NCBI GenBank assembly: GCA_948567375.1
Contig: OX419755.1
Coordinates: 129,001-193,000, forward strand
DNA from: Lunularia cruciata
Lineage: Eukaryota > Streptophyta > Marchantiopsida > Lunulariales > Lunulariaceae
DNA length: 64,000 nucleotides
Reading direction: 5' to 3'
Both the position numbers and the translations under genes were made by a program. The notes below the pieces were generated by a model. It was not told where the DNA came from and ran no database searches. It was given only the letters and a program-made list of their open reading frames with translations. Below are positions 1 through 64,000 of this stretch, piece by piece; position 1 is the stretch's first letter, and each line of letters starts with the position of its first letter.

Positions 1-473
1 AAAGGAACGTTCTCCAAAGGGTAAGCTGGAGAAACAGACTGATGAACCTAGAGATGTCGTAGTATCTGTAACATCTCCCAAAACACACCAGAACGAGGAT
101 CCTAAAGACCCAAACCACGGCCCGTACGTGTATGTCCCTAACATGGCCATCCAGAAATCACCAAGTGAATAGGCCCATGTCTCTCTAGGTCATGCGCCTC
201 CAGTAAGGAAATGTCTCCTAGTAGGGGCTTTTGGTAACCTCTGACTGCTGACATCGGTAATAACTCTAGATACCAATAGGCCAAGTGTGCCACATGATGT
301 AGAGAGACTTGCCTAGTAGTCTCATCTCTCTCTACATACAAGTACCTCTGTACTCGTAAACCCGCCTGTAACACCGCAACTAGTCCGGTGTTGATCCCAC
401 CAAACAACTCCAATAGGCATATCCCCTCTACTGGATACTGCCAAGCAATGAGTACGGTATCCAAAGGTATCAA
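1..473 (-). pseudogene. C5-cytosine DNA methyltransferase domain inside a gypsy element (partial, broken)
   Basis: Fossil domain of the flanking retrotransposon. Motif I is clear (LELFGGINTG, followed by an AGLRVQRYLYVERDE stretch that fits the AdoMet-binding fold). Motif IV is present as ISGWPC, containing the catalytic Pro-Cys, followed by GHTR. Motif VI is seen as ENVP close to the left edge. The order I-IV-VI and the spacing fit the C5 methyltransferase fold; the target-recognition part and motifs IX-X would lie outside the window. It follows gag and protease in the same orientation, so it was probably made as part of the element polyprotein. It is broken here. A host DRM or DNMT3 gene fragment is less likely because no host exon structure is seen and the flanks are retroviral-type. 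Confidence 0.82.
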
Positions 474-638
474 AGTAATCGCCTTTGGAAGCTCATCTTC
501 ACACTCATCTCCTGATGGTACAAAGGCTCCACTCCAAGCCTACTGCACCAACTGATCTGCATGTTGCTACAATGCCTCCTCTGAACTCCACAATAGAACA
601 TCCAAGGTGGATGGAACAATCCCACTTGTACTCCAAAG

Positions 639-1160
639 TCAAGTGATTTCCTCTAGTACAAGAGTATCCTTTGCATGGGTGTTCCCCTCCAACAAGTCAC
701 CAGGCCAAGTAACTGCACCGCTGAAAGCTAAAACTGATGCTGTCATGGTCCCGGACTGTAGTGAGCCAAGACTGGCACTATTGAAGTGTACTAGTAGGCG
801 ACATACCCGTCCCTCACCAGACTGCCAACCAGGTCTATAAGAGGTTATCTCCTCCCAATAGTCAATGCTGAAACCCATAGGGTATAACACTGCTCCCCCA
901 ACTAGCACATCATATGACTCAACTATCGTCGCAATAGCCTGAGCTCTCACCACCGAGCTATCAGTCGGATGACCAGGCTGAACCTAGACAACAAGCTCTC
1001 CACGTGTGATGTACTGTGTCAAACCACCACCAAGAGATGTCTGGATCTGAAATGGACACCTCTCCACATCGATCTTCCGTAACTCCAGACCGACAACTGC
1101 AGCCTTCCCCAACATAAGGGGCTGCGTACCAGAGTCTAACAAGACTCTGTGGTGTATAGA
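639..1160 (-). pseudogene. Retropepsin-like aspartic protease region
   Basis: On the minus strand just after the zinc-knuckle half of gag, translation shows a DSGTQPLMLG stretch, which matches the DSG/DTG catalytic signature of clan AA proteases. About 100 residues later comes ESYDVLVGGAVLYPMGF, followed by YWEEITSYRPGWQ. The latter resembles the conserved end of the protease region in Ty3 elements of early-diverging plants. It overlaps the end of the open gag frame and precedes the methyltransferase. The role would be cleavage of the gag-pol polyprotein in the particle. It is not intact as a continuous frame, so it is listed as a fossil. Confidence 0.6.
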
Positions 1161-3153
1161 CCTTCCCTAAAGGTCCCACCAAACAAAAAATCCCCCTCTG
1201 GTTATCCAATAGGACAACACCAGATATAAACCACGCTCTCTCAAAGGCCGGTCTAGCTGGCAACTCCTCCAGTCTAGCCGCTGCTGCCTGCCATAAACCA
1301 CTAGTCGCTGAATGGATCCCATGCTCCTCAACCAAGTCAGCTCCACTACCAACCACCTTTGCTCTAGTAGTAGGAACTGCACCATCCCTACTCTCACACA
1401 ACGTGACAGCCAACCGGAACATTGGGGTTGGGTCAACTCCCAATGTAAACATGTCACTGGCTGAAAACAAAGGATGCCGCATAATCAGTTGAGCCGCCCC
1501 CAACATCATGCTAGACTCAGTCTGTGTAGTAGTAGGTGGCTGACTAGCAAGTACTCCATCAAGTACTCCATCACTACCTACTACACTTGCACTGGGACGT
1601 CTAGGAACCATGGATGTCGTCTGTAATGCCTCAGATAGCGTGAAAGATTGGGGAAGTCTGACTTGTCCCCCAACCTTTCCTCTCTGTGGGTCCAACTCCA
1701 CTGATGCTCCTCTAGGCTCTGGAGCACGTACTGCACTCCTAGTCACTCCTGCAGATGCATCCACCTGTGTTGCTCTGCACATGAAGTCCAAAGCATCTCT
1801 ATCACCAGCATATGAGGTGGAAGCCTCAGCACCCAAATCTGATCTCCTTTGAGCAATAGCCATACTAGCCAATCTCTGCTCCAACTGCTCAATCCGAGTA
1901 GCCATAGCTGTGTCAGAAGTAAGGGCAAGTACTGCACTCCTACTAGGTGTAGATCCTCTACCACCACCTCTACCACCTTGTCCTCCATGAACTGGAGCTC
2001 CTCTACTACCTGCCATAGCAGCCCTACCACTCCGTAACTCCAGGTGTAGGTCAAAACACCAGTCACTAGTGTGACCAAATCTGTGGTAGTGCTCACACTG
2101 CCTCTGTGTTGGCTGTGATGCACTAGAGGTATCAGGTCCGCTGCCTTGAGTACACTCTCTCCTATGGTGAGGTCCACCACAAGTCCAACAAGCAACACCA
2201 CCACTCACTGGTTGCTGCTGACCCAAAAATGAGGGTAAGGGTCTAACTCCACTAGGCCCTCCACTCGCTCCATAGGATCTGGGCTGTCCACCCTGTCCTT
2301 GAAAACCAACTGGGCGTGGTGCACTCTGCTGCACTCTAGAAGAAGTCACAGCCGTGGATGAGGTCTCCCTACCAAATGCAGATGTCACCACTCTCTCCTC
2401 CACCAGGTTGAGCTCAATACGCTCAGCCAAACCAAAGACTACTGCCAAAGTGGGCGAAGTAGCCTGCAACAACGTAGCATCACAAACTCTACATCGCAAC
2501 TCCCTGTCCAGTATCCCATACCAAAACTGGACTGCCTGGGCCTCAGTAACTTCCTGAGTGAAACTGATCAGCCGCCTCATGCGAGTGTATGCCTCGCATA
2601 GGCTCTCTCCAGCCTTCCACTGGAACTCCTGCAAGCTCCTCAGCTTGTCAGTCCGCACTCCATGGTAGTTCTGCCTCAAACACAAGAAGAACTCCATAAT
2701 GGGGTTAAACCCCGGTACCACACCACCTCCTGCAGCGGTACCTCCACTCGTAGTAGCACTATCTCCAACTAGTGCACCTCCACTAGCTCCACCAACACTA
2801 CTCGAGCTAGAACTCGTGGGTATAGCTGATCTACTCTTGGCCACCGAGCCTGAAGTGATGGAGACATAGTGTGGAGACCAATACTGTCTCCATAACTCAA
2901 TCTCCTCCAAATGCGCTCTCCTGAACTCATGGTAATCATCCATTGGCGGACCCTCTAGATGCTGAAACAACCCCTTCCATGCCATGAAGGGTGTGAACAA
3001 AGTCGGGTTCCGCATCTCTTGTAGATCATACCAACTATCAAACTCTTGGATGAAGTCATCCAACTCAATGGTACCCACTGTACCAGAGTAACGCTTAGGG
3101 CCTTTGGAGGCCCCATAAATCTCATCCATGTCCCACAATAACGGTGCGGACAC
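961..3153 (-). CDS. Ty3/gypsy gag, 730-codon open frame with two zinc-knuckle-like motifs
   Basis: The longest open frame in the window. Residues about 1-100 are an acidic, aromatic N-terminal region. Residues 101-150 are a Ser/Gly-rich linker. Residues about 155-255 resemble the retrotransposon gag (capsid) domain, with FQWKAGESLCEAYTRMRRLI and a following RELRCRV segment. Two nucleic-acid-binding motifs follow: CWTCGGPHHRREC (322-334) and CEHYHRFGHTSDWC (353-366), then CFDLHLELR, typical of gypsy gag tails, and a Gly/Arg-rich stretch near 376-400. The first knuckle is one residue shorter than the usual CX2CX4HX4C spacing; the second lacks the second cysteine. The last part overlaps protease-like sequence read in another frame. 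The start at 3153 is the first methionine of the open stretch and is not proven. Confidence 0.75.
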   Translation of the reverse strand: MSAPLLWDMDEIYGASKGPKRYSGTVGTIELDDFIQEFDSWYDLQEMRNPTLFTPFMAWKGLFQHLEGPPMDDYHEFRRAHLEEIELWRQYWSPHYVSITSGSVAKSRSAIPTSSSSSSVGGASGGALVGDSATTSGGTAAGGGVVPGFNPIMEFFLCLRQNYHGVRTDKLRSLQEFQWKAGESLCEAYTRMRRLISFTQEVTEAQAVQFWYGILDRELRCRVCDATLLQATSPTLAVVFGLAERIELNLVEERVVTSAFGRETSSTAVTSSRVQQSAPRPVGFQGQGGQPRSYGASGGPSGVRPLPSFLGQQQPVSGGVACWTCGGPHHRRECTQGSGPDTSSASQPTQRQCEHYHRFGHTSDWCFDLHLELRSGRAAMAGSRGAPVHGGQGGRGGGRGSTPSRSAVLALTSDTAMATRIEQLEQRLASMAIAQRRSDLGAEASTSYAGDRDALDFMCRATQVDASAGVTRSAVRAPEPRGASVELDPQRGKVGGQVRLPQSFTLSEALQTTSMVPRRPSASVVGSDGVLDGVLASQPPTTTQTESSMMLGAAQLIMRHPLFSASDMFTLGVDPTPMFRLAVTLCESRDGAVPTTRAKVVGSGADLVEEHGIHSATSGLWQAAAARLEELPARPAFERAWFISGVVLLDNQRGIFCLVGPLGKVYTPQSLVRLWYAAPYVGEGCSCRSGVTEDRCGEVSISDPDISWWWFDTVHHTWRACCLGSAWSSD

Positions 3154-3730
3154 ACCAAGTGCACTCTCAATTGAATCAACTCATGTGTCGAACTCCAACT
3201 CAGAGTCAATCTCCTCCCTCACTGGGACCTGAGATACAGGTTGATACCGAGCACCACTCTGAGTAAACCCATTGCATACTGCAGGGCTAACTCCTCTAGA
3301 ACCTCCAAAGAACTCCGTCGTGACCACGTAATTGCAACAGCAAACCCGAACCACCAACTGCAACCGCAAGTCGCAACCGCAAGTGCCCCACCAAGTGCCA
3401 ACACCACCACGTGCCAACACCAACTAAACACCACCCACTAATGTAACTCTAACCGAGATAACTACACTAGGGAAAGGGCAACCTATAACCTGCCATCATA
3501 ACACGCACTCTCACGGTCTGCAGGTCATCACTTCCTGCCTCTCCGGAGAGAAACAGAGGTAGTCTGACTGGTCATCACTCTAGCCTCACTACCAAGAGCA
3601 CACCAGAGCACCAACGCTCAAAAGTCAAGGCACCTCACACAAACGTGGTGCACAAACAGGAATCAGAGAATGGAAGGGATCCAATCACAAGAAATCTAAA
3701 CGAAAACCCTCCATCTCATAACACAACATG
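3154..3730 (-). other. Untranslated leader of the methyltransferase element
   Basis: Between the primer-binding-site-like sequence and gag there is about 580 bp without a convincing coding frame. On the plus strand, bases 3360-3440 hold a C/A-rich stretch with repeated 'gcaaccgcaag' and 'gtgccaacacc' words. Nothing else is recognised. Confidence 0.5.
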
Positions 3731-3748
3731 GGACTGACTCTGCCACCA
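3731..3748 (-). other. Primer binding site-like sequence
   Basis: The minus strand reads TGGTGGCAGAGTCAGTCC, two bases from the LTR terminus. It resembles the initiator-tRNA-Met primer site common in plant LTR elements (TGGTATCAGAGC) with three mismatches over 13 bases. Position next to an LTR end and upstream of gag supports the call. Confidence 0.5.
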
Positions 3749-3750
3749 TT

Positions 3751-5979
3751 TGGCATTTCGTATCTAAGTTCTAAGCTACCAGGATCACCAAGAATGGGAT
3801 CAAACTGCCTCTCCTAGCCAAAGCTACATGTGTATAGATAACTGTGGCACAGTCACTAGGACATCAAGTGAGGGTGGACCAGTTGGCTAGGGCACCAGTC
3901 TAGGAACAAGAGATCTAGGGTCAAACCCTCTTGTGCACAATCTAGCAAGAAAGGCAGAATTTGCCAACCAATGACCAAGATCTACTCTAAACTAGCTAGC
4001 CTCACGCCACCAAGCTGGCTTGCTAGCCCTTCTGGACCTTCTAGGCCTTCATAGCCCACAGCCCTATGCCTCGAAGCCTCTAAACGCCGAAATTCAGCCA
4101 AATGAGGCCTTTCTTGTTGCCACTTCGAAACCTCCTCCAAAATTGGCAAAACTTCTCCAAATCTGTGAAAGTCCTCCAAACTAGCAAAACTCCTCCAAAT
4201 CTAGCCAAACAGCAAAAAGTCCTCCAAATCTGGCCAAACAGTGAAAACTCCTCCAAATCTGACGTAAATCTGATGTAAAATCTGACATAAACCCTAAAGA
4301 TAGCTGTCCGCCAAATCCCCCGCTAACTTTCCACTCGAGTCAAATTGACAAAACGAGTTTTTCCAAATCATAATTTCATGAGAAGAGCTTCCCAACTCCA
4401 CCTTCAATTTCACTTTTTGAGCCCAACTCGCATAAGATTGGTCCTGCCTTCACCTCCTGAGCTCAAAATCACAACACTGCTCGAAAATTGTTCCTTCTTT
4501 GCTCAAAATTTGGCCAGCGCTTCCGCACACCGTCCGCTTAACTGCCAAATCTACATCACTTGAATGAGCTTTTGCACACTAGGGAAACACAAAACTTGAA
4601 TTGAGCTACCACAATCCACCAAGCTTGGAGATACCACCAACACTCAGCGTTCCTGCACCCGATTTCCCCCTTACTTCACTTCTCTGATGTAATCAGATTG
4701 CTTAACAGTTTCAACTCAACTCAACTCAGATCAGTACTTGATCTGTCACTCTATAAACTGCCAACAACTGGGCACTGATTACAGTCAAGCCACACCCACT
4801 CAAGCATAGAGAATCCAGGTGACGCTCGCCGGCCTCTGTCCACCATAGCCACAAACTCGAAGGCTCAACATCAGAGAAGTGAGCTCTCTGGAGCTCACTT
4901 TGAAACTATACCCCTTGGACTCGAGCTAGCACTGAAACCCTAACGGTCCCGCTGACGGCACACTCGATGGTGCGAACAGTGCAAAGTGACGGTGGGTCCC
5001 ACCGTGAAGTAAGTACCCCGAACACCAAATCTGACTGTCGAAAAGTAGTCCCTGAGAAATTGCTAGAATAACTCTAACTACTATCATTGGAACTCCAGTG
5101 TCCGAGCAGCTAGATGCGGAACTACAAATGGCGTGACAGTTGGCTGACCGCCAAATCCCCTACTAACTCTTCACTAAAGCCAAATTGAAAACATAGGGTT
5201 TCTCCAAATCACAAATTCATAAGAATAGCTTCCCAACTCCACCTTCAATTTCACTTTCTGAGCCCAACTCACAACAAATCGATCATGCTTTCACCTCATG
5301 AGCTCAAAATCACAACCACTACTCAAAATTTGCTCCTTTTATGCTAAAAAATTGGCCAGCGCTTTTGCACACCATCTGCGTTACTGCCAAATCTCCATCA
5401 AGCAACAAGTTTTTGCACACTAGGGAAAAACTGAACTTCAATTGAGCTACCAACAATCCACTGAGCTTGGAGATACCACCAACACTCAAAGTTCTTGCAC
5501 CCAATTTCTCCTTGATTTCACTTCTCTGATGTAATCAGATTGTTTACCACTCTCAACTCAACTCAACTCAGATCAGTACTTGATCTGTCACTCTATAAAC
5601 TACCAACAACTGAGCATTGATTCCAGTCAAGTCACACCCACTCTAGCTAAGAGAATCTAGGTGACGCTCACCGGCCTCTGTCCACCATAGCTAGAACTCG
5701 GAGGCTCAACATCAAAGAAGTGACTCTTAGGAGCTGCACTTTGAAAGTATACCCCTTGGACTTGAGTTAGGTCTAAAACCCTAACGGTCCCGCTGACAGC
5801 ACACTCGACAGTGTGAACGGTGCAAAGTGATAGTGGGCCCCACCGTGAAGTCAGTACCCAAACATAAAATCTTACTATTGGAAAGTAGCCTCTAAGAAAT
5901 TGCTGAAATAACTCTAATTACTATCATTGGAACTCCAATGTCGGAGTAATCTAGATGTGACACTACAAATAGCGTGATA
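3751..5979 (-). repeat. 5' LTR of the methyltransferase element (with internal duplication)
   Basis: The lower end begins TGGCATTTCG on the plus strand, which is ...CGAAATGCCA on the element strand, two bases before the primer-site-like sequence. The upper end is the 'gctatttgtag / gccatttgtag' edge of the duplicated unit, reading TGTCACGCC in the inner copy, a start common in plant gypsy LTRs. Two readings are possible: one LTR of 2.2 kb with its first 840 bases duplicated, or a 1.39-kb LTR (3751-5138) with an extra partial copy beside it. No second LTR lies in the window to decide. Confidence 0.5.
4131..4290. repeat. Short tandem repeat around 'cctccaaatctggccaaaca'
   Basis: About six imperfect copies of a 20-25 base unit centred on 'tcctccaaat' with 'ggcaaaac', 'agccaaacag' or 'ggccaaacag' spacers, followed by three short 'tctgatgtaaa'-like words. 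It lies inside the LTR next to the tandem 840-bp units. Confidence 0.75.
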
Positions 5980-5980
5980 G
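4301..5980. repeat. Tandem direct duplication, two units of 840 bp
   Basis: Unit 1 is 4301-5140 and unit 2 is 5141-5980. Both begin 'gctgnccgccaaatcccc' and end near 'actacaaat.gcgtga.ag', and the two align along their whole length, roughly 85-90% identical by eye. Each unit holds a plus-strand TATA-like word 'ctctataaac' (about 4750-4760 and 5590-5600) after a 'tcaactcaactcaactcagatcag' stretch, and a palindromic 'gtgggtcccac' or 'gtgggccccac' core. The TATA-like word faces away from the element's coding strand. Confidence 0.8.
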
Positions 5981-5981
5981 T

Positions 5982-6696
5982 CTACTTGTTCTTCAAAATT
6001 ACAATGTATTTTGCAACCTTCTTCATGTAAATGGTCAATGCATAAGCATTGTTGGAAAATGAGAAGATGAACCTCTTATAGTACCTAACCACCTCCAAGA
6101 ATTGGGATAACTTTGTCAAGCTTGAAAGGAATGGAAGCTTTGAGATTTTCCTCAGCTTTTCAAGATCCATTACTATTCCATCCTTAGTAATGATATGCCC
6201 TAAAATTTTCATAATAGACCTTGTTCTCAACCAAAGATACACTTCTCTATGGTTGAGTGATGTATTTGCTTCATCCAAGCATTGCAACTATTTAATCAAG
6301 TGCTCTAAGTTCTCCTCTTTGCTCCCATAGATACAAAACTTATTGATGAAATCTCTCATAAATTCCCAATGAAAGGTTCAAACAACTTGTCCATGCATTG
6401 TTGAAATGTAGTTGGAGCATTACAAAGCCCAAAGGCATGACCTTGAAAGCAAAAATTCCCCAAGGTATGGTGAATGTGGTGAGTTGTTGATGCTTTGGTG
6501 CAATCTTGATTTGGCTATAGCCATTATACCCATCTCCAAAACTATACTTCTCATGACCCACAACCTCCTCCAAGATCTCATTAATGAATGTTAAGGGATA
6601 GTAGTCATTCTTGGTAACAACATTGAGCTTCTTGTAATCAACACATACATGAAGCTTGCCATTTTTCTTCTTCACAATCATAGTGGAGACACCCAT
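5982..6696 (-). pseudogene. A1 reverse transcriptase fossil
   Basis: Two adjoining minus-strand stretches. The first (to about 6340) has VKKKNGKLHVCVDYKKLN, YYPLTFINEILEE and YSQIKIAPKHQQLTTFT, the fingers/palm of Ty3 RT. The second has ILGHIITKDGIVMD and KISKLPFLSSL, the connection after the palm. The order matches A2. It would copy the element RNA inside the particle. Broken in several places. Confidence 0.85.
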
Positions 6697-7002
6697 TCTG
6701 AATTCTCCACCTCAAAAATAAACTCAGCCTCCTTGAGCTTATCAATCTCTTCCTTCACAACCAAAGTTGGGCTAATATGTTGCTTTTGGTAGACTAGTCT
6801 TACATGTAATTCCACCTCTATTTGGTGCTCCTCTATGGTGACTTTCTTGAGATCCTTTTAACTAAAAGCAAACATATGGAAAAATTACATAAAATCTCCT
6901 CAAATCTTACCTTCTTCTCCTTGGTAACATTTTGACCCTACTTGAGGGTAGATAATCTCCTCTCTATCTCTTGTAGTGTCAATGGTGATGCATCAATGTC
7001 TT

Positions 7003-8700
7003 TCAGAACCTTTGGCTTAAGCACAAGTCTATAATACACAAAGGATGTACATTTGAATGAGATTTAGAGTCATTCTCCTCTGATGAGGTCTCTTCTTCCA
7101 AGCTTGTGTCCAAACTTGAAGCTCCTTCTTTTGAATCTAAAGATGGTGTATCTAAATGTGAAGGGTGATTAATATTGGTTATAGGAACTATAATCCAATG
7201 GTTTGATGGCCTAATACTCAAGTATCCTTTATGCCATTGATCAATTATTTGAACTACTCTCAATTATGGCATCCTAAGCAATAAATCATAACTTGCATCC
7301 TTCAGGACTCAAAAAGTCATGAGATTTTAAACTTCCATAACCAATATTACTACCTTGTCTGTCACACCCACCGGTCAGACTTGTTGCTCACTACAAATGT
7401 TGAAGGTGTAGAGGGTATCATACTCAACTTCTTTAACTTCTCATGGCATTTACCATAGATCCTTCATCAACAAATGAATCCTTGATGTTGCAATTCTTCA
7501 CACTTGCACCAATCTTGGAGGTATATTCACAAGCCTCCCATGGTGTTGATACTAGAACATTTGCATTCTTCTTTCTCTTGCTTCTTGTAGAACTCAAACC
7601 ATCCCTAAGCTCCTTCCTCAAGGTAGGATTTAAAGCAATCAGTTGACCCATTCATGGTACTTGGAGCTTCACTACCTACCTTCTTCTTTATTTGCCCCCT
7701 CATAACCCCTTCCTCTATGGTATGTGGAATTTGGGTAATTCCTTTGGATATGACCTCTACCTCCACACTCAAAACAATTTCTATCATTGAAATTGCTAGT
7801 TGGTTGGCCTCCTCTATATGGATATTTTTCATAATCCTTAGGCCTCTTCCCAATATTTTGGTCAAGCTCTCTCTTCTTGCATAGTTGCACTGGATTGATC
7901 TTAAGATTTGCAAGTTGCTTGTGATAGTTTGAAGGAGATCTTTTGGCGGAGGTGCAACAACAAGACCAAATATTACTTGTAGTGACATCCTTTCCACCAA
8001 AGGATCAGAAGCCCCACCATACTTGTAGACTTGTGAAGGATGCACAATATCTTTCACCACCAAATCAGTCTTATCTCCTTCCAAACTCTCTTCCATACTA
8101 GTTGTTATCTTGATAATTTCTATCTTGGAAGAAGATTTCTCATATCTCACCTTGCTTTGAATTTTTGGTTTCAACCCTCCCACAAAATTCTTGGTGAGCA
8201 TGGCTCTTATCCCAATCATAGTAGTCTCTACATCATTCCCACTCTTCCTCAGCACTATGTGAAACCTAGACTTTAACTTCTCCATTCTTTTTAACCTCTC
8301 CATTCTTTTTGCATAGACTCTCACTTGAATCCCTTTGTTTGAGGATAGTAACTTCACTTATCAATCTATCAAAAATATTATCTGGGAAAAAATTCTCAGT
8401 GAGTGTTATAGTCAAACTCTTCCAAGATTCCTCTTGTACATCTCTCCTCTCTCTTTTTGTATTCTAACTCATACCATGTAAGTGTTGTATCCTCAAAGAA
8501 ATTTGGTATTAATGAGACCCATTTATTTTTTCTCTTCTCATTGTTTCCTATGGAAGCCCTCTTGAACTACAAAAGCTCTCCATTCCTGCCAAAGAAAACA
8601 GGAAGTTTCCCCATCTTTGCATCTCACTACCTTTCTCCTCTCTCTGTATTTTTTGTTTATTTCCTCTCTCACCCTAGAACTAATAAATTATATACATGAT
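7003..8700 (-). pseudogene. A1 gag and protease fossil
   Basis: The region 7605-8357 is an open 250-codon gag stretch with IGIRAMLTKNFVGGLKPKIQSK, a capsid-like segment shared with A2 (GAMLTKNFVGGLRPQVRSQ). A zinc-knuckle relic (CFECGGRGHIQRN) reads at about 7730-7790. The 7433-7651 stretch holds the start of the protease (VNAM context, as in A2), and 7003-7263 covers IIDQWHKGYLSIRPSN, the protease-to-RT linker. Sequence to 8700 aligns with the A2 gag start but is weakly coding. Broken. Confidence 0.75.
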
Positions 8701-9984
8701 TCACCATTTGGGAGTAGTCTATTGTAGGTAGTACAAAGGGTTCAGGTTGCTCCATGATTTCTATGGCATGATGAAATCCAAAGGTGCAAATTAAGCAAAC
8801 TCTCATGGATATTTTATCCATCAATTGAAAGATTATCACTAATCTTGAGAGGTTTTTGATGAAGGTGGTAGTTTCTCTATAGCGGTACTTTGACTTTCTC
8901 CAACATCCTTAACCAAGGTCTCAAACAATGTTACTATACCTTTACACTCATGGCTCTGTGGAAGTCTTTCCACTCCACAAACCTCACACAACTCCTTGAT
9001 CCTATATCTCCTTCCTCACAATCTTGGTGAAGAAGGTCCAACATGCAATCCCAAGTCAACTAAGCTCCTCCTTCCTCTCAATCTCTTGCTCTCAAGACTT
9101 AATCAATATGAATTTTCTTAGTGTCCTTTCTCTCCACATAAGAAGCACTTAGAACCACTCTTTCCTCCAAACAATGAAGATCTTTGAATCCTCCCAATAT
9201 TCTCTTCAAATTCTACTCTAGGCTCTTTATTCTCCAAATTAACCACTATTATCACTTCAACTCCCTAAGGAACCTAACATGACCTTTATTTTCACTCATG
9301 GTGGCTCTCCATGCTCCCAAGATGAGTTTAAATACTCAAACATGCTTTTGGTTGAACCTACATTCCTCATTCACGAGAACTTAACTTTCCTAAAATGACC
9401 ACTCCTCACATTGTCAACCAACTCTTCCCAAATACAATTCTTAGACCCTTGAAATTTTTAAAATTGGTTTAGCACCCTAGGTTGTCCTCTCTTGTAAAAT
9501 ATCAGCTCTTTTCATCAAGCCATTTAGCTTTAGCATCTTTCTATTCAGCACACATCTTTCAGATTTGGTCTAAAAACCACCCCTTCACTTTAGAAATTCA
9601 TAACTTCTTATGCAAGCATGATATATCTCTTATTCTTTGGCTAAAAGTTAGGATATTTTATATTAAATTATTTTGAGATTTTGGAAAAAAATTAATGAAA
9701 CAGGAAGATTAAGAAATGGAAGACTCTGTATAAAATTCCAAAGAGCATATAGTTTGTGAGAACATTTCACCCTACCACCTTCCAAAAATTCTAGCTCAAT
9801 GCCTGTAGTAGCCGTTACAATAATTTCAAGTGTCCCAAATAGGAGATAATCTAAGCTATCCTCTATGAAAACTTCAAGTCCAGATTTTAAACTTGAGATT
9901 TTGCTCAAAATCATTGTGATCCCCAAAATTTGCAATCCATCTCATACAATATCTCCAAATCTTCTCATGTGTATAGTATGTCAC
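8701..9984 (-). other. A1 gag N-terminal remnants and leader
   Basis: No good frame. The stretch 9663-9935 matches the corresponding A2 leader (53517-53768) at both DNA and translated level, so this is the untranslated leader and decayed start of gag. Nothing else is recognised. Confidence 0.6.
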
Positions 9985-10326
9985 CTAAAAAATACCTAAG
10001 AAGGCATGGAATCCCAACTCCATCTCACTCCTCCAACGCTAGGACTCCACGGCACCTCCAAGACTAAAGATATTGCTCACTAAAGAATTCAATGAGAGAG
10101 AGATAGTTGCAAATGAAATGATGATGAGTACCTTCTCACCCCTAGCTTATATACTTTTGAAAAATTTACACATTAAATTACTAATTACCTGAGTAATTCA
10201 ATTATTAGGCTAAAAGTCAAATAAAGTCAAAAATTCTAAAGAAATATTCAAGCACATGGGAATAACCCCATAAATAGGTGGTCTTATCCTCACCTACCAA
10301 CTAAGCCAAGGATTCCTTCACATGGA

Positions 10327-12292
10327 TGTGACAACCTAGCAAATATCACTTTTGCGGTAATTGGGTTAGTAAATTTTGGTCCCGCAGAGATATTGGTCAG
10401 AAATTTCCAAATATGAAGTCAAATAGTAACATGTAGTTCTTCTTGATTTCCTCTTTAATCTCTCAGGTAGCAACTACACACATAAGAGAGTAACAAGCTC
10501 ACAATCTTGACAACTTGTCACAAATACAAACACCCATAATCACAACATAGCAAATTCTGTCCAAACAAATCTTGATTGTGATGATTTAGATTCTCCCAAA
10601 AATGGCACTTCACTGTAAAATGACTTTGCTTCACAATTGTGTTCCACCCCTCCACTGAAGGCACAACTTCCTTGATCAAGATTGCTTCACATCAACTTTG
10701 TCTTTCACTCACAAATGCAAAATACTACCAGCACTACAATTCCTCTCGGATCTGTGAAGGCATTGCTCCGATTGCACTTCACTCAAGATCAAACACACAG
10801 AATGAAGATCAAGGCTACGGAATCCAACATCCAACATCCAACAAGCACACTAACTTGCACTTTGGAATTCTCCTCACACTCACAAACACACACAAAGTTG
10901 ACACTTGAATCAAGCTCAAGCGTCGAGCACTGAAAACATCACTTCACTTTATCTATCTTCAAAAATATGAATATTGAACAATAGTTCATTGCAAATGCCA
11001 CTCTTAAATAGTGAAGCAAACGATAGTTACTAACAACTATACCGTTTCCTAACAACTCTACAAACCTGTAGATCCAAAATGACAATGCACCTCTTCATAT
11101 CTGCCTCTTCCTATCTCAAAACTATTACTACTCCAAGCCGATGTCAATCTCTTCATCGGCTTTCAAACCTGATGATCTTCCTACTACTTCTCCTTCTTCG
11201 GGTATATTTGATTCTACCAAATCCTTCACTATTTCTACTTCTTCTACACTAGGAACTACAATCAAGATCATGAGTAATCCATCTACTTCCTTATCTCTTG
11301 ACCCACTTTTCTCTAATGTCTCAAATAACAAGTCCGAAGACACCTGAATTCCTACTTCTACAACATTGGGTCTAACTACTATCAATTCCTTTGCTAATTC
11401 TACTATATCCTCATCAAGAATTGTAATTGAAAGCATGGGTACACTATCTACACCTTCAATTTTTAATCCACTTTCCCCTAATCTCTCATGTAACGGACCC
11501 AAAGATACACTTATTGCCTGATCCTACACTTTAGGTTTATTCACTATTGTTAATTCTTCTCTAATTCTATCCTATTTTCAATCAGAACTGAATTTGAAGT
11601 CATGGGTATCCTAACTATCTATTTTTTCTCTATCCTAACTCTCTTTAATGCCTCTGGCAAAATTCCCAAAGTCACTTTCACTACACTCCAAGGTCCGACT
11701 ATCTCAGATCTAGTCATCTTTGTCTTGAGGCGAAGAAGCTTCTAACCTGAAGTTGTGTAAACCTGAAGTCCAAAGTCCAAAGTCTCAAGTATGAAGTCTA
11801 AAGTATGAAGTCTAAAGTCTGAAGTCACATTGACCCGAAGACACCAATCCAAAGACATTAAACTACTTTGTACATCTACTCCCAAAACTTCAAACGCTTG
11901 TAACTTGTTATATAAACCTCCAAACTCTATGATTTTGTTATTAATGGAAAGCCCTGAACGAGACGCTTTCAACTAGACATAACACACTTGATTTGGACTT
12001 GTGGTCATTAAGATATGGCCTCCGTAGTATTCTTGACTTATAACCTTCATTTCAATGTAGAGAAACCTTCCTTCAGCGTCTAACCTCCTTCTTCCTCTTC
12101 CTCTGACATGAATTCAACTTCTTCAGGTTTTGATCCAATCCAAGCCCTTCTTCCTCTAACACAAAGTCTACTTCCTCGGGCTTGATCAAAACACAAGTTT
12201 CCACTCATTTTTTCTCCATTTGGTTTCAATTTGGTTTCAGCAAGGCACTTCTTCTTCTAAACTTGTCCAAAATGAAAAATGTGGGTATCACA
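10327..12292 (-). mobile_element. Family B copy B1, shortened, solo LTR with 5-bp target duplication
   Basis: Starts TGTGACAACC and ends GGGTATCACA on the plus strand. It is flanked on both sides by ATGGA (10322-10326 and 12293-12297), and removal restores the A1 LTR. Length is 1,966 bp against about 3.8 kb for the other copies. It keeps both ends, the TATA-like box region (minus strand, about 11001-11010) and the C-terminal part of the family frame (11128-11502, with VSSDLLFETLEKSGSRDKE). A broken fossil. Confidence 0.9.
11753..11826. repeat. Short tandem repeat 'tgaagtctaaagt'
   Basis: Five to six imperfect copies of a 7-14 base word (gaagtccaaagtc, gaagtctaaagta) in a row inside B1. Probably replication slippage. 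Confidence 0.7.
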
Positions 12293-12603
12293 ATGGACTA
12301 TCCTTGGACTACAACAAATTTCTACACCAACAAGGCATGTGAGCCCAAGAGTTCTCAACTCTTTCCTCAAACTCAAATATCTAAGAATAATATCAAGTTA
12401 ATACACTAGAAGACAAAATAGTGGTACTCACTCTTTTCCTTCCTCTAGGATACAGTCACCTTTATCTTAGCTAGGACTAACTCTAGTTAATCATGACTAA
12501 TGTAAAAGCTTAGCTAAACTCTATATAAATAACATTTCTCCACCACTTGCAATACCAAACTTAATATCCTTATAGAGTATACATGTACCAATGGGTGTTC
12601 AAC

Positions 12604-13760
12604 GGCTGATTGGTATGCTATGCATAGATTGGAGGAGATATTTGATGCAATTGAACATGCAAAGGTTTACAATATTTTGGTTCTTCAAGAAAGATATCAT
12701 CAATTGCCAATCAAGGAGGAAGACAAGTCCAATATAACATTTGAAGCTATTAATCCGCACAAGAAGGATGTATTGTATCAATAGTGGTTCTTAACATTCA
12801 AGTTAAAGAATGCTCTTGCCAATTTCCAAAGAATCATGGATAGGATCCTAGAAGGATTTGATTTTATTGGTGCTATATGGATGATATTTTGGTCTATGGT
12901 ACTACTATGGAGAAGCATGAGTGACATTTTTTGGAGGTGTTTGAAAGATTGAGATCTCACAAACTCAAATCATATCATAAGAAGAGCAAATACTTCCAAG
13001 ATCAAGTTAATTATTTGGATCACACTATCTACTCTAGTGGACTTGATGTTTAGCATTCTAAGGAGGAAGCTCTTGCATGTATTCCTTGGCCTAAAAATGT
13101 GAGTAGAGTGTAAGCATTCCTTGGGTGGTAAATTTCTATCACCGATATGTTAGAGGATTTAGTGTTATTCCCAAGGCCTTGACAAAGCTGACCAAACTTA
13201 GATAATAGTGGTGTTGGGAAGATGAGCAAGAGAGATTTTATAGAGCTTAAGGAGAGAATGACATTTGCCTCTATTTTTAGGAGACCAATCAAAGGATAAC
13301 AATTCCAAGTTCATATTGATTGGAGTACATTTGAGCTTGGAGCAATTCTCAATAGGATGATAGAGAGGAGTTTCTGGTGGCCTATGCTAATCACTCCAAC
13401 AATTGAATAGAGGCAAGTATAGTTCATATGAAAGAGAGTGCTTGGTAATAGTACATTCTTTATATCACCTATTTGGTAAATCCTTCACTTTCATCACTAA
13501 TTATCAGTAACTAAAGTGGTTGATGGAGTCCAACAAGCTTTCATGGAATCTTGCATGATGGGCTTTGATTTTACAAGAGTATGATCTCAAAATTATTCAT
13601 AGACTTGGAGTAGTGAACCGTGATGCAAATGCATTGGAATGGAACCCATGTACCAATTACCAAGATCAAAGAGGAGCATGTTGGCACGGTAAGACAGATG
13701 AGGAGATAATGTTAGCTAGCATGCATCTGCCTTTTTTATCTCCATTGAGGCTCTAGTGAT
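12604..13760 (+). pseudogene. D reverse transcriptase and RNase H fossil
   Basis: Translation in pieces gives MHRLEEIFDAIEHAKVYN and YHQLPIKEEDKSNITFEAIN, ANFQRIMDRILEGF, the YMDD-box region near 12870-12900, HKLKSYHKKSKYFQDQVNYL, then RNase H with WALILQEYDLKIIHRLGVV and NRDANALEWNP (13560-13650). The order is normal for Ty3 pol. Broken throughout. Confidence 0.8.
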
Positions 13761-14089
13761 ATCTCTCTTAGTATAAACAAGAGGAATTATTGCGGTCTAA
13801 GATCCAAAGAATTGAGATATTGGTAAAGGTAAGCAAGAGATTCATGATGATATCTTTGTGATGGACTCTTTGCACTAGTGTTGTGGGTGGCATAGTTGGT
13901 GCCAAAGAGAGAGATTGTGTCCTTTAGCAAGCCATTGACTTTAGGAATTGCAAATATCTCTTTCACGTATGGGAGGATAGGATGGTTCAAGTAGTACCCC
14001 TTCCATTTCAAAGACCATAGTTAGCAACTTGAGGAGCTAGGACATTTTGAAATAAATTAGAGATATAGCTTACTTTGGATTCATTATTA

Positions 14090-14850
14090 GTGGTGCAATG
14101 CAATGTATATCAATCTATTGCCAAATGTGTGATTTGTGACTAATTTAGAGCATTATTTAATGCTCCTATGCCACAATTACACCAATAATCTATCATGGGT
14201 TATGTCACCATTGGAGTTTGGATTTTTTTGGACCTTTATCATTTATTGTGAGATATCATTGGTATTTTTTGGTTATGGTGGAGCACTCTTCCAAGTGGAT
14301 TGAATTGGTGGCACTCCCTAACAAGTCCAATGAAGGGACAATCTACTCATTCTTGGATCAAATTCTTAGTCATTCTGGTGCATCAATCGAGGTCTTGACT
14401 AATCAAGGTACATAGTTCTTGGGAGAGCTTTAGGTCTTGTGTGACAAGGCTTTGATTGATCACCAAACAACCTCTTGAGATTACCTTGAAAAAAATACTT
14501 TAGCAAAGAGAGCGGTTTAGACAATGAAGAGAGGATTGCATAAGTATGGTTTGCAGAGAGGCCACTTGGGAGATTAGGATCTCTAATTAACCTAGGCTAG
14601 TGGTCCACCTAGCAAGTCTCTTTAGCATCCTTCTCTCTTTATATTTTACTCTATGGATACGATCCAGATTTACCTACAACCATTTGTTATGATATTACTC
14701 TAGTTTTGGAATTGGATGATTTAGATATATTGGTGAGTGCATATTTCAATGGATAGAGACTATTTGCAGAGTGATGCAAATGGCATTTGAGAATTTAGCA
14801 ATTGCTTAACATAGGGATAACTTACACTATGCTATTAGTTAAAGAAGAGG
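14090..14850 (+). pseudogene. D integrase fossil
   Basis: An HHCC-type zinc segment is hinted at near 14100-14170 (IAKCVICD-like). The catalytic core is clear at 14218-14415: DFFGPLSF, VMVEHSSKWIELVALPNKS and the second catalytic Asp region VLTNQGT. Remnants of the core continue to about 14550. It would insert element DNA into the genome. Broken. Confidence 0.8.
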
Positions 14851-15054
14851 TTATAAAATTTTGATTTGTCAATTTCATCCATGTGGTTTTATATATATAT
14901 TTATTTATATTTATATTTATCTACAACAACCTAGACCAATAAAACTTGATGTGACTATAAGGCACATTATCTTGAGAATGCATAAGGTTTTGCCCCCTAG
15001 AGTCCTCACATTGGAAATACATAATAATGTTATTTGGAAGTATCATGTGACAAT

Positions 15055-15215
15055 TGTGCATGATGCCACCTCTAAATATTGATGGCACTATGGATCCAAG
15101 CATGGTAGTTATATGTGTAGACTTTTGGTGTATGTTTTATGGCTCTTCTTGTGGAGCTACTACTATATTGGTGTGTGATAGTATCACTCCTTATGTGATA
15201 TGGATTGTAGACAAG
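15055..15215 (+). pseudogene. Possible PHD-finger-like tail after D integrase
   Basis: Translation gives PPLNIDGTMDPSMVVICV, then CMFYGSSCGATTILVCDS. The C-x-(x)-G...ATT-x-L-x-CD spacing resembles a PHD zinc finger found after integrase in some Ty3 elements of charophyte and early land-plant type (recalled, not searched). The second half of the finger is not visible, so the assignment is tentative. Confidence 0.35.
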
Positions 15216-15420
15216 TGAATAACGATGGCTCTCAATAGCTTCTTGATCTTTGCTCACCATAGGGCATATCACATGCCTAGAGTAAATGACTATCTAGTGT
15301 TAGAGGGACCTAACCACCAATTAGGGGGTGATTGTGATACTTTAGAGTTTCTATGTGGCTTCCATTTGAATTGTGCTTCTATCCTCTATGATATTGATAG
15401 TGATGCATCACACGCATGAT

Positions 15421-16413
15421 AGTTGTAATAACATTTGCAATGCCAAAGTTAATTTTCCTAGATGTTGGAGTGTTAGTATTGGCAATCATAGTTATACAAG
15501 TGGTTGCTCAAAGACTACTTACTGGCAGCCAGATTTCATGTAAGGGCTACTAATCACACCATTGAAGCTACCATTTGCACCATCAATTAGACCAATAGAT
15601 TGGCCATTAGAAGTGCTATTAGAATTGAAGTTCCAACTTGAGTTTGAGGTGTATACCTTTGAAGTGTAATTCCAAAGAGTTCACTAGCCTTCTTGCATGG
15701 CTGTCCAAGTGACCTCTCTTCTTTCTACCAGCAATGATCATTCCCAAGCGTCATACCATGTGACGGCCTTATTGGTCAAGTACACACACGCAAACACACA
15801 TGCAAAATGATCAATGATCTCTATTATGAATAATCAAAGGTATTGATTTGTTCTTGAAATCCAATTTTCCACTACTCTTATAGAACGTTGTTCCTTGGAA
15901 GGCTTGATGTTGCATGTCTTTTTCATTCATAGTAACAATGTGGCTTGGTTGTTGATTGGAATCATTGTCACCGGCATGCATATCTCTCTAGGTACTTTGA
16001 TTGCTAGTGCTGGTTGTTGAGATGGCTCCCCTTCTTGCATTACTTGACCCTTCTTGACAACATGTACTTGATTTTACAATTCCTCCATTGTCATCTTGAT
16101 TTCTTGAAACTTGTTCAACATCCACTGCATTCCTTGCATCAACTTCTATAATTGCAGATCCATGATTCCTACACACAATCGATGTTCACTTGCTACTTCC
16201 TATTTCAATAGAAGGTTAGAATGATCACTTGAGAGGGTGCACAAACTATGAGGACTATCATTGGGACCTCAAAGGCCATCACTTGTTGATAATATTCCTT
16301 GCCATTCAACATCAACCCATGGAGATGTGGCTATTCTCAATTAGGAGGAATCATTACCTCCTAATTCTTTGAGCAAAGTTTTTCCAAACCAAGGAAATTA
16401 ATATCTCCCATGT
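15421..16413. other. No recognisable gene
   Basis: About 1 kb between D and B2. It may be the decayed tail of D; the plus-strand translation near 15590-15660 (RPIDWPLEVLLELKFQLE) looks protein-like but was not identified. Confidence 0.4.
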
Positions 16414-19400
16414 TGTGACAACCTGTCAAATATCATGTTTGTGGTAATCAGGTAAGTAAAGTTTGTTCCCGCAAAGATATAATCAAAATTGGTCAAATAC
16501 AAAGTCAAAAAATAACAAATAGTTCTTCTTGAGTTCCTCTTTAATCTCTCAAGTAGAAACCACACCCAGAAGAAAGTAACAAGCATTGACTTGCAGTCTT
16601 GTCACAACAATTTGTCACCCATAATCACAACTCCATCAAATCTTTCCAAACAATTTTGATTGTGATGATTCAAGCTCTCCCAAAAATGGCACTTCACTAC
16701 AAAATGACTTCAGCTTAGTATTGAGTTCCACCTTCCATTGAAGGCACAACTTCCTTGATCAAAATTGCTTCACATCAACACTGTATTGCACTCACAAATG
16801 CAAAATACTACCAACACTACAATTCCTCTCAGATCTATCAAGGCATTGCTCCAACTGCACTTCACTTAGGATCAAACACATAGAATGAAGATCAAGGCTA
16901 CAAAATCCAACATCCAACAAGCACATTGACTTGCACTTTAGAATTCTCCAAACACTCACAAACACAAACACAAAATTGATACCTAGAATCAAGCTCAAAT
17001 GATGAGCACCGCCTCACAACACTTTGTTTTATCTATTCTCAAAAATTATGAGCACTGAACAACATATGATTGTGAATGTGACCTTTAAATAGGCAAAGCA
17101 CTTGATAGTTACTAACAACTATACCGTTCTATAACAACTTTTTCTACCTACAGATCCAAAATGACAATGCACCGCTTCATATCTGCCTCTTCAAATCTCA
17201 AAATTATTACTACTCCAATCTAATGTCTACTTCTTCCTTGGCTTCCAAACACAATCCTGAAGTAACCTCAAATACTTCTTTATCCTTGGGTTTCACAACT
17301 ACTAATTCTTCTACCAATTCTACTATTTCTTCTTCCTAATCTACAATTCTTGTCATAGGTAACCTTTCTAGTTCTCTATCTCTTGACCCACTCTTCTCTA
17401 ATATCTCCAATGATAACTCCAAAGATATCTGTACTCCTATGTCATCTACTTTGGGCTTTGATCTTACATCCTTCCAAAGTTTATCTATCTCCAACTTTAC
17501 TAAATCTAATCTGATCGTGATATTGTCTTCTACTTCCAATATCTTCCTATCTACACGAGTTCTTAGACTAAACAGCAAAGCATTCAAACCTTTATCCTTT
17601 GCATTTCTCCTCCTCATCTCCTACACCAACAACTTCAACTTGTGCAACCTCGTTTCTTCAATTCTTACACTGGCTTATGTACTCAGCATTGCATTCATCT
17701 TCGTGACAATCTACTTCAATGGCTCAAGTCTCATCCTCCACTCACATTCTCTATCCGCCAACCAATCTTCTCTATACATTGCCAATTTAGCCTCAAATTC
17801 GGCTTTCATAATCTCCTTTTCCTTCTCCTTTTGAACAATCTTCTCCTTCAGATTACGAAGTAACTCCCATAATCTTTCTTCTTCTCTATATCTCACTATC
17901 AACTCCCTTTGCCAAAGTTGCTTCTTCTCTTCTACACTCTCCATCACTCTATCAAGCTCCTGCTCCTTCTCTACTACTCTCACCATAGCATGGATAATTT
18001 CTAATCGTGAATTAGCAAACTGTTGTTTCAAGATTTCATACTCCGCTATTTGTCTTTCCCTTGCTATGACATTTTGCTCTATTACTCACTCTCTACTTCC
18101 TACCTCCTTCTTTAAATTCTCAATCACTTGATTCTATACTAATGCATCTACTTGTAGTACTTCCTTCTCCTCCTCACATTGGATTATACTCTTCTTCAAC
18201 TCCGAGTTCTCTTCCTCTAATCTTGCTAACACTAGCAACACAGTCTTCACTTCTAGACACTTTGACTGCATCTCTTCCTTCTTCTGCTCCAACTTTAATA
18301 ACAATGGGCATACAACCTCCCATAGATACTCTATTCCTTCATTTTAATTTACCTCGACTTGCGGGCTTTTCTCCTCCTTTGCTTCTCTTCACTTGAAACT
18401 TGACTTCTCAGCCGCAATCGCCTTATTGGAATGGATTCTTTGCTCCTCAAACTTCCACTCTCCTCTTACATTCTCTAACTCAATCCCGCTTCATACTTTG
18501 CTTTCCTTTTGGAATGGACTCCTCTTTGAATGGTCACCCTCTTCTCCTCCTTCTTTGTGACTTTGTCTTCAGATCTTGGGTTATATTCTTCCTCCATTTC
18601 AAGCTTTCCTTCTTCCTCCTTGGGTACCAATTGCATCTCTACTCTATCATCACTCTTGCTGCTTGCTTCACCACTCTGCAGCATGAGTTCAGGTTCTTCC
18701 TCCCTCTCCAAGTCTTCTAACTTGTACTCGGCTTTGCCTTCTAATTCTTCACCCAACAATGCAATTACCACCAAGTCTTTCCTCAAGTTCATCTTCTTGG
18801 TCTTCCGAGGTCTCATTGCCGCTACTTCTTCTTCTTCTAGTCAACTCCTCTTCTTTGACTTTGGAGTGTTCACTTTCAACTGCATGCTCTACCCCATCTA
18901 TGCATATTTCTTGTCATTGCTCCTTATCTGCAAGATGTATTGCTACTCCTCTGCATCAACATCTCTTTTGAAATCAGGGTGGAAGTGCAACACCATCTTG
19001 TGTCTTTCCGCCATGTTCAGCAAATTGAGTCCCAAGTAGAAGTGGGCTGCAAATGGCACAATGTAGTGTGGAGGCAACTTGTCCTGCAAGTCCACACCAT
19101 TTGTCTTGTATGCTGATGAAAACACATCACGCAATTGATTGGTTCCCCTACAAACATCTTATGGAAGAACACCGCTTGATGTTTCATTACATAAGTAGTT
19201 CACTCTGGCTTCAAGATAGCCATCATTGCACTTACAATGCCTCTCCCTACAGGGTCCTTATAGCTCTCAACTTTGAAGCCATATTTGTGCACTTTGAAGA
19301 GAAGGCATCTCTCACTTCTTAGGTTTCTTCAGCTACCTCTTCTTTCCTCAAGAATGTAGCTCCTTACTCTTCACCCGCCTCTCTTCCAAGTACTAACCTC

Positions 19401-20221
19401 CAATCCAACTTTGTCTAGCGAGCCGGATTTCCTCTCTTATCTTCTCCCTTGGGCCCATCAAGACATTTACTCTTGATGATCATAGTCATGAAACTTGGAA
19501 AGCTAATGTTCAAGTTCCATGCCAATAATGTGATCTGAAGCATGCTCAAGATTTTGATTTTGGCAATCACATCTAATCTCTGAATTGCATGATTTCTCAC
19601 TTCAAATTCCAAGTTCTTCTTCCCACCTCCCATCTTACTCTCCTCTTCTCTGGGTTGGTGGCTACTCTTCCAACTGATTCCTGGACTATCTCTCCTAACT
19701 TCCTCTCGACACACCAATGCATCTCTTACTACACTTCCTTTCCCACAATCTTCCTTAGGACAACTCCTTAATGGAAATGGAAAATTAGGGTTTAGGGTTT
19801 AGGGTCTCATCTCTTTGTCATCTATCTTGAGTCTTATAGTGGTGTGCCTTCTATGTCTTTCTTCACTTTGATTTTGTACCAAGAAATTACACTTCCTTCA
19901 TGCTCATGTCATTGTCAATTTTCCCCTGCTCATAGGCCAGCTGTTTTTGTATGCGGTACCTTCTTGAATGTCCACCCCCAAAGGAAAGTTGTTACACTAT
20001 CCTTGCCTTGGGTTGAGCACCCCCGAGCCAAAGTCTCCTTACTTTGGATTGAATGCTGATAGGGCAATCCGAGTACTTCATCTTTTGACACAAATTCATT
20101 TTACTTGGGTTACAACCCAAAGACACCATTCTTCACCTTTTGATGTCATATAGGCGCAATATGACTTCTTTTGTACACTTCTTCTTCAAAAATAAGAAAA
20201 AAAAAATTTGAGGGTACCACA
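16414..20221 (-). mobile_element. Family B copy B2, solo giant LTR (3,808 bp)
   Basis: Starts TGTGACAACC and ends GGGTACCACA on the plus strand. Flanks are CATGT (16409-16413) and TATGT (20222-20226), a 5-bp duplication with one mismatch. Coding orientation is minus. Contents in coding direction: U3 start, fossil frame (about 19760 to 17220), TATA-like box (minus strand, about 17081-17092), then R-U5-like sequence to the end. Full length for the family, but its frame is broken many times. Confidence 0.88.
17220..19760 (-). pseudogene. Family B U3-encoded coiled-coil protein fossil (in B2)
   Basis: Unrecognised protein. N-terminal part (19717-18943): QRLDVIAKIKIL, LAWNLNISFPSFM and LPPHYIVPFAAHFYLGLNL, a globular, aromatic-rich domain shared by all longer B copies. 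Middle (18816-17700): Glu/Lys/Arg-rich with heptad-like spacing (EKEQELDRVMESVEEKKQLW), predicted coiled coil. C-terminal part (17617-17336): RKILEVEDNITIRLDLVK and LEILEKSGSRDRELERLP, conserved in every copy. No RT, protease or integrase motif, no signal peptide or membrane segment seen. Several breaks. Function unknown. Confidence 0.65.
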
Positions 20222-20226
20222 TATGT

Positions 20227-23034
20227 CCACAAACAAGGCTCTCAATTTAGAGAAAGCATTTCCTCCCATGTTTACAAGCACTCTTCCAAATCTTCAGATT
20301 CAAGTGTTGTGTTTTTTCAAGGCAAGAAATTTTACCTAGAGAAACCCATCTATCCACCTCAGCACCACACCCTTTGGTTGTGCAAGCTTCCTCTACAACA
20401 ATACCTATCCTAGCTCTTGCTACTCTTATAGCTACCACTACAATGGCATCAGCTTTAGGAAGAGGAAAAAATTATGTATCTTCTAGAACAATAGTATTCA
20501 TAGCGCAAGACAACTTTGAATCATTCTTTTGCATGTTTGAGAAAATCTATATGGCACAAAATATCATGGATGATATTACCATGGTATGACAAATTGGCCA
20601 AGGTGTCATTGGCATTATGAAACACTAGTTTATTGGCTTAGCCTCTACCATGAGAACAAGTTATGCATTAATACGAGCTAAAAGGTGACAAGAATACACT
20701 TTGCCAATGTAGTTAGAACAACTCAAGGACAAGATAAATAGGCTCTACAAAGGACACAATGAAACAATCACATCAACTCTTAATAGGTTTAAGGATGTGC
20801 TATTTGAGAATGCTAAAAAATTCCTCATCTACAATAAAAATACTACTCTAGTTCAAGCATTCAAGGAAGCACAATGTTGGGCTCAAGCTAACAAGCAGGA
20901 CATGGCCTTACCAAACCCATGCCCTATAATACCAAGATTCAAAGTGAATGTAATCCACAACTCCTATGATGCTACTCAAGGATTCTAGCAACCAAGTTAA
21001 TTTATGGAGGAACTCTCACAATTGCACCGGCTCAACAGGTAGTAACACAACCAACACATGTGTATGATCATGTGTGCATATCAATTCTTATAGTTACTCT
21101 TCCAACTCCTTGACAACTCCTTGAGCTACCAATGTTCTTGTAGCAAATACATCTTGGTGAAGTTGGAATGTCTCATGAAACTTCACTTAGCACAATAGCC
21201 TCAAGAGAAGAATCTAGTGAACATTGTTACCATGAGAGAGATTTCTTGTACACTTTATCTAGAATGAGGGCAAACAAATGCTCAGCATGCCACCCTAGAC
21301 ATTCCTAATTACTATGTCTATTGTGGGAAGTACATACATATCATGGCAAATTGCAGAACACTTAAGAGATGCCAAGAGCCCTGAGAAGAAAGAGCACATG
21401 TTGTAGATTCTATTCCATAGCATACCAACTTCAACTAGCACTTACAAGATCTACTCTTTTGAGGGGAAAGAGGAAATGGACAAGATAGATGACCTCCTAG
21501 ACCCAATAAATGCTATCACATTTGCAAGGAGAATCACTATGCAATCAAAGTCCCAACAAGCCTGCCCATTGCTCATTCTACTTTGGAGCCCATACCATGG
21601 CATAATGCCCAAACTTGCAGAATTTATTACTCAAGCTAGAGGAGTGCCCATGTAAAATCAACCACAAAATAATGATGGTCATAACAAAAATGTGCATTTC
21701 ATTGTAATTGAGGAAAGTTCTCCCAAAAGCAATACAATGTCAACCAATGAAGGTGCTATTATAGAGGCAAATGTGTTCTGACAACCCGCGCCCATACTTA
21801 TGTTGTACATGATCTGGAAAAAAACTCTACTTTTAAGAGCTACTCCTTTGGGAGCTTGGATGATGAAGCTATGCGGATGAAACCTGTTAGCATGCTCTGG
21901 AAATGTATAGGGTTGCAATCCCTATGTTTTACAATTTGGAAAAATAGCCACCAACTTTGGTGGTACATTGCTATGAAATTATTGCTGATCTGGCCAACAT
22001 AAGAACTAATATCACTATCAACAAATTTCCTACATAAATCAAAGGAAGCTCATAATTTCCAACACAAAGAACAACCCATAGTGTGCTTCAAGGATATGCT
22101 AATTGAGACTGTTCACTTGTAGTGATGTGATCACATAGACATACCATTGACTCCAACTATTGGAATCTTGCAAAGCATTGTGGTTGACACAATTCTAATG
22201 GATCATCATGTGTTTTACACTCAGTCCATGACCCAAATATTCCCATAAGAATCCAAGGGACTGTCATCCCAAATTATTGCATCAACTTTGGATCCTTAGT
22301 GAATATAATGACTAAGGGTGTTATGGAAATATTGGGATTGAAAGGAATGGCAAAGACTTCCACCCTCCTCTAAATGGGCAATGAGAGAAGACATTGCACT
22401 CTCAAAGCATTGTCCAAGGTCTTGACACTCATGGTGAGCAGACCTTTTTGGTCAACTACTTTGATAATGGATACTCCAACTTAGCACAATTTCCACTTTT
22501 ATTGGGAGTTCCATGACTACAAGAGGCTTATGTGGTCTTATCTTGGTGCAATAGTAAGTTAACATTCAAGAGAAATAAAATCACATTGTGTTTCCAATGT
22601 ACCTAATAGAATCTATATCAAGCTTGGATCACAAAGGAGAACCAAGTTTTAGCATTGATACCTAGAGCTCAACAATTTTGATAGTGATAAAGAAATCACA
22701 AATGCCATCACAAACTGTTTATTTATAACCAAGGAAGAGATGAGTAGACATGCTATATCTAATTAGCAAAAACCAACAAACTCACATGGCCTTAATCTCC
22801 CACTCTTCCATCCTAATCACAAATTATTCTTGGCATGAATGCTTCCATGAACCCAAAGGATACCTCCTTAGACTCAAAGGATGGTTCCCTTAATTCTGAT
22901 GGTGGATCTTTCTCCTTGTCTTACACACAAGGACATAACCGTGAAGCTAGGGCAAGCTCCTACTTTTTTATTGAAGATGATATTGATTGTCAAGACAAAA
23001 AGTTGGATGAGGAATTCATGGAATTAGAATGAAA
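20227..23034 (+). pseudogene. Ty3-type gag and protease fossil
   Basis: Plus-strand remains of a further gypsy element. The gag part reads QLEQLKDKINRLYKGHNE (about 20710-20770) and NTTLVQAFKEAQCWAQANKQ (20797-20988), then a zinc-knuckle relic YCGKYIHIMANC at about 21315-21355. Further on, 22600-22650 gives IYIKLGSQRRT, like the region after the protease in Ty3 elements, and 22835-23032 is an open acidic linker. RT would follow but B3 sequence starts at about 23035. Heavily broken and old. Confidence 0.55.
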
Positions 23035-25949
23035 TCAGAATGGAATCAGCATTGCAGAATCCAACATTCAACAAGCTCACTAACTTGCACTTTGAAATTC
23101 TCCAAACACTTAAAAACATACATACATACATGATTGATACTCATAATTAAGCTGAAATAATGAGCACTAAGTTACAACACTTTGCTTTACTCAACTTCAG
23201 AAATATGAATATTGTACAACAACACATTGCAAATGCCTCCTTTACATAGGCAGAGCACTAACAATTACTAACTAAAATACATTCTATAATAACTTTACCA
23301 ACTTGCAGATCCAAAATGACAAACCACCTCTTCATATTTGCCTCTTCATATCTCAAAACGGTTACTTATCCAATCCGATGTCTATCTCAACTTCAGCTTC
23401 TAAACTCAATGTTCCTACAATCACTTCTCTTTCTTTGGGTCTATCTAATACTACTACTTCATCCATTATTTCTATCACCTCTTCAGTCTAAACTGAAATT
23501 GAAGTCATGAAGAATCTATCTACATCTTTATCCTCTACCCACTCTCTCCTAATATCTCAGGTGACTCACCAAAGACACTTGCACACCTACCTCTACAATT
23601 TTGGACTTTGTATTCACCTTCATCTCACTACAAAGTCTATCTAGGTCTGATCTAACAAAATCTAATCTAAGCAATCTTGCAGGCAAATCTACACAATCTC
23701 ACATGCAAATCAACAAATTATTCAGATTGACATCTTTCACCTTCCTCCTTCTTATCTCCTACACCAAAAACTTTAATTTGTGCAGTCTTGCCTCTTCTAA
23801 CTTACTCTTGGCTTTTGTACTCAACATTGCCTTATGCTCCTTCAGCTCTTCATTCTGCTTCAAGAAGTTCTCCTACAAAGTATCAAAGCTCTTCTTCCAA
23901 AGAATTGCTTCAACCCAAAGTTCTTTGGGTTCCTTCTCTCCTTAGATTAGCTTACTTCTCAACTCCAAGGTCTCTTCACTCCAATGCCTTACTACTTCCA
24001 ACTCATCTTTCACTCCAAGATGATCTCTCTTCAATTCTTCCTTGTTCTTTTATAATTGCAACAACAAGGGACAAACAACCTTTGATATCTATTCAACTTT
24101 GGTGTATCCTCCTTCATCCTTTTCCTGGTCTTCATCTTTGGAAGGTGCTTCTTTGGCTAGTACTTTACTCCAAAATGTGATCTTTGTACCTTCAACTTTA
24201 CCCCATCAAAGCTTTCTCCTTCTTCTTCTACTTTGCTTGGACTTGCAACTACAACTTGAGCACTTCTCTTTGATCTCATTGCCCTTGGAAATACCAAGGC
24301 AGCCTTTCCTGCTTTTTTGTCTTCTAACTTGACTGCAAGCAACTCCAAACAAGGCTTGTCTCCTCCCTCCATGTGGTCAATTGCCTTGTGGAACTCCCCC
24401 CTTTTCTTCTCCAACAACCTCTTCTCCACTTTAGGCTCTCCCTCATTGAACTTTGGGCTCTTCCTCACTCTTGCTTCTAGCCTCTCTACTCTACAAAGTG
24501 AACTCTTCTTATGTCTCCCAAGTCATCATACTTTGACTTGATTTCTCCTTCTGATTTGTCCTCCCAAGATGGGTCCTTCACTTTTGCAAGCATTGGCTTT
24601 GGATTTAGCTTTCTTATCTTCTATGGCTGAATCGATGTTATTCTTCCTTTGGGTTTACTTTCCTTTCTTGGCATGGGGATCTCCACTAACACTATCCTCT
24701 CCTTCCCGCTCTTGATGTAGTGGTTATTGCCTCCTTGAACCTGCTTGATATAATGCTACTCATCACCATCGGCTTCTCTTCTTAAATCGGAGTGAAAGTG
24801 GGACACCATCCTTTCTCTCTCCTATGAGCTAAGTAAGTTTAATCCAAAGTAGAAGTGGGCTGCAAAGGGTATGAAGGAATGGGGCAGCATATCCATTCTC
24901 CAACTGGTGATTATTTGCCCTACGTGATGGTGTAGACACCTTGCCCACTCTACCACCTCTCTTGCAAACATCTGATAGAAGAACACCACTTGCTGCATCA
25001 TCAGATATGTAGTTCACTCTGACTTAAACATGACCATCAATGCACCAATGATCCTCCTTCATATTGGGTCCTTATAACTATCTACCTTGTATTCGTTCTT
25101 GGTGCAAGGTATACAGAAGAATTCTTCACCTCAATAGTTTCTTCTAAGACTCACACTTCTGATAGATGATGACCCCCCCTCCCCTACTTCTCTCCCCAGG
25201 ACTAATCTCCAATCCAACTCAGTCCATCAAGCCAGATTTCCTCTCTTCCCTTCATGCTTTGGCACGTCTCTACAATTGTTGGCAATAATTTCTGCCATGA
25301 AACTTGGAGAGCTTAAATTCTAGTTCTAGGCTAAAAATCTGATATGAAGTCTGTTCAAGATTTTGATCCTTGCCACTACATCTAATTGATGAATTGCAAG
25401 ACCCATCACCGCACTCTACTTATTTCCTTTGGAGCAATCATGTGTTTTCTCTCTCTTTGTCTCTGAAAGATCAAACCCTCCCCAAAAACTGAGATTCTAA
25501 CTCCTTTGGGACAACTATTGAGAGGGATAGGATATTATCATAACATATCAGAATGTCCACAATAAAGTCTCAATTTTATACTCATTTGCTGATTGATCAT
25601 TCTTCAATTGACATGAAAGTTCTACATGTCTATTTTTTACCATTCTCAATGTCGTCTTGATCCCAAGGTACTCGCTTTCTTTACACATACTTTCTTGATT
25701 TGCTAAACCCAAGGAAAAGTTGTAATAAGTTTTCAAATTGGGTTGTGATCTTGATATGAAGTCCTCTATCTTTGGCTTCATACTTCCATCCGTCCAATCA
25801 GAGTTGTTTTGACTCTAACATGAGGTCAACTTTTGGGTCTATGCCAAACACATGATTCTTCTTATTTCTTCCCTATTTAGCCTCCTTTTGGCTTTAACAA
25901 TGCACTTTTTCTATAAAACGCGTAAAAAACAGAAAAGGTGGGTACCACA
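23035..25949 (-). mobile_element. Family B copy B3, incomplete
   Basis: Coding strand minus. The upper end is intact (GGTACCACA at 25941-25949); the other end, about 550 bp by comparison with B2, is absent and sequence similarity begins at about 23035. It carries the family fossil frame: C-terminal part near 23550-23700, coiled-coil part near 23750-24470, N-terminal domain near 24829-25400. It lies next to gag remains of the B-linked element (25950-27020). It could be a second LTR of the B4 element or an independent insertion; no purine tract is seen at its upper border, which favours insertion or rearrangement. Confidence 0.75.
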
Positions 25950-27020
25950 CAAAGATATAAATTTTTGGGAACAATCTGCTAAGGAACCAAGTAATGGCTT
26001 GGGCATCAAAGCAACCCACCACATTGGATTTCTTGGTACTTGGTTCAGCAATACCATGAACTACTCTATGTAATCTCTCAACTTCTCATTCTTGCCATGA
26101 TCCAAGTCATTAAGTCCGGTGAAGACACTTGTATCATAGTCAACTTCCTAGAATTGTTACAGGAAGTTATTCTAAAGTGCTATCCAATCAGCTTGCATCC
26201 CTTTTGAGTTACCACCTTCAAAATTTTGTCTAGAGCAGACTTGGGAAAATATGCAGCTGATCAGCAGAGTCATGCTCCTTGTTGGCAAAGGAAATCACTT
26301 GAAACTCCTCAATAAATTTGTGAAGGTCTTCATCACCTTTAGGCCCCTTGTACTTTTAATAAGCTTGTTTGGTAACAAGGAAAGACATCATATTGAAAGT
26401 TTGATGGCAAGGCTGCTGAGGTACCAAACTTGGTTGACCTGCGGTGCCTGTAGGTAATTGTGCTTTGGATTCAATTCAAGTGTCCCAAGGTACCAAATTC
26501 AACAATGGGTCTTTGTTGAGGGGTAATTTAACTTGAGGTACTTTGACTTCAACCCAATTTTGAGGAAGAAGGTCAATATCATCAAATTTATCTTCAAGAT
26601 CATGACAAACTATTTGGGGGATCATATGTAAGATGTATTTGCACTCTTTTTTAGTCAAGATTTGTGTTGTCTTCTCACAAATTAAATCCTTCAAATAATC
26701 GTCTCCCTTAGCAATTTTTGAGGAAGTTAGTGTGATGTGTCTAAGAAAATATGCCTATCCACTTGCATCTTTCTTTGTTTTGGGATGAGGAGGTGTAAAG
26801 TAGTCTTTTCACCTAACTTCTCATTTCTGCTATTTGAGTTCTTGCAAGGCTTCTTGTACTTTGTGAAGAAGTTGTAGGTCCAATGCCTCATTTTCTAATT
26901 CTTCAATGGTGAATTGGCTCTTAATTGGTGCTCTTCCCATTTTTCTCTTGATGCAAACATTAATATTTGATAGACAATCAGCATACAAATCAACTTTGTA
27001 TTCTTCCACTCCCAAGATTT
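25950..27020 (-). pseudogene. gag fossil linked to giant-LTR copy B4
   Basis: Minus-strand coding remnants downstream of the B4 primer site. 27042-26830 reads CIKRKMGRAPIKSQFTIEEL. 26694-26476 is ECKYILHMIPQIVCHDLEDK. 26350-26000 reads YKGPKGDEDLHKFIEEFQV, then TGLNDLDHGKNEKLRDYIE and LLNQVPRNPMWW, which resembles retrotransposon gag. Same orientation as the B4 frame. Broken in several places. It is the only internal-region sequence in the window that can be tied to family B. Confidence 0.6.
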
Positions 27021-27041
27021 GTATCCCCGGCAGCTGAACCA
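27021..27041 (-). other. Primer binding site-like sequence next to B4
   Basis: On the minus strand, eight bases after the B4 end (...GTCACA), the sequence is TGGTTCAGCTGCCGGGGAT. It resembles the TGGCGCCGTTGCCGGGGA primer site of Tat/Athila-type elements (tRNA-Asp), with the TGCCGGGGA part identical. This fixes which B end is U5. Confidence 0.6.
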
Positions 27042-28879
27042 AAAATCATGTGACAATCCAACAAGTATTACTTTTGCAATAATCAATAGGTAATCATTTT
27101 TTTTCATAGAGATACTAGTCTAAAATGGTCAAATACAAAGTAAAATGTAACACAATAGTTTTTCTTGGTTTCATCTTTAGCCTCTTGGGTAGAAACCACA
27201 CCCAGAAGAGAGTAACAAGCACTCAATTTGTGGTCTTGTCATATATAACCATCACCCATAAATCATAATTCTTCAAATATCTCCAAATTGATATTGATTA
27301 TGATGATTCAGTTTGTTTGAAGAAGACTACTTCACCGCAAAGTGACTTTGCCTCAAAATTGCATTCTACCTCTCCATTGAAGGCACAACTTCCTTAGTCA
27401 AAATTGTTGTACATCAATCTAGCATTGTATTCATAAATATAGCATACTACCAATAGTACAATTCCTCACAAATTCCTCAAGGCATTGCTTTGATTGCACT
27501 TTACTCAGAATCAAATACATAGAATGGAACTGGAGCTACAAAATCCAACATCTGACACTCTCTAACTACAATTTAAACTTCTCCAAACACTCACAAACAC
27601 ATATATGATTGATACTCAAAATTAAGCTAAAATGATGAGGATTGATACTCCAAATTAAGCTAAAGTTATGAGCATTGATTTCATGCTTTGCTTTACTCAA
27701 GTTCAAAACTGAATATTGAATGTAAAACATTATGAATATATGCTTTTAATAGGCAAAGCACTCAATAGTTATCTAAACTACCTAAACCGCTTCAATTGCT
27801 TTCTACAAATCTTCAGATCTAAATCAACACTCTACCACTTCAAATCTACCACTTCAGATTTCAATTTTTTACTTCTTAATCCGATCCAAATTCTTCTTCT
27901 ACTTTGGCTTCTACACTTGATGCAACTACAAGTGCTCCTCCACTTTGGGTTCATCTACTTCTACACCTTCATCTGCTTATATTACTTATTTATTCTGAAT
28001 GGTGATTGAAGTTATCATTGGTCTAACTTCTTCTTCTTCCTCTATCCTAACTTCTTCAACAACCTCAAGTATTTCACCCAAAGTCACCTACTTCCACTAC
28101 TTCCACTACAACTTTGGGTTTCTACACTCTCCTTCAAACTACAATGAAGATCATCTAAGTTTGCTCTAATTAAATCTAATCTAAGATAGACATTATCTTC
28201 TACTTTAATTATCTTCCTCTCTACTTGTGGTACCCACATTTTTTGGTTTTGACAAGTTTTTGATGAAGAAGTGTATAATTAAGCCAAATTGAAGCCTAAA
28301 GACAAAGAAAGAGAACAAGAATTGTGTAATCAGAGTAAATCCAAAGAAGTCAACTTCATTCCAAAGGAAAAATGACTTGGATTGGACTTAGGAGGTAGAC
28401 CCAAAGTAATTTTACTTCACATTGGAAAATCAACTCAATCCAAAGAACCCATAACAAGTTTCCTTTGGGTCCCGCAAATCAAGAACATACCATTCAAAGA
28501 AAATGGCTACTTTGAGAAGAGTTTAAACTTGAGAGTGATAGGATCAAATCACAAAAACTATGAGTTGCAAGGGAAGATTGACTGAAGAATGACTGAGAAC
28601 CACAAAAGGATAAAATTGCAATTTCATTGAGCAGATTTTGTGATACATAATTCATACCTTGTGCCTCTTAAGAGTTATCTCAAAGGTGCCATACCTACAA
28701 ATCCAATAGTTGGAGCAATTTGCAAGAAACCAAGAGTGGGAACGCATACAATCCCAATGAAGAGTCTTAAGTAGGTTCCTTCACTTGCAATGAGGAATCT
28801 TGCAATTTGAAGGCTAGATGTTATATTATGGATTAAAATCTTGAGTAGACTTTGGATCACTTTTCTGGCTTGGAACTAG

Positions 28880-31223
28880 AATGTAATTTTTTTGGGGTTC
28901 ATGGCAGAAATCACTGCTAGTGATTGTGAGGATGGCCCCAAAACAAAAGGGAAGAGAGGATATCTTCCTTGCTGGACCAAGTCAAATTGGAAGTTTGTTT
29001 TAGGGAGAGAGGCTGTGGATTCATTTGGGATCACCTTCTATCGGAAGTGTGATGCCTCAGAAGAAACTACATAAGTAAAGGGTTCATTTAGCTCTACACA
29101 TACAAAGAATGTGTATAAGGTGGAGAGCTATAAGGACCCAATAAGAAAAAGTATTGTAGGGGCTTTCATGGCAATTTTCAAACCAGAATGCACCACCTAT
29201 GGCATGAAGCAACAGGCTGTCTTCTTTCATCAAATGTTTGCAAGCAAGAGAGTGAACTAGGTGAGGTGTTTTCACCTACAAACCAGACAAATAATCAGAA
29301 ATTGGAGGACAAAGATGCCTCCATATTACTTTGTACCATTTGCTGCTCATTTGTACCTCAAGTTGAATCTGCTCAACTTCAAAGAGAAGAAGAAGATGGT
29401 GTCACATTTCTATCCAAACCTACATCAAGAAGCAAATTCCAATGAGCAATACTATATCAAGCAGATCCAAGGAAGTGATGAAGATGTTGCCAGGATAGAG
29501 AGAGAATGAATTGAGGCAGAAGTTGTTCCAAGTATGATGTCAAAGAAGAGAAACCAACATGAGGAGGTAGCTTTCTTGGTTCAATCAAGAAAAGACAAGG
29601 AGACTTAATCCAAGGCGTGAAGTGGTGGTAGATCCATCATTTGAAGAAGGGTTGTAAGGAGAGGCCAAAAGCAAAGGCAAAGAATTGGGAGAAGAAGAAG
29701 AGGAGCTCACACTACAAAGTCAGGAGTCAAGTGGGAGTGATGGAGAGCCCAAAGTCCAGCAGTCAATGGATGGAGAGGCTGAAGAAGAGGAGTAGAAGTT
29801 CCATGCTCAAATTGAACTCATGGAAGGAAGAGATGGCCAATTCTTGGACCTGCTCAAGGAAGACACTATAGAGGAGCAAGAGGTAGGGCCCAATTTGGTG
29901 TTCCAAAGGGAACAAGAACAAAGAGGAATAGTTTGCAGTTTGCAACTATACAACCAAGTCAAGCAATTGAAGAAGAAGAAAGCTTACAGGAAGTCACATT
30001 GAAGATACAAATATCAAGACTTTGGGGTAAGGCTCCAACTGAAGAGGTGCCAACCAAAGCCAACAAAGGAAAAGAAAAAGAAGAAATCAATGGAGTCATA
30101 TATCTATCAAAGATCATGTGCACATTGTTGTTGCAATTGCAAAAGAAGAGGAAGGAAATGAAGGAAGCATATCCAAAGGTAAAGAATGAGTTGTAGGTGG
30201 TGGAACATTTGAGTGAAGAAGTCTTGGAGCTAAAGAAGAAGGTAATCCAAGGAGAAGAGGAAGCCAAAGTACTTTGGGTTGGTGCAGTACTTTGGAAGCA
30301 AAGTTTGGAGAATCTACACGACGATTTTTAGAAGCAAGGTAGTGTTTTGGAACATCAAGAAGAAGAATTGAGAGCATAGAAGATGGGATTTGAGAAGTTG
30401 AAGGAAGGATACTCACCTAGAAGTAGTGCATTCCAAAGCAATTGCCATTGTGATGGAGCAAGAATTGGAGAATTTGAGGTCAAAGGTAGCAAAGAAGGAT
30501 CAAAGGTGGCAAAGAGAGCTAACAAATAGGCATCATGAGGAGGAGAGATTGCATGGTCTAATCAGGAGTATGGAGGCTCAATTTATGTAGTACATGAAGG
30601 AGAAAGAAGCATTGAAAGCTGAATTTGAAGATAAATTGAACATGTATCAGAACAAGTTGGACATTGAGCACAATAGGGAGAAGGTAGTTCCAAAGAGAAC
30701 ATTGGAACCGGTGGGAGACATTGTGGAGGGGATGAAGGTGATGCTGAGTATTGAGTTTGATGTTAGAATGGAGGAAGCATGCCTACATGAGTTGAAGTTG
30801 CTAGTGCAAGAGACGAGGAAGAGACAAGCAAAGGACACAGATATGAATAAATTACTGATTTTCTTGAGAGAGAGAGGGTAGATAGGAAAATGTTAGAGAT
30901 AGGAAACAATGTTTTTCTCAGATTAGATTTAGTGAGATCAGAACTAGATGAGCTTCGGAGTAAAGTAAAGATAAAAACCCAACGAAAATAGAGAGGTAGG
31001 AGTGTAGGTGTCTTTAAGTGAGTTACCTGGGTCAGCAAAAGAAGTTAGAGCAGAGAAGAAGAAGGTAGATAACATCATAATTACCTTAGTTTTAGTTCAG
31101 ACTTAAGATAGGATAGAAATAGAAGAAGAAAAAGTGGTAGTAGATGAACCCAAAGTGCAAGAAGTGATTGTAATTACATTGGATGTAGAAGCCAAAGTCA
31201 AGGTAGACATGGGATTGGAGTAG
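28880..31223 (+). pseudogene. Family B U3-encoded coiled-coil protein fossil (in B5)
   Basis: N-terminal domain pieces at 28892-29510 (GFMAEITASDCEDGPKTKG, ITFYRKCDASEETT, PPYYFVPFAAHLYLKLNL, MVSHFYPNLHQEANSNEQYY). Acidic and coiled-coil part 29641-30880 (for example EALKAEFEDKLNMYQNKLD). Conserved end VDMGLE followed by a stop at about 31221-31223, some 140 bp before the TATA-like box. The order is the same as in B2 and B7. Unrecognised family; role unknown. Confidence 0.65.
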
Positions 31224-31360
31224 TAACAATTTAAGATCTAAAAGAACAAATATGAAGAAGTGCAGTGTCATTTTGCATTTGCAGATTTGAAGTAGAGAAT
31301 TGAAATAGTAAAAGGTGATTTGTATTTGGAGATTTCTAAGATATAGTTAGAGTGCAAAAC

Positions 31361-31370
31361 CTATTTAAAG
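31361..31370 (+). promoter_or_regulatory. TATA-like box of B5 LTR
   Basis: CTATTTAAAG, followed by GAAGCATTC. The same word recurs at the matching place in B7 (44851-44860) and in slightly changed form in B1, B2, B6 and B8. It lies after the fossil frame and about 0.67 kb before the LTR end. Confidence 0.55.
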
Positions 31371-34300
31371 GAAGCATTCATAATGTGTTGTTGTTCAATG
31401 TTCATAATTCTGAAGTAGAGTAAAGCAAAGTGTTGTAACTTAGTGCTCATCATTTTAGATTAATTCCGAGTATCAATCTTGTGTGTATTTGAGGGTGTTT
31501 GGAGAATTTTGAAGTGCAAGTTAGTGAGTGTGTTGGATGTTGGATTCCACAACTCTGATTTCATTCTATGTTTTTGATCCTCAATGGATAGCAATTGGAG
31601 CAATACCTTGATGAATCCGTGAGGAATTGTAGTGTTGGTAGTATTTGACATTTTTTATCATAGTGTTGAATTGATGCAAAGCAATTTTGATTGAGGAAGT
31701 TGTGCCTTTAGTGGAGAGGTGGAACACAATTCCAAGGTGAAGTCATTTTTTGGTGAAGTAACCTTCTTCAAGAAGAACTAAATCATCACAATCAAGATTG
31801 ATTTGGAAAGAATTTGATGAATTGTGAGTATGGGTGTTATTTGTTTGTGATGAGACTGTGATTCAATGCTTGTTACTCTCTCTTGGTGTGGTTTCTACCT
31901 AAGAGATTGAAGACATGACCAAGAAGAATTCTTTGTGACATTTTACTTTGAATTTGACCATTTCTAAGTTGTATCTTTGTAGGAACAAATTATTACTTGC
32001 TGATTACCACAAAAGCGATACTTGTTGGATTGTCACACTACTCTATCTCTGAAAAAAATTAACAAACTGTTCATATCCATGTCCTTTGCCTTCCTCTTCT
32101 TATTCTTATATACCAGCAACTTCAGCTCATGTAGACATGACTTTTCTAATTAAACTCAGCCTCAATGTTGAACATTGCATTCAACTTACCAATGATCTTC
32201 TCCATTAATCTTGGCTTCTTCTTCTTTGAGATTGGCTCATCTCAAGTCATCTCCTCTTTCAACTTCTCCCAAAGCATCCTTAACTCCTCCACATGCTTTG
32301 CCTCTAATATCTTCTTCTGTTCTGCTTGGTGAACAACTTGGGCTTCTGCACTCTTTATCAGTCCCAAAATCTTTCTTCTTCTCTTCCTTTTCTTACTAAC
32401 TCATGTTGCTAGGCTTGATCCTTCTCCACTAAAATTGATCTCAACTCCTCTTTTTCTTGCTCACTTACCAATGCTTTGGTCTTGGAGCATATCACTTTGT
32501 GTTGAGCATCATTAGACTCTTCCTTTAGTTTCTTAAATGCCACCTTTTTCTCCTTCAATTTGGCCTCTTGATATTCCAAAATACATCCGTGTTTCTCAAA
32601 TTATCTTCTAGATCTTTCAAAATATACCATTCAATCATTGCATCAACCCAAAGTACTTTGGCTTCTTCCTCACCTTGCGTCAACTGTTCCTTCATTTGTG
32701 AGACTTCATTGCTCAAATGCCTCACCACTTAAAGCTCATCCTTCACCTTTGAATGATCTTTCTTTATCTCCTTCATCTTTTCTTGCAACTACAATAGTAA
32801 GGGTATGTGACAAATCGTTCACTCCTCTAAACTCTTCCTCTTCTTTGTCTTTGGTAGGCAATTCTTTTGCTAGAGCTATACCCTAATTTCTTGATCTTGT
32901 CACCTTCAAATTGACCTCCTCTTGCTTTCTTCATCCTCTTTGGCTTGCTTGGTCCTACACTTATATGGTGTTAACTTCTTGATCACACCCCTCTTTGAAA
33001 TACCAATCTTGGCTCTTCATCATATTCCTTTGGAATGTCCACTTTAGGTTACTCTAGGCATTGGGTGTCCTTCCATGCATTCAATCTTTGGATGGAATTT
33101 TTGATCCTCCTCCTTGGCCACTTCTTTTGCTGACGGTTGGACCTTAGGTTCTCCTTCACTACTACTGCTCAACTCCTTACTCTTCAAAGTGAGTTCTTCT
33201 TCTTTATAGTCCCCATAATTAGACTCTACCTCTACCTTTGACTCAACTCCCAATTACAAATCAACCATTGCTAACTTGTTCCTTGGGTTCCGTCTTTGAG
33301 TCATTCTCCTTTGCATCACGGACACCATATCCTCAAATCTACTTTATTTTCTTGGAATTGGAATAGAGATGGACATGATCTTCACCCATCAAGTTTTGGC
33401 AAAGTACTCATCTCCTTCTCTTATCTCTATCATGTAATGTTGCTTGTTGTCGTTTGCATCTTGACAAAGATCCGAATGGAAGTGAGATACCATCTTCTCC
33501 TTCTCCTCCAAGTTGAGTAGGTTCAACCTCAAGTAGAGATGTACCATGAATGGAACAAAGTAATGAGGTGGCAAGCCCATCCTTTAATTCCTGATATTTG
33601 TCACATCCTTTGATAAAAAAAACTTTACTTAGTTCACCTTCTCACCTACAAACATGAGGTGAAAGAAAACCACTTGCTGCTTCATCACATAGGTGGTCTG
33701 CTTTGGCTTCAACATGGCCATCAAATCCCCAATGATACTTTGTCTCATTTGGTCTTTATAAGTGTGTACCTTGTAACCATTCTTTGTGCGAGGTGCATTG
33801 AAGTTGTTCTTCAACTCCTTAGTCTCCTCTATAGGATCACACTTCCTATAGAAGGTGATTCTTGCCACATCTCTAGCCTCTCCTCCCAACATGAGTCTCC
33901 AATCTGACTCAATCCATTGAGTTGGATTCCACTCTTTTGCTCCACCTTAGGACCATCTATAAAATTAATGGCAGTAATTTTTGCCATGAAACTTGGAAAA
34001 CTCAAATTCCAATTCCAAGCCAAAACCATAATTCAAAGTAAGCTTAAGACTTCAATTCTAGCTACCATGTTTAGCCTTCAAATTGCAAGATTCTACACTA
34101 CAAGTGAAAGAACCTGTTTGTTGCCCTTCATTGGCATTGTATGTTTTCTAACTTTTGGTCTCTCACAAATTAAACCCATTACTTGGCTCATAATTCTAAC
34201 TCCTTCATGACAACTCTTAAGAGGCATATGATAGCACTTCAGCACTACAGAATTCACTTGACAAGTCTCAATTTTATACTTCTATAGTTTGTAACCATTC

Positions 34301-34647
34301 TTCAATTGAGCCTCATTTAGCACTAATGCATTCTATATGACCTATTCTTGTCACTATCAAATTTATCCTACTCATGAAGTAGCCATTTTTGCTACATGTA
34401 CCTTCTTGGTTGGTATGACCCAGAAAAATTTGTTAAGGTTTCTTTGGATTAGGTTTATCATTTTGATGCAAAGTAGCCTTACTTTGAGTCTACTACCCTT
34501 CTAGCCAGATCCGAGTCTTTCTTCCTCTAACACAAACTTGACTTCCTTGGGTGCAAACATACACTTCTGCTCTTCTTTCCTTCATTTGGCTTCAACAATA
34601 CACTTCTTCTCTAAAAAAAACAAAATCCAAAAAATGTGAGTACCATA

Positions 34648-34729
34648 TTCCATGTTCTAATTCTAATGCATTGCCTAATGCTTCCTCACTTCTAGATATT
34701 CTAATGAGCATACCCTTGTTAGTGGCACT
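34648..34729. other. Short spacer between B4 and B6
   Basis: 82 bp of unidentified sequence that ends in GCACT, the target duplication of B6. Confidence 0.4.
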
Positions 34730-37700
34730 TGTGACAACCCGGCAAATATCACTTTTGTGGTAATCAGGTTAGTAAAGTTTGTTCCCGCAAAGATACTTTT
34801 CAGAATTGGTCAAATACAAAATCAAACAGTACAATCTCAGTAATCCTTGGTTGCGTCTTTAATCTCTCAAGTAGAAACTACACCCAGAAGAGAGTAACAA
34901 GCTCACAATCTTGACAACTTGCCACAAATCTACGCATCCATAATCACAACATACCAAATTCTATCCAAACAAATCTTGATTGTGATGATTCTGATTCTCC
35001 CAAAGACGGCACTTCACTACAAAATGACTTTGCCTCAGAATTGTGTTCCATCCTTCCACTGAAGGTACAACTTCCTTGATTGAAATTGCTTCACATCAAC
35101 ACTACGCTACACTCACAAATGCAGAATACTACCAACACTACAATTCCTCTCAGATTTGTCAAGGCATTGCTTTGATTGCACTTCACTCATGATCAAACAC
35201 ACAGAATGAAGATCAAGGTTGCGGAATCTAACAACAAACAAACACACTGATTTGCATTTCAAAATTCTTCACACACTCACAAACACACACACAAAGTTGA
35301 TACTCGGAATTAAGCTCAAACAACGAGCACTACAATCAGTACTTTGCTTTATCTATCTTCACAAATATGAATACTAAACAACATATGATTGTGAATGCCT
35401 CTCTTAAATAGTAAAGCAATTGACAATTACTAACAACTATACCATTCTACAACAACTTTTTTCTACCTGCAAATCCAAACTAACAATGCACCTCTTCATA
35501 TCTCAAAATTGTTACTACTCCGATCTAATGTCAACCTCGACTTTGGCTCCCAAACCCAATGATCCCTTGATAATTTCTCCATCATTGGGTCTATCTAATC
35601 CTACTCTCAACTCTTCTATTTCTACAATTTCTTCACTACAAACTACAATTGAGGTCTCGGGTAATCTTTCTAACTCTTTATCTCCCGACCCAATCTTCTC
35701 TAATGTCTCAAATAACAACTCCGAAGACACCTATACTCCTACTTCTGCAACATTGGGTCTTCTTACTTCTTGTACCTCACTACAAAGTTTGTCTAACTCC
35801 GTCCTAACAAGATCCAATCTGAGACACACATTATCTCCTACCTCTAACATCTTCCTATCTACATGTTCTTGCAAACAAATTGATAAATTATTCAACTCCG
35901 TGCTCTTTTCCTTTCTCTTGCGTGTCTCCTGCACCAATAATTTCAGCCCATGCAATCTTGCTTCCTTGAGTTTACCTTCAACTTCCGTGCTCAGCATTGC
36001 TTTGATTTCATTGACTACCATATTGACTTCTCCTATGTCTACGAGCTTCTCCTTCTTCCTTTCTTCCTCTAATTCATTACGATACATCTGGAGCTCGTCT
36101 TCAAATTCAGCCTTCAATGCCTCCTTCTCTCTCCTATTCACAAAGATTTGCTCCTCTGCTACCCGCACCAATCCTCACAATTGATCTTCTTCTCTATTGC
36201 GCCTTGCAAACTCTTGCTGCTAGGCTTGATCTTTCTTAGTGGCCTTCTTCTTGAGACTCTCCAACTCTTGCTCCATCACCGCTATACTTGCTTTTGAGTG
36301 GATAAACTCTACTTGGGCATCTACAATTTCTCCCTTCAACACTACAACTAATGCAGTCATCTCCTTTGCCTCCTTGTGGCTCTTTACTAGATCCTCCCTC
36401 ATCACTTCAAAGTGCTTACTCCGAAGAACCTCCTCAACCCAAAGTTCTTTGGCTTCCATCTCCACCCTCATCAAGTTACTTCACAACAACAAGGTTTCTG
36501 CACTCCAGGTCTTCATTACTACAAACTCATCACACACCTCAAGATTGGCACTTACCGTCTCCATCTTCTTTTGCTGCAGGAATACCAACATTGGACATAC
36601 TACTTTCAACAAATACTCCACTCCTTTGCACTTCTTGTCATTGGCTCAGCCTTTGTGTTCCGACCACTCTACTTCTTGCACCTTGCCCCGAAGTTGCGAT
36701 CTTTGTACTTTCAAGGTTTCTTCATTTGAGCTTTCCTCCTCTTCCATGGCAACTTTACTGGGCCCCACCTTGGCTGCAGCCATAACTTTCTTCCCTTGGC
36801 AGTCTGGGGTTGTGCCACAACTTCCTCTTCCTTCTTCTTCTCACTTCCTTGTTCAATTGTCAAAACTTCGGGACTTGGCTTCCCTACCTCCACCATTGGC
36901 TTTCATGTTTGTTGAGCCTCCTCCTTGCCTTCATTGTCATTGCTCAATTCTTCACTTTGCAGCATGAACTCCTCTTCTTCTCCTGACTTTTCTTCCTTCG
37001 ATCCAGTTTCTCCTTTCAACTCTTCTTCCGATTCCGGCATGGCTTCTTTCGTCTTCACCATCACGGCCGTTAGGTTAAGCTTCGGCACTTTCTAGGGCTG
37101 GACTGTCGCAAGACAACTCTCAGGCTTGGCTCTCTTTCTAGCCGTTGGAATGTCAATTGCTACAACTTTCTCCTTCCCCCTCTTCTTGTAGTACTCATCT
37201 CCATCTTGCACTCTCTCCATATAATATCGCTCATCTACATCTGCCTCCTTCCGCAAATCTGGATGAAAGTGTGAATGCATTTGATTTCTTTCTTCCAAAG
37301 TTAGCAAGTTCAACCCAAAATAAAAGTGCCCTGCAAAGAGCACAAAATAATGCGGTGGCATATCCATCCTCCACCCCAAAATCATCTGCCCTACTCTCTA
37401 ATGCAAACATTTTGCCCAATCTACTACCTCTCCCGCAAACATTTGGTGAAAGAACACAGCCTGTTGCATCATAACATAGGTGGTTTGCTCTAGCTTGAAC
37501 ATTGTCATCATTGCACTAACTATCCCTCTCCGCTTGGAGTCTCTATAACTATCCACCTTATAACCATTCTTGGTGCGAGATTGATTGACAAATTCCTCAC
37601 TTCCGCAATCTCTTTTGAAGCCTCACACTTCCGATAGAAGGTGAGACCTCCTACCTCTCCTACTTCTCTCCCCAAAACTACTCTCCAATCTGCCTCTGTC

Positions 37701-38468
37701 CATCAAGGTGGATTTCCTCTCTTCCCCTTGTGCTTCGGTCCATCCTTGCAATTGCTTGCCAGATTTCTACCATGAAACTTGGAAAACTAAAGTTCTAGTT
37801 CTAGGACAGGAACTTGAGACAAAGTCTTGTCAAGACTTTGATCCGCACTATTAATTCTAACCTACAAATTGCAAGCCCCCTCATTGCACTCTACTTACTC
37901 ACTTTCGGGGTCATCGTGTGCTTCCTCACCTTCTTCTTGTGGAAGATCATTCTCAAGATCCTAACACACTTGTCTTCTTGTAGATTTGCAATTTGCATTA
38001 CTTCAGGTTGACTCTGAATAAGGACAGGGTAGCAAATGGAAATTGTGCTACTTCCTCACACAACTTGTGATTTTATAGTCCTGTGCCAATCGGTCATTCT
38101 TCAGTTGCTCCTCCTCTCCAGTCTCCGATTTGGTGAAGTTGTTTAGTGTCACTATCAAGAACTTCTTGATCCCAAGGTCATTAATTTCTTCCCGTGTACT
38201 TTCTTGATTGGACCGACTCCAAAGAAGTTTGTTATAGGTTCTTTGGATCAGATCACACCGCCTGATACAAAGTCTTGCCTTCTTCTTCTTCTTCTTCATC
38301 TTTGTCTTTGTGTCTCCTTCAATCTTGACCTGAGGTCAACTTTGGGTTTACTCCAAACACAAGCTTCTTCTTATTTCTTTCCCGTTTAGCATTCTTTGGT
38401 CTTTATCCACGTATTTCTTCTTCAAATTTTCCTAGAACTATCCAAAACAAAAAATTTTAGGTACCATA
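34730..38468 (-). mobile_element. Family B copy B6, solo giant LTR (3,739 bp)
   Basis: Starts TGTGACAACCC, ends TAGGTACCATA on the plus strand. Flanked by GCACT on both sides (34725-34729 and 38469-38473), an exact 5-bp duplication. Coding orientation minus. TATA-like box at about 35400-35412 on the minus strand. Carries the family frame with relatively long open pieces; broken. Confidence 0.92.
35515..37840 (-). pseudogene. Family B U3-encoded coiled-coil protein fossil (in B6)
   Basis: From the N-terminal side: 37385-37092 has MDMPPHYFVLFAGHFYFGLN and HPDLRKEADVDERYYME. 37088-36711 is acidic, low complexity. 36474-36220 is an 84-residue helix-rich piece (VEFIHSKASIAVMEQELESL). 36171-35731 is a 146-residue open coiled-coil stretch with KLLVQETRKRKEK and HVDRKMLEVGDNVCLRLDLV. 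35730-35515 is the C-terminal part (SSELLFETLEKIGSGDKELE, ending VEVDIRSE). The longest coherent C-terminal half in the window. Function unknown. Confidence 0.68.
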
Positions 38469-40230
38469 GCACTTAAAATGCAACAACGTGGTATCATTCT
38501 TATTTGTAATATCACAGTAAGAAAGTCTCCCTAAAGATAAAATTTAAATATGACTAAAAACAATGTAGAAGTGTCACAATGATGACAATCAATTGTTTTC
38601 TATTTAATCTCTTGAGCAAAGTCATTCCCAAAAGAGAGTATTCGCACCCTATGGGCATACAACAAAAATATCAACAACCACTCATCACTTTTGTGGTAAC
38701 TATAGTCCAAAGGACTCTTAAAGGTGATGGATCACTAATAATAAAGGTCACTTTGCTCTAAAATTTCCTTACCCTCCAATTAGCCAAACTAAATTCTGTC
38801 CTACTATTATCATGACCATTTTATGATTTATCCTCTACACCATTATTACAAACATTGGGTAAAAACACAAGATAAACCAAAAGCAAAGTGTCTCACAAGT
38901 GGTAGGATGAAACATGCAAACTAAATTAGAGTCAGATCTTCTAAAGGTCCTATCACCTATAACTGTAACATAGCAGGCTACCCTTCCCAAGACACACTAT
39001 GGTACATGAGAATGATTCCTACTATTTAGTCTCCCAATTCATGGTACTTAACAATATCCAAGCTTGTTAAAGTCAATTATGCTATCATTCTTGGCTTATG
39101 TAGAGCACTTAGAGGTCCTCTCTCTAGTTCCATATGAATGATTATTTCATTCCAATGCTTACACCTTTATGCCAAGATTTCTTATGTCTAATTGACTATG
39201 TAGGCAAACATTCATACACAAAGAAGCCACATACACATACACACACTCAACCATCTTGATGGCTCATTTATACAAAGACAGAATGTATTAAATAACACAA
39301 TAAATATTGGGTCTAAGTTCTACATGGATTTTTTATTTACACTAAGGTCTAGAAACTATTTACATATACAAAGTGCCTTGGCTTTGACTACAAGATGTGA
39401 GTGAAATATGAGATAAAAATGAACTATGAGATGGGTTGATTGCTATTAAGGTTTCCATATCATGTAAGGCATCTTTGAGGTTGTTAGTCATCATACGATT
39501 TAAAAAAGCATTTGTTCTAATTGTTCAAGGATTGAGTTGCAATATGTTCTATGGTTATGAGAAGACCCTTGTGCTTTTTTGTTAATTTATTGTGGTCTTG
39601 TTGAAGTTCTGATTTCAGATCCTCTCATACCTTTTTTCTAATCTCATCCACCTTCTCTCATGCTTGTTTCACGCTCATAATAGGTTCTTGGATACAAAGA
39701 TCTGTGAGCTCTTTCAAATTGTTGCACTTTTTCTTGCCCTGTAGCTATTTTCATACTAGCGGCATCCAATTTTTTTTGGATGGCTGTTAGCTCTTTGTCT
39801 TGTACCTTCATCTTCTCTTCATGGTGGGTTCATTCTTCAAAAACCCTTTTTGTCTCACATCAACCTCTACTTGTAGGTATAATAAGATGACTTCATGTTA
39901 TTCTTGTAATGCCAATTCTTCTTGTTAAAACTTCTGAAGCAATTAGTCTTTCTCCTTTGATGGTGCAATCTCCTTGGTGAGTTTATTGTTGGTGTTGCTC
40001 AGTTTGATACAAAGCATGGCCCTGTCTTTGGTCATTGTGCTTGTTTTGTTATGATTGTACCTTATGAGCTTAATTGGCTTGTCAATTGCAAAGTCCAAAT
40101 CTTTGTAAAAGGGCCAATCTCCTCCAATAGATCCATCATTGGCATTGCTACATATACAACATATACTTACATCAACTATGCCATCACATTATTGTTGTAT
40201 TTCAGACATTGGCAAATTTCATCCATCATA
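38469..40230. other. No recognisable gene; possible diverged family B relative
   Basis: Bases 38580-38660 ('tttctatttaatctcttgagcaaag..cccaaaagagagta') are similar to the R-U5 region of family B ('tcctctttaatctctcaagtagaaac..cccagaagagagtaac'). Minus-strand translation of 39500-40030 is Lys/Gln/Glu-rich and helix-like (DEIRKKVXEDLKSELQQDHN, with X for a stop). This may be an older, diverged relative of family B. Confidence 0.3.
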
Positions 40231-40239
40231 TATGGGTTG

Positions 40240-41037
40240 TCATCGTGTATTAGAGATCATACTAATGGTGTTTTGTGAGGAAGATCCTCCATCTTGATGG
40301 GTTGTCTTGTTTGCTACCTTAGTGTGTTTGTCCTCTTCTTGTAGGTGGCCCATGGTAAAATCTTCTTCTTTAAGCTTCCAAGCTTTTGTTTCATGCTCTT
40401 GCATTTTCTTAGCCAACACAAAACCTTGGTTGGTTTGTGTTTCCAAAATAACATTTACAATGTTCATAGTAGGACTCTTAGGCCAACAAGATTTGAGGAA
40501 GAAGACATGCATTGGTTTGGGTGCTTTCTTCAAGACCGCAATGGAGGCCCCATTGACATCTTTCATTGGTGCTTCCTCTTGTTCTTTGTAGCTTCATTGG
40601 GAATTGATGATGATTGCATATCATCGTCATTGCCTTCTTGTATCTTTCATTGTTGGCATTTGATGACAAGATGCACATAAATGAGTTGTTGGTGACTCAT
40701 TTGTTCTTGTTTCCAAAGGGTTGTTTCTTGGAGATAGACTGGCCTTCTATCGTAGAGGCCTTGTACGATAGAAGGCCTTGTTTCCACCCTATCTCTAGGC
40801 TCTGCCATGTCCACTTTCACTTGACAAAACCTAATATCTCTTTTGTTTCTTGGAGACCATGATTTTGGCCTTTGTTGTAGGTACCTTTGTACTTAGCACA
40901 ATGGTGTTGTAGGAATCTTTGATATATGAAACCTTCTTAGTATGATCATACTTCTTGTTCACATCATCATACTTCATTATTTCCTTGGCCAAATTGGAGT
41001 GTATGTTAAAATAGGTTGGATGATGGCAATGACTCAA
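40240..41037 (-). pseudogene. Unrecognised coding fossil
   Basis: Two minus-strand pieces: 41037-40831 (HCHHPTYFNIHSNLAKEIMK, YDHTKKVSYIKDSYNTIV) and 40566-40240 (108 residues, VNGASIAVLKKAPKPM, FVLAKKMQEHETKAWKL). The piece between contains LYDRRPVYLQE. Hydrophilic, Lys-rich and helix-prone. I do not recognise a family. It could belong to an older repeat, possibly a relative of the family B protein. Confidence 0.3.
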
Positions 41038-41196
41038 AAATCTCTCCTTCTCCTTGTTTGTGAGAAATCATATTCATCAAGGCCTACAACTCCTAATGAT
41101 ACAATGTGTAGCAAGATGACCCTAGTACAACTCAAGGGAGGGAGTCCAAAGTCATTTAGGAGCCTAAGGAGAAGGCTGTAGGAATGAGAACTATCT

Positions 41197-41764
41197 ATGA
41201 GAAGAAAGTCCCCAATAGAAGATATAGCCAAAACTATGAGTATAAGCACCCCCACATTCCAAATTGCTATAGAACAAGAGGCAACAATTAGAGAAGAGCT
41301 AGTCATCAACAAATACCCAAGTACATTGAGTATGATGGAAGCCACCCATATAATAAACTTGATGGAGCTTGTGAAAGAAGGGGAGCCTTGGAGTCTTGGG
41401 AAGAAGCAACAATGCAAGATATACTTGAATAAGGTATGTACCAATTAAGTGCTTATATTGATGAGGAGAAGAGAGAAAAATGCCAACTCTAGTGACATTA
41501 AATCAAACAATAAGGATGTCACCAAGCAAGAAGCTAGACAATCCTCCCTCCAAAAAGGAATTGAAGTCATTGTGGGGCAAATAGAGCAACGACCCAAGTT
41601 GATGGATGTTGTTGGACCTTCCATTAGAAACATTGACAATTTTACCCAAAATGAAGAAGAAGAATTTCAATTATCACCAAGTAAAGTAGAATTGGTGGGA
41701 CAATGGGCAAAAAGTGCAATTGCATTTGCATCTAACGTCCCATACTTCATGAGTGCATCTCAAG
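41197..41764 (+). pseudogene. Unrecognised coding fossil cut by B7
   Basis: Two consecutive same-frame stretches, 41197-41448 (FQIAIEQEATIREELVINKY, LMELVKEGEPWSLGKKQQ) and 41449-41764 (EARQSSLQKGIEVIVGQIEQ, FQLSPSKVELVGQWAKSAI), charged and helix-prone. The second runs to the B7 border; the TCAAG duplication shows B7 split this sequence, which resumes at 45533. Family unknown. Confidence 0.3.
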
Positions 41765-42151
41765 TGTGGTACCCATATCTTTTTTCTTCTTTTTTTTGTT
41801 GAAGTTTTGAAGAAGAAGTTAGTAAGAAAGCCAAATTACAAAGGAAAAAATGGACTGGTGTGTCTTTGGAGTAAACCTGAAGAAGTCAACTTGGGTTGGG
41901 AACTGGAAGAACTTGGATGGGGTTATGAAGAGGCAAGTCCAAAGAAGGGTGTCTTCAGATCAGGAAGTGAAGGCCGATACAAAGATGATGTAACAACCTT
42001 TTTACATGGCAAGAAAGTACACTTCAAGAAACGGCAGAGGCAAGAGAAGAAGGCCTTGACAATGATAGGAAGCCCATACAGAGAAGAAGTGGAAGTTGAT
42101 TTTGAAATTGATTGAAGAATGACTACACTTTGGGGTAATGTAAGATTGTGA

Positions 42152-44740
42152 TTGCGCAAGAGGAAATTGAATATGTCAAATAGATATCATGTTCCTCTAA
42201 GTAGTTGTCCTACAGTAATGCACGTTAAGAAGCCGATTGAGAGTGAAATTTTCCAAAGTCTAGAAGGGGTTAGAGTGTTGCCTCCAAGAGAGGGGATATT
42301 TTTTCAGTGCCAAAGAACTAGAGAGCAAATCATGGCAAAGAAGGCTAAGAACGCACTTGCAATGAGGAGTTTTTCAATTTGGAGGTTAGATGTAATAGCA
42401 AGGATTGAGGTCTTGAATAGACTTTGGATTACATTTTCAGCATGGAATTGGAATTTTAGTTTCCCAGGAGTCATGGCAGAGATAGTTGCCAGTAATTGTG
42501 AGGAAGGCCCTAAAGTCAAGGGGAAGAGAGGAAATCCGGCTCAATTGACTGAGTTGGATTGGAAGTTAGTATTGGGTAAGGAAGCAGGAGAGGCAATTGG
42601 GATCACCTTTTATTGGAAGTGTGATGCTCCAGAGGAGACTGCAGAAATCCAAAAAAATTTCTTTGCTCCACGTTCTACCAATGGTTACAAAGTAGAGTCG
42701 TATCGGGACTCGATTAAACAAAGTATTGTAGGAGCAATAATGGCCATGTTCAAACCCAAATGAACAACATACGTGAACATGCAGCATGCAGTCTTCTTCC
42801 ATCAGATGTTTGCAAGAGTGAAGGTGAATTGGGCAAGTGCTTCCACTAGCAAACAAGGCAGATGATCATCAATTGGAGAATCAATTTGCCTCCACATTAC
42901 TTTGCACCATTTGCAGCACGCTTCTACTTTGGATTGAATTTGCTAACAGCGGAGGAGAGGCATCACATGATGTCACATTTCCATCCTAATCTACAATGAG
43001 AAGTAGATGAAGAGGAGCGGTATTACATGTCACACCTATGAGCCAACGATGATCACTTTACCAAATCGGGCAGACCGAGAGGGTGGAAGGAAGAAGTTTG
43101 AAGACAAAGAAGTGGACTAAACCATAAGAGGTAGTGTTGCCTCAAACACAATGGAAGATCCAAAGACTTTCTTTGCAAGGTAAGAAGGCGGTAAAGGAGG
43201 AGACTTTGGAAACAGAGTTTGAAGGAGAGATAGAGTCTAGAGGAGAAGACTCTGAAGAAGTGGAGCTCACACTACAAAGTGGCAAATTTTGAGGGAGAGT
43301 GATGGTGACAAGGAAGTTCAGCAATCGGCTGAAGCAGAAGAAGATGAAACATTTCATGCGGTGATTGACCATATGGAGGGAAGAGATAATTCTTGTTTGG
43401 AACTAGTCCTGGAGGAGATGGATGTAGAGCAAAAGAAGGAAGACCACAAGGGATGAGAAAGAAATCAACAATGGAAGACCCTGTAGGACCGAGTTCAGCC
43501 GGTAAGGAAGAAGGAAGCTCGGAAGTAGTATCGTTGAAAGTACAAAGATTGAGACTTTGGGAGAGGGCGCCGGTGGAAGAAACCAAGTATGAAGATGGAG
43601 CCTAAGACAAAGAGAGCTTTGGAGGAGTACAATATTTAATGCAGATTTTGACTCCATTGTTGGAGTTGTTGAAGGTGCAGCAAAAGGTAATCCCACAAGA
43701 TTGAATGAAGGTGAAGAATGAGTTGCAGGTGGTGAAGTATCTGCTATACAAAGTGAAAGGATTGAGAGAAAGTGTAACCCAAAGAGAAGAAGTTGAGGAG
43801 CTTTGGGTGGATGTAGTCTTGAAGAAGAAAATGTTAGAGAATTTGCAAGATAGTTTCAAGAAGGGAGGAAAAGAGATGCATTGTCAGACTAAAGAGTTGA
43901 AGGAGCAAATGATGTTGTTGATAAAGATGAAAGAGGAGGTCAGTGAATCTTGCATCGAGATCATGTGAAAGCAATGGCAGCTATGATAGAGCAAGAGTTA
44001 GAGAGCTTGAAGAAGAGTGCAGCAAGAAAGGATCAAGCATGGTAGAGAGAGTTGTCGAATTAAAGCCAAGAGGAAGAAAGATTAAGAGATTTGGTTAGAA
44101 GTGCAGAGCTATAGATTTCTTAGTATGCGGAGGAGAAGAAGATGCTTGTTGTTGAGTATGAAGACGAGTTGAAGATGTACCAAGAAGAGTTGAAGGTAGA
44201 ACAATCTCAAGGGTATGCATCAGAATCAATAAGAGAGTTGTTGGAAGATTGCAAGCCATGTTGAGCACGAGTCTAAAGGAAGGTTGGAGGAAGCTAGACT
44301 GCATGAATTAAAATTGCTGGTGTAGGAAACTCGGAAGAAGAGAGCAAAAGATGTAGATATAAACACTCTTTTGATTTGTTTAAGGGAACGAGTAGATAGA
44401 AAGATGTTGGAGGTAGGAGACAATGTAAGTCTCAGATTAGATTTAATAAACTCAGAGTTAGGAAGACTTAGGAGTAGTGTGCAAGAAGATAAGAAGTCCG
44501 AAATTGCAAAGGTAGGAGTACAAGTGTCTTCAAAGTTTGTCCTTTGAGACATTAGAGAAAAGTGGGTCAAGAGATAAAGAGTTAGAAAGATCACCCATGA
44601 CCTTGATTGTAATTCATAGTGAAGAAGTAGTAGAAAAAGTAAAGGATTTGCTAGTTGAAGATAGACCCAAAGAAGGAGAAGTAATAGGAAGATCATCAAG
44701 TTTGGAAGCCAAAGAAGAAGTAGACATCAAATTGGAGTAG
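42152..44740 (+). pseudogene. Family B U3-encoded coiled-coil protein fossil (in B7)
   Basis: The N-terminal 203 codons (42152-42763) are open: SIWRLDVIARIEVLNRLWIT, FSAWNWNFSFPGVMAEIVA, LTELDWKLVLGKEAGEAIGI, TFYWKCDAPEETAEIQ, RSTNGYKVESYRDSIKQSIV, GAIMAMFKPK. The same blocks occur in B2-B6 and B8. Then HQMF and FHPN relics, an acidic stretch, a coiled coil (43705-44230), LLVQET-like and RKMLEVGDNVSLRLDL pieces, and the conserved end SFETLEKSGSRDKELERS to VDIKLE with a stop at 44738-44740. Total span is about 860 codons. No RT, integrase or protease motif. It does not match the plant mobile domain or an ENV as far as I can see. Broken; function unknown. Confidence 0.7.
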
Positions 44741-44850
44741 TAATAGTTTTGAGATATGAAGAGGTAGATATGAAGAGGTGCATTGTCATTTTGGATCTAC
44801 AGGTTAGAAAATTAGAACGGTATAGTTGTTAGCAATTGTCAATTGCTCTA

Positions 44851-44860
44851 CTATTTAAAG
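44851..44860 (+). promoter_or_regulatory. TATA-like box of B7 LTR
   Basis: CTATTTAAAG followed by GAGGAA, 110 bp after the conserved stop of the fossil frame and about 0.67 kb before the LTR end. Repeated at the equivalent place in the other B copies. Confidence 0.55.
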
Positions 44861-45537
44861 GAGGAATTTGCAATGTTATGTTGTTCAATATTCATAATTT
44901 TTGAAGATAGATAAAGCAAAGTGCTGATTTCAGTGCTCGTCGCTTGAGCTTAATTCTGAGTATCAACTCTTTGTTTGTCTTTGTGAGTGTTTGGAGCATT
45001 CTGAAGTGCAAATTAATGTGCTTGTTGGATGTTGGATTCTACAGCCTTGATCTTCATTCAGTGTGTTTGATCCTAAGTGAAGTGCAATTGGAGCAATGCC
45101 TAGACAGATCTGAAAGGAATTGTAGTGTTGGTAGTGTTCTACAGTTGTGAGTGTAGCATAGTGTTGATGTGAAGCAATTTTGATTGAGGAAGTTATGCTT
45201 TCAGTGGAGAGGTGGAACACAATTTTGAGGCACAGTTGTTTTGCAGTGAAGTAGCCATCTTTGGGAGAATCATAATCATCACAATCAAGGTTTGTTTGGA
45301 CAAAATTTGCTATGTTGTGATTATGAGTGTGTGATTTGTGACAAGTTGTCAGGATTGAGCACTTGTTACTCTCTTCTGGGTGTGGTTTCTACCCAAGAGA
45401 CTAAAGAAGCAATTAAGAAGAACCACATTTGTGACATTTGACTTTGTATTGGACATTTCTGATCAGTATCTTTGTGGGAACAAACTTTACTTACTTGATT
45501 ACCACAAAAGTGATATTTTTTTGGTTGTCACATCAAG

Positions 45538-45889
45538 CCTGAAGTTTTGCAATCCCATAGACAAGGCAAATCAAGAACATTCCAAGGTTAGAAAGTTGTG
45601 CTTGGGAAATGAATGAAATAAGATCACTTAGATGGAAGCTACTCCACAATCAAAGCTTCTACATGGGTCCCACAAGGCACACTTGAATTCCAAGAATCGC
45701 TAAAGCAATTCCTTTGAGCCATGGGTTGAGTTATAACCTATTGTAGTTACAACCTTCCTATTGTTCATGACTGTTAGATCACCAAGAGTAATAAATGTAA
45801 ATCAAGTGGAGGAGGCAACCAAGGCATTATACCAAGACATTTGGCTTGGTACCCATTCCTTTGCCGACCAACTCTAATGCAAGATATGC
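45538..45889. other. Spacer between B7 and B8
   Basis: About 350 bp. Continuation of the sequence split by B7; no recognisable gene. Confidence 0.35.
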
Positions 45890-46458
45890 AAAAGGAAGAT
45901 GACATTAAGAGTGAAAAAAATAAACACGCAGAATTGTCGTATCAATTGAAGATAATTGAAGAATGACCAATCAGCAAATGACTATAAAATTTGAGATATC
46001 ACCGTGGGCATTCTGAAATGTCATGAAAATATACTATGCCTCTCAATAGTTGTCCCAAAGGAGTTAGAATCTCAAGTTTTGGGGAGGGTTTGATCTTTCA
46101 TAGACCCAAGAGTGAGGAAGCAAACAATGGTCCCAAAGGGAAATAAGCAGAGTATGGTGAGGGGTGTTGTAATTTTTCAATTGGATGTAGTGGCAAGGAT
46201 TGAAGTCTTGGATAGACTTTGCATCACATTTCTGGCCTAGAATTGGAATTTGAGCTTTCTTGGTTTCATGCCAAAAATTGTTGCCAATGATGTAGAGACA
46301 AGTCCAAGCATGAAGGGAAGAGAGGAAATCCAGCTCAATGGATTAATTCAAATTGGAGATTAGTTCTAGGGAGAGAAGCAAGAGAAGTAGGAGGAGTCAC
46401 CTTTTATTGGAAGTGTGAGTCTTCAAAAGAAACTACCAAGATGAAGAGTTCTTTGAGC

Positions 46459-47150
46459 TGTAACACCCATTTGTGCATGTGTGTGGTATTGTGATATTTA
46501 GCTTGGTATTACAATTACTTAAGAGATATTATTTATATAGAGATAAAGGATGGTTCTATATTAGTCATGGTTAGCTCAAGTTAGTCATAGCTAAGATAGA
46601 GGGGACCTTACTTTAGAGGAAGTAGAAAAGATGAGCACCACTATTTTGGATTTTAGTGTGATGACTTGGTATTATTCCTAGGTGTTTGGCTTTGAGAAAA
46701 GAGTTGAGAAATCTTGGGTCCGCAAGCCTATTTTTTTTGGATTCTTCTTTAGTCCAAGGATAGCCCATGTGAAGGAATCCTTGACTGAGTGGTTGGGTCA
46801 AGATAAGACCACATGCTTAAGGGAATATGCCCATGTGAATGGATATTCCTTTCTACTTTTTGACTTTACTTGACTTTTAGTCTAGTAACTTGAGTTACTA
46901 TGGTAATTAGTAACTTTGATTCGTAACTATTTCACAAGTATATAAACAAGGGGTGAGGAGGTACTCATCATCCTTTTATTTGCAACTATCTCTCTCTCAT
47001 TGAGTTGTCTAGTGAGCAATGTCTTGAGTCTTGGAGTGTTAGCCTTGGAGGAGTATGATGGAGTTGGGGTTCCTTGCCTTCTTAGTCCATGGTGCGCTAC
47101 CATAATAGCCATCAGAGGTTCATCCTAAGTGAGAGACAGGCCGGCTCACA
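46459..47150 (+). repeat. Solo LTR of family A (692 bp)
   Basis: Starts TGTAACACCC and ends GGCCGGCTCACA, the same ends as the A2 LTRs in reverse orientation. It lies inside B8, 56 bp from the left LTR of A2. No clear target duplication was found (TGAGC before, AAGCA after). TATA-like 'gtatataaac' near 46937-46947. Confidence 0.88.
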
Positions 47151-47206
47151 AAGCAAGCCTCACACCAAGAATGGGTACAAGGTGGATAGTTATAAGGACC
47201 TAGTAC

Positions 47207-47896
47207 TATGAGCCAGCTTGTCTCTCAGTCAAGATGAACCTTTGATGGTTATTATGATAGCGCACCATGGACTTAGAAGACAAAGAACCCCAACTCCATC
47301 ATACTCCTCCAAGGTTAACACTCCAAGACTCATCCCATTGCTCACTAGAGAACTCAATGTGAAAGATAGTTTCAATTGAAAGAATGACGAGTACCTCCTC
47401 ATCCCTTTTTTATATACTTGTGAAATAGTTATTCACTAAATTTAGTATTTACTACAATAACTCATGTTACTAGGTTAAAAGTCAAGTAAAGTCAAAAAGT
47501 ATAAAAGAATATCCATCCACATGGGCATATTCCACTAAGTATGTGATCTTATCTTGACCCAACCACTAAGTCAAGGATTCTTTCACATGGGCTATCCTTG
47601 GACTATAGAAGAATCCAAAAAAAAAATTACTTGCAGGCCTAAGAGTTCTCAACTCTTTCCTCAAAGCCAAACACCTAAGAATAATACCAAGTCAACACAC
47701 TAGAATCAAAACTAGTGGTGCTCATCTTTTCCACTTCCTCTAAAGTAAAGTCCCCTCTATCTTAGCTATGACTAACTCTAACTAATCATGACTAATGTAG
47801 AACCATCCTTTATTTCTATAAAAATACATCTCTCAAATATTTATAATACCAAGCTAAATATCACAATATCACATACATGCACAAATGGGTGTTACA
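47207..47896 (-). repeat. A2 3' LTR (690 bp)
   Basis: On the element strand it starts TGTAACACCC, right after the polypurine tract. Aligns with 54018-54706 over its whole length. Confidence 0.92.
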
Positions 47897-47908
47897 TTTA
47901 CCCCCTCT
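47897..47908 (-). other. A2 polypurine tract
   Basis: Minus strand AGAGGGGGTAAA directly before the TGTAACACCC start of the 3' LTR, the expected place for the plus-strand DNA primer. Confidence 0.85.
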
Positions 47909-47949
47909 AAGTTTTCACTTTGTCCTCAAAGTGAAGGTTCTCTCTACCT

Positions 47950-49070
47950 TCTATGATACATCTTTAACTTATCATGGTTAATCCTATCAAAGTGTCTTCT
48001 TCCCAACTCCTTGAGATCATAGGTATAATTGCCCCATACTTCTCCACTATGGAAGGTCCAAAGTACTTAGGCAAAAACTTCTTTTTCACTCTCTTGAATC
48101 AAATGGAATCAAAAAACATTACGCAATCACCTTCTTTGAAAGGCTCCACCTTCTTCTTGTCTTGCCTCTTGTCATAGCTCTCCTTTTGTTTCCTTTTGGG
48201 CTTGCTCTACTTTAACCATAGTAACTGCTCTTGCCTCATCCAATTCCATGAGTTGATCCTTCCTTGACTTCTTTGCATCACCTCCTTGTGCTTTCTTCAA
48301 TCTCCTATGAATGCTTTGGAAGATAGGAGGATCAAAGTAAATAGGTAGGTAGACTTAATACCATATACCAATTGAAATGGAGAATATCTGATGGAAGTCT
48401 TCATGGTTGTCCTATACTCCCACAAAATTGCATGAATCCTCTTGTCCCAATGATGTTTAGCCCCCTCCATTTCTGCATCTTTGGCCAACATCATGCACAA
48501 GGTCTGATTGGTTCTCTCTGCCAAGCCATTGGAATTTGGCTTATAGGATATTTTTACTCTATGTGTGATAAAGAAATGTTGTAGCATGGCTGTAGTAATG
48601 CTTCTTGTAAACTCTCCTCCTTTATCAAAAACTATCTCCAAAGGCCACCTAAACCTAGTGATAATGCATTCATAAATAAATTTACCAACTTCATCTTCAT
48701 TCTTGTCCCTCAATGGTCTAACTTCAATCCACTTAGTAAGATAATCAATAACTACAACAATGTACATATTGTTCCTTGGAGTTCTATTGGAGGACCTACA
48801 AAATCAATTTCCTACTTCTCAAAAGGTCCTAACAATGAATTGATCTAAGAGGTGGAGTGGAGGTAGAATTTCTAGCAAAAGCTTGACAAGAATGACAAGT
48901 TTTGCAATACTCACAACAATCCTTGAAAATCCCTCTCCAATGGTAACCTACATCTAGAATCTTGAAAGCAGTCACCTTTCTTGTAAAGTGTCTTCCACAC
49001 ACTAAGCCTTCATAAAACACCCTTATGAGTAAGATAGAATCTTCCTTACCCAATGCTCTTTGAAGTAGAC
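47950..49070 (-). pseudogene. A2 integrase fossil
   Basis: Zinc-binding N-terminal part at 49053-48829 (GRHFTRKVTAFKILDVGYHW and CEYCKTCHSCQ). Catalytic core at 48767-48297: VVVIDYLTKWIEVRPLRDKN, IVFDKGGEFT, NGLAERTNQTL, which cover the DDE region. A C-terminal GPY/F-like module (LPKYFGPSIVEKYG) at about 48090-48030. No chromodomain seen. Broken. Confidence 0.9.
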
Positions 49071-49170
49071 CATCAGCTCATTGTGAAAAAAAATATCCTC
49101 CACCATTGTGTAAGGTCTAGATCATGCTACAAGGGCCTTCCTCTCCCTAGCATGCATTCATTCTGGATAA

Positions 49171-49720
49171 TTACCTCTTGTAACAAAGTTCACAATCTCC
49201 TTGTACTCCATTGGAACCTCTTGAGTGACTGAGCTCCTCATCCAAGAAGGAACCATCCACTGGCTTATTTCCATCATGATCATAGGCCCTAGATAACAAA
49301 TCAACATTTGCATATTTTTTTCCTAGCCTATCCTCAATGGTATAGTTATACTCAGACAAGAGTATCATCCACCTTGCTAGCCTCCCTTCCACATTAGGCT
49401 TGTTGAAGATTTACTTCAAAGCCTTGTGATTTGTGACAATGATAGCTTTCCCTCCAATCAAGTAGTGTCTAAACTTCTTGAGACCAAAGATCATTGCCAA
49501 TCCTTCTCTCTCCGTGACAGAGAAGTTCTTTTCTGCTCAAACCATTTGCCTACTAGCATAAGCTATCGGATTATCATGCACATGTTGGCCTAATTGACTA
49601 AGAGTGCATCCTATGGCTACATTGGAAGCATCAGTGTAGAGGATGAAAGGCTTACTCCAATCAGGTGTAGCAAGAATTGGAGCTACAACAAGGGATTGCT
49701 TGAGCCATCAAAAGCTTTAA
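49171..49720 (-). pseudogene. A2 RNase H fossil
   Basis: Minus strand pieces: 49392-49171 reads EGRLARWMILLSEYNYTIED and KKYANVDLLSRAYD, the end of the Ty3 RNase H domain. Upstream (49430-49700) translation shows the KFRHYLIGGK-type segment and the ILYTDASNVA-type start. Broken. Confidence 0.8.
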
Positions 49721-49831
49721 GAGCCTCCTTGTCATCCAAAATTACCATGTATTCTACACTCTTCTTCATGTAGATGGTCCATGCATAAGCCTTGTTGGAA
49801 AATGAGAAGAAGAACCTCCTATAGTACCCAA

Positions 49832-50860
49832 CTATCCCAAAAATTGCTGTAAGTTTGTCAAGCTTGAAGGGAATGGAAGGTCTGAGATTTTCCTCACCTT
49901 CTTTGGATCAATTGCTATTCCATCCTTGGAGATGATGTGCCCCAAAAGTAGACCTTCTTCACAACCAAAAATGGACTTCTTTGGGTTGAGTGATGCATTT
50001 GCTTCATCCAAGCATTGCAAGACCTTGATCAAGTGCTCAAAGTGCTCCTCCTTGCTCCCATAGACACAAAAGTCATCAATAACGTCTTTCACAAGTTTCC
50101 TAGTGAAAGGTTAAAACACCTTGTTCATGAACCATTGGAATGTGGTTGGAGCATTGCAAAGCTCAAAAGGCATGACCTTGAAAGCATAAGTTCCCCAAGG
50201 TGTGGTGAATGTGATGAGATGTTGATGCTTTGGTGCAATCTTGATTTGGTTATACCTAGTATAACCATCTCCAAAATTATACCTCTCATGACTTGCAACC
50301 TCCTCCAAGATCTCTTCAATAAATGGTAAAGGGTAGTAGTCCTTCTTGGTAACAACATTGAGCTTCTTGTAATCCATACATACCCAAAGCTTGCCATTCT
50401 TTTTCTTCACAATGGCAATTGGAGACACCCATTCTGAATTCTCCACCTCAAAGATAAATCCAGCCTCCTTGAGCTTATCAATCTCCTCTTTCACAACCAA
50501 AGCTATTGGGAGGCTAATGTTACGTTGCTTTTGGTGGACTGGTCTTGCATGTGACCCCACCTCTATCTTGTGCTCCTCTAAGGTGACTTCTTTCAATTCC
50601 TTGTAATTGAAAGCAAACACATGGATGAACTTGTGGAAAATCTCCTCAAATCTCACCTTCTCCTCCTTGGTAATATTTGGACCATACTTGAGGGTAGATA
50701 ACCTCCTCTCTATCTCCTCAAGTGTTAATGGTGATTTCTTTACGTCCTTCAGAACATTTGGCTTAGGTGCAAAATCCATAGCACACAAGGGACACACATC
50801 TGAATTAGATTCAAATTCATCCTCCCCCATGGAAGTCTCCTCCTCCATGCTTGTGTCCAC
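49832..50860 (-). pseudogene. A2 reverse transcriptase fossil
   Basis: 50860-50111 is a 249-codon open stretch with KEEIDKLKEAGFIFEVENSE, VKKKNGKLWVCMDYKKLN, YYPLPFIEEILEE, YNQIKIAPKHQHLITFTTPW and NAPTTFQWFMNKVF. 50092-49832 continues with DFCVYGSKEEHFEHLI, LGHIISKDGIAIDPKKV. Together these cover the RT fingers, palm (catalytic box region around 50080-50100) and connection. Type: Tat/Athila-like by wording and primer site. Broken. Confidence 0.9.
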
Positions 50861-50927
50861 ACCTGAAGCTCCTTCTTCTGAATATGATTCCCAATAATCA
50901 GAAGATGGTGTATCTGAATGTGAAGTG

Positions 50928-51604
50928 TTAGGTGGTGTTAGTGATTGGAACTATGACTCTATTGTTTGATGGCCCAATCCTTAAGTACCCTTTGTGCCAT
51001 CGATCAATTGTGAATGTTGATCTCAACCATGGCCTCCCAAGAAGCAAATCATAGGTTGAATCCTTTAAGACTTGGAAAGTCATGAGATTTTGAACTTGCA
51101 TAACTGAAACTACCACTTATCCATCACCCCTATTGGTCTAACTTGTTGCTTGTTTGCCATGCTCACCATAAATCTTGGAGGTCTAGAGGGTATCATTCGC
51201 AACTTCTTCATCAACCTTTTTGACATGGCATTCACTGTTGATCCTCCATCAACCAATGCCACCTTGATATTGTGACCATTCACTCTCACATCAATCTTGG
51301 AGGCATATTTACAAGCCTCCCATGGTGTTGGTTTGGCATCCACCACCCCCATTGATACTGGAGCGTTTGCCTTCTTCTTCCTCTTGCTCTTTATAGAACT
51401 CAAACCACCTTTAAGCTCCTTTCTCAAGGTAGGGTTGAAAGTGATTACTTGACCCACTATGATGTTAGACTTGTGACTACCAACATCCTCCAACACATTA
51501 TAGTTCCATTGTTTCTTTGAAATCAAGAAATCCTCCATCCTCAACTTCTTCCTTGGAGTCTTTGTTGTTGATGGTGTTGAGGTGCAAGTGCTCCTAGTAG
51601 ACAT
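50928..51604 (-). pseudogene. A2 aspartic protease fossil
   Basis: 51604-51110 has VNGHNIKVALVDGGSTVNAM, the DGG/DSG catalytic loop of a retropepsin, and 51116-50928 has STYDLLLGRPWLRSTFTIDR, the LGRPWL motif at the end of the domain. The order between gag and RT is normal. Confidence 0.85.
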
Positions 51605-51617
51605 AAGAGTATCCTTG

Positions 51618-53166
51618 CTAGGATACTTCTATCATTGAAATTGTTGGCTGGTTAGCCTCTGCTATATAGATAGTTTCCATAACTCCTAGGACCTCTCCCT
51701 GCATTTTGATCCACCTCTCTCTTCTCCCATAGTTGCACCACATTGATCTTGAGATCTGCAAGTTGTTTTGTGATGGGTTGAAGTTGATCTTTTGGTAGGG
51801 GTGCAAGAACTGGAGCAATTACTACTTATGGTGCAACCCTTGCCACCAAAGTATCAAAAGTTCCACCATACTTGTAGCCTTGAGGAGAATGCACAACCTC
51901 TTTCACCACCAAATCACTCTCATCTCCTTCCAAACTCTCCTCCATATGAATTGCAATCTTGATAGCTTCAACCTTGAAAGAAAGCTTCTCATATTTCATC
52001 TGGCTTCTTACTTGTGGTCTCAACCCTCCCACAAAATTCTTGGTGAGCATGGCTCCTATGGCAATCATAGTAGTCTCCACATCATCCCCGCCCTTCCTCA
52101 ACACTATGCAAAATCTGGACTCTAACTTCTCTACTCTTTCCACATAGACTCTCACTTTCTCTCCATCTCCTTGCTTGAGGAAGGTAACCTCACTCATCAA
52201 TCTCTCATAACTCTCATCTAGAAGAAATTTCTCAATGAGTGTTGAAGTCAAACTCTTTCAAGACTCCTCTTGCCCATCTCTTATCTCTCTCTTTTGGTAG
52301 TCTAACTCATACCATTTAAGTGTTGCATCCTCAAAGAAATCTGGTAATGATGAGACCCATGCATTCTTTCTCTTCTCATTTATTCCTAAGCAAGCTCTCT
52401 TGAAGTCTCTAACAAAGGCCTCCACATCTTCTCCATCCTTGCAAAAGATAACTGAAAGTTTCCACATCTTAGCCTCTCACTATCTTCAAATTTTCTCTCA
52501 ATTTTGTTTTCTTTTCTCTCACTCTATAAATAATAGAGTAAGTACATGACTAACACCATTTGATAATAATCCACCCTAAAGAACACAAAAGGTTCATGTT
52601 GCTCCAAAACTTCTATAGCAACATCAAATCCTAGAGTGCATATTAATTGAACCCTCATGGATAGTTTATCCATAAGTTGAAAGATTATCTCCATCATTAA
52701 TCTTGAGAACTAGCTGATGAAGGTGGTAATATTTTTGTAGCTGTACTAAGACTCCCTCCAATATCCCCATCAAAGGCTCCAAAAGTGCTTTTACTCCACT
52801 ACACTCATGTCCTTTTGGAAGTCCTTCTACTCCACAAACCTCACACAACTCCTTGGTCTTAGATGTCCTCTCTTCCAATCTTGGTGAAGAAGGTCCAACA
52901 TGCAAACCCAAGTCAAGTCAGCCTCTGTTTTCTCTCAATATCTTGCTCTCAAAGGTCAATGGACATGAACTTGCCTTCTGTCCCTTCTCTCTACATAAAA
53001 AGCACTTACACTCACTCTTCCCTCCAAGTGGTGTAGGTTTTTGGATCCTCTCAACACTCTCTTCAAATTCTATTCTAAACTCTCTTTTCAAATCAACCCT
53101 TACAATCACCTGAAACCCCTGGGGAACCTTGCATAGCCTCAATTTCCACTCTTGGTGACCCTCCAT
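51618..53166 (-). pseudogene. A2 gag fossil
   Basis: Minus-strand pieces from 53166 down to 51618. 53166-52918 has a cysteine/histidine segment (CKCFLCREKGQKASSCP) that resembles a zinc knuckle near the N-terminal side, which is unusual for gag. 52467-52258 reads DFKRACLGINEKRKNAWVSS and ATLKWYELDYQ, a capsid-like region. 52251-51826 has GAMLTKNFVGGLRPQVRSQM. 51818-51618 is the C-terminal side. Broken. Confidence 0.75.
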
Positions 53167-53990
53167 GTTCCAAAGATGAGTCTAAACACTCAAGCATGCT
53201 TTTTGTTGCTTTCACACTCCTCATGCGTGAGATCTCAACTCTACAAAATTGACCCTTCCTCACAATGTCACTTAAATCTTATAATTGGTATGTCATAGTC
53301 CTTTGAAATTTTGTACACTTAATCACAACTTCAAGGCATCCTTCCTTGCAAAAGATCAGATCTTTTCATGAAGCCATTTGGCCTAGGCACCTTTCTATTT
53401 AGCACACATATTTCAGATTTGGTCCACCCCCTTCACTTTAAAAACTCATTACTCTTTGCAAAATATGATCTCTCTCTAGTTTTTGTGAAAAAAGGTAGGA
53501 TACAATACACTAAAGTTTATTGAAAAAGTTTCAAAACAATCCATTGAAAATTGAAGAAATAGCAGACTCTATACAATTTTCCGAAGAGCGTACAATTACG
53601 GGAGCAGTTAACCCTATCAACTTTCAAAAATTCTAACTCAATGCACATGGTAGCTCTCAAAATAATTTCAAGTGTGATAATTGGAGAATAACCCAAGCTA
53701 TCATGTGTAGAAATTTCAAGTCCAGATCTTAAACTTGAGATTTTGCCCAAAATCACCATAATCCCCAAAATCTGCAGTCCACCTCACACAATTTCTCCAA
53801 ATCCTCTCATGTGTACAAGATGTAAAAAATCACCTCAAAGATATCATAATGAACTACAAGGTATAAAAATGGGTCTTGGTTATCTAACATAAGATCAACT
53901 CTCTCTTCCCTTAATGTTCTCGCCAATTGAGCTCTTATAGTCTCCTTCTGTCTAATATAGAATTGTAGCAGAACATTAACTTGCCTTCTA
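53167..53990 (-). other. A2 leader
   Basis: Between primer site and gag. Matches the A1 leader (9663-9960) but has no continuous frame. Confidence 0.6.
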
Positions 53991-53994
53991 GAAA

Positions 53995-54013
53995 GGATCT
54001 AGCAATGGAACCA
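53995..54013 (-). other. A2 primer binding site-like sequence
   Basis: Minus strand TGGTTCCATTGCTAGATCC, four bases after the 5' LTR. It resembles the Tat/Athila site TGGCGCCGTTGCCGGG if several C-to-T and G-to-A changes are allowed. Confidence 0.5.
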
Positions 54014-54017
54014 AACA

Positions 54018-54706
54018 TATGATCTGGTCTATCTCTCACTTGGGATGAACCACTGATGGCTATTATGATAGCACCCCATGGACTAAGAAGACAAAGAACC
54101 CCAACTCCATCATACTCCTCCAAGGCTAACACTCCAAGACTCAAGTCATTGCTCGCTAGAGAACTCAATGTGAAAGATAGCTGCAAATGAAAGAATGATG
54201 AGTACCTCCTCACCCCTTGTTTGTATACTTGTGAAAAAGTTACGCACTAAAGTTACTATTTACTACAATAACTCAAGTTACTAGGTTAAAAGTCAAGTAA
54301 AGTCAAAAAGTATAAAAAAATATCCATCTACATGGGCATATCCCACTAAGCATATGATCTTATCTTGACCCAACCACTAAGTCAAGGATTCTTTCACATG
54401 GACTATCCTTGGACTATAGAAGAATCCAAAATAAAAATGCTTGCGGGCCCAAGAGTTCTTAACTCTTTCCTCAAAGCCAAACACCTAAGAATAATACCAA
54501 GTCAACACACTAGAGTCCAAAATAGTGGTGCTCATCTTTTCCAATTCCTCTAAAGTAAGGTCTCCTCTATCTTAGCTATGACTAACTCTAGCTAATCATG
54601 ACTAATGTAGAACCATCCTTTATTTCTATAAAAATAATGTCTCTCAAATATTTTTAATACCAAGCTAAATATCACCATACCATGCACATGCACAAATGGG
54701 TGTTAA
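54018..54706 (-). repeat. A2 5' LTR (689 bp)
   Basis: Aligns end to end with 47207-47896 and with the solo LTR 46459-47150 (reverse orientation). Confidence 0.92.
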
Positions 54707-54711
54707 AGTAC

Positions 54712-56779
54712 AAAGAGGGATCGTTAGTGCAATGATGGCCATGTTTAAGCCAAAGCAAACCACCTATGTAACGATGCAGCAAGTGGTATTCTTCCACCAG
54801 ATGTTTGCAAGAGAGGTGGTAGATTGGGCAAAGTGTTTGCTCCAAAGCATCAAGCAGATGATTCCTAATTGGAAAATGAATATGCCACCCATTACTTTGC
54901 ACCCGTTGCAGCTCACTTCTACTTTGGATTAAACTTAGTTAGCTTGGAGGAGAGATGATGGATGGTGTCCCACTTTCATCTTGACTTACAAAGAGAAGCG
55001 GATGGGATGAGTAGTATAACATTAAGCAAGTTTGAGAAGGTGATGAATACTACCTCAAGAGTGAGGATGATAGTGTTAGTGGAGATTCCTAGGCCAAGAA
55101 AGAGAAGTAGACCCAAAGGACGCATAATGTTGTTATAGCCATAGAAAGATAATAAGGCTAAATGCAAAGCCAGCACTAGTAGAAGTGAAGGAGCCATCTT
55201 TGGAGGATGAATTTGAAAGAGAAGCCAAGTCAAAGTGCAAAGACTCAGGAGCAGAAGAAGAGTTCATGTTGTAGAGTGGAGAGTCCAATAGTGAGAGTGA
55301 GAGAAAGCCCAAGTTTAGCAATTAGGGGAAGTGGTTGTTTGGAGAAGAAGAATGGGAGTTCCATGAGGAATTGACCACATAAAGGGAGGAGAAAAGCCTT
55401 GTTTGGAGTTGCCTGCAGTCAAGTTGGAAGAAAAATGCACAAGAGAGGCTACCTTAGTATTTCCAAGGGCGGCAAGATCAAAGAGAAAACTTCAAGTTGT
55501 AGTTGCAGGTCCAAGCAAAGTCAAAGAAGAAGGAGAGAATCGGATGGTGTGACATTGAAAGTACAAAGATCACATCTTTGGGATAAAGCACCAATCAAAG
55601 AAGCACCTACCCAAGACAAAGACATGGGAGACAATAAAGAAAAAATGTTAGAGTCAAGTATCTATCAAATATTGTGTGTCCTTTGTTGGTGCAGCTATAG
55701 AGGAAGAAAGTAGAGTTGAAGAAGGATCATCCTAGGATGAAGGATGAGTTGGAAGTAGTAAGGTACAAGAGTGGAGAGACCCCGGGGTTGAGGAGTAAAT
55801 TAACCTAAGGAGGGAAGGAAGCCAAAGAACTTTGGGTTAAAGCAATTCTTTAGAAGAAAAGCTTTGATACCTTGCAAGAGAACTTTGTGAAGCACGATAA
55901 AGAGCTGAAGGAGCAAAAGGTGTTTTTTGAGAAGATGAAGCATGAAGTTTCTGATGCAAAGGTAGAAGTCATACACTCAAAGGCACTTGCAGTAGTGATG
56001 GAGCAAGAACTAGAGAGTCTAAAGAAGAGTGCAATGGAGAAGGATCAAGCCTAGCAACGTGAGTTGGCAGATAGACATGAAGAGGAAGATCAATTTTGAG
56101 GTTTGCTCAAAAGTGTAGAAGGTGAACTAGTCTTGTATGTGGAAGAAAAAGAAGCATTGAAGGCACAATTCAAGGACAAGTTGATGATGTACTAGAACAA
56201 ATTGGAGGTAGAGCAAAGTAGAGAGAAGATAGTTCCAAGTGTGGAGTCGAATTTAGTAGGGGCAGTCTGGGTGGAGTTGAAGGCAATACTGAGTATTGAT
56301 GCCAAGGTCAAGTCATAAGAGGCAAGGCTGCACAGATTGATCTTGCTTGTGTAGGAGAAAAGAAGAAGGAAGTCAAAGGATATCAATTTGAACACTCTTT
56401 TGATTTGCTTGAGAATTGTATAGATAGAAAGATGGTAGAGGTAGGAGACAATGTTTGTCTCAAATTAGATTTTGTTAAATCAGACTGAGATAGACTTCAT
56501 AATGAGATGAAGTTAAATAAGAAGTCCAAAGTCATAGAGAAAGGAGTGCATGTATCTTTGGGTGCATTACCTAAGACATTAGGAGAGATTGGGTTAGAGA
56601 ATGAGAATGTAGAATGTAGATAGGTTAGCTATCATTCCAATTTCAGTTCAGATTGAAGAGGTAGTAAAAATAGTGGATGAGGTAGTAGTATTAGATAGAC
56701 CCAAAGATAGAGAAGTGATTGTAGGAACCTCAGGTTTGGAAGCCAAAGTTGAGGAAGATATTGGATCAGAGTCATAACC
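54712..56779 (+). pseudogene. Family B U3-encoded coiled-coil protein fossil (in B8, main part)
   Basis: 54712-54932 reads GIVSAMMAMFKPKQTTYVTM, QQVVFFHQMFAREVVDWAKC and IPNWKMNMPP, the second half of the N-terminal domain, missing its first half, which is on the far side of A2. Then acidic low-complexity sequence, a coiled coil at 55872-56054 (KVEVIHSKALAVVMEQELES), and C-terminal relics to about 56779. The earlier N-terminal pieces of this copy lie at 46180-46458 and 47151-47206. Heavily broken. Confidence 0.65.
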
Positions 56780-57558
56780 AATTGGAGATTTGAATCAACA
56801 GATATGAAGAGTGGGTTGCCATTTTGGATCTGGAGATTTTTAGGAAATGGTATTTTTGTTAGTAACTATCAAGTACTCAGCCTATTTAGAGGAAGCATTT
56901 GCAGTGAGTTATTATTCAATAATGCTATTCTGAAATTGAGTAAAGCAAATTGTTGTAACTTAGTGCTTGTTCTTTCATCTTAATTCCAAGTATCAATCTT
57001 GTGTGTGTTTGTGAGTGTTTAAAGAAATTCAAAGTACAAGTCAATGAGCTTGTTGGATGTTGGATTCCAAAGTGCTGATTGTCAATCTTTTTTTTGGATC
57101 TTGAGTGAATAGCAATCAAAGCAATGCCTTGACGGATTTGTGAGGAACTGTAGTATTGGTAGTAGTTTTGCATTGGTGAGCGCAATATGCCAATGATGCA
57201 CAACAGCTTTGATCAAGGAAGTTGTGCCTTCAGTGGAGGAGTGGAACACAATTTTGAGGTGAAGTTGTTTCATATTGAAGTAGCACTCTTTGAGAAGAAC
57301 TGAATCATCACAATCAAAAATTATTTGGAAAGAATTTGAAAAACTATGATTATGGGTGTTTTGATTTGTAACAAGAGTATGATATAGTGCTTTTTACTCT
57401 CTTCTAGGTGTGGTTTCTACCTAAGAGATTAAAGATGAAATCAAGAAGAACTAATTGTTACTATTTACTTTGTATCTGACCATTTTTTACTCATATCTTT
57501 GTGGGAATGAACTTTACTTCTTGATTATTGCAAAAGTGATACTTGCCGGGTTGTCACA

Positions 57559-58247
57559 ATATGAATGAGATGTTTATAATTAAAGTGTAATATGAATCCC
57601 TTGCTCACAATAGCACTATTTCCTTCATGTGTGTCCTTTATTTTACCATAAAATATCTATATGGGTCCATATCCATATCCATATTGGAATACAATCAAAC
57701 TATTTTGCTCTAGTATCATGAAATCTAATGATGCTAATAATCAACCCTATAGAAAGACAATATTATAATAGGAATTTAAGTTCAGTGATGTTGCTCTAAT
57801 GATAATGAGATATCATACAATCATACTCAACTTCAAGTCCATGTAAGAAAAGAATGTTGGAAAAAGCATGCACACTTTTGAAATCTTATAATACTAATAT
57901 TGAAGTTTAATTACATATAGAAAGAGAGAAGGTAATAAGAGAGACAAGGCTAGAACCAAACAACAAGAAAAATACCTATAAAGCTATGGTGCATAAATAA
58001 ATACTAAACCTTATCCTAATCTACCACTAGTTACTTTACATAATGAATATAAAATCTAACTATGAAGCATAAGACCAAGTAAATTTTTGAGTGTGGATCT
58101 TATCAACCTTTAGTGTTGAAATATGATGTATCTATGAACATGAATGGGGTTATTGTTCTTACATCATGTGTTTATGTTTGATGCTTTTGTAAGAGTGACT
58201 TTAAGACCATTTGTATATAATGTATGAAATGGAAGGCTTCTTAGCTA
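57559..58247. other. No recognisable gene
   Basis: AT-rich, about 690 bp. No coding, RNA or repeat feature seen. Confidence 0.5.
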
Positions 58248-58469
58248 ATGGTGTGTTTTAGAAACCAAATATTCATAAAATAATGCCAAAATAGGAATAA
58301 CACAACTTCAAGGTTTATAAGTTATGAAAAATTTTGTAGATATTTTCTACAATCCTGATATTGGAAAAAAGAAATTTAAGAATGCCTAAATATATCTTAT
58401 AAACCTTAAAGTTGTGTTATTCCTATTCTGGCATTCTTTTATGAATATTTGGTTTCTAAACCACACCAT
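58248..58469. repeat. Foldback element or hairpin: 73-bp arms, 76-bp loop
   Basis: Left arm 58248-58320 and right arm 58397-58469 are inverted copies that differ at only about four of 73 positions (shared words 'gaaaccaaatattcataaaa' and 'aggaataacacaactt'). The outer ends are ATGGTGTG...CACACCAT. Transcription in either direction would give a long hairpin. It could be a MITE-like foldback transposon or a young small-RNA locus. No convincing target duplication was seen at the ends. Confidence 0.88.
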
Positions 58470-59248
58470 GAATGTTCATTTCCATACTATATATGTTTTT
58501 GTGATAATCCATAAATCTAAATTTAAAGTAGTAGTTGGTAGGAGTTCAATCCAATATACATTCTTGTTACCATTATTATCATTACAAGTTGCAATGATAC
58601 TTTTTATAATTGTACAAACTTTGGTAATAGAATATGTTCAATAGATGTTCTATCTTAAGATTAGTGCATGCTTGATATTTCATATGGACTCATCCTCAAT
58701 CTTAATTTAAGATTCATCAAGCAATCGAACTCTCAATAAAATTTCATCGTAACCAAAATTGCAAGGCATAACTAATGATCTTTCTATGCTGCATAAAAAG
58801 ATAAACATCTCTATATCATTAGGAGGAAGAGTGAGAGAAAATAGACTTTCTTCAATTAGAAATTATAGGAACTTTTAATATATAGTTTTGTTATTTTGCT
58901 TTACCTTTCTTTTCCATTTAATTATGTAGGTTCATGGTGGACTAAAAAATATTCTACATCATTTTTGGCTTGCTTGAACATTGTTATCCTCTTAGTATTG
59001 GAAATTCAACTCTAGCTTGAAAGCTAACCTAATCCTGTTGAAGGAGAAAAAAGCAACCATATAAAACACATGAAGGATGGGAAGACTTCATCAAGCCGTA
59101 CAAAGGAGGGACAAAAGAGGTAAAATAGGGCTAGGCCTCCATAGTATTGATATGAGAAATCTGCCCTACCGCACCTAAGATGTCCAAGCTATGCAAGTTG
59201 TAAGGTCTACAAACTACTGGAGCATCCAAAGAAGTATCACCTAATGTG
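58470..59248. other. No recognisable gene
   Basis: AT-rich sequence. The short plus-strand open frame at 58414-58644 overlaps the foldback arm and has no recognisable content. Confidence 0.45.
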
Positions 59249-59311
59249 AATGCTCTCCTATGGATTGCACCAACCAATGCTCTCCTATGGATTGCACCAA
59301 CCAATGCTCTC
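59249..59311. repeat. 27-bp tandem duplication
   Basis: The unit 'aatgctctcctatggattgc' plus 'accaacc' occurs at 59249-59275 and 59276-59302, exactly repeated, with a partial third copy from 59303. Located in decayed LINE-like 3' sequence. Confidence 0.9.
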
Positions 59312-59390
59312 TATAGAGCAATAGACACATGTTGTTTAAAATATGCTACAAAGTATGATAGTGAGAGTTGTACCTAACATCTAATATGAT

Positions 59391-59434
59391 AAACTCTTGT
59401 GCACTACTTGACAAACTCTTGTGCACTACTTGAC
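59391..59434. repeat. 22-bp tandem duplication
   Basis: Two exact copies of 'aaactcttgtgcactacttg' plus 'ac' at 59391-59412 and 59413-59434. Confidence 0.9.
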
Positions 59435-59699
59435 TATGTCTATTGCTTCATATAATTCCAAGGCTAGAGGAACAAAGAGGTGACCTTGTTGTATACCTTA
59501 TACTTGGAGACCTTATGTTCTATTGCTTTGCTTGCCACCCATACAAGAGGATGAGTAATCACTCCAAAATCACATCGTGCATAGAGTCTAGAACCACAAC
59601 ATCCACCATTGTCACTTGATCATCTTGGACCAAGTATAAGTTTTCTCTAACATGTGTCATTTGCAAAGAATATGAATGATCACTCCAAGCAAGGTATCT

Positions 59700-61900
59700 A
59701 CTCTCTTGTGCCATAGCAAACACTTTACCCATGATGGAATCATGGGTAGCTATCCTCTATCTTCCAAAAGGACATTGTGTCATATGGATTGCTGTTGCAT
59801 CTAGTGTAGAACCACACTCACAAGTAAGGAACAAAGATGCAAATGGGTGGATCAAACCTAAGTGGAACCTCATCGCTATAAAGAAGGTGGCTAATGTGAG
59901 TTGGAGTGACCTAATGCATGGTCAAGCTAGGATCCAAGAGCTTGCACCATTGCTAGAGCAAGAGCAAAGATGAGTGGCCCAAGGAATGGATTAGTCAACT
60001 AAGAGAGAATGTAGCTTATGTTGATATTATTTCTCCATCAAGGAAGATTGCAAACCTCTAGTCCAATCTGATGGTAGTGAAGTATAGGATGGAAGGTCCT
60101 CTCATGCCCATGGGGATAGAACATCTCTTGTCTATTGAAATAACACTTGGAGAGAAAAGGATCCTCCTCCACCTTGGTCACATATATCTCCAAAATTGGC
60201 CTATCAACAACCATAAAATGGGAGGAAAGAAGGGGTGCCAAGAGAGCTCAACTTTCAAAAAATACTATAGGTATTTTCTCCTCCATAGATAATAAGGCTA
60301 CCCCTTTGCACGAGATGGGTAAAGATGTTTGTCTACATGGAAAATCCTCCATCATACACTCAAACGTCCTTGGTCTGATGATATCACCAAAGACTCCCAT
60401 AATCCTCCTATCAAAAGCAAAAGCTCTTAGATGTGATAGGAAAGTCAAGGAAGGGAGAACCATGTGGAGAAGGTGAGTCAATTGACAAGCAATACTAAAA
60501 GAGAGTATACTAAATGCCATCTACAAATCTCCTAGTAGACGAAGGTCATCCACATGGAGAATATACTTTGCAAGAATAGTGTCTAAGAAGCATCTAACTA
60601 AATCTTTAGATCCTACAAGCACTCCAAGGATAGATAGTCCATATGTAGATGTGACACACCTCTTTGCCAGCTCAAGGTGGATAGGGATACTTGAAGGGGA
60701 CCATGATATGCACTTTGACACCTTGACTCTCAAGCCTACAAGATGTACTTTGGTAGTCAAATCATCAAAGACATGCCTAATCTGATCTACAGGGCTCACA
60801 ATGTGTGTATTGTCTACCAAGGAAGCAAATACACAACATAACATAGCCAAAGTAGTAGTTAAGAGAGCTTTGAAGTGAACTATAGCAAAGAAAGTCCTCC
60901 TAAAGAGATCTCCTTGTCATGTACCAACAACTTACTCCAAGACAATGACTCCCTATGACCACCTATGCTGGTAGTAGAGGGAAGTAGGAGAGCTATAGAA
61001 CGACCACACAAAAGAAATGAGACTCACCAAGGATCCACCCGTCTCCCTGAGGTCTCTAAAGATGGATGTTGTAGAGACACTATTAAAAGTGTTCCTCAAT
61101 ATCCACCTATAGGACAACCTACTTTGGATGGATATCTAGGAGTGCCTTAATGCCAAGAGAAATAGCCTCACAACCTCCAAATGTAGCTAGTCCAAATTGA
61201 TGTGGATTGAGGTGCCCTCGGAAGTCAGATCAATGTTGAAAGACAATGGCGCGGTTAACCAAGCACAAAAAGATCTCTCCAATGCCTCCTATGTCCTTCC
61301 ATTGCAAGAAGTCAACTATCCCCTAACACCTGACTGATTGATGTAGAAATATCTCCCCTCACTATTACTACAGCCACTTGAAACAACTCAATACATCCAC
61401 TAGAAGGATCATCTACCTAAAAGCAATCTCTAAGATGCTCATATACCATCCCATACAAGCCTCTTGAGGAGAGGCAAGGGGTAGTGCACAATGCTTGTGC
61501 AAAAAGTGACCTACGTAGACATAAAAGCTACTTAAGCTGATAATCTAAGACCTCAAATGATACTCACTCTCTTGCCCTAGGATGTAGTGAGCATAGGGAA
61601 GAGAAAGTCTCATCAATGGGACTAGCCATAGACAAAGGGTGTAGTGCTCATGCTGCTCTACTAAACTCTCCTACTCGACCCAATGTTCTACACCATTGTA
61701 ATCTAATGGACTCTATTGGATCTTGTTGTAGAACCTATCTCCTAAAATATGCAGCCCTAACTGACTCCTCTTGTAGGGTAGCCCATTTTCCCACTTGAGA
61801 TTGACAAAATCTAGCAGCCATCTCCCTATTTCCCACACGTCCTCTCTAGCATAATGAAGGCACCATTAAGGGAGTAAGAGGAATAAGAACCATGCTAACT
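59700..61900 (-). pseudogene. LINE (non-LTR retrotransposon) reverse transcriptase fossil
   Basis: Minus-strand pieces in the right order. 61860-61400: SLPYAHYILGQESEYHLRS and CALPLASPQEACMGW, the region before RT. 61340-61110: VNRAIVFQH, NPHQFGLATFGGCEAISLGI and KALLDIHPK, RT motifs around the HQFG block. 60850-60521: FASLVDNTHIVSPVDQIRHV (the place of the F/YADD box, here LVDN instead of LADD), GLRVKVSKCISWSP and LSILGVLVGSKDLV. 60520-60248: FPCRQTSLPISCKGVALLS, the C-terminal extension. In-frame stops occur throughout (for example several between 61340 and 60850) and no endonuclease or poly(A) tail is clear. The aspartate pair of the catalytic box is not intact, so it is dead. Confidence 0.75.
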
Positions 61901-62566
61901 CATCCAAGAGATCACATCCCAAACAATCAAGTGGTAGGCAAAAAGCCTATCTAGTCTCATCATGGAGTGTACGGGGTAACCTACGGAATAAATGTGGACA
62001 TGGAAAACTAGTCTCAAATAACCCCAAGATACAACTTGCATGAGATGTTAACCACTCCCATGACTTGAATAATATCCTTGGAATGGTCAACAAAGAGATA
62101 GAGGAAGTGCATAATTCCAAGTGTCATTGCTGTCAATGTGGTCACTTGCCTCATGTGAGCATCCCAAATGGTCCAATCATAGCCTTGTGCACCCTTCCCA
62201 CATGGGTCTTTACCCCTTGCAAAGTAAAGTGTCAATGATACACCAAGCATGGTGTATTCCAAGCCACTCTAGGCAGCCCCACATGGGAAAGTGTAACCAT
62301 GGCTAGCACAAGAATAACGATTATAACACATGATACTCCTCTCCATATCTCCCCATACTTGCAAAACCACAACCCCTCACATCCTTATTCACACGAGTAA
62401 ATACTATCTCTCCAAACACTAAAAACTATAAATTTTCATAACTTTCAATTTCTATCTCAAAAATTTTAATACTAAATTCCTATGGAACTCAAACATGAAT
62501 ACAAAGAAATTAGAAATGAAAATTCTGGATCCATTACTCTCAATGTGAAGTAATCATCTTAAACCT
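61901..62566. other. No recognisable gene
   Basis: Possibly further upstream remains of the LINE: the minus-strand stretch 62262-62014 (ARGKDPCGKGAQGYDWTIWD) is open for 82 codons but was not identified. Confidence 0.35.
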
Positions 62567-62605
62567 AAAAAATCTAAAATCTAAAATCTAAAATCTAAAA
62601 TCTTC
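62567..62605. repeat. Short tandem repeat 'taaaatctaa'
   Basis: Four copies of a 10-base unit 'aaatctaaaatctaaaatct' in a row. Confidence 0.85.
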
Positions 62606-63396
62606 ACTTTCTACTCAATTCTCCATAGCTGTCAATCTATATACCAATGGAACTGAAATTGAAAAAATGAATAAAATAGACTATTCACTCATGTGATATA
62701 TCCAAGTGAGTTCTCTATAACTCTATAATATCTTGTCACTCTTTGCCTCTCTTCTCTTCCTCCCTTTCCCTCTCTCTCCTTCTCATCATCATCTCATCTC
62801 CTCTCATCCCGTCGAAGAGGTTTTCTTCACAGCTTTTGTTAATCTGAGTAAACAAGGTTGCAGTGTGCCAATAAGAAATACTCAGTGCTCTTCCTGACGT
62901 AGAGCGGTGCAAAGCGATCTTGGTAATCTTCTGCTGTCCTTATTTCTTATCCTCCGAATCACAAACATTTGTAACGCTCATCTGGATCTACATTCACAGA
63001 CTTGACGTTGAGCGATTAGGTTAATATGAAGACTGAATCAATACTTCTGCAACAGGACATGCCATTAAATCAAGTGTAATACACTTGTCTAATGATCAAT
63101 CAAGCTCAGACGTGACGGTCCTAAGATACGAATTTTGGAATTTAGAATCTGGAAATTTTTAGTCATCGCTTAAGGCTTTAGATCAAGTCGATTGTTCATA
63201 TTATTTCATTCAGTCATGATAACCAATATGCTCAAATTGGATCAAAGCAAGTATAAAATTTCACGGACAACTGGTATACCCCAAAGCAAATTACCAAAAG
63301 ATAGTTATATTTAAGTCATGGTCCATGGTTGAATATAAATAAGATAAACGAATTAAAGGTATTATCAAATCGACTCATCTTTGTTAGGACGATTCA
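62606..63396. other. No recognisable gene; TATA-like word and pyrimidine-rich tract
   Basis: A TATA-like 'ctctataatatc' at about 62722-62733 is followed by a C/T-rich tract (62745-62815). This is the look of a plant promoter and 5' leader or of an LTR, but no coding frame follows. Bases 63117-63165 ('gacggtcctaagatacgaat') share a few words with the LTR end at 3751-3770; too short to build on. Confidence 0.25.
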
Positions 63397-63524
63397 TCTC
63401 ATGATTATGTGCCACAAAAATCAAATAATATGTTTATAAATGTCATTAAAATAAAATGTATCTCATGATTATGTGCCACAAAAATGAAATAATCTGTTCA
63501 TAAATATCATTAAAATAAGATATT
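63397..63524. repeat. 64-bp tandem duplication
   Basis: Units 63397-63460 and 63461-63524, both beginning 'tctcatgattatgtgccaca'; a handful of mismatches. Confidence 0.88.
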
Positions 63525-64000
63525 CTTCAGCAAATTAATTTTACTTCTCAAATGTTTTCAACTTTCGTCTATTCCCCATTTTGTGATCATTCGTTAGCAT
63601 TTCGATTTTTTGTTTCTCAATTATTTTTAACTTTCATCATATTCTTCCTTGATTTCTCATATAGACCCTATTGGGGCTTAGCCCCATTTTACCTTTGTCA
63701 TCTCTCCCTCGTACTGCTTGATGGGATCTTCCCATCCTTCATTTTTTCTACGCGGTCGTACTTTTTCATCCTTCATTTTTTCTACGCGGTCGTACTTTAT
63801 AATCACGGGATGAATCATTTTAATTTTAAAAGTTGAATCGATTCAATAATATAAAATATAGCTTTTAAAAGGAAATTTAATTATAATCCCAAGAAGAACA
63901 TCATAGTCTAAAAAATTTTGAATATTAGAATTTAAATCTTTCCCACGCGTGGCAGGCATTGTTGAATTCCAGGATAGCAGTCATTTTCATCTTAAACTTG
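63525..64000. other. No recognisable gene
   Basis: AT-rich. The plus-strand open frame at 63552-63836 crosses the 34-bp duplication and gives an aromatic-rich, low-complexity peptide; not accepted as a gene. Confidence 0.45.
63733..63799. repeat. 34-bp tandem duplication
   Basis: 'catccttcattttttctacg' plus 'cggtcgtacttttt' occurs at 63733-63766 and again at 63767-63799, nearly exact. Confidence 0.88.

What the first reader, a model, noticed from the sequence alone, without database searches (positions are those of the whole stretch)
28226..45532. Giant LTRs (about 3.8 kb) that carry a large fossil accessory frame in U3
Eight copies (B1-B8) share ends TGTGGTACCC...GTTGTCACA. The longer ones all contain, in the same order, a globular N-terminal domain, a charged coiled coil and a conserved C-terminus, then a TATA-like box, then about 0.67 kb of R-U5-like sequence. 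Because the TATA box lies after the frame, the frame sits in U3 and would be carried at the 3' end of the genomic RNA, like sag of MMTV or nef of lentiviruses. I know of no plant LTR family described this way, and the protein matches no domain I recognise.
Basis: partly seen in the sequence, partly recalled or inferred. Interest (0 to 1): 0.93.

Follow-up and report, generated by a model that had tools for sequence, protein, structure and literature searches.

The report
Retrotransposon with gene inside its LTR
An abundant, ancient mobile element of a land-plant (probably liverwort) genome carries a large protein gene of unknown family inside its 3.8 kb end repeats, so even the leftover single repeats keep remains of that gene.

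Summary
The window has eight units of one family, 3.7-3.8 kb when whole. Of six with both ends, five have 5-bp target duplications. All eight carry remains of one long frame, conserved as protein (median pN/pS 0.31-0.36 in frame, 0.79-1.41 out of frame). In the host assembly (566 Mb), three of five internal copies examined have a unit on both sides: unit, tRNA-Asp-like primer site, gag, RT, RNase H, integrase, polypurine tract, unit. Two of these are bounded by a 5-bp duplication (5/5 and 4/5); their paired units are 86-87% identical, against about 77-81% between elements. Exact junctions recur: 79 unit-primer site, 304 polypurine-unit. So these are giant LTRs of a Ty3/gypsy retrotransposon. 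The frame lies between the polypurine tract and a TATA-like box, hence probably in U3, like sag or nef; no RNA was available. In the window, C4 is a 5' LTR with primer site and gag remnant. No relative of the protein was found. Nearest plant precedent: CRM group A, whose pol runs into the 3' LTR. The function is unknown; an accessory role is inferred.

The parts
41765..45532 (+). C7: complete solo giant LTR, 3768 bp, TSD TCAAG/TCAAG
28226..32037 (+). C5: complete solo giant LTR, 3812 bp, inserted in C4, TSD CTACT/CTACT
34730..38468 (-). C6: complete solo giant LTR, TSD AGTGC/AGTGC
16414..20221 (-). C2: complete solo giant LTR, 3808 bp, TSD ACATA/ACATG
10327..12292 (-). C1: internally deleted solo giant LTR inside an LTR of another gypsy family, TSD TCCAT/TCCAT
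32038..34647 (-). C4, 5' part of a giant LTR (interrupted by C5)
27049..28225 (-). C4, 3' part; this LTR has no TSD and is followed by a PBS, so it is a 5' LTR
27024..27042 (-). primer-binding site TTGGTTCAGCTGCCGGGGA just after C4; 14 of 18 positions match the plant tRNA-Asp type (that motif is recalled)
25950..27048 (-). PBS plus gag remnant of the same element, homologous to gag of genome copies E1-E3
   Evidence: blastn 65-75%; tblastx E 4e-82, 49-68% aa identity to E3; Pfam gag domains in the E3 copy
23026..25949 (-). C3: giant LTR, 3' end lost
45896..46458 (+). C8, first part (5' end not recognisable)
54706..57558 (+). C8, second part, to the LTR 3' end
42119..44740 (+). fossil frame in C7, from the candidate ATG in TGAAGAATGA to the stop shared by 5 of 8 copies; broken by stops and frameshifts
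42152..42763 (+). single open stretch, N-terminal domain, 203 aa; no relatives found
44851..44859 (+). TATA-like box CTATTTAAA of C7, after the frame
44860..45532 (+). R-U5-like non-coding 3' part of C7, the best conserved part of the unit

Best explanation
The units are giant (about 3.8 kb) LTRs of an old, very abundant Ty3/gypsy retrotransposon. Shown: order LTR - PBS - gag - RT - RNase H - integrase - PPT - LTR, 5-bp target duplications, and a long frame (about 2.6 kb, some 870 codons) inside each LTR that was conserved as protein. Inferred: the genomic RNA starts just after the TATA-like box, so the frame lies in U3. It would be present once in the RNA, at the 3' end, and be copied into both LTRs by reverse transcription. 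Because the polypurine tract sits right after pol and before the frame, the frame behaves like a gene behind pol (the env/accessory position) that fell inside U3. The product would be an accessory protein, translated from a spliced or 3' RNA, as sag and nef are. Recombination between the long LTRs removes gag-pol and leaves solo LTRs, which still carry the frame. What the protein does is not known; a regulatory or chaperone-like accessory role is a guess.
For: TSDs and ends. Coding constraint. PBS directly after the LTR in L013, E1, E2, E3 and window C4. In E3, gag PF03732 and PF19259, and RT end, RNase H and integrase zinc domains above the curated cut-offs, integrase core below it, in that order before the 3' unit; E4 similar. 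RT, RNase H and integrase zinc domain before the unit in L025/L026, no core found. PPT before the 3' unit in E1, E2, E3 and L025. Element TSD E3 GAGCT/GAGCT, E1 GCTAG/ACTAG; LTR pair identity 86.4% (E1) and 87.2% (E3), against about 77-81% between elements: sums. Genome-wide exact junctions 79 and 304, and 3633 LTR 3' ends, reversed-pattern controls 0. TATA-like box after the stop.
Against: No RNA data, so U3, the transcript start and translation are unproven. The exact CTATTTAAR is missing in 3 of 8 window copies and in 4 of 12 LTRs (E3 both, L011, L013). A TATAAA also lies near the start of the frame in 4 of 7 copies. Between two LTRs of one element pN/pS is 0.66 and 0.48, not 1, so the neutral level of this measure is below 1 here and part of the low ratio is method bias; deep pairs (pS 0.60 or more) fall to 0.32-0.47. 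The start of the frame is uncertain: one search saw no coding signal in the first ~160 alignment columns, but that test also saw none further on, where one search does, so it has little power. Of five internal copies whose flanks I fetched, two (E4, E5) did not show a clean LTR pair.
Confidence: 0.83

Rival explanations
1. The frame has its own promoter near the LTR start, so each LTR, solo ones included, is a self-contained gene, and the frame need not be expressed from the genomic RNA at all.
For: TATAAA at unit positions 370, 370 and 392 in C3, C4 and C6 and aligned with them in C8, upstream of the conserved N-terminal domain. The antisense accessory gene of maize Grande has its own promoter (stated in review PMC7264820).
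Against: The four copies are homologous, so not independent. The TATAAA lies inside the reading frame if the TGAAGAATG found in 6 of 7 copies is the start. Absent in C2, C5, C7.
Confidence: 0.2
2. The frame is the C-terminal part of pol that runs into the 3' LTR, as in CRM group A elements.
For: CRM precedent (PMC3059260); the LTR starts soon after integrase; in C7 the 354 nt upstream of the candidate ATG hold only one stop in phase with the frame.
Against: The codon-phase test, which sees the frame further on, is flat at 41915-42214; the other five copies have 4-11 in-phase stops upstream; the frame is some 870 codons long with its own candidate start. One search's pN/pS upstream (0.81-0.93) is of little weight, since that test was also flat downstream. 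Raised from 0.05 to 0.08 for that reason.
Confidence: 0.08
3. The unit is a stand-alone DNA transposon, not an LTR.
For: In the window only C4 has gag next to it; ends are TG..CA with only short inverted similarity.
Against: PBS, gag, pol and PPT between paired units, element-level TSD, LTR pair identity, 79 and 304 junctions.
Confidence: 0.01
4. The frame is a captured host gene or older insertion that was already dead when the family spread.
For: Every copy examined here is broken by stops or frameshifts; no database relative; within-element pairs also have pN/pS below 1.
Against: Protein-level conservation among deeply diverged copies in three separate sections, lower than within-element pairs; shared stop in 5 of 8.
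Confidence: 0.05

Closest known systems
MMTV sag and lentiviral nef (recalled, not tested here)
   Same: Accessory frame that lies in U3, behind the polypurine tract, and is carried at the 3' end of the RNA and in both LTRs.
   Different: Here a plant Ty3/gypsy element; frame of some 870 codons; no sequence relation found; expression unproven.
CRM group A centromeric retrotransposons of plants (PMC3059260, two passages read)
   Same: Plant Ty3/gypsy elements with protein-coding sequence inside the 3' LTR.
   Different: There it is the end of the pol polyprotein; here most likely a separate long frame starting about 350 nt inside the LTR.
Retrosat2, RIRE3, RIRE8 (PMC3485330, passages read)
   Same: LTR retrotransposons with LTRs of about 3 kb or more and an extra ORF0 of unknown function.
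   Different: ORF0 lies upstream of gag-pol, not in the LTR.
Plant elements with additional ORFs between pol and 3' LTR: Athila, Bagy2, Grande, Retand (PMC7264820, parts 1-2 of 3 read)
   Same: Extra frame behind pol, unknown function, some products nuclear.
   Different: There in the internal region; here on the LTR side of the polypurine tract.

Membership tests
LTR retrotransposon | direct LTRs with TG..CA ends and short TSD | tested here: met
   E3 TSD 5/5, E1 4/5; window LTRs 26 of 30 positions. Some copies have decayed ends, TA at the start or TA at the finish.
LTR retrotransposon | PBS after the 5' LTR and PPT before the 3' LTR | tested here: met
   genome counts
Ty3/gypsy (Metaviridae) | gag, then RT-RNase H before integrase | tested here: met
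   Pfam order in L033/L034 (E3) and L036 (E4); integrase core below the curated cut-off in both; L026 without core
Ty3/gypsy (Metaviridae) | RT placed by phylogeny; clade assignment | not tested
   no reference RT set used; no chromodomain hit in the E3 and E4 pieces
CRM group A | pol frame continuous into the 3' LTR | tested here: inconclusive
   codon-phase test flat before the frame and in-phase stops in five of six copies (4-11), but C7 has only one; the pN/pS test lacks power
U3-encoded accessory gene (sag/nef-like arrangement) | frame between PPT and transcription start | tested here: inconclusive
   PPT before and TATA-like box after the frame; transcript start not mapped
U3-encoded accessory gene (sag/nef-like arrangement) | protein made from a 3' or spliced RNA | not testable with these tools
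   no RNA data
Retrosat2 ORF0 group | ORF0 upstream of gag in the internal region | tested here: not met
   the frame lies inside the LTR; a PBS follows the LTR end directly

The most novel reading that the evidence does not exclude
A plant Ty3/gypsy lineage moved its polypurine tract upstream of a large accessory gene, so that the gene became part of U3. Every replication makes two gene copies, and loss of gag-pol by LTR recombination cannot remove the gene. The many LTR copies then act as dispersed gene cassettes of a protein family not seen before, possibly with their own promoter.
Probability: 0.3. Interest if true: 0.8.

Novelty: new variant of a known kind. Interest (0 to 1): 0.62.

Why it matters
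The review of additional frames in plant LTR retrotransposons (PMC7264820, parts 1-2 of 3 read) treats them as internal-region genes; one inside the LTR would be missed by annotation that takes LTRs as non-coding. It gives a plant parallel to sag and nef, shows how an accessory gene can become proof against solo-LTR formation, and adds a protein family without relatives in the searches made. It also offers a testable case of U3 expansion by a shift of the polypurine tract.

Tried and rejected
Rejected: DNA transposon or foldback element (an apparent 8-9 bp overlap of flanks at C1 was the 5-bp TSD plus chance matches). C4-C3 as one LTR pair: they are only about 60% identical and the flank before C3 is not a purine tract. 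An upstream TATA box as the promoter: it falls in the reading frame; kept as a rival. Relation of the U3 frame to gag of the same element: none (best blastp E 2).

Led nowhere: protein searches of the frame (79 and 1569 candidates, none at E <= 0.01 and 0.1, although the same database holds bryophyte relatives of the window's gag P0001); Pfam and NCBIfam (nothing near a cut-off); solved structures; viral contigs (14 and 8 pattern matches, none confirmed); ten paper searches, which gave the CRM, Retrosat2 and additional-ORF papers but no separate gene inside a plant LTR. The pN/pS scan failed as a test, since it was flat also where sees constraint. The ratio of solo to complete copies was not measured: those searches did not complete.
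Full report
What was checked. The window is a nest of old mobile elements. Self-comparison gives eight units of one family. Whole units are 3.7-3.8 kb. C5 sits inside C4, and C8 is split by another gypsy family. The six units with both ends were tested for target duplications: 26 of 30 positions match at length 5, none of 5000 shifted-end controls reaches this (maximum 18), and no other length from 3 to 10 exceeds 28%. Five of the six are therefore solo insertions (one with 4 of 5); C4 has no duplication.

The frame. In C7 the frame runs from TGAAGAATG (present in 6 of 7 copies) near unit position 355 to a stop near 2974 that 5 of 8 copies share. Mismatches between copies follow codon phase through the N-terminal region, change phase at frameshifts, and are mostly without phase in the last 0.7 kb; one window there, with few comparisons, is uneven. 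In three sections the median pN/pS is 0.36 (14 pairs), 0.31 (21) and 0.36 (15), against 0.79-1.41 in the two shifted frames. With genome copies added, pairs with pS of 0.60 or more give 0.32-0.47, closer pairs mostly 0.40-0.78, and the two LTR pairs of single elements 0.66 and 0.48. So the neutral level of this simple measure is below 1, but constraint in the active lineage is still clear. A further scan found no coding signal upstream of the candidate ATG, but it was flat downstream too and carries little weight; the phase test is flat at 41915-42214. Nothing in Pfam, NCBIfam, solved structures or the protein database matches.

The host genome. The window lies in a 566 Mb assembly of 74 contigs. 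The window's open gag (961-3180) has 26 relatives at E <= 1e-5 among the 7999 candidates scored; all 24 that carry an organism name are Marchantia, Sphagnum or Calypogeia. A liverwort is the likely host. Lunularia cruciata (580 Mb assembly, Gypsy bursts; PMC9985172, passages read) would fit, but no name was available.

The partner. The N-domain DNA gave 41 listed matches; 40 of 5432 first-look candidates were scored. I fetched about 20 kb around 10 of these 41; two of the ten loci are near-identical duplicates. Both ends could be located in 7 of 10; the 5-bp matches are 3, 1, 4, 4, 5, 3 and 5 of 5. The copy with 1 of 5 (L013) is followed by TGATACTTGGTGCCGCTGCCGGGGA. So is C4 in the window, in a diverged form; among the unit-end motifs recognised in these loci and the window, only these two were followed by such a site (background 84 of 526,680 positions). 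The PBS matches the recalled plant tRNA-Asp type in 16 (L013), 15 (E2), 14 (C4), 14 (E1) and 12 (E3) of 18 positions. Behind L013's PBS lie a zinc knuckle and an RT fragment, both weak (E 0.022 and 0.028).

Searching that internal DNA gave 47 matches; 40 of 3231 candidates were scored. I fetched flanks of five of the copies. E1, E2 and E3 have a unit on both sides; of E2 only the last 1.3 kb of the 5' unit and the first 0.46 kb of the 3' unit were fetched, and another unit is nested in its pol. E4 has a 5'-truncated unit on the 3' side only. E5 has units on both sides, but the downstream ones are reversed. E3 carries gag domains, then the end of RT, RNase H, integrase zinc and core domains in Ty3/gypsy order, the core below its curated cut-off. 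Before the 3' unit stand TTTGAGGAAGGGAGTA in E1, TTTGAGGGAAGGGGTA in E2, TTTGAGGGAGGGGGTA in E3 and AGGGAGGAAGTA in L025. E3 is bounded by GAGCT/GAGCT, E1 by GCTAG/ACTAG. By summed alignments the paired LTRs are 86.4% (E1) and 87.2% (E3) identical, against about 77-81% for LTRs of different elements; of these, one alignment runs 379 nt into pol, and pieces lying in insertions (one of 94%) or mostly in the internal region were left out. LTRs of E1 and E3 also carry insertions or deletions, so their spans are 6.2 and 3.7 kb (E1), 3.1 and 4.5 kb (E3).

Genome-wide, exact counts on both strands are 79 for the LTR-PBS junction, 304 for the PPT-LTR junction and 3633 for the LTR 3' end 21-mer. Each has 0 matches to the reversed control pattern. 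These patterns differ in length and stringency, so they are no measure of the solo ratio.

Reading. The giant-LTR claim is established, and the frame is inside the LTR. The polypurine tract defines where U3 begins, and it lies soon after pol and before the frame; the shared TATA-like box lies after the stop. The simplest mechanism is U3 coding, as in MMTV sag and lentiviral nef (recalled). The non-coding 3' part is more conserved than the synonymous sites of the frame (mismatch about 0.1-0.3, against pS mostly 0.5-0.9). This fits a strongly constrained R-U5 leader, but I cannot exclude recombination between elements.

Known kinds. The review of additional ORFs in plant elements (PMC7264820, parts 1 and 2 of 3 read) places them in the internal region. 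Retrosat2 has LTRs above 3.2 kb and ORF0 upstream of gag-pol (PMC3485330, passages). The Retand paper (PMC11963269, two passages) also speaks of internal frames. CRM group A is the nearest, with pol reaching into the 3' LTR (PMC3059260, two passages). The paper searches cover open-licence papers only, so a description elsewhere is possible.

Noticed in passing
window 961-3180 (-): A 739-residue open gag-like frame without Pfam match; 11 of its 26 listed relatives (ten of them Marchantia) also carry a C5 DNA methylase domain (PF00145), so a gag next to a DNA methylase may recur in bryophyte retroelements.
   Followed up: no
window 46459-54705: Two insertions of another gypsy family lie about 58 bp apart inside C8: an LTR in + orientation (46459-47148) and a fuller element in - orientation (47207-54705). 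The bases between them read like the U3 frame of C8, so the apparent 1.4 kb inverted repeat is two LTRs in opposite orientation.
   Followed up: partly
window 46459 and 47896: The LTR of that other family starts TGTAACACCC, the commonest U3 end reported for plant Del elements in sorghum and maize (PMC4029996, passages).
   Followed up: no
window 4298-5981: Head-to-tail pair of about 843 bp repeats, 84.7% identical, next to a truncated gypsy element.
   Followed up: no
window 12748-14470 (+): Fossil Ty3/gypsy RT, RNase H and integrase of another family; no match to the internal region of the giant-LTR element.
   Followed up: partly
window 44860-45532 and the same part of the other copies: The non-coding last 0.67 kb is better conserved between copies than the synonymous sites of the frame; cause unknown.
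   Followed up: no
L015+L016 and L018+L017 (C12 near 34.0 Mb): Two near-identical 20 kb stretches in opposite orientation about 31 kb apart, a local duplication; a third hit at 33.87 Mb has the same score.
   Followed up: no
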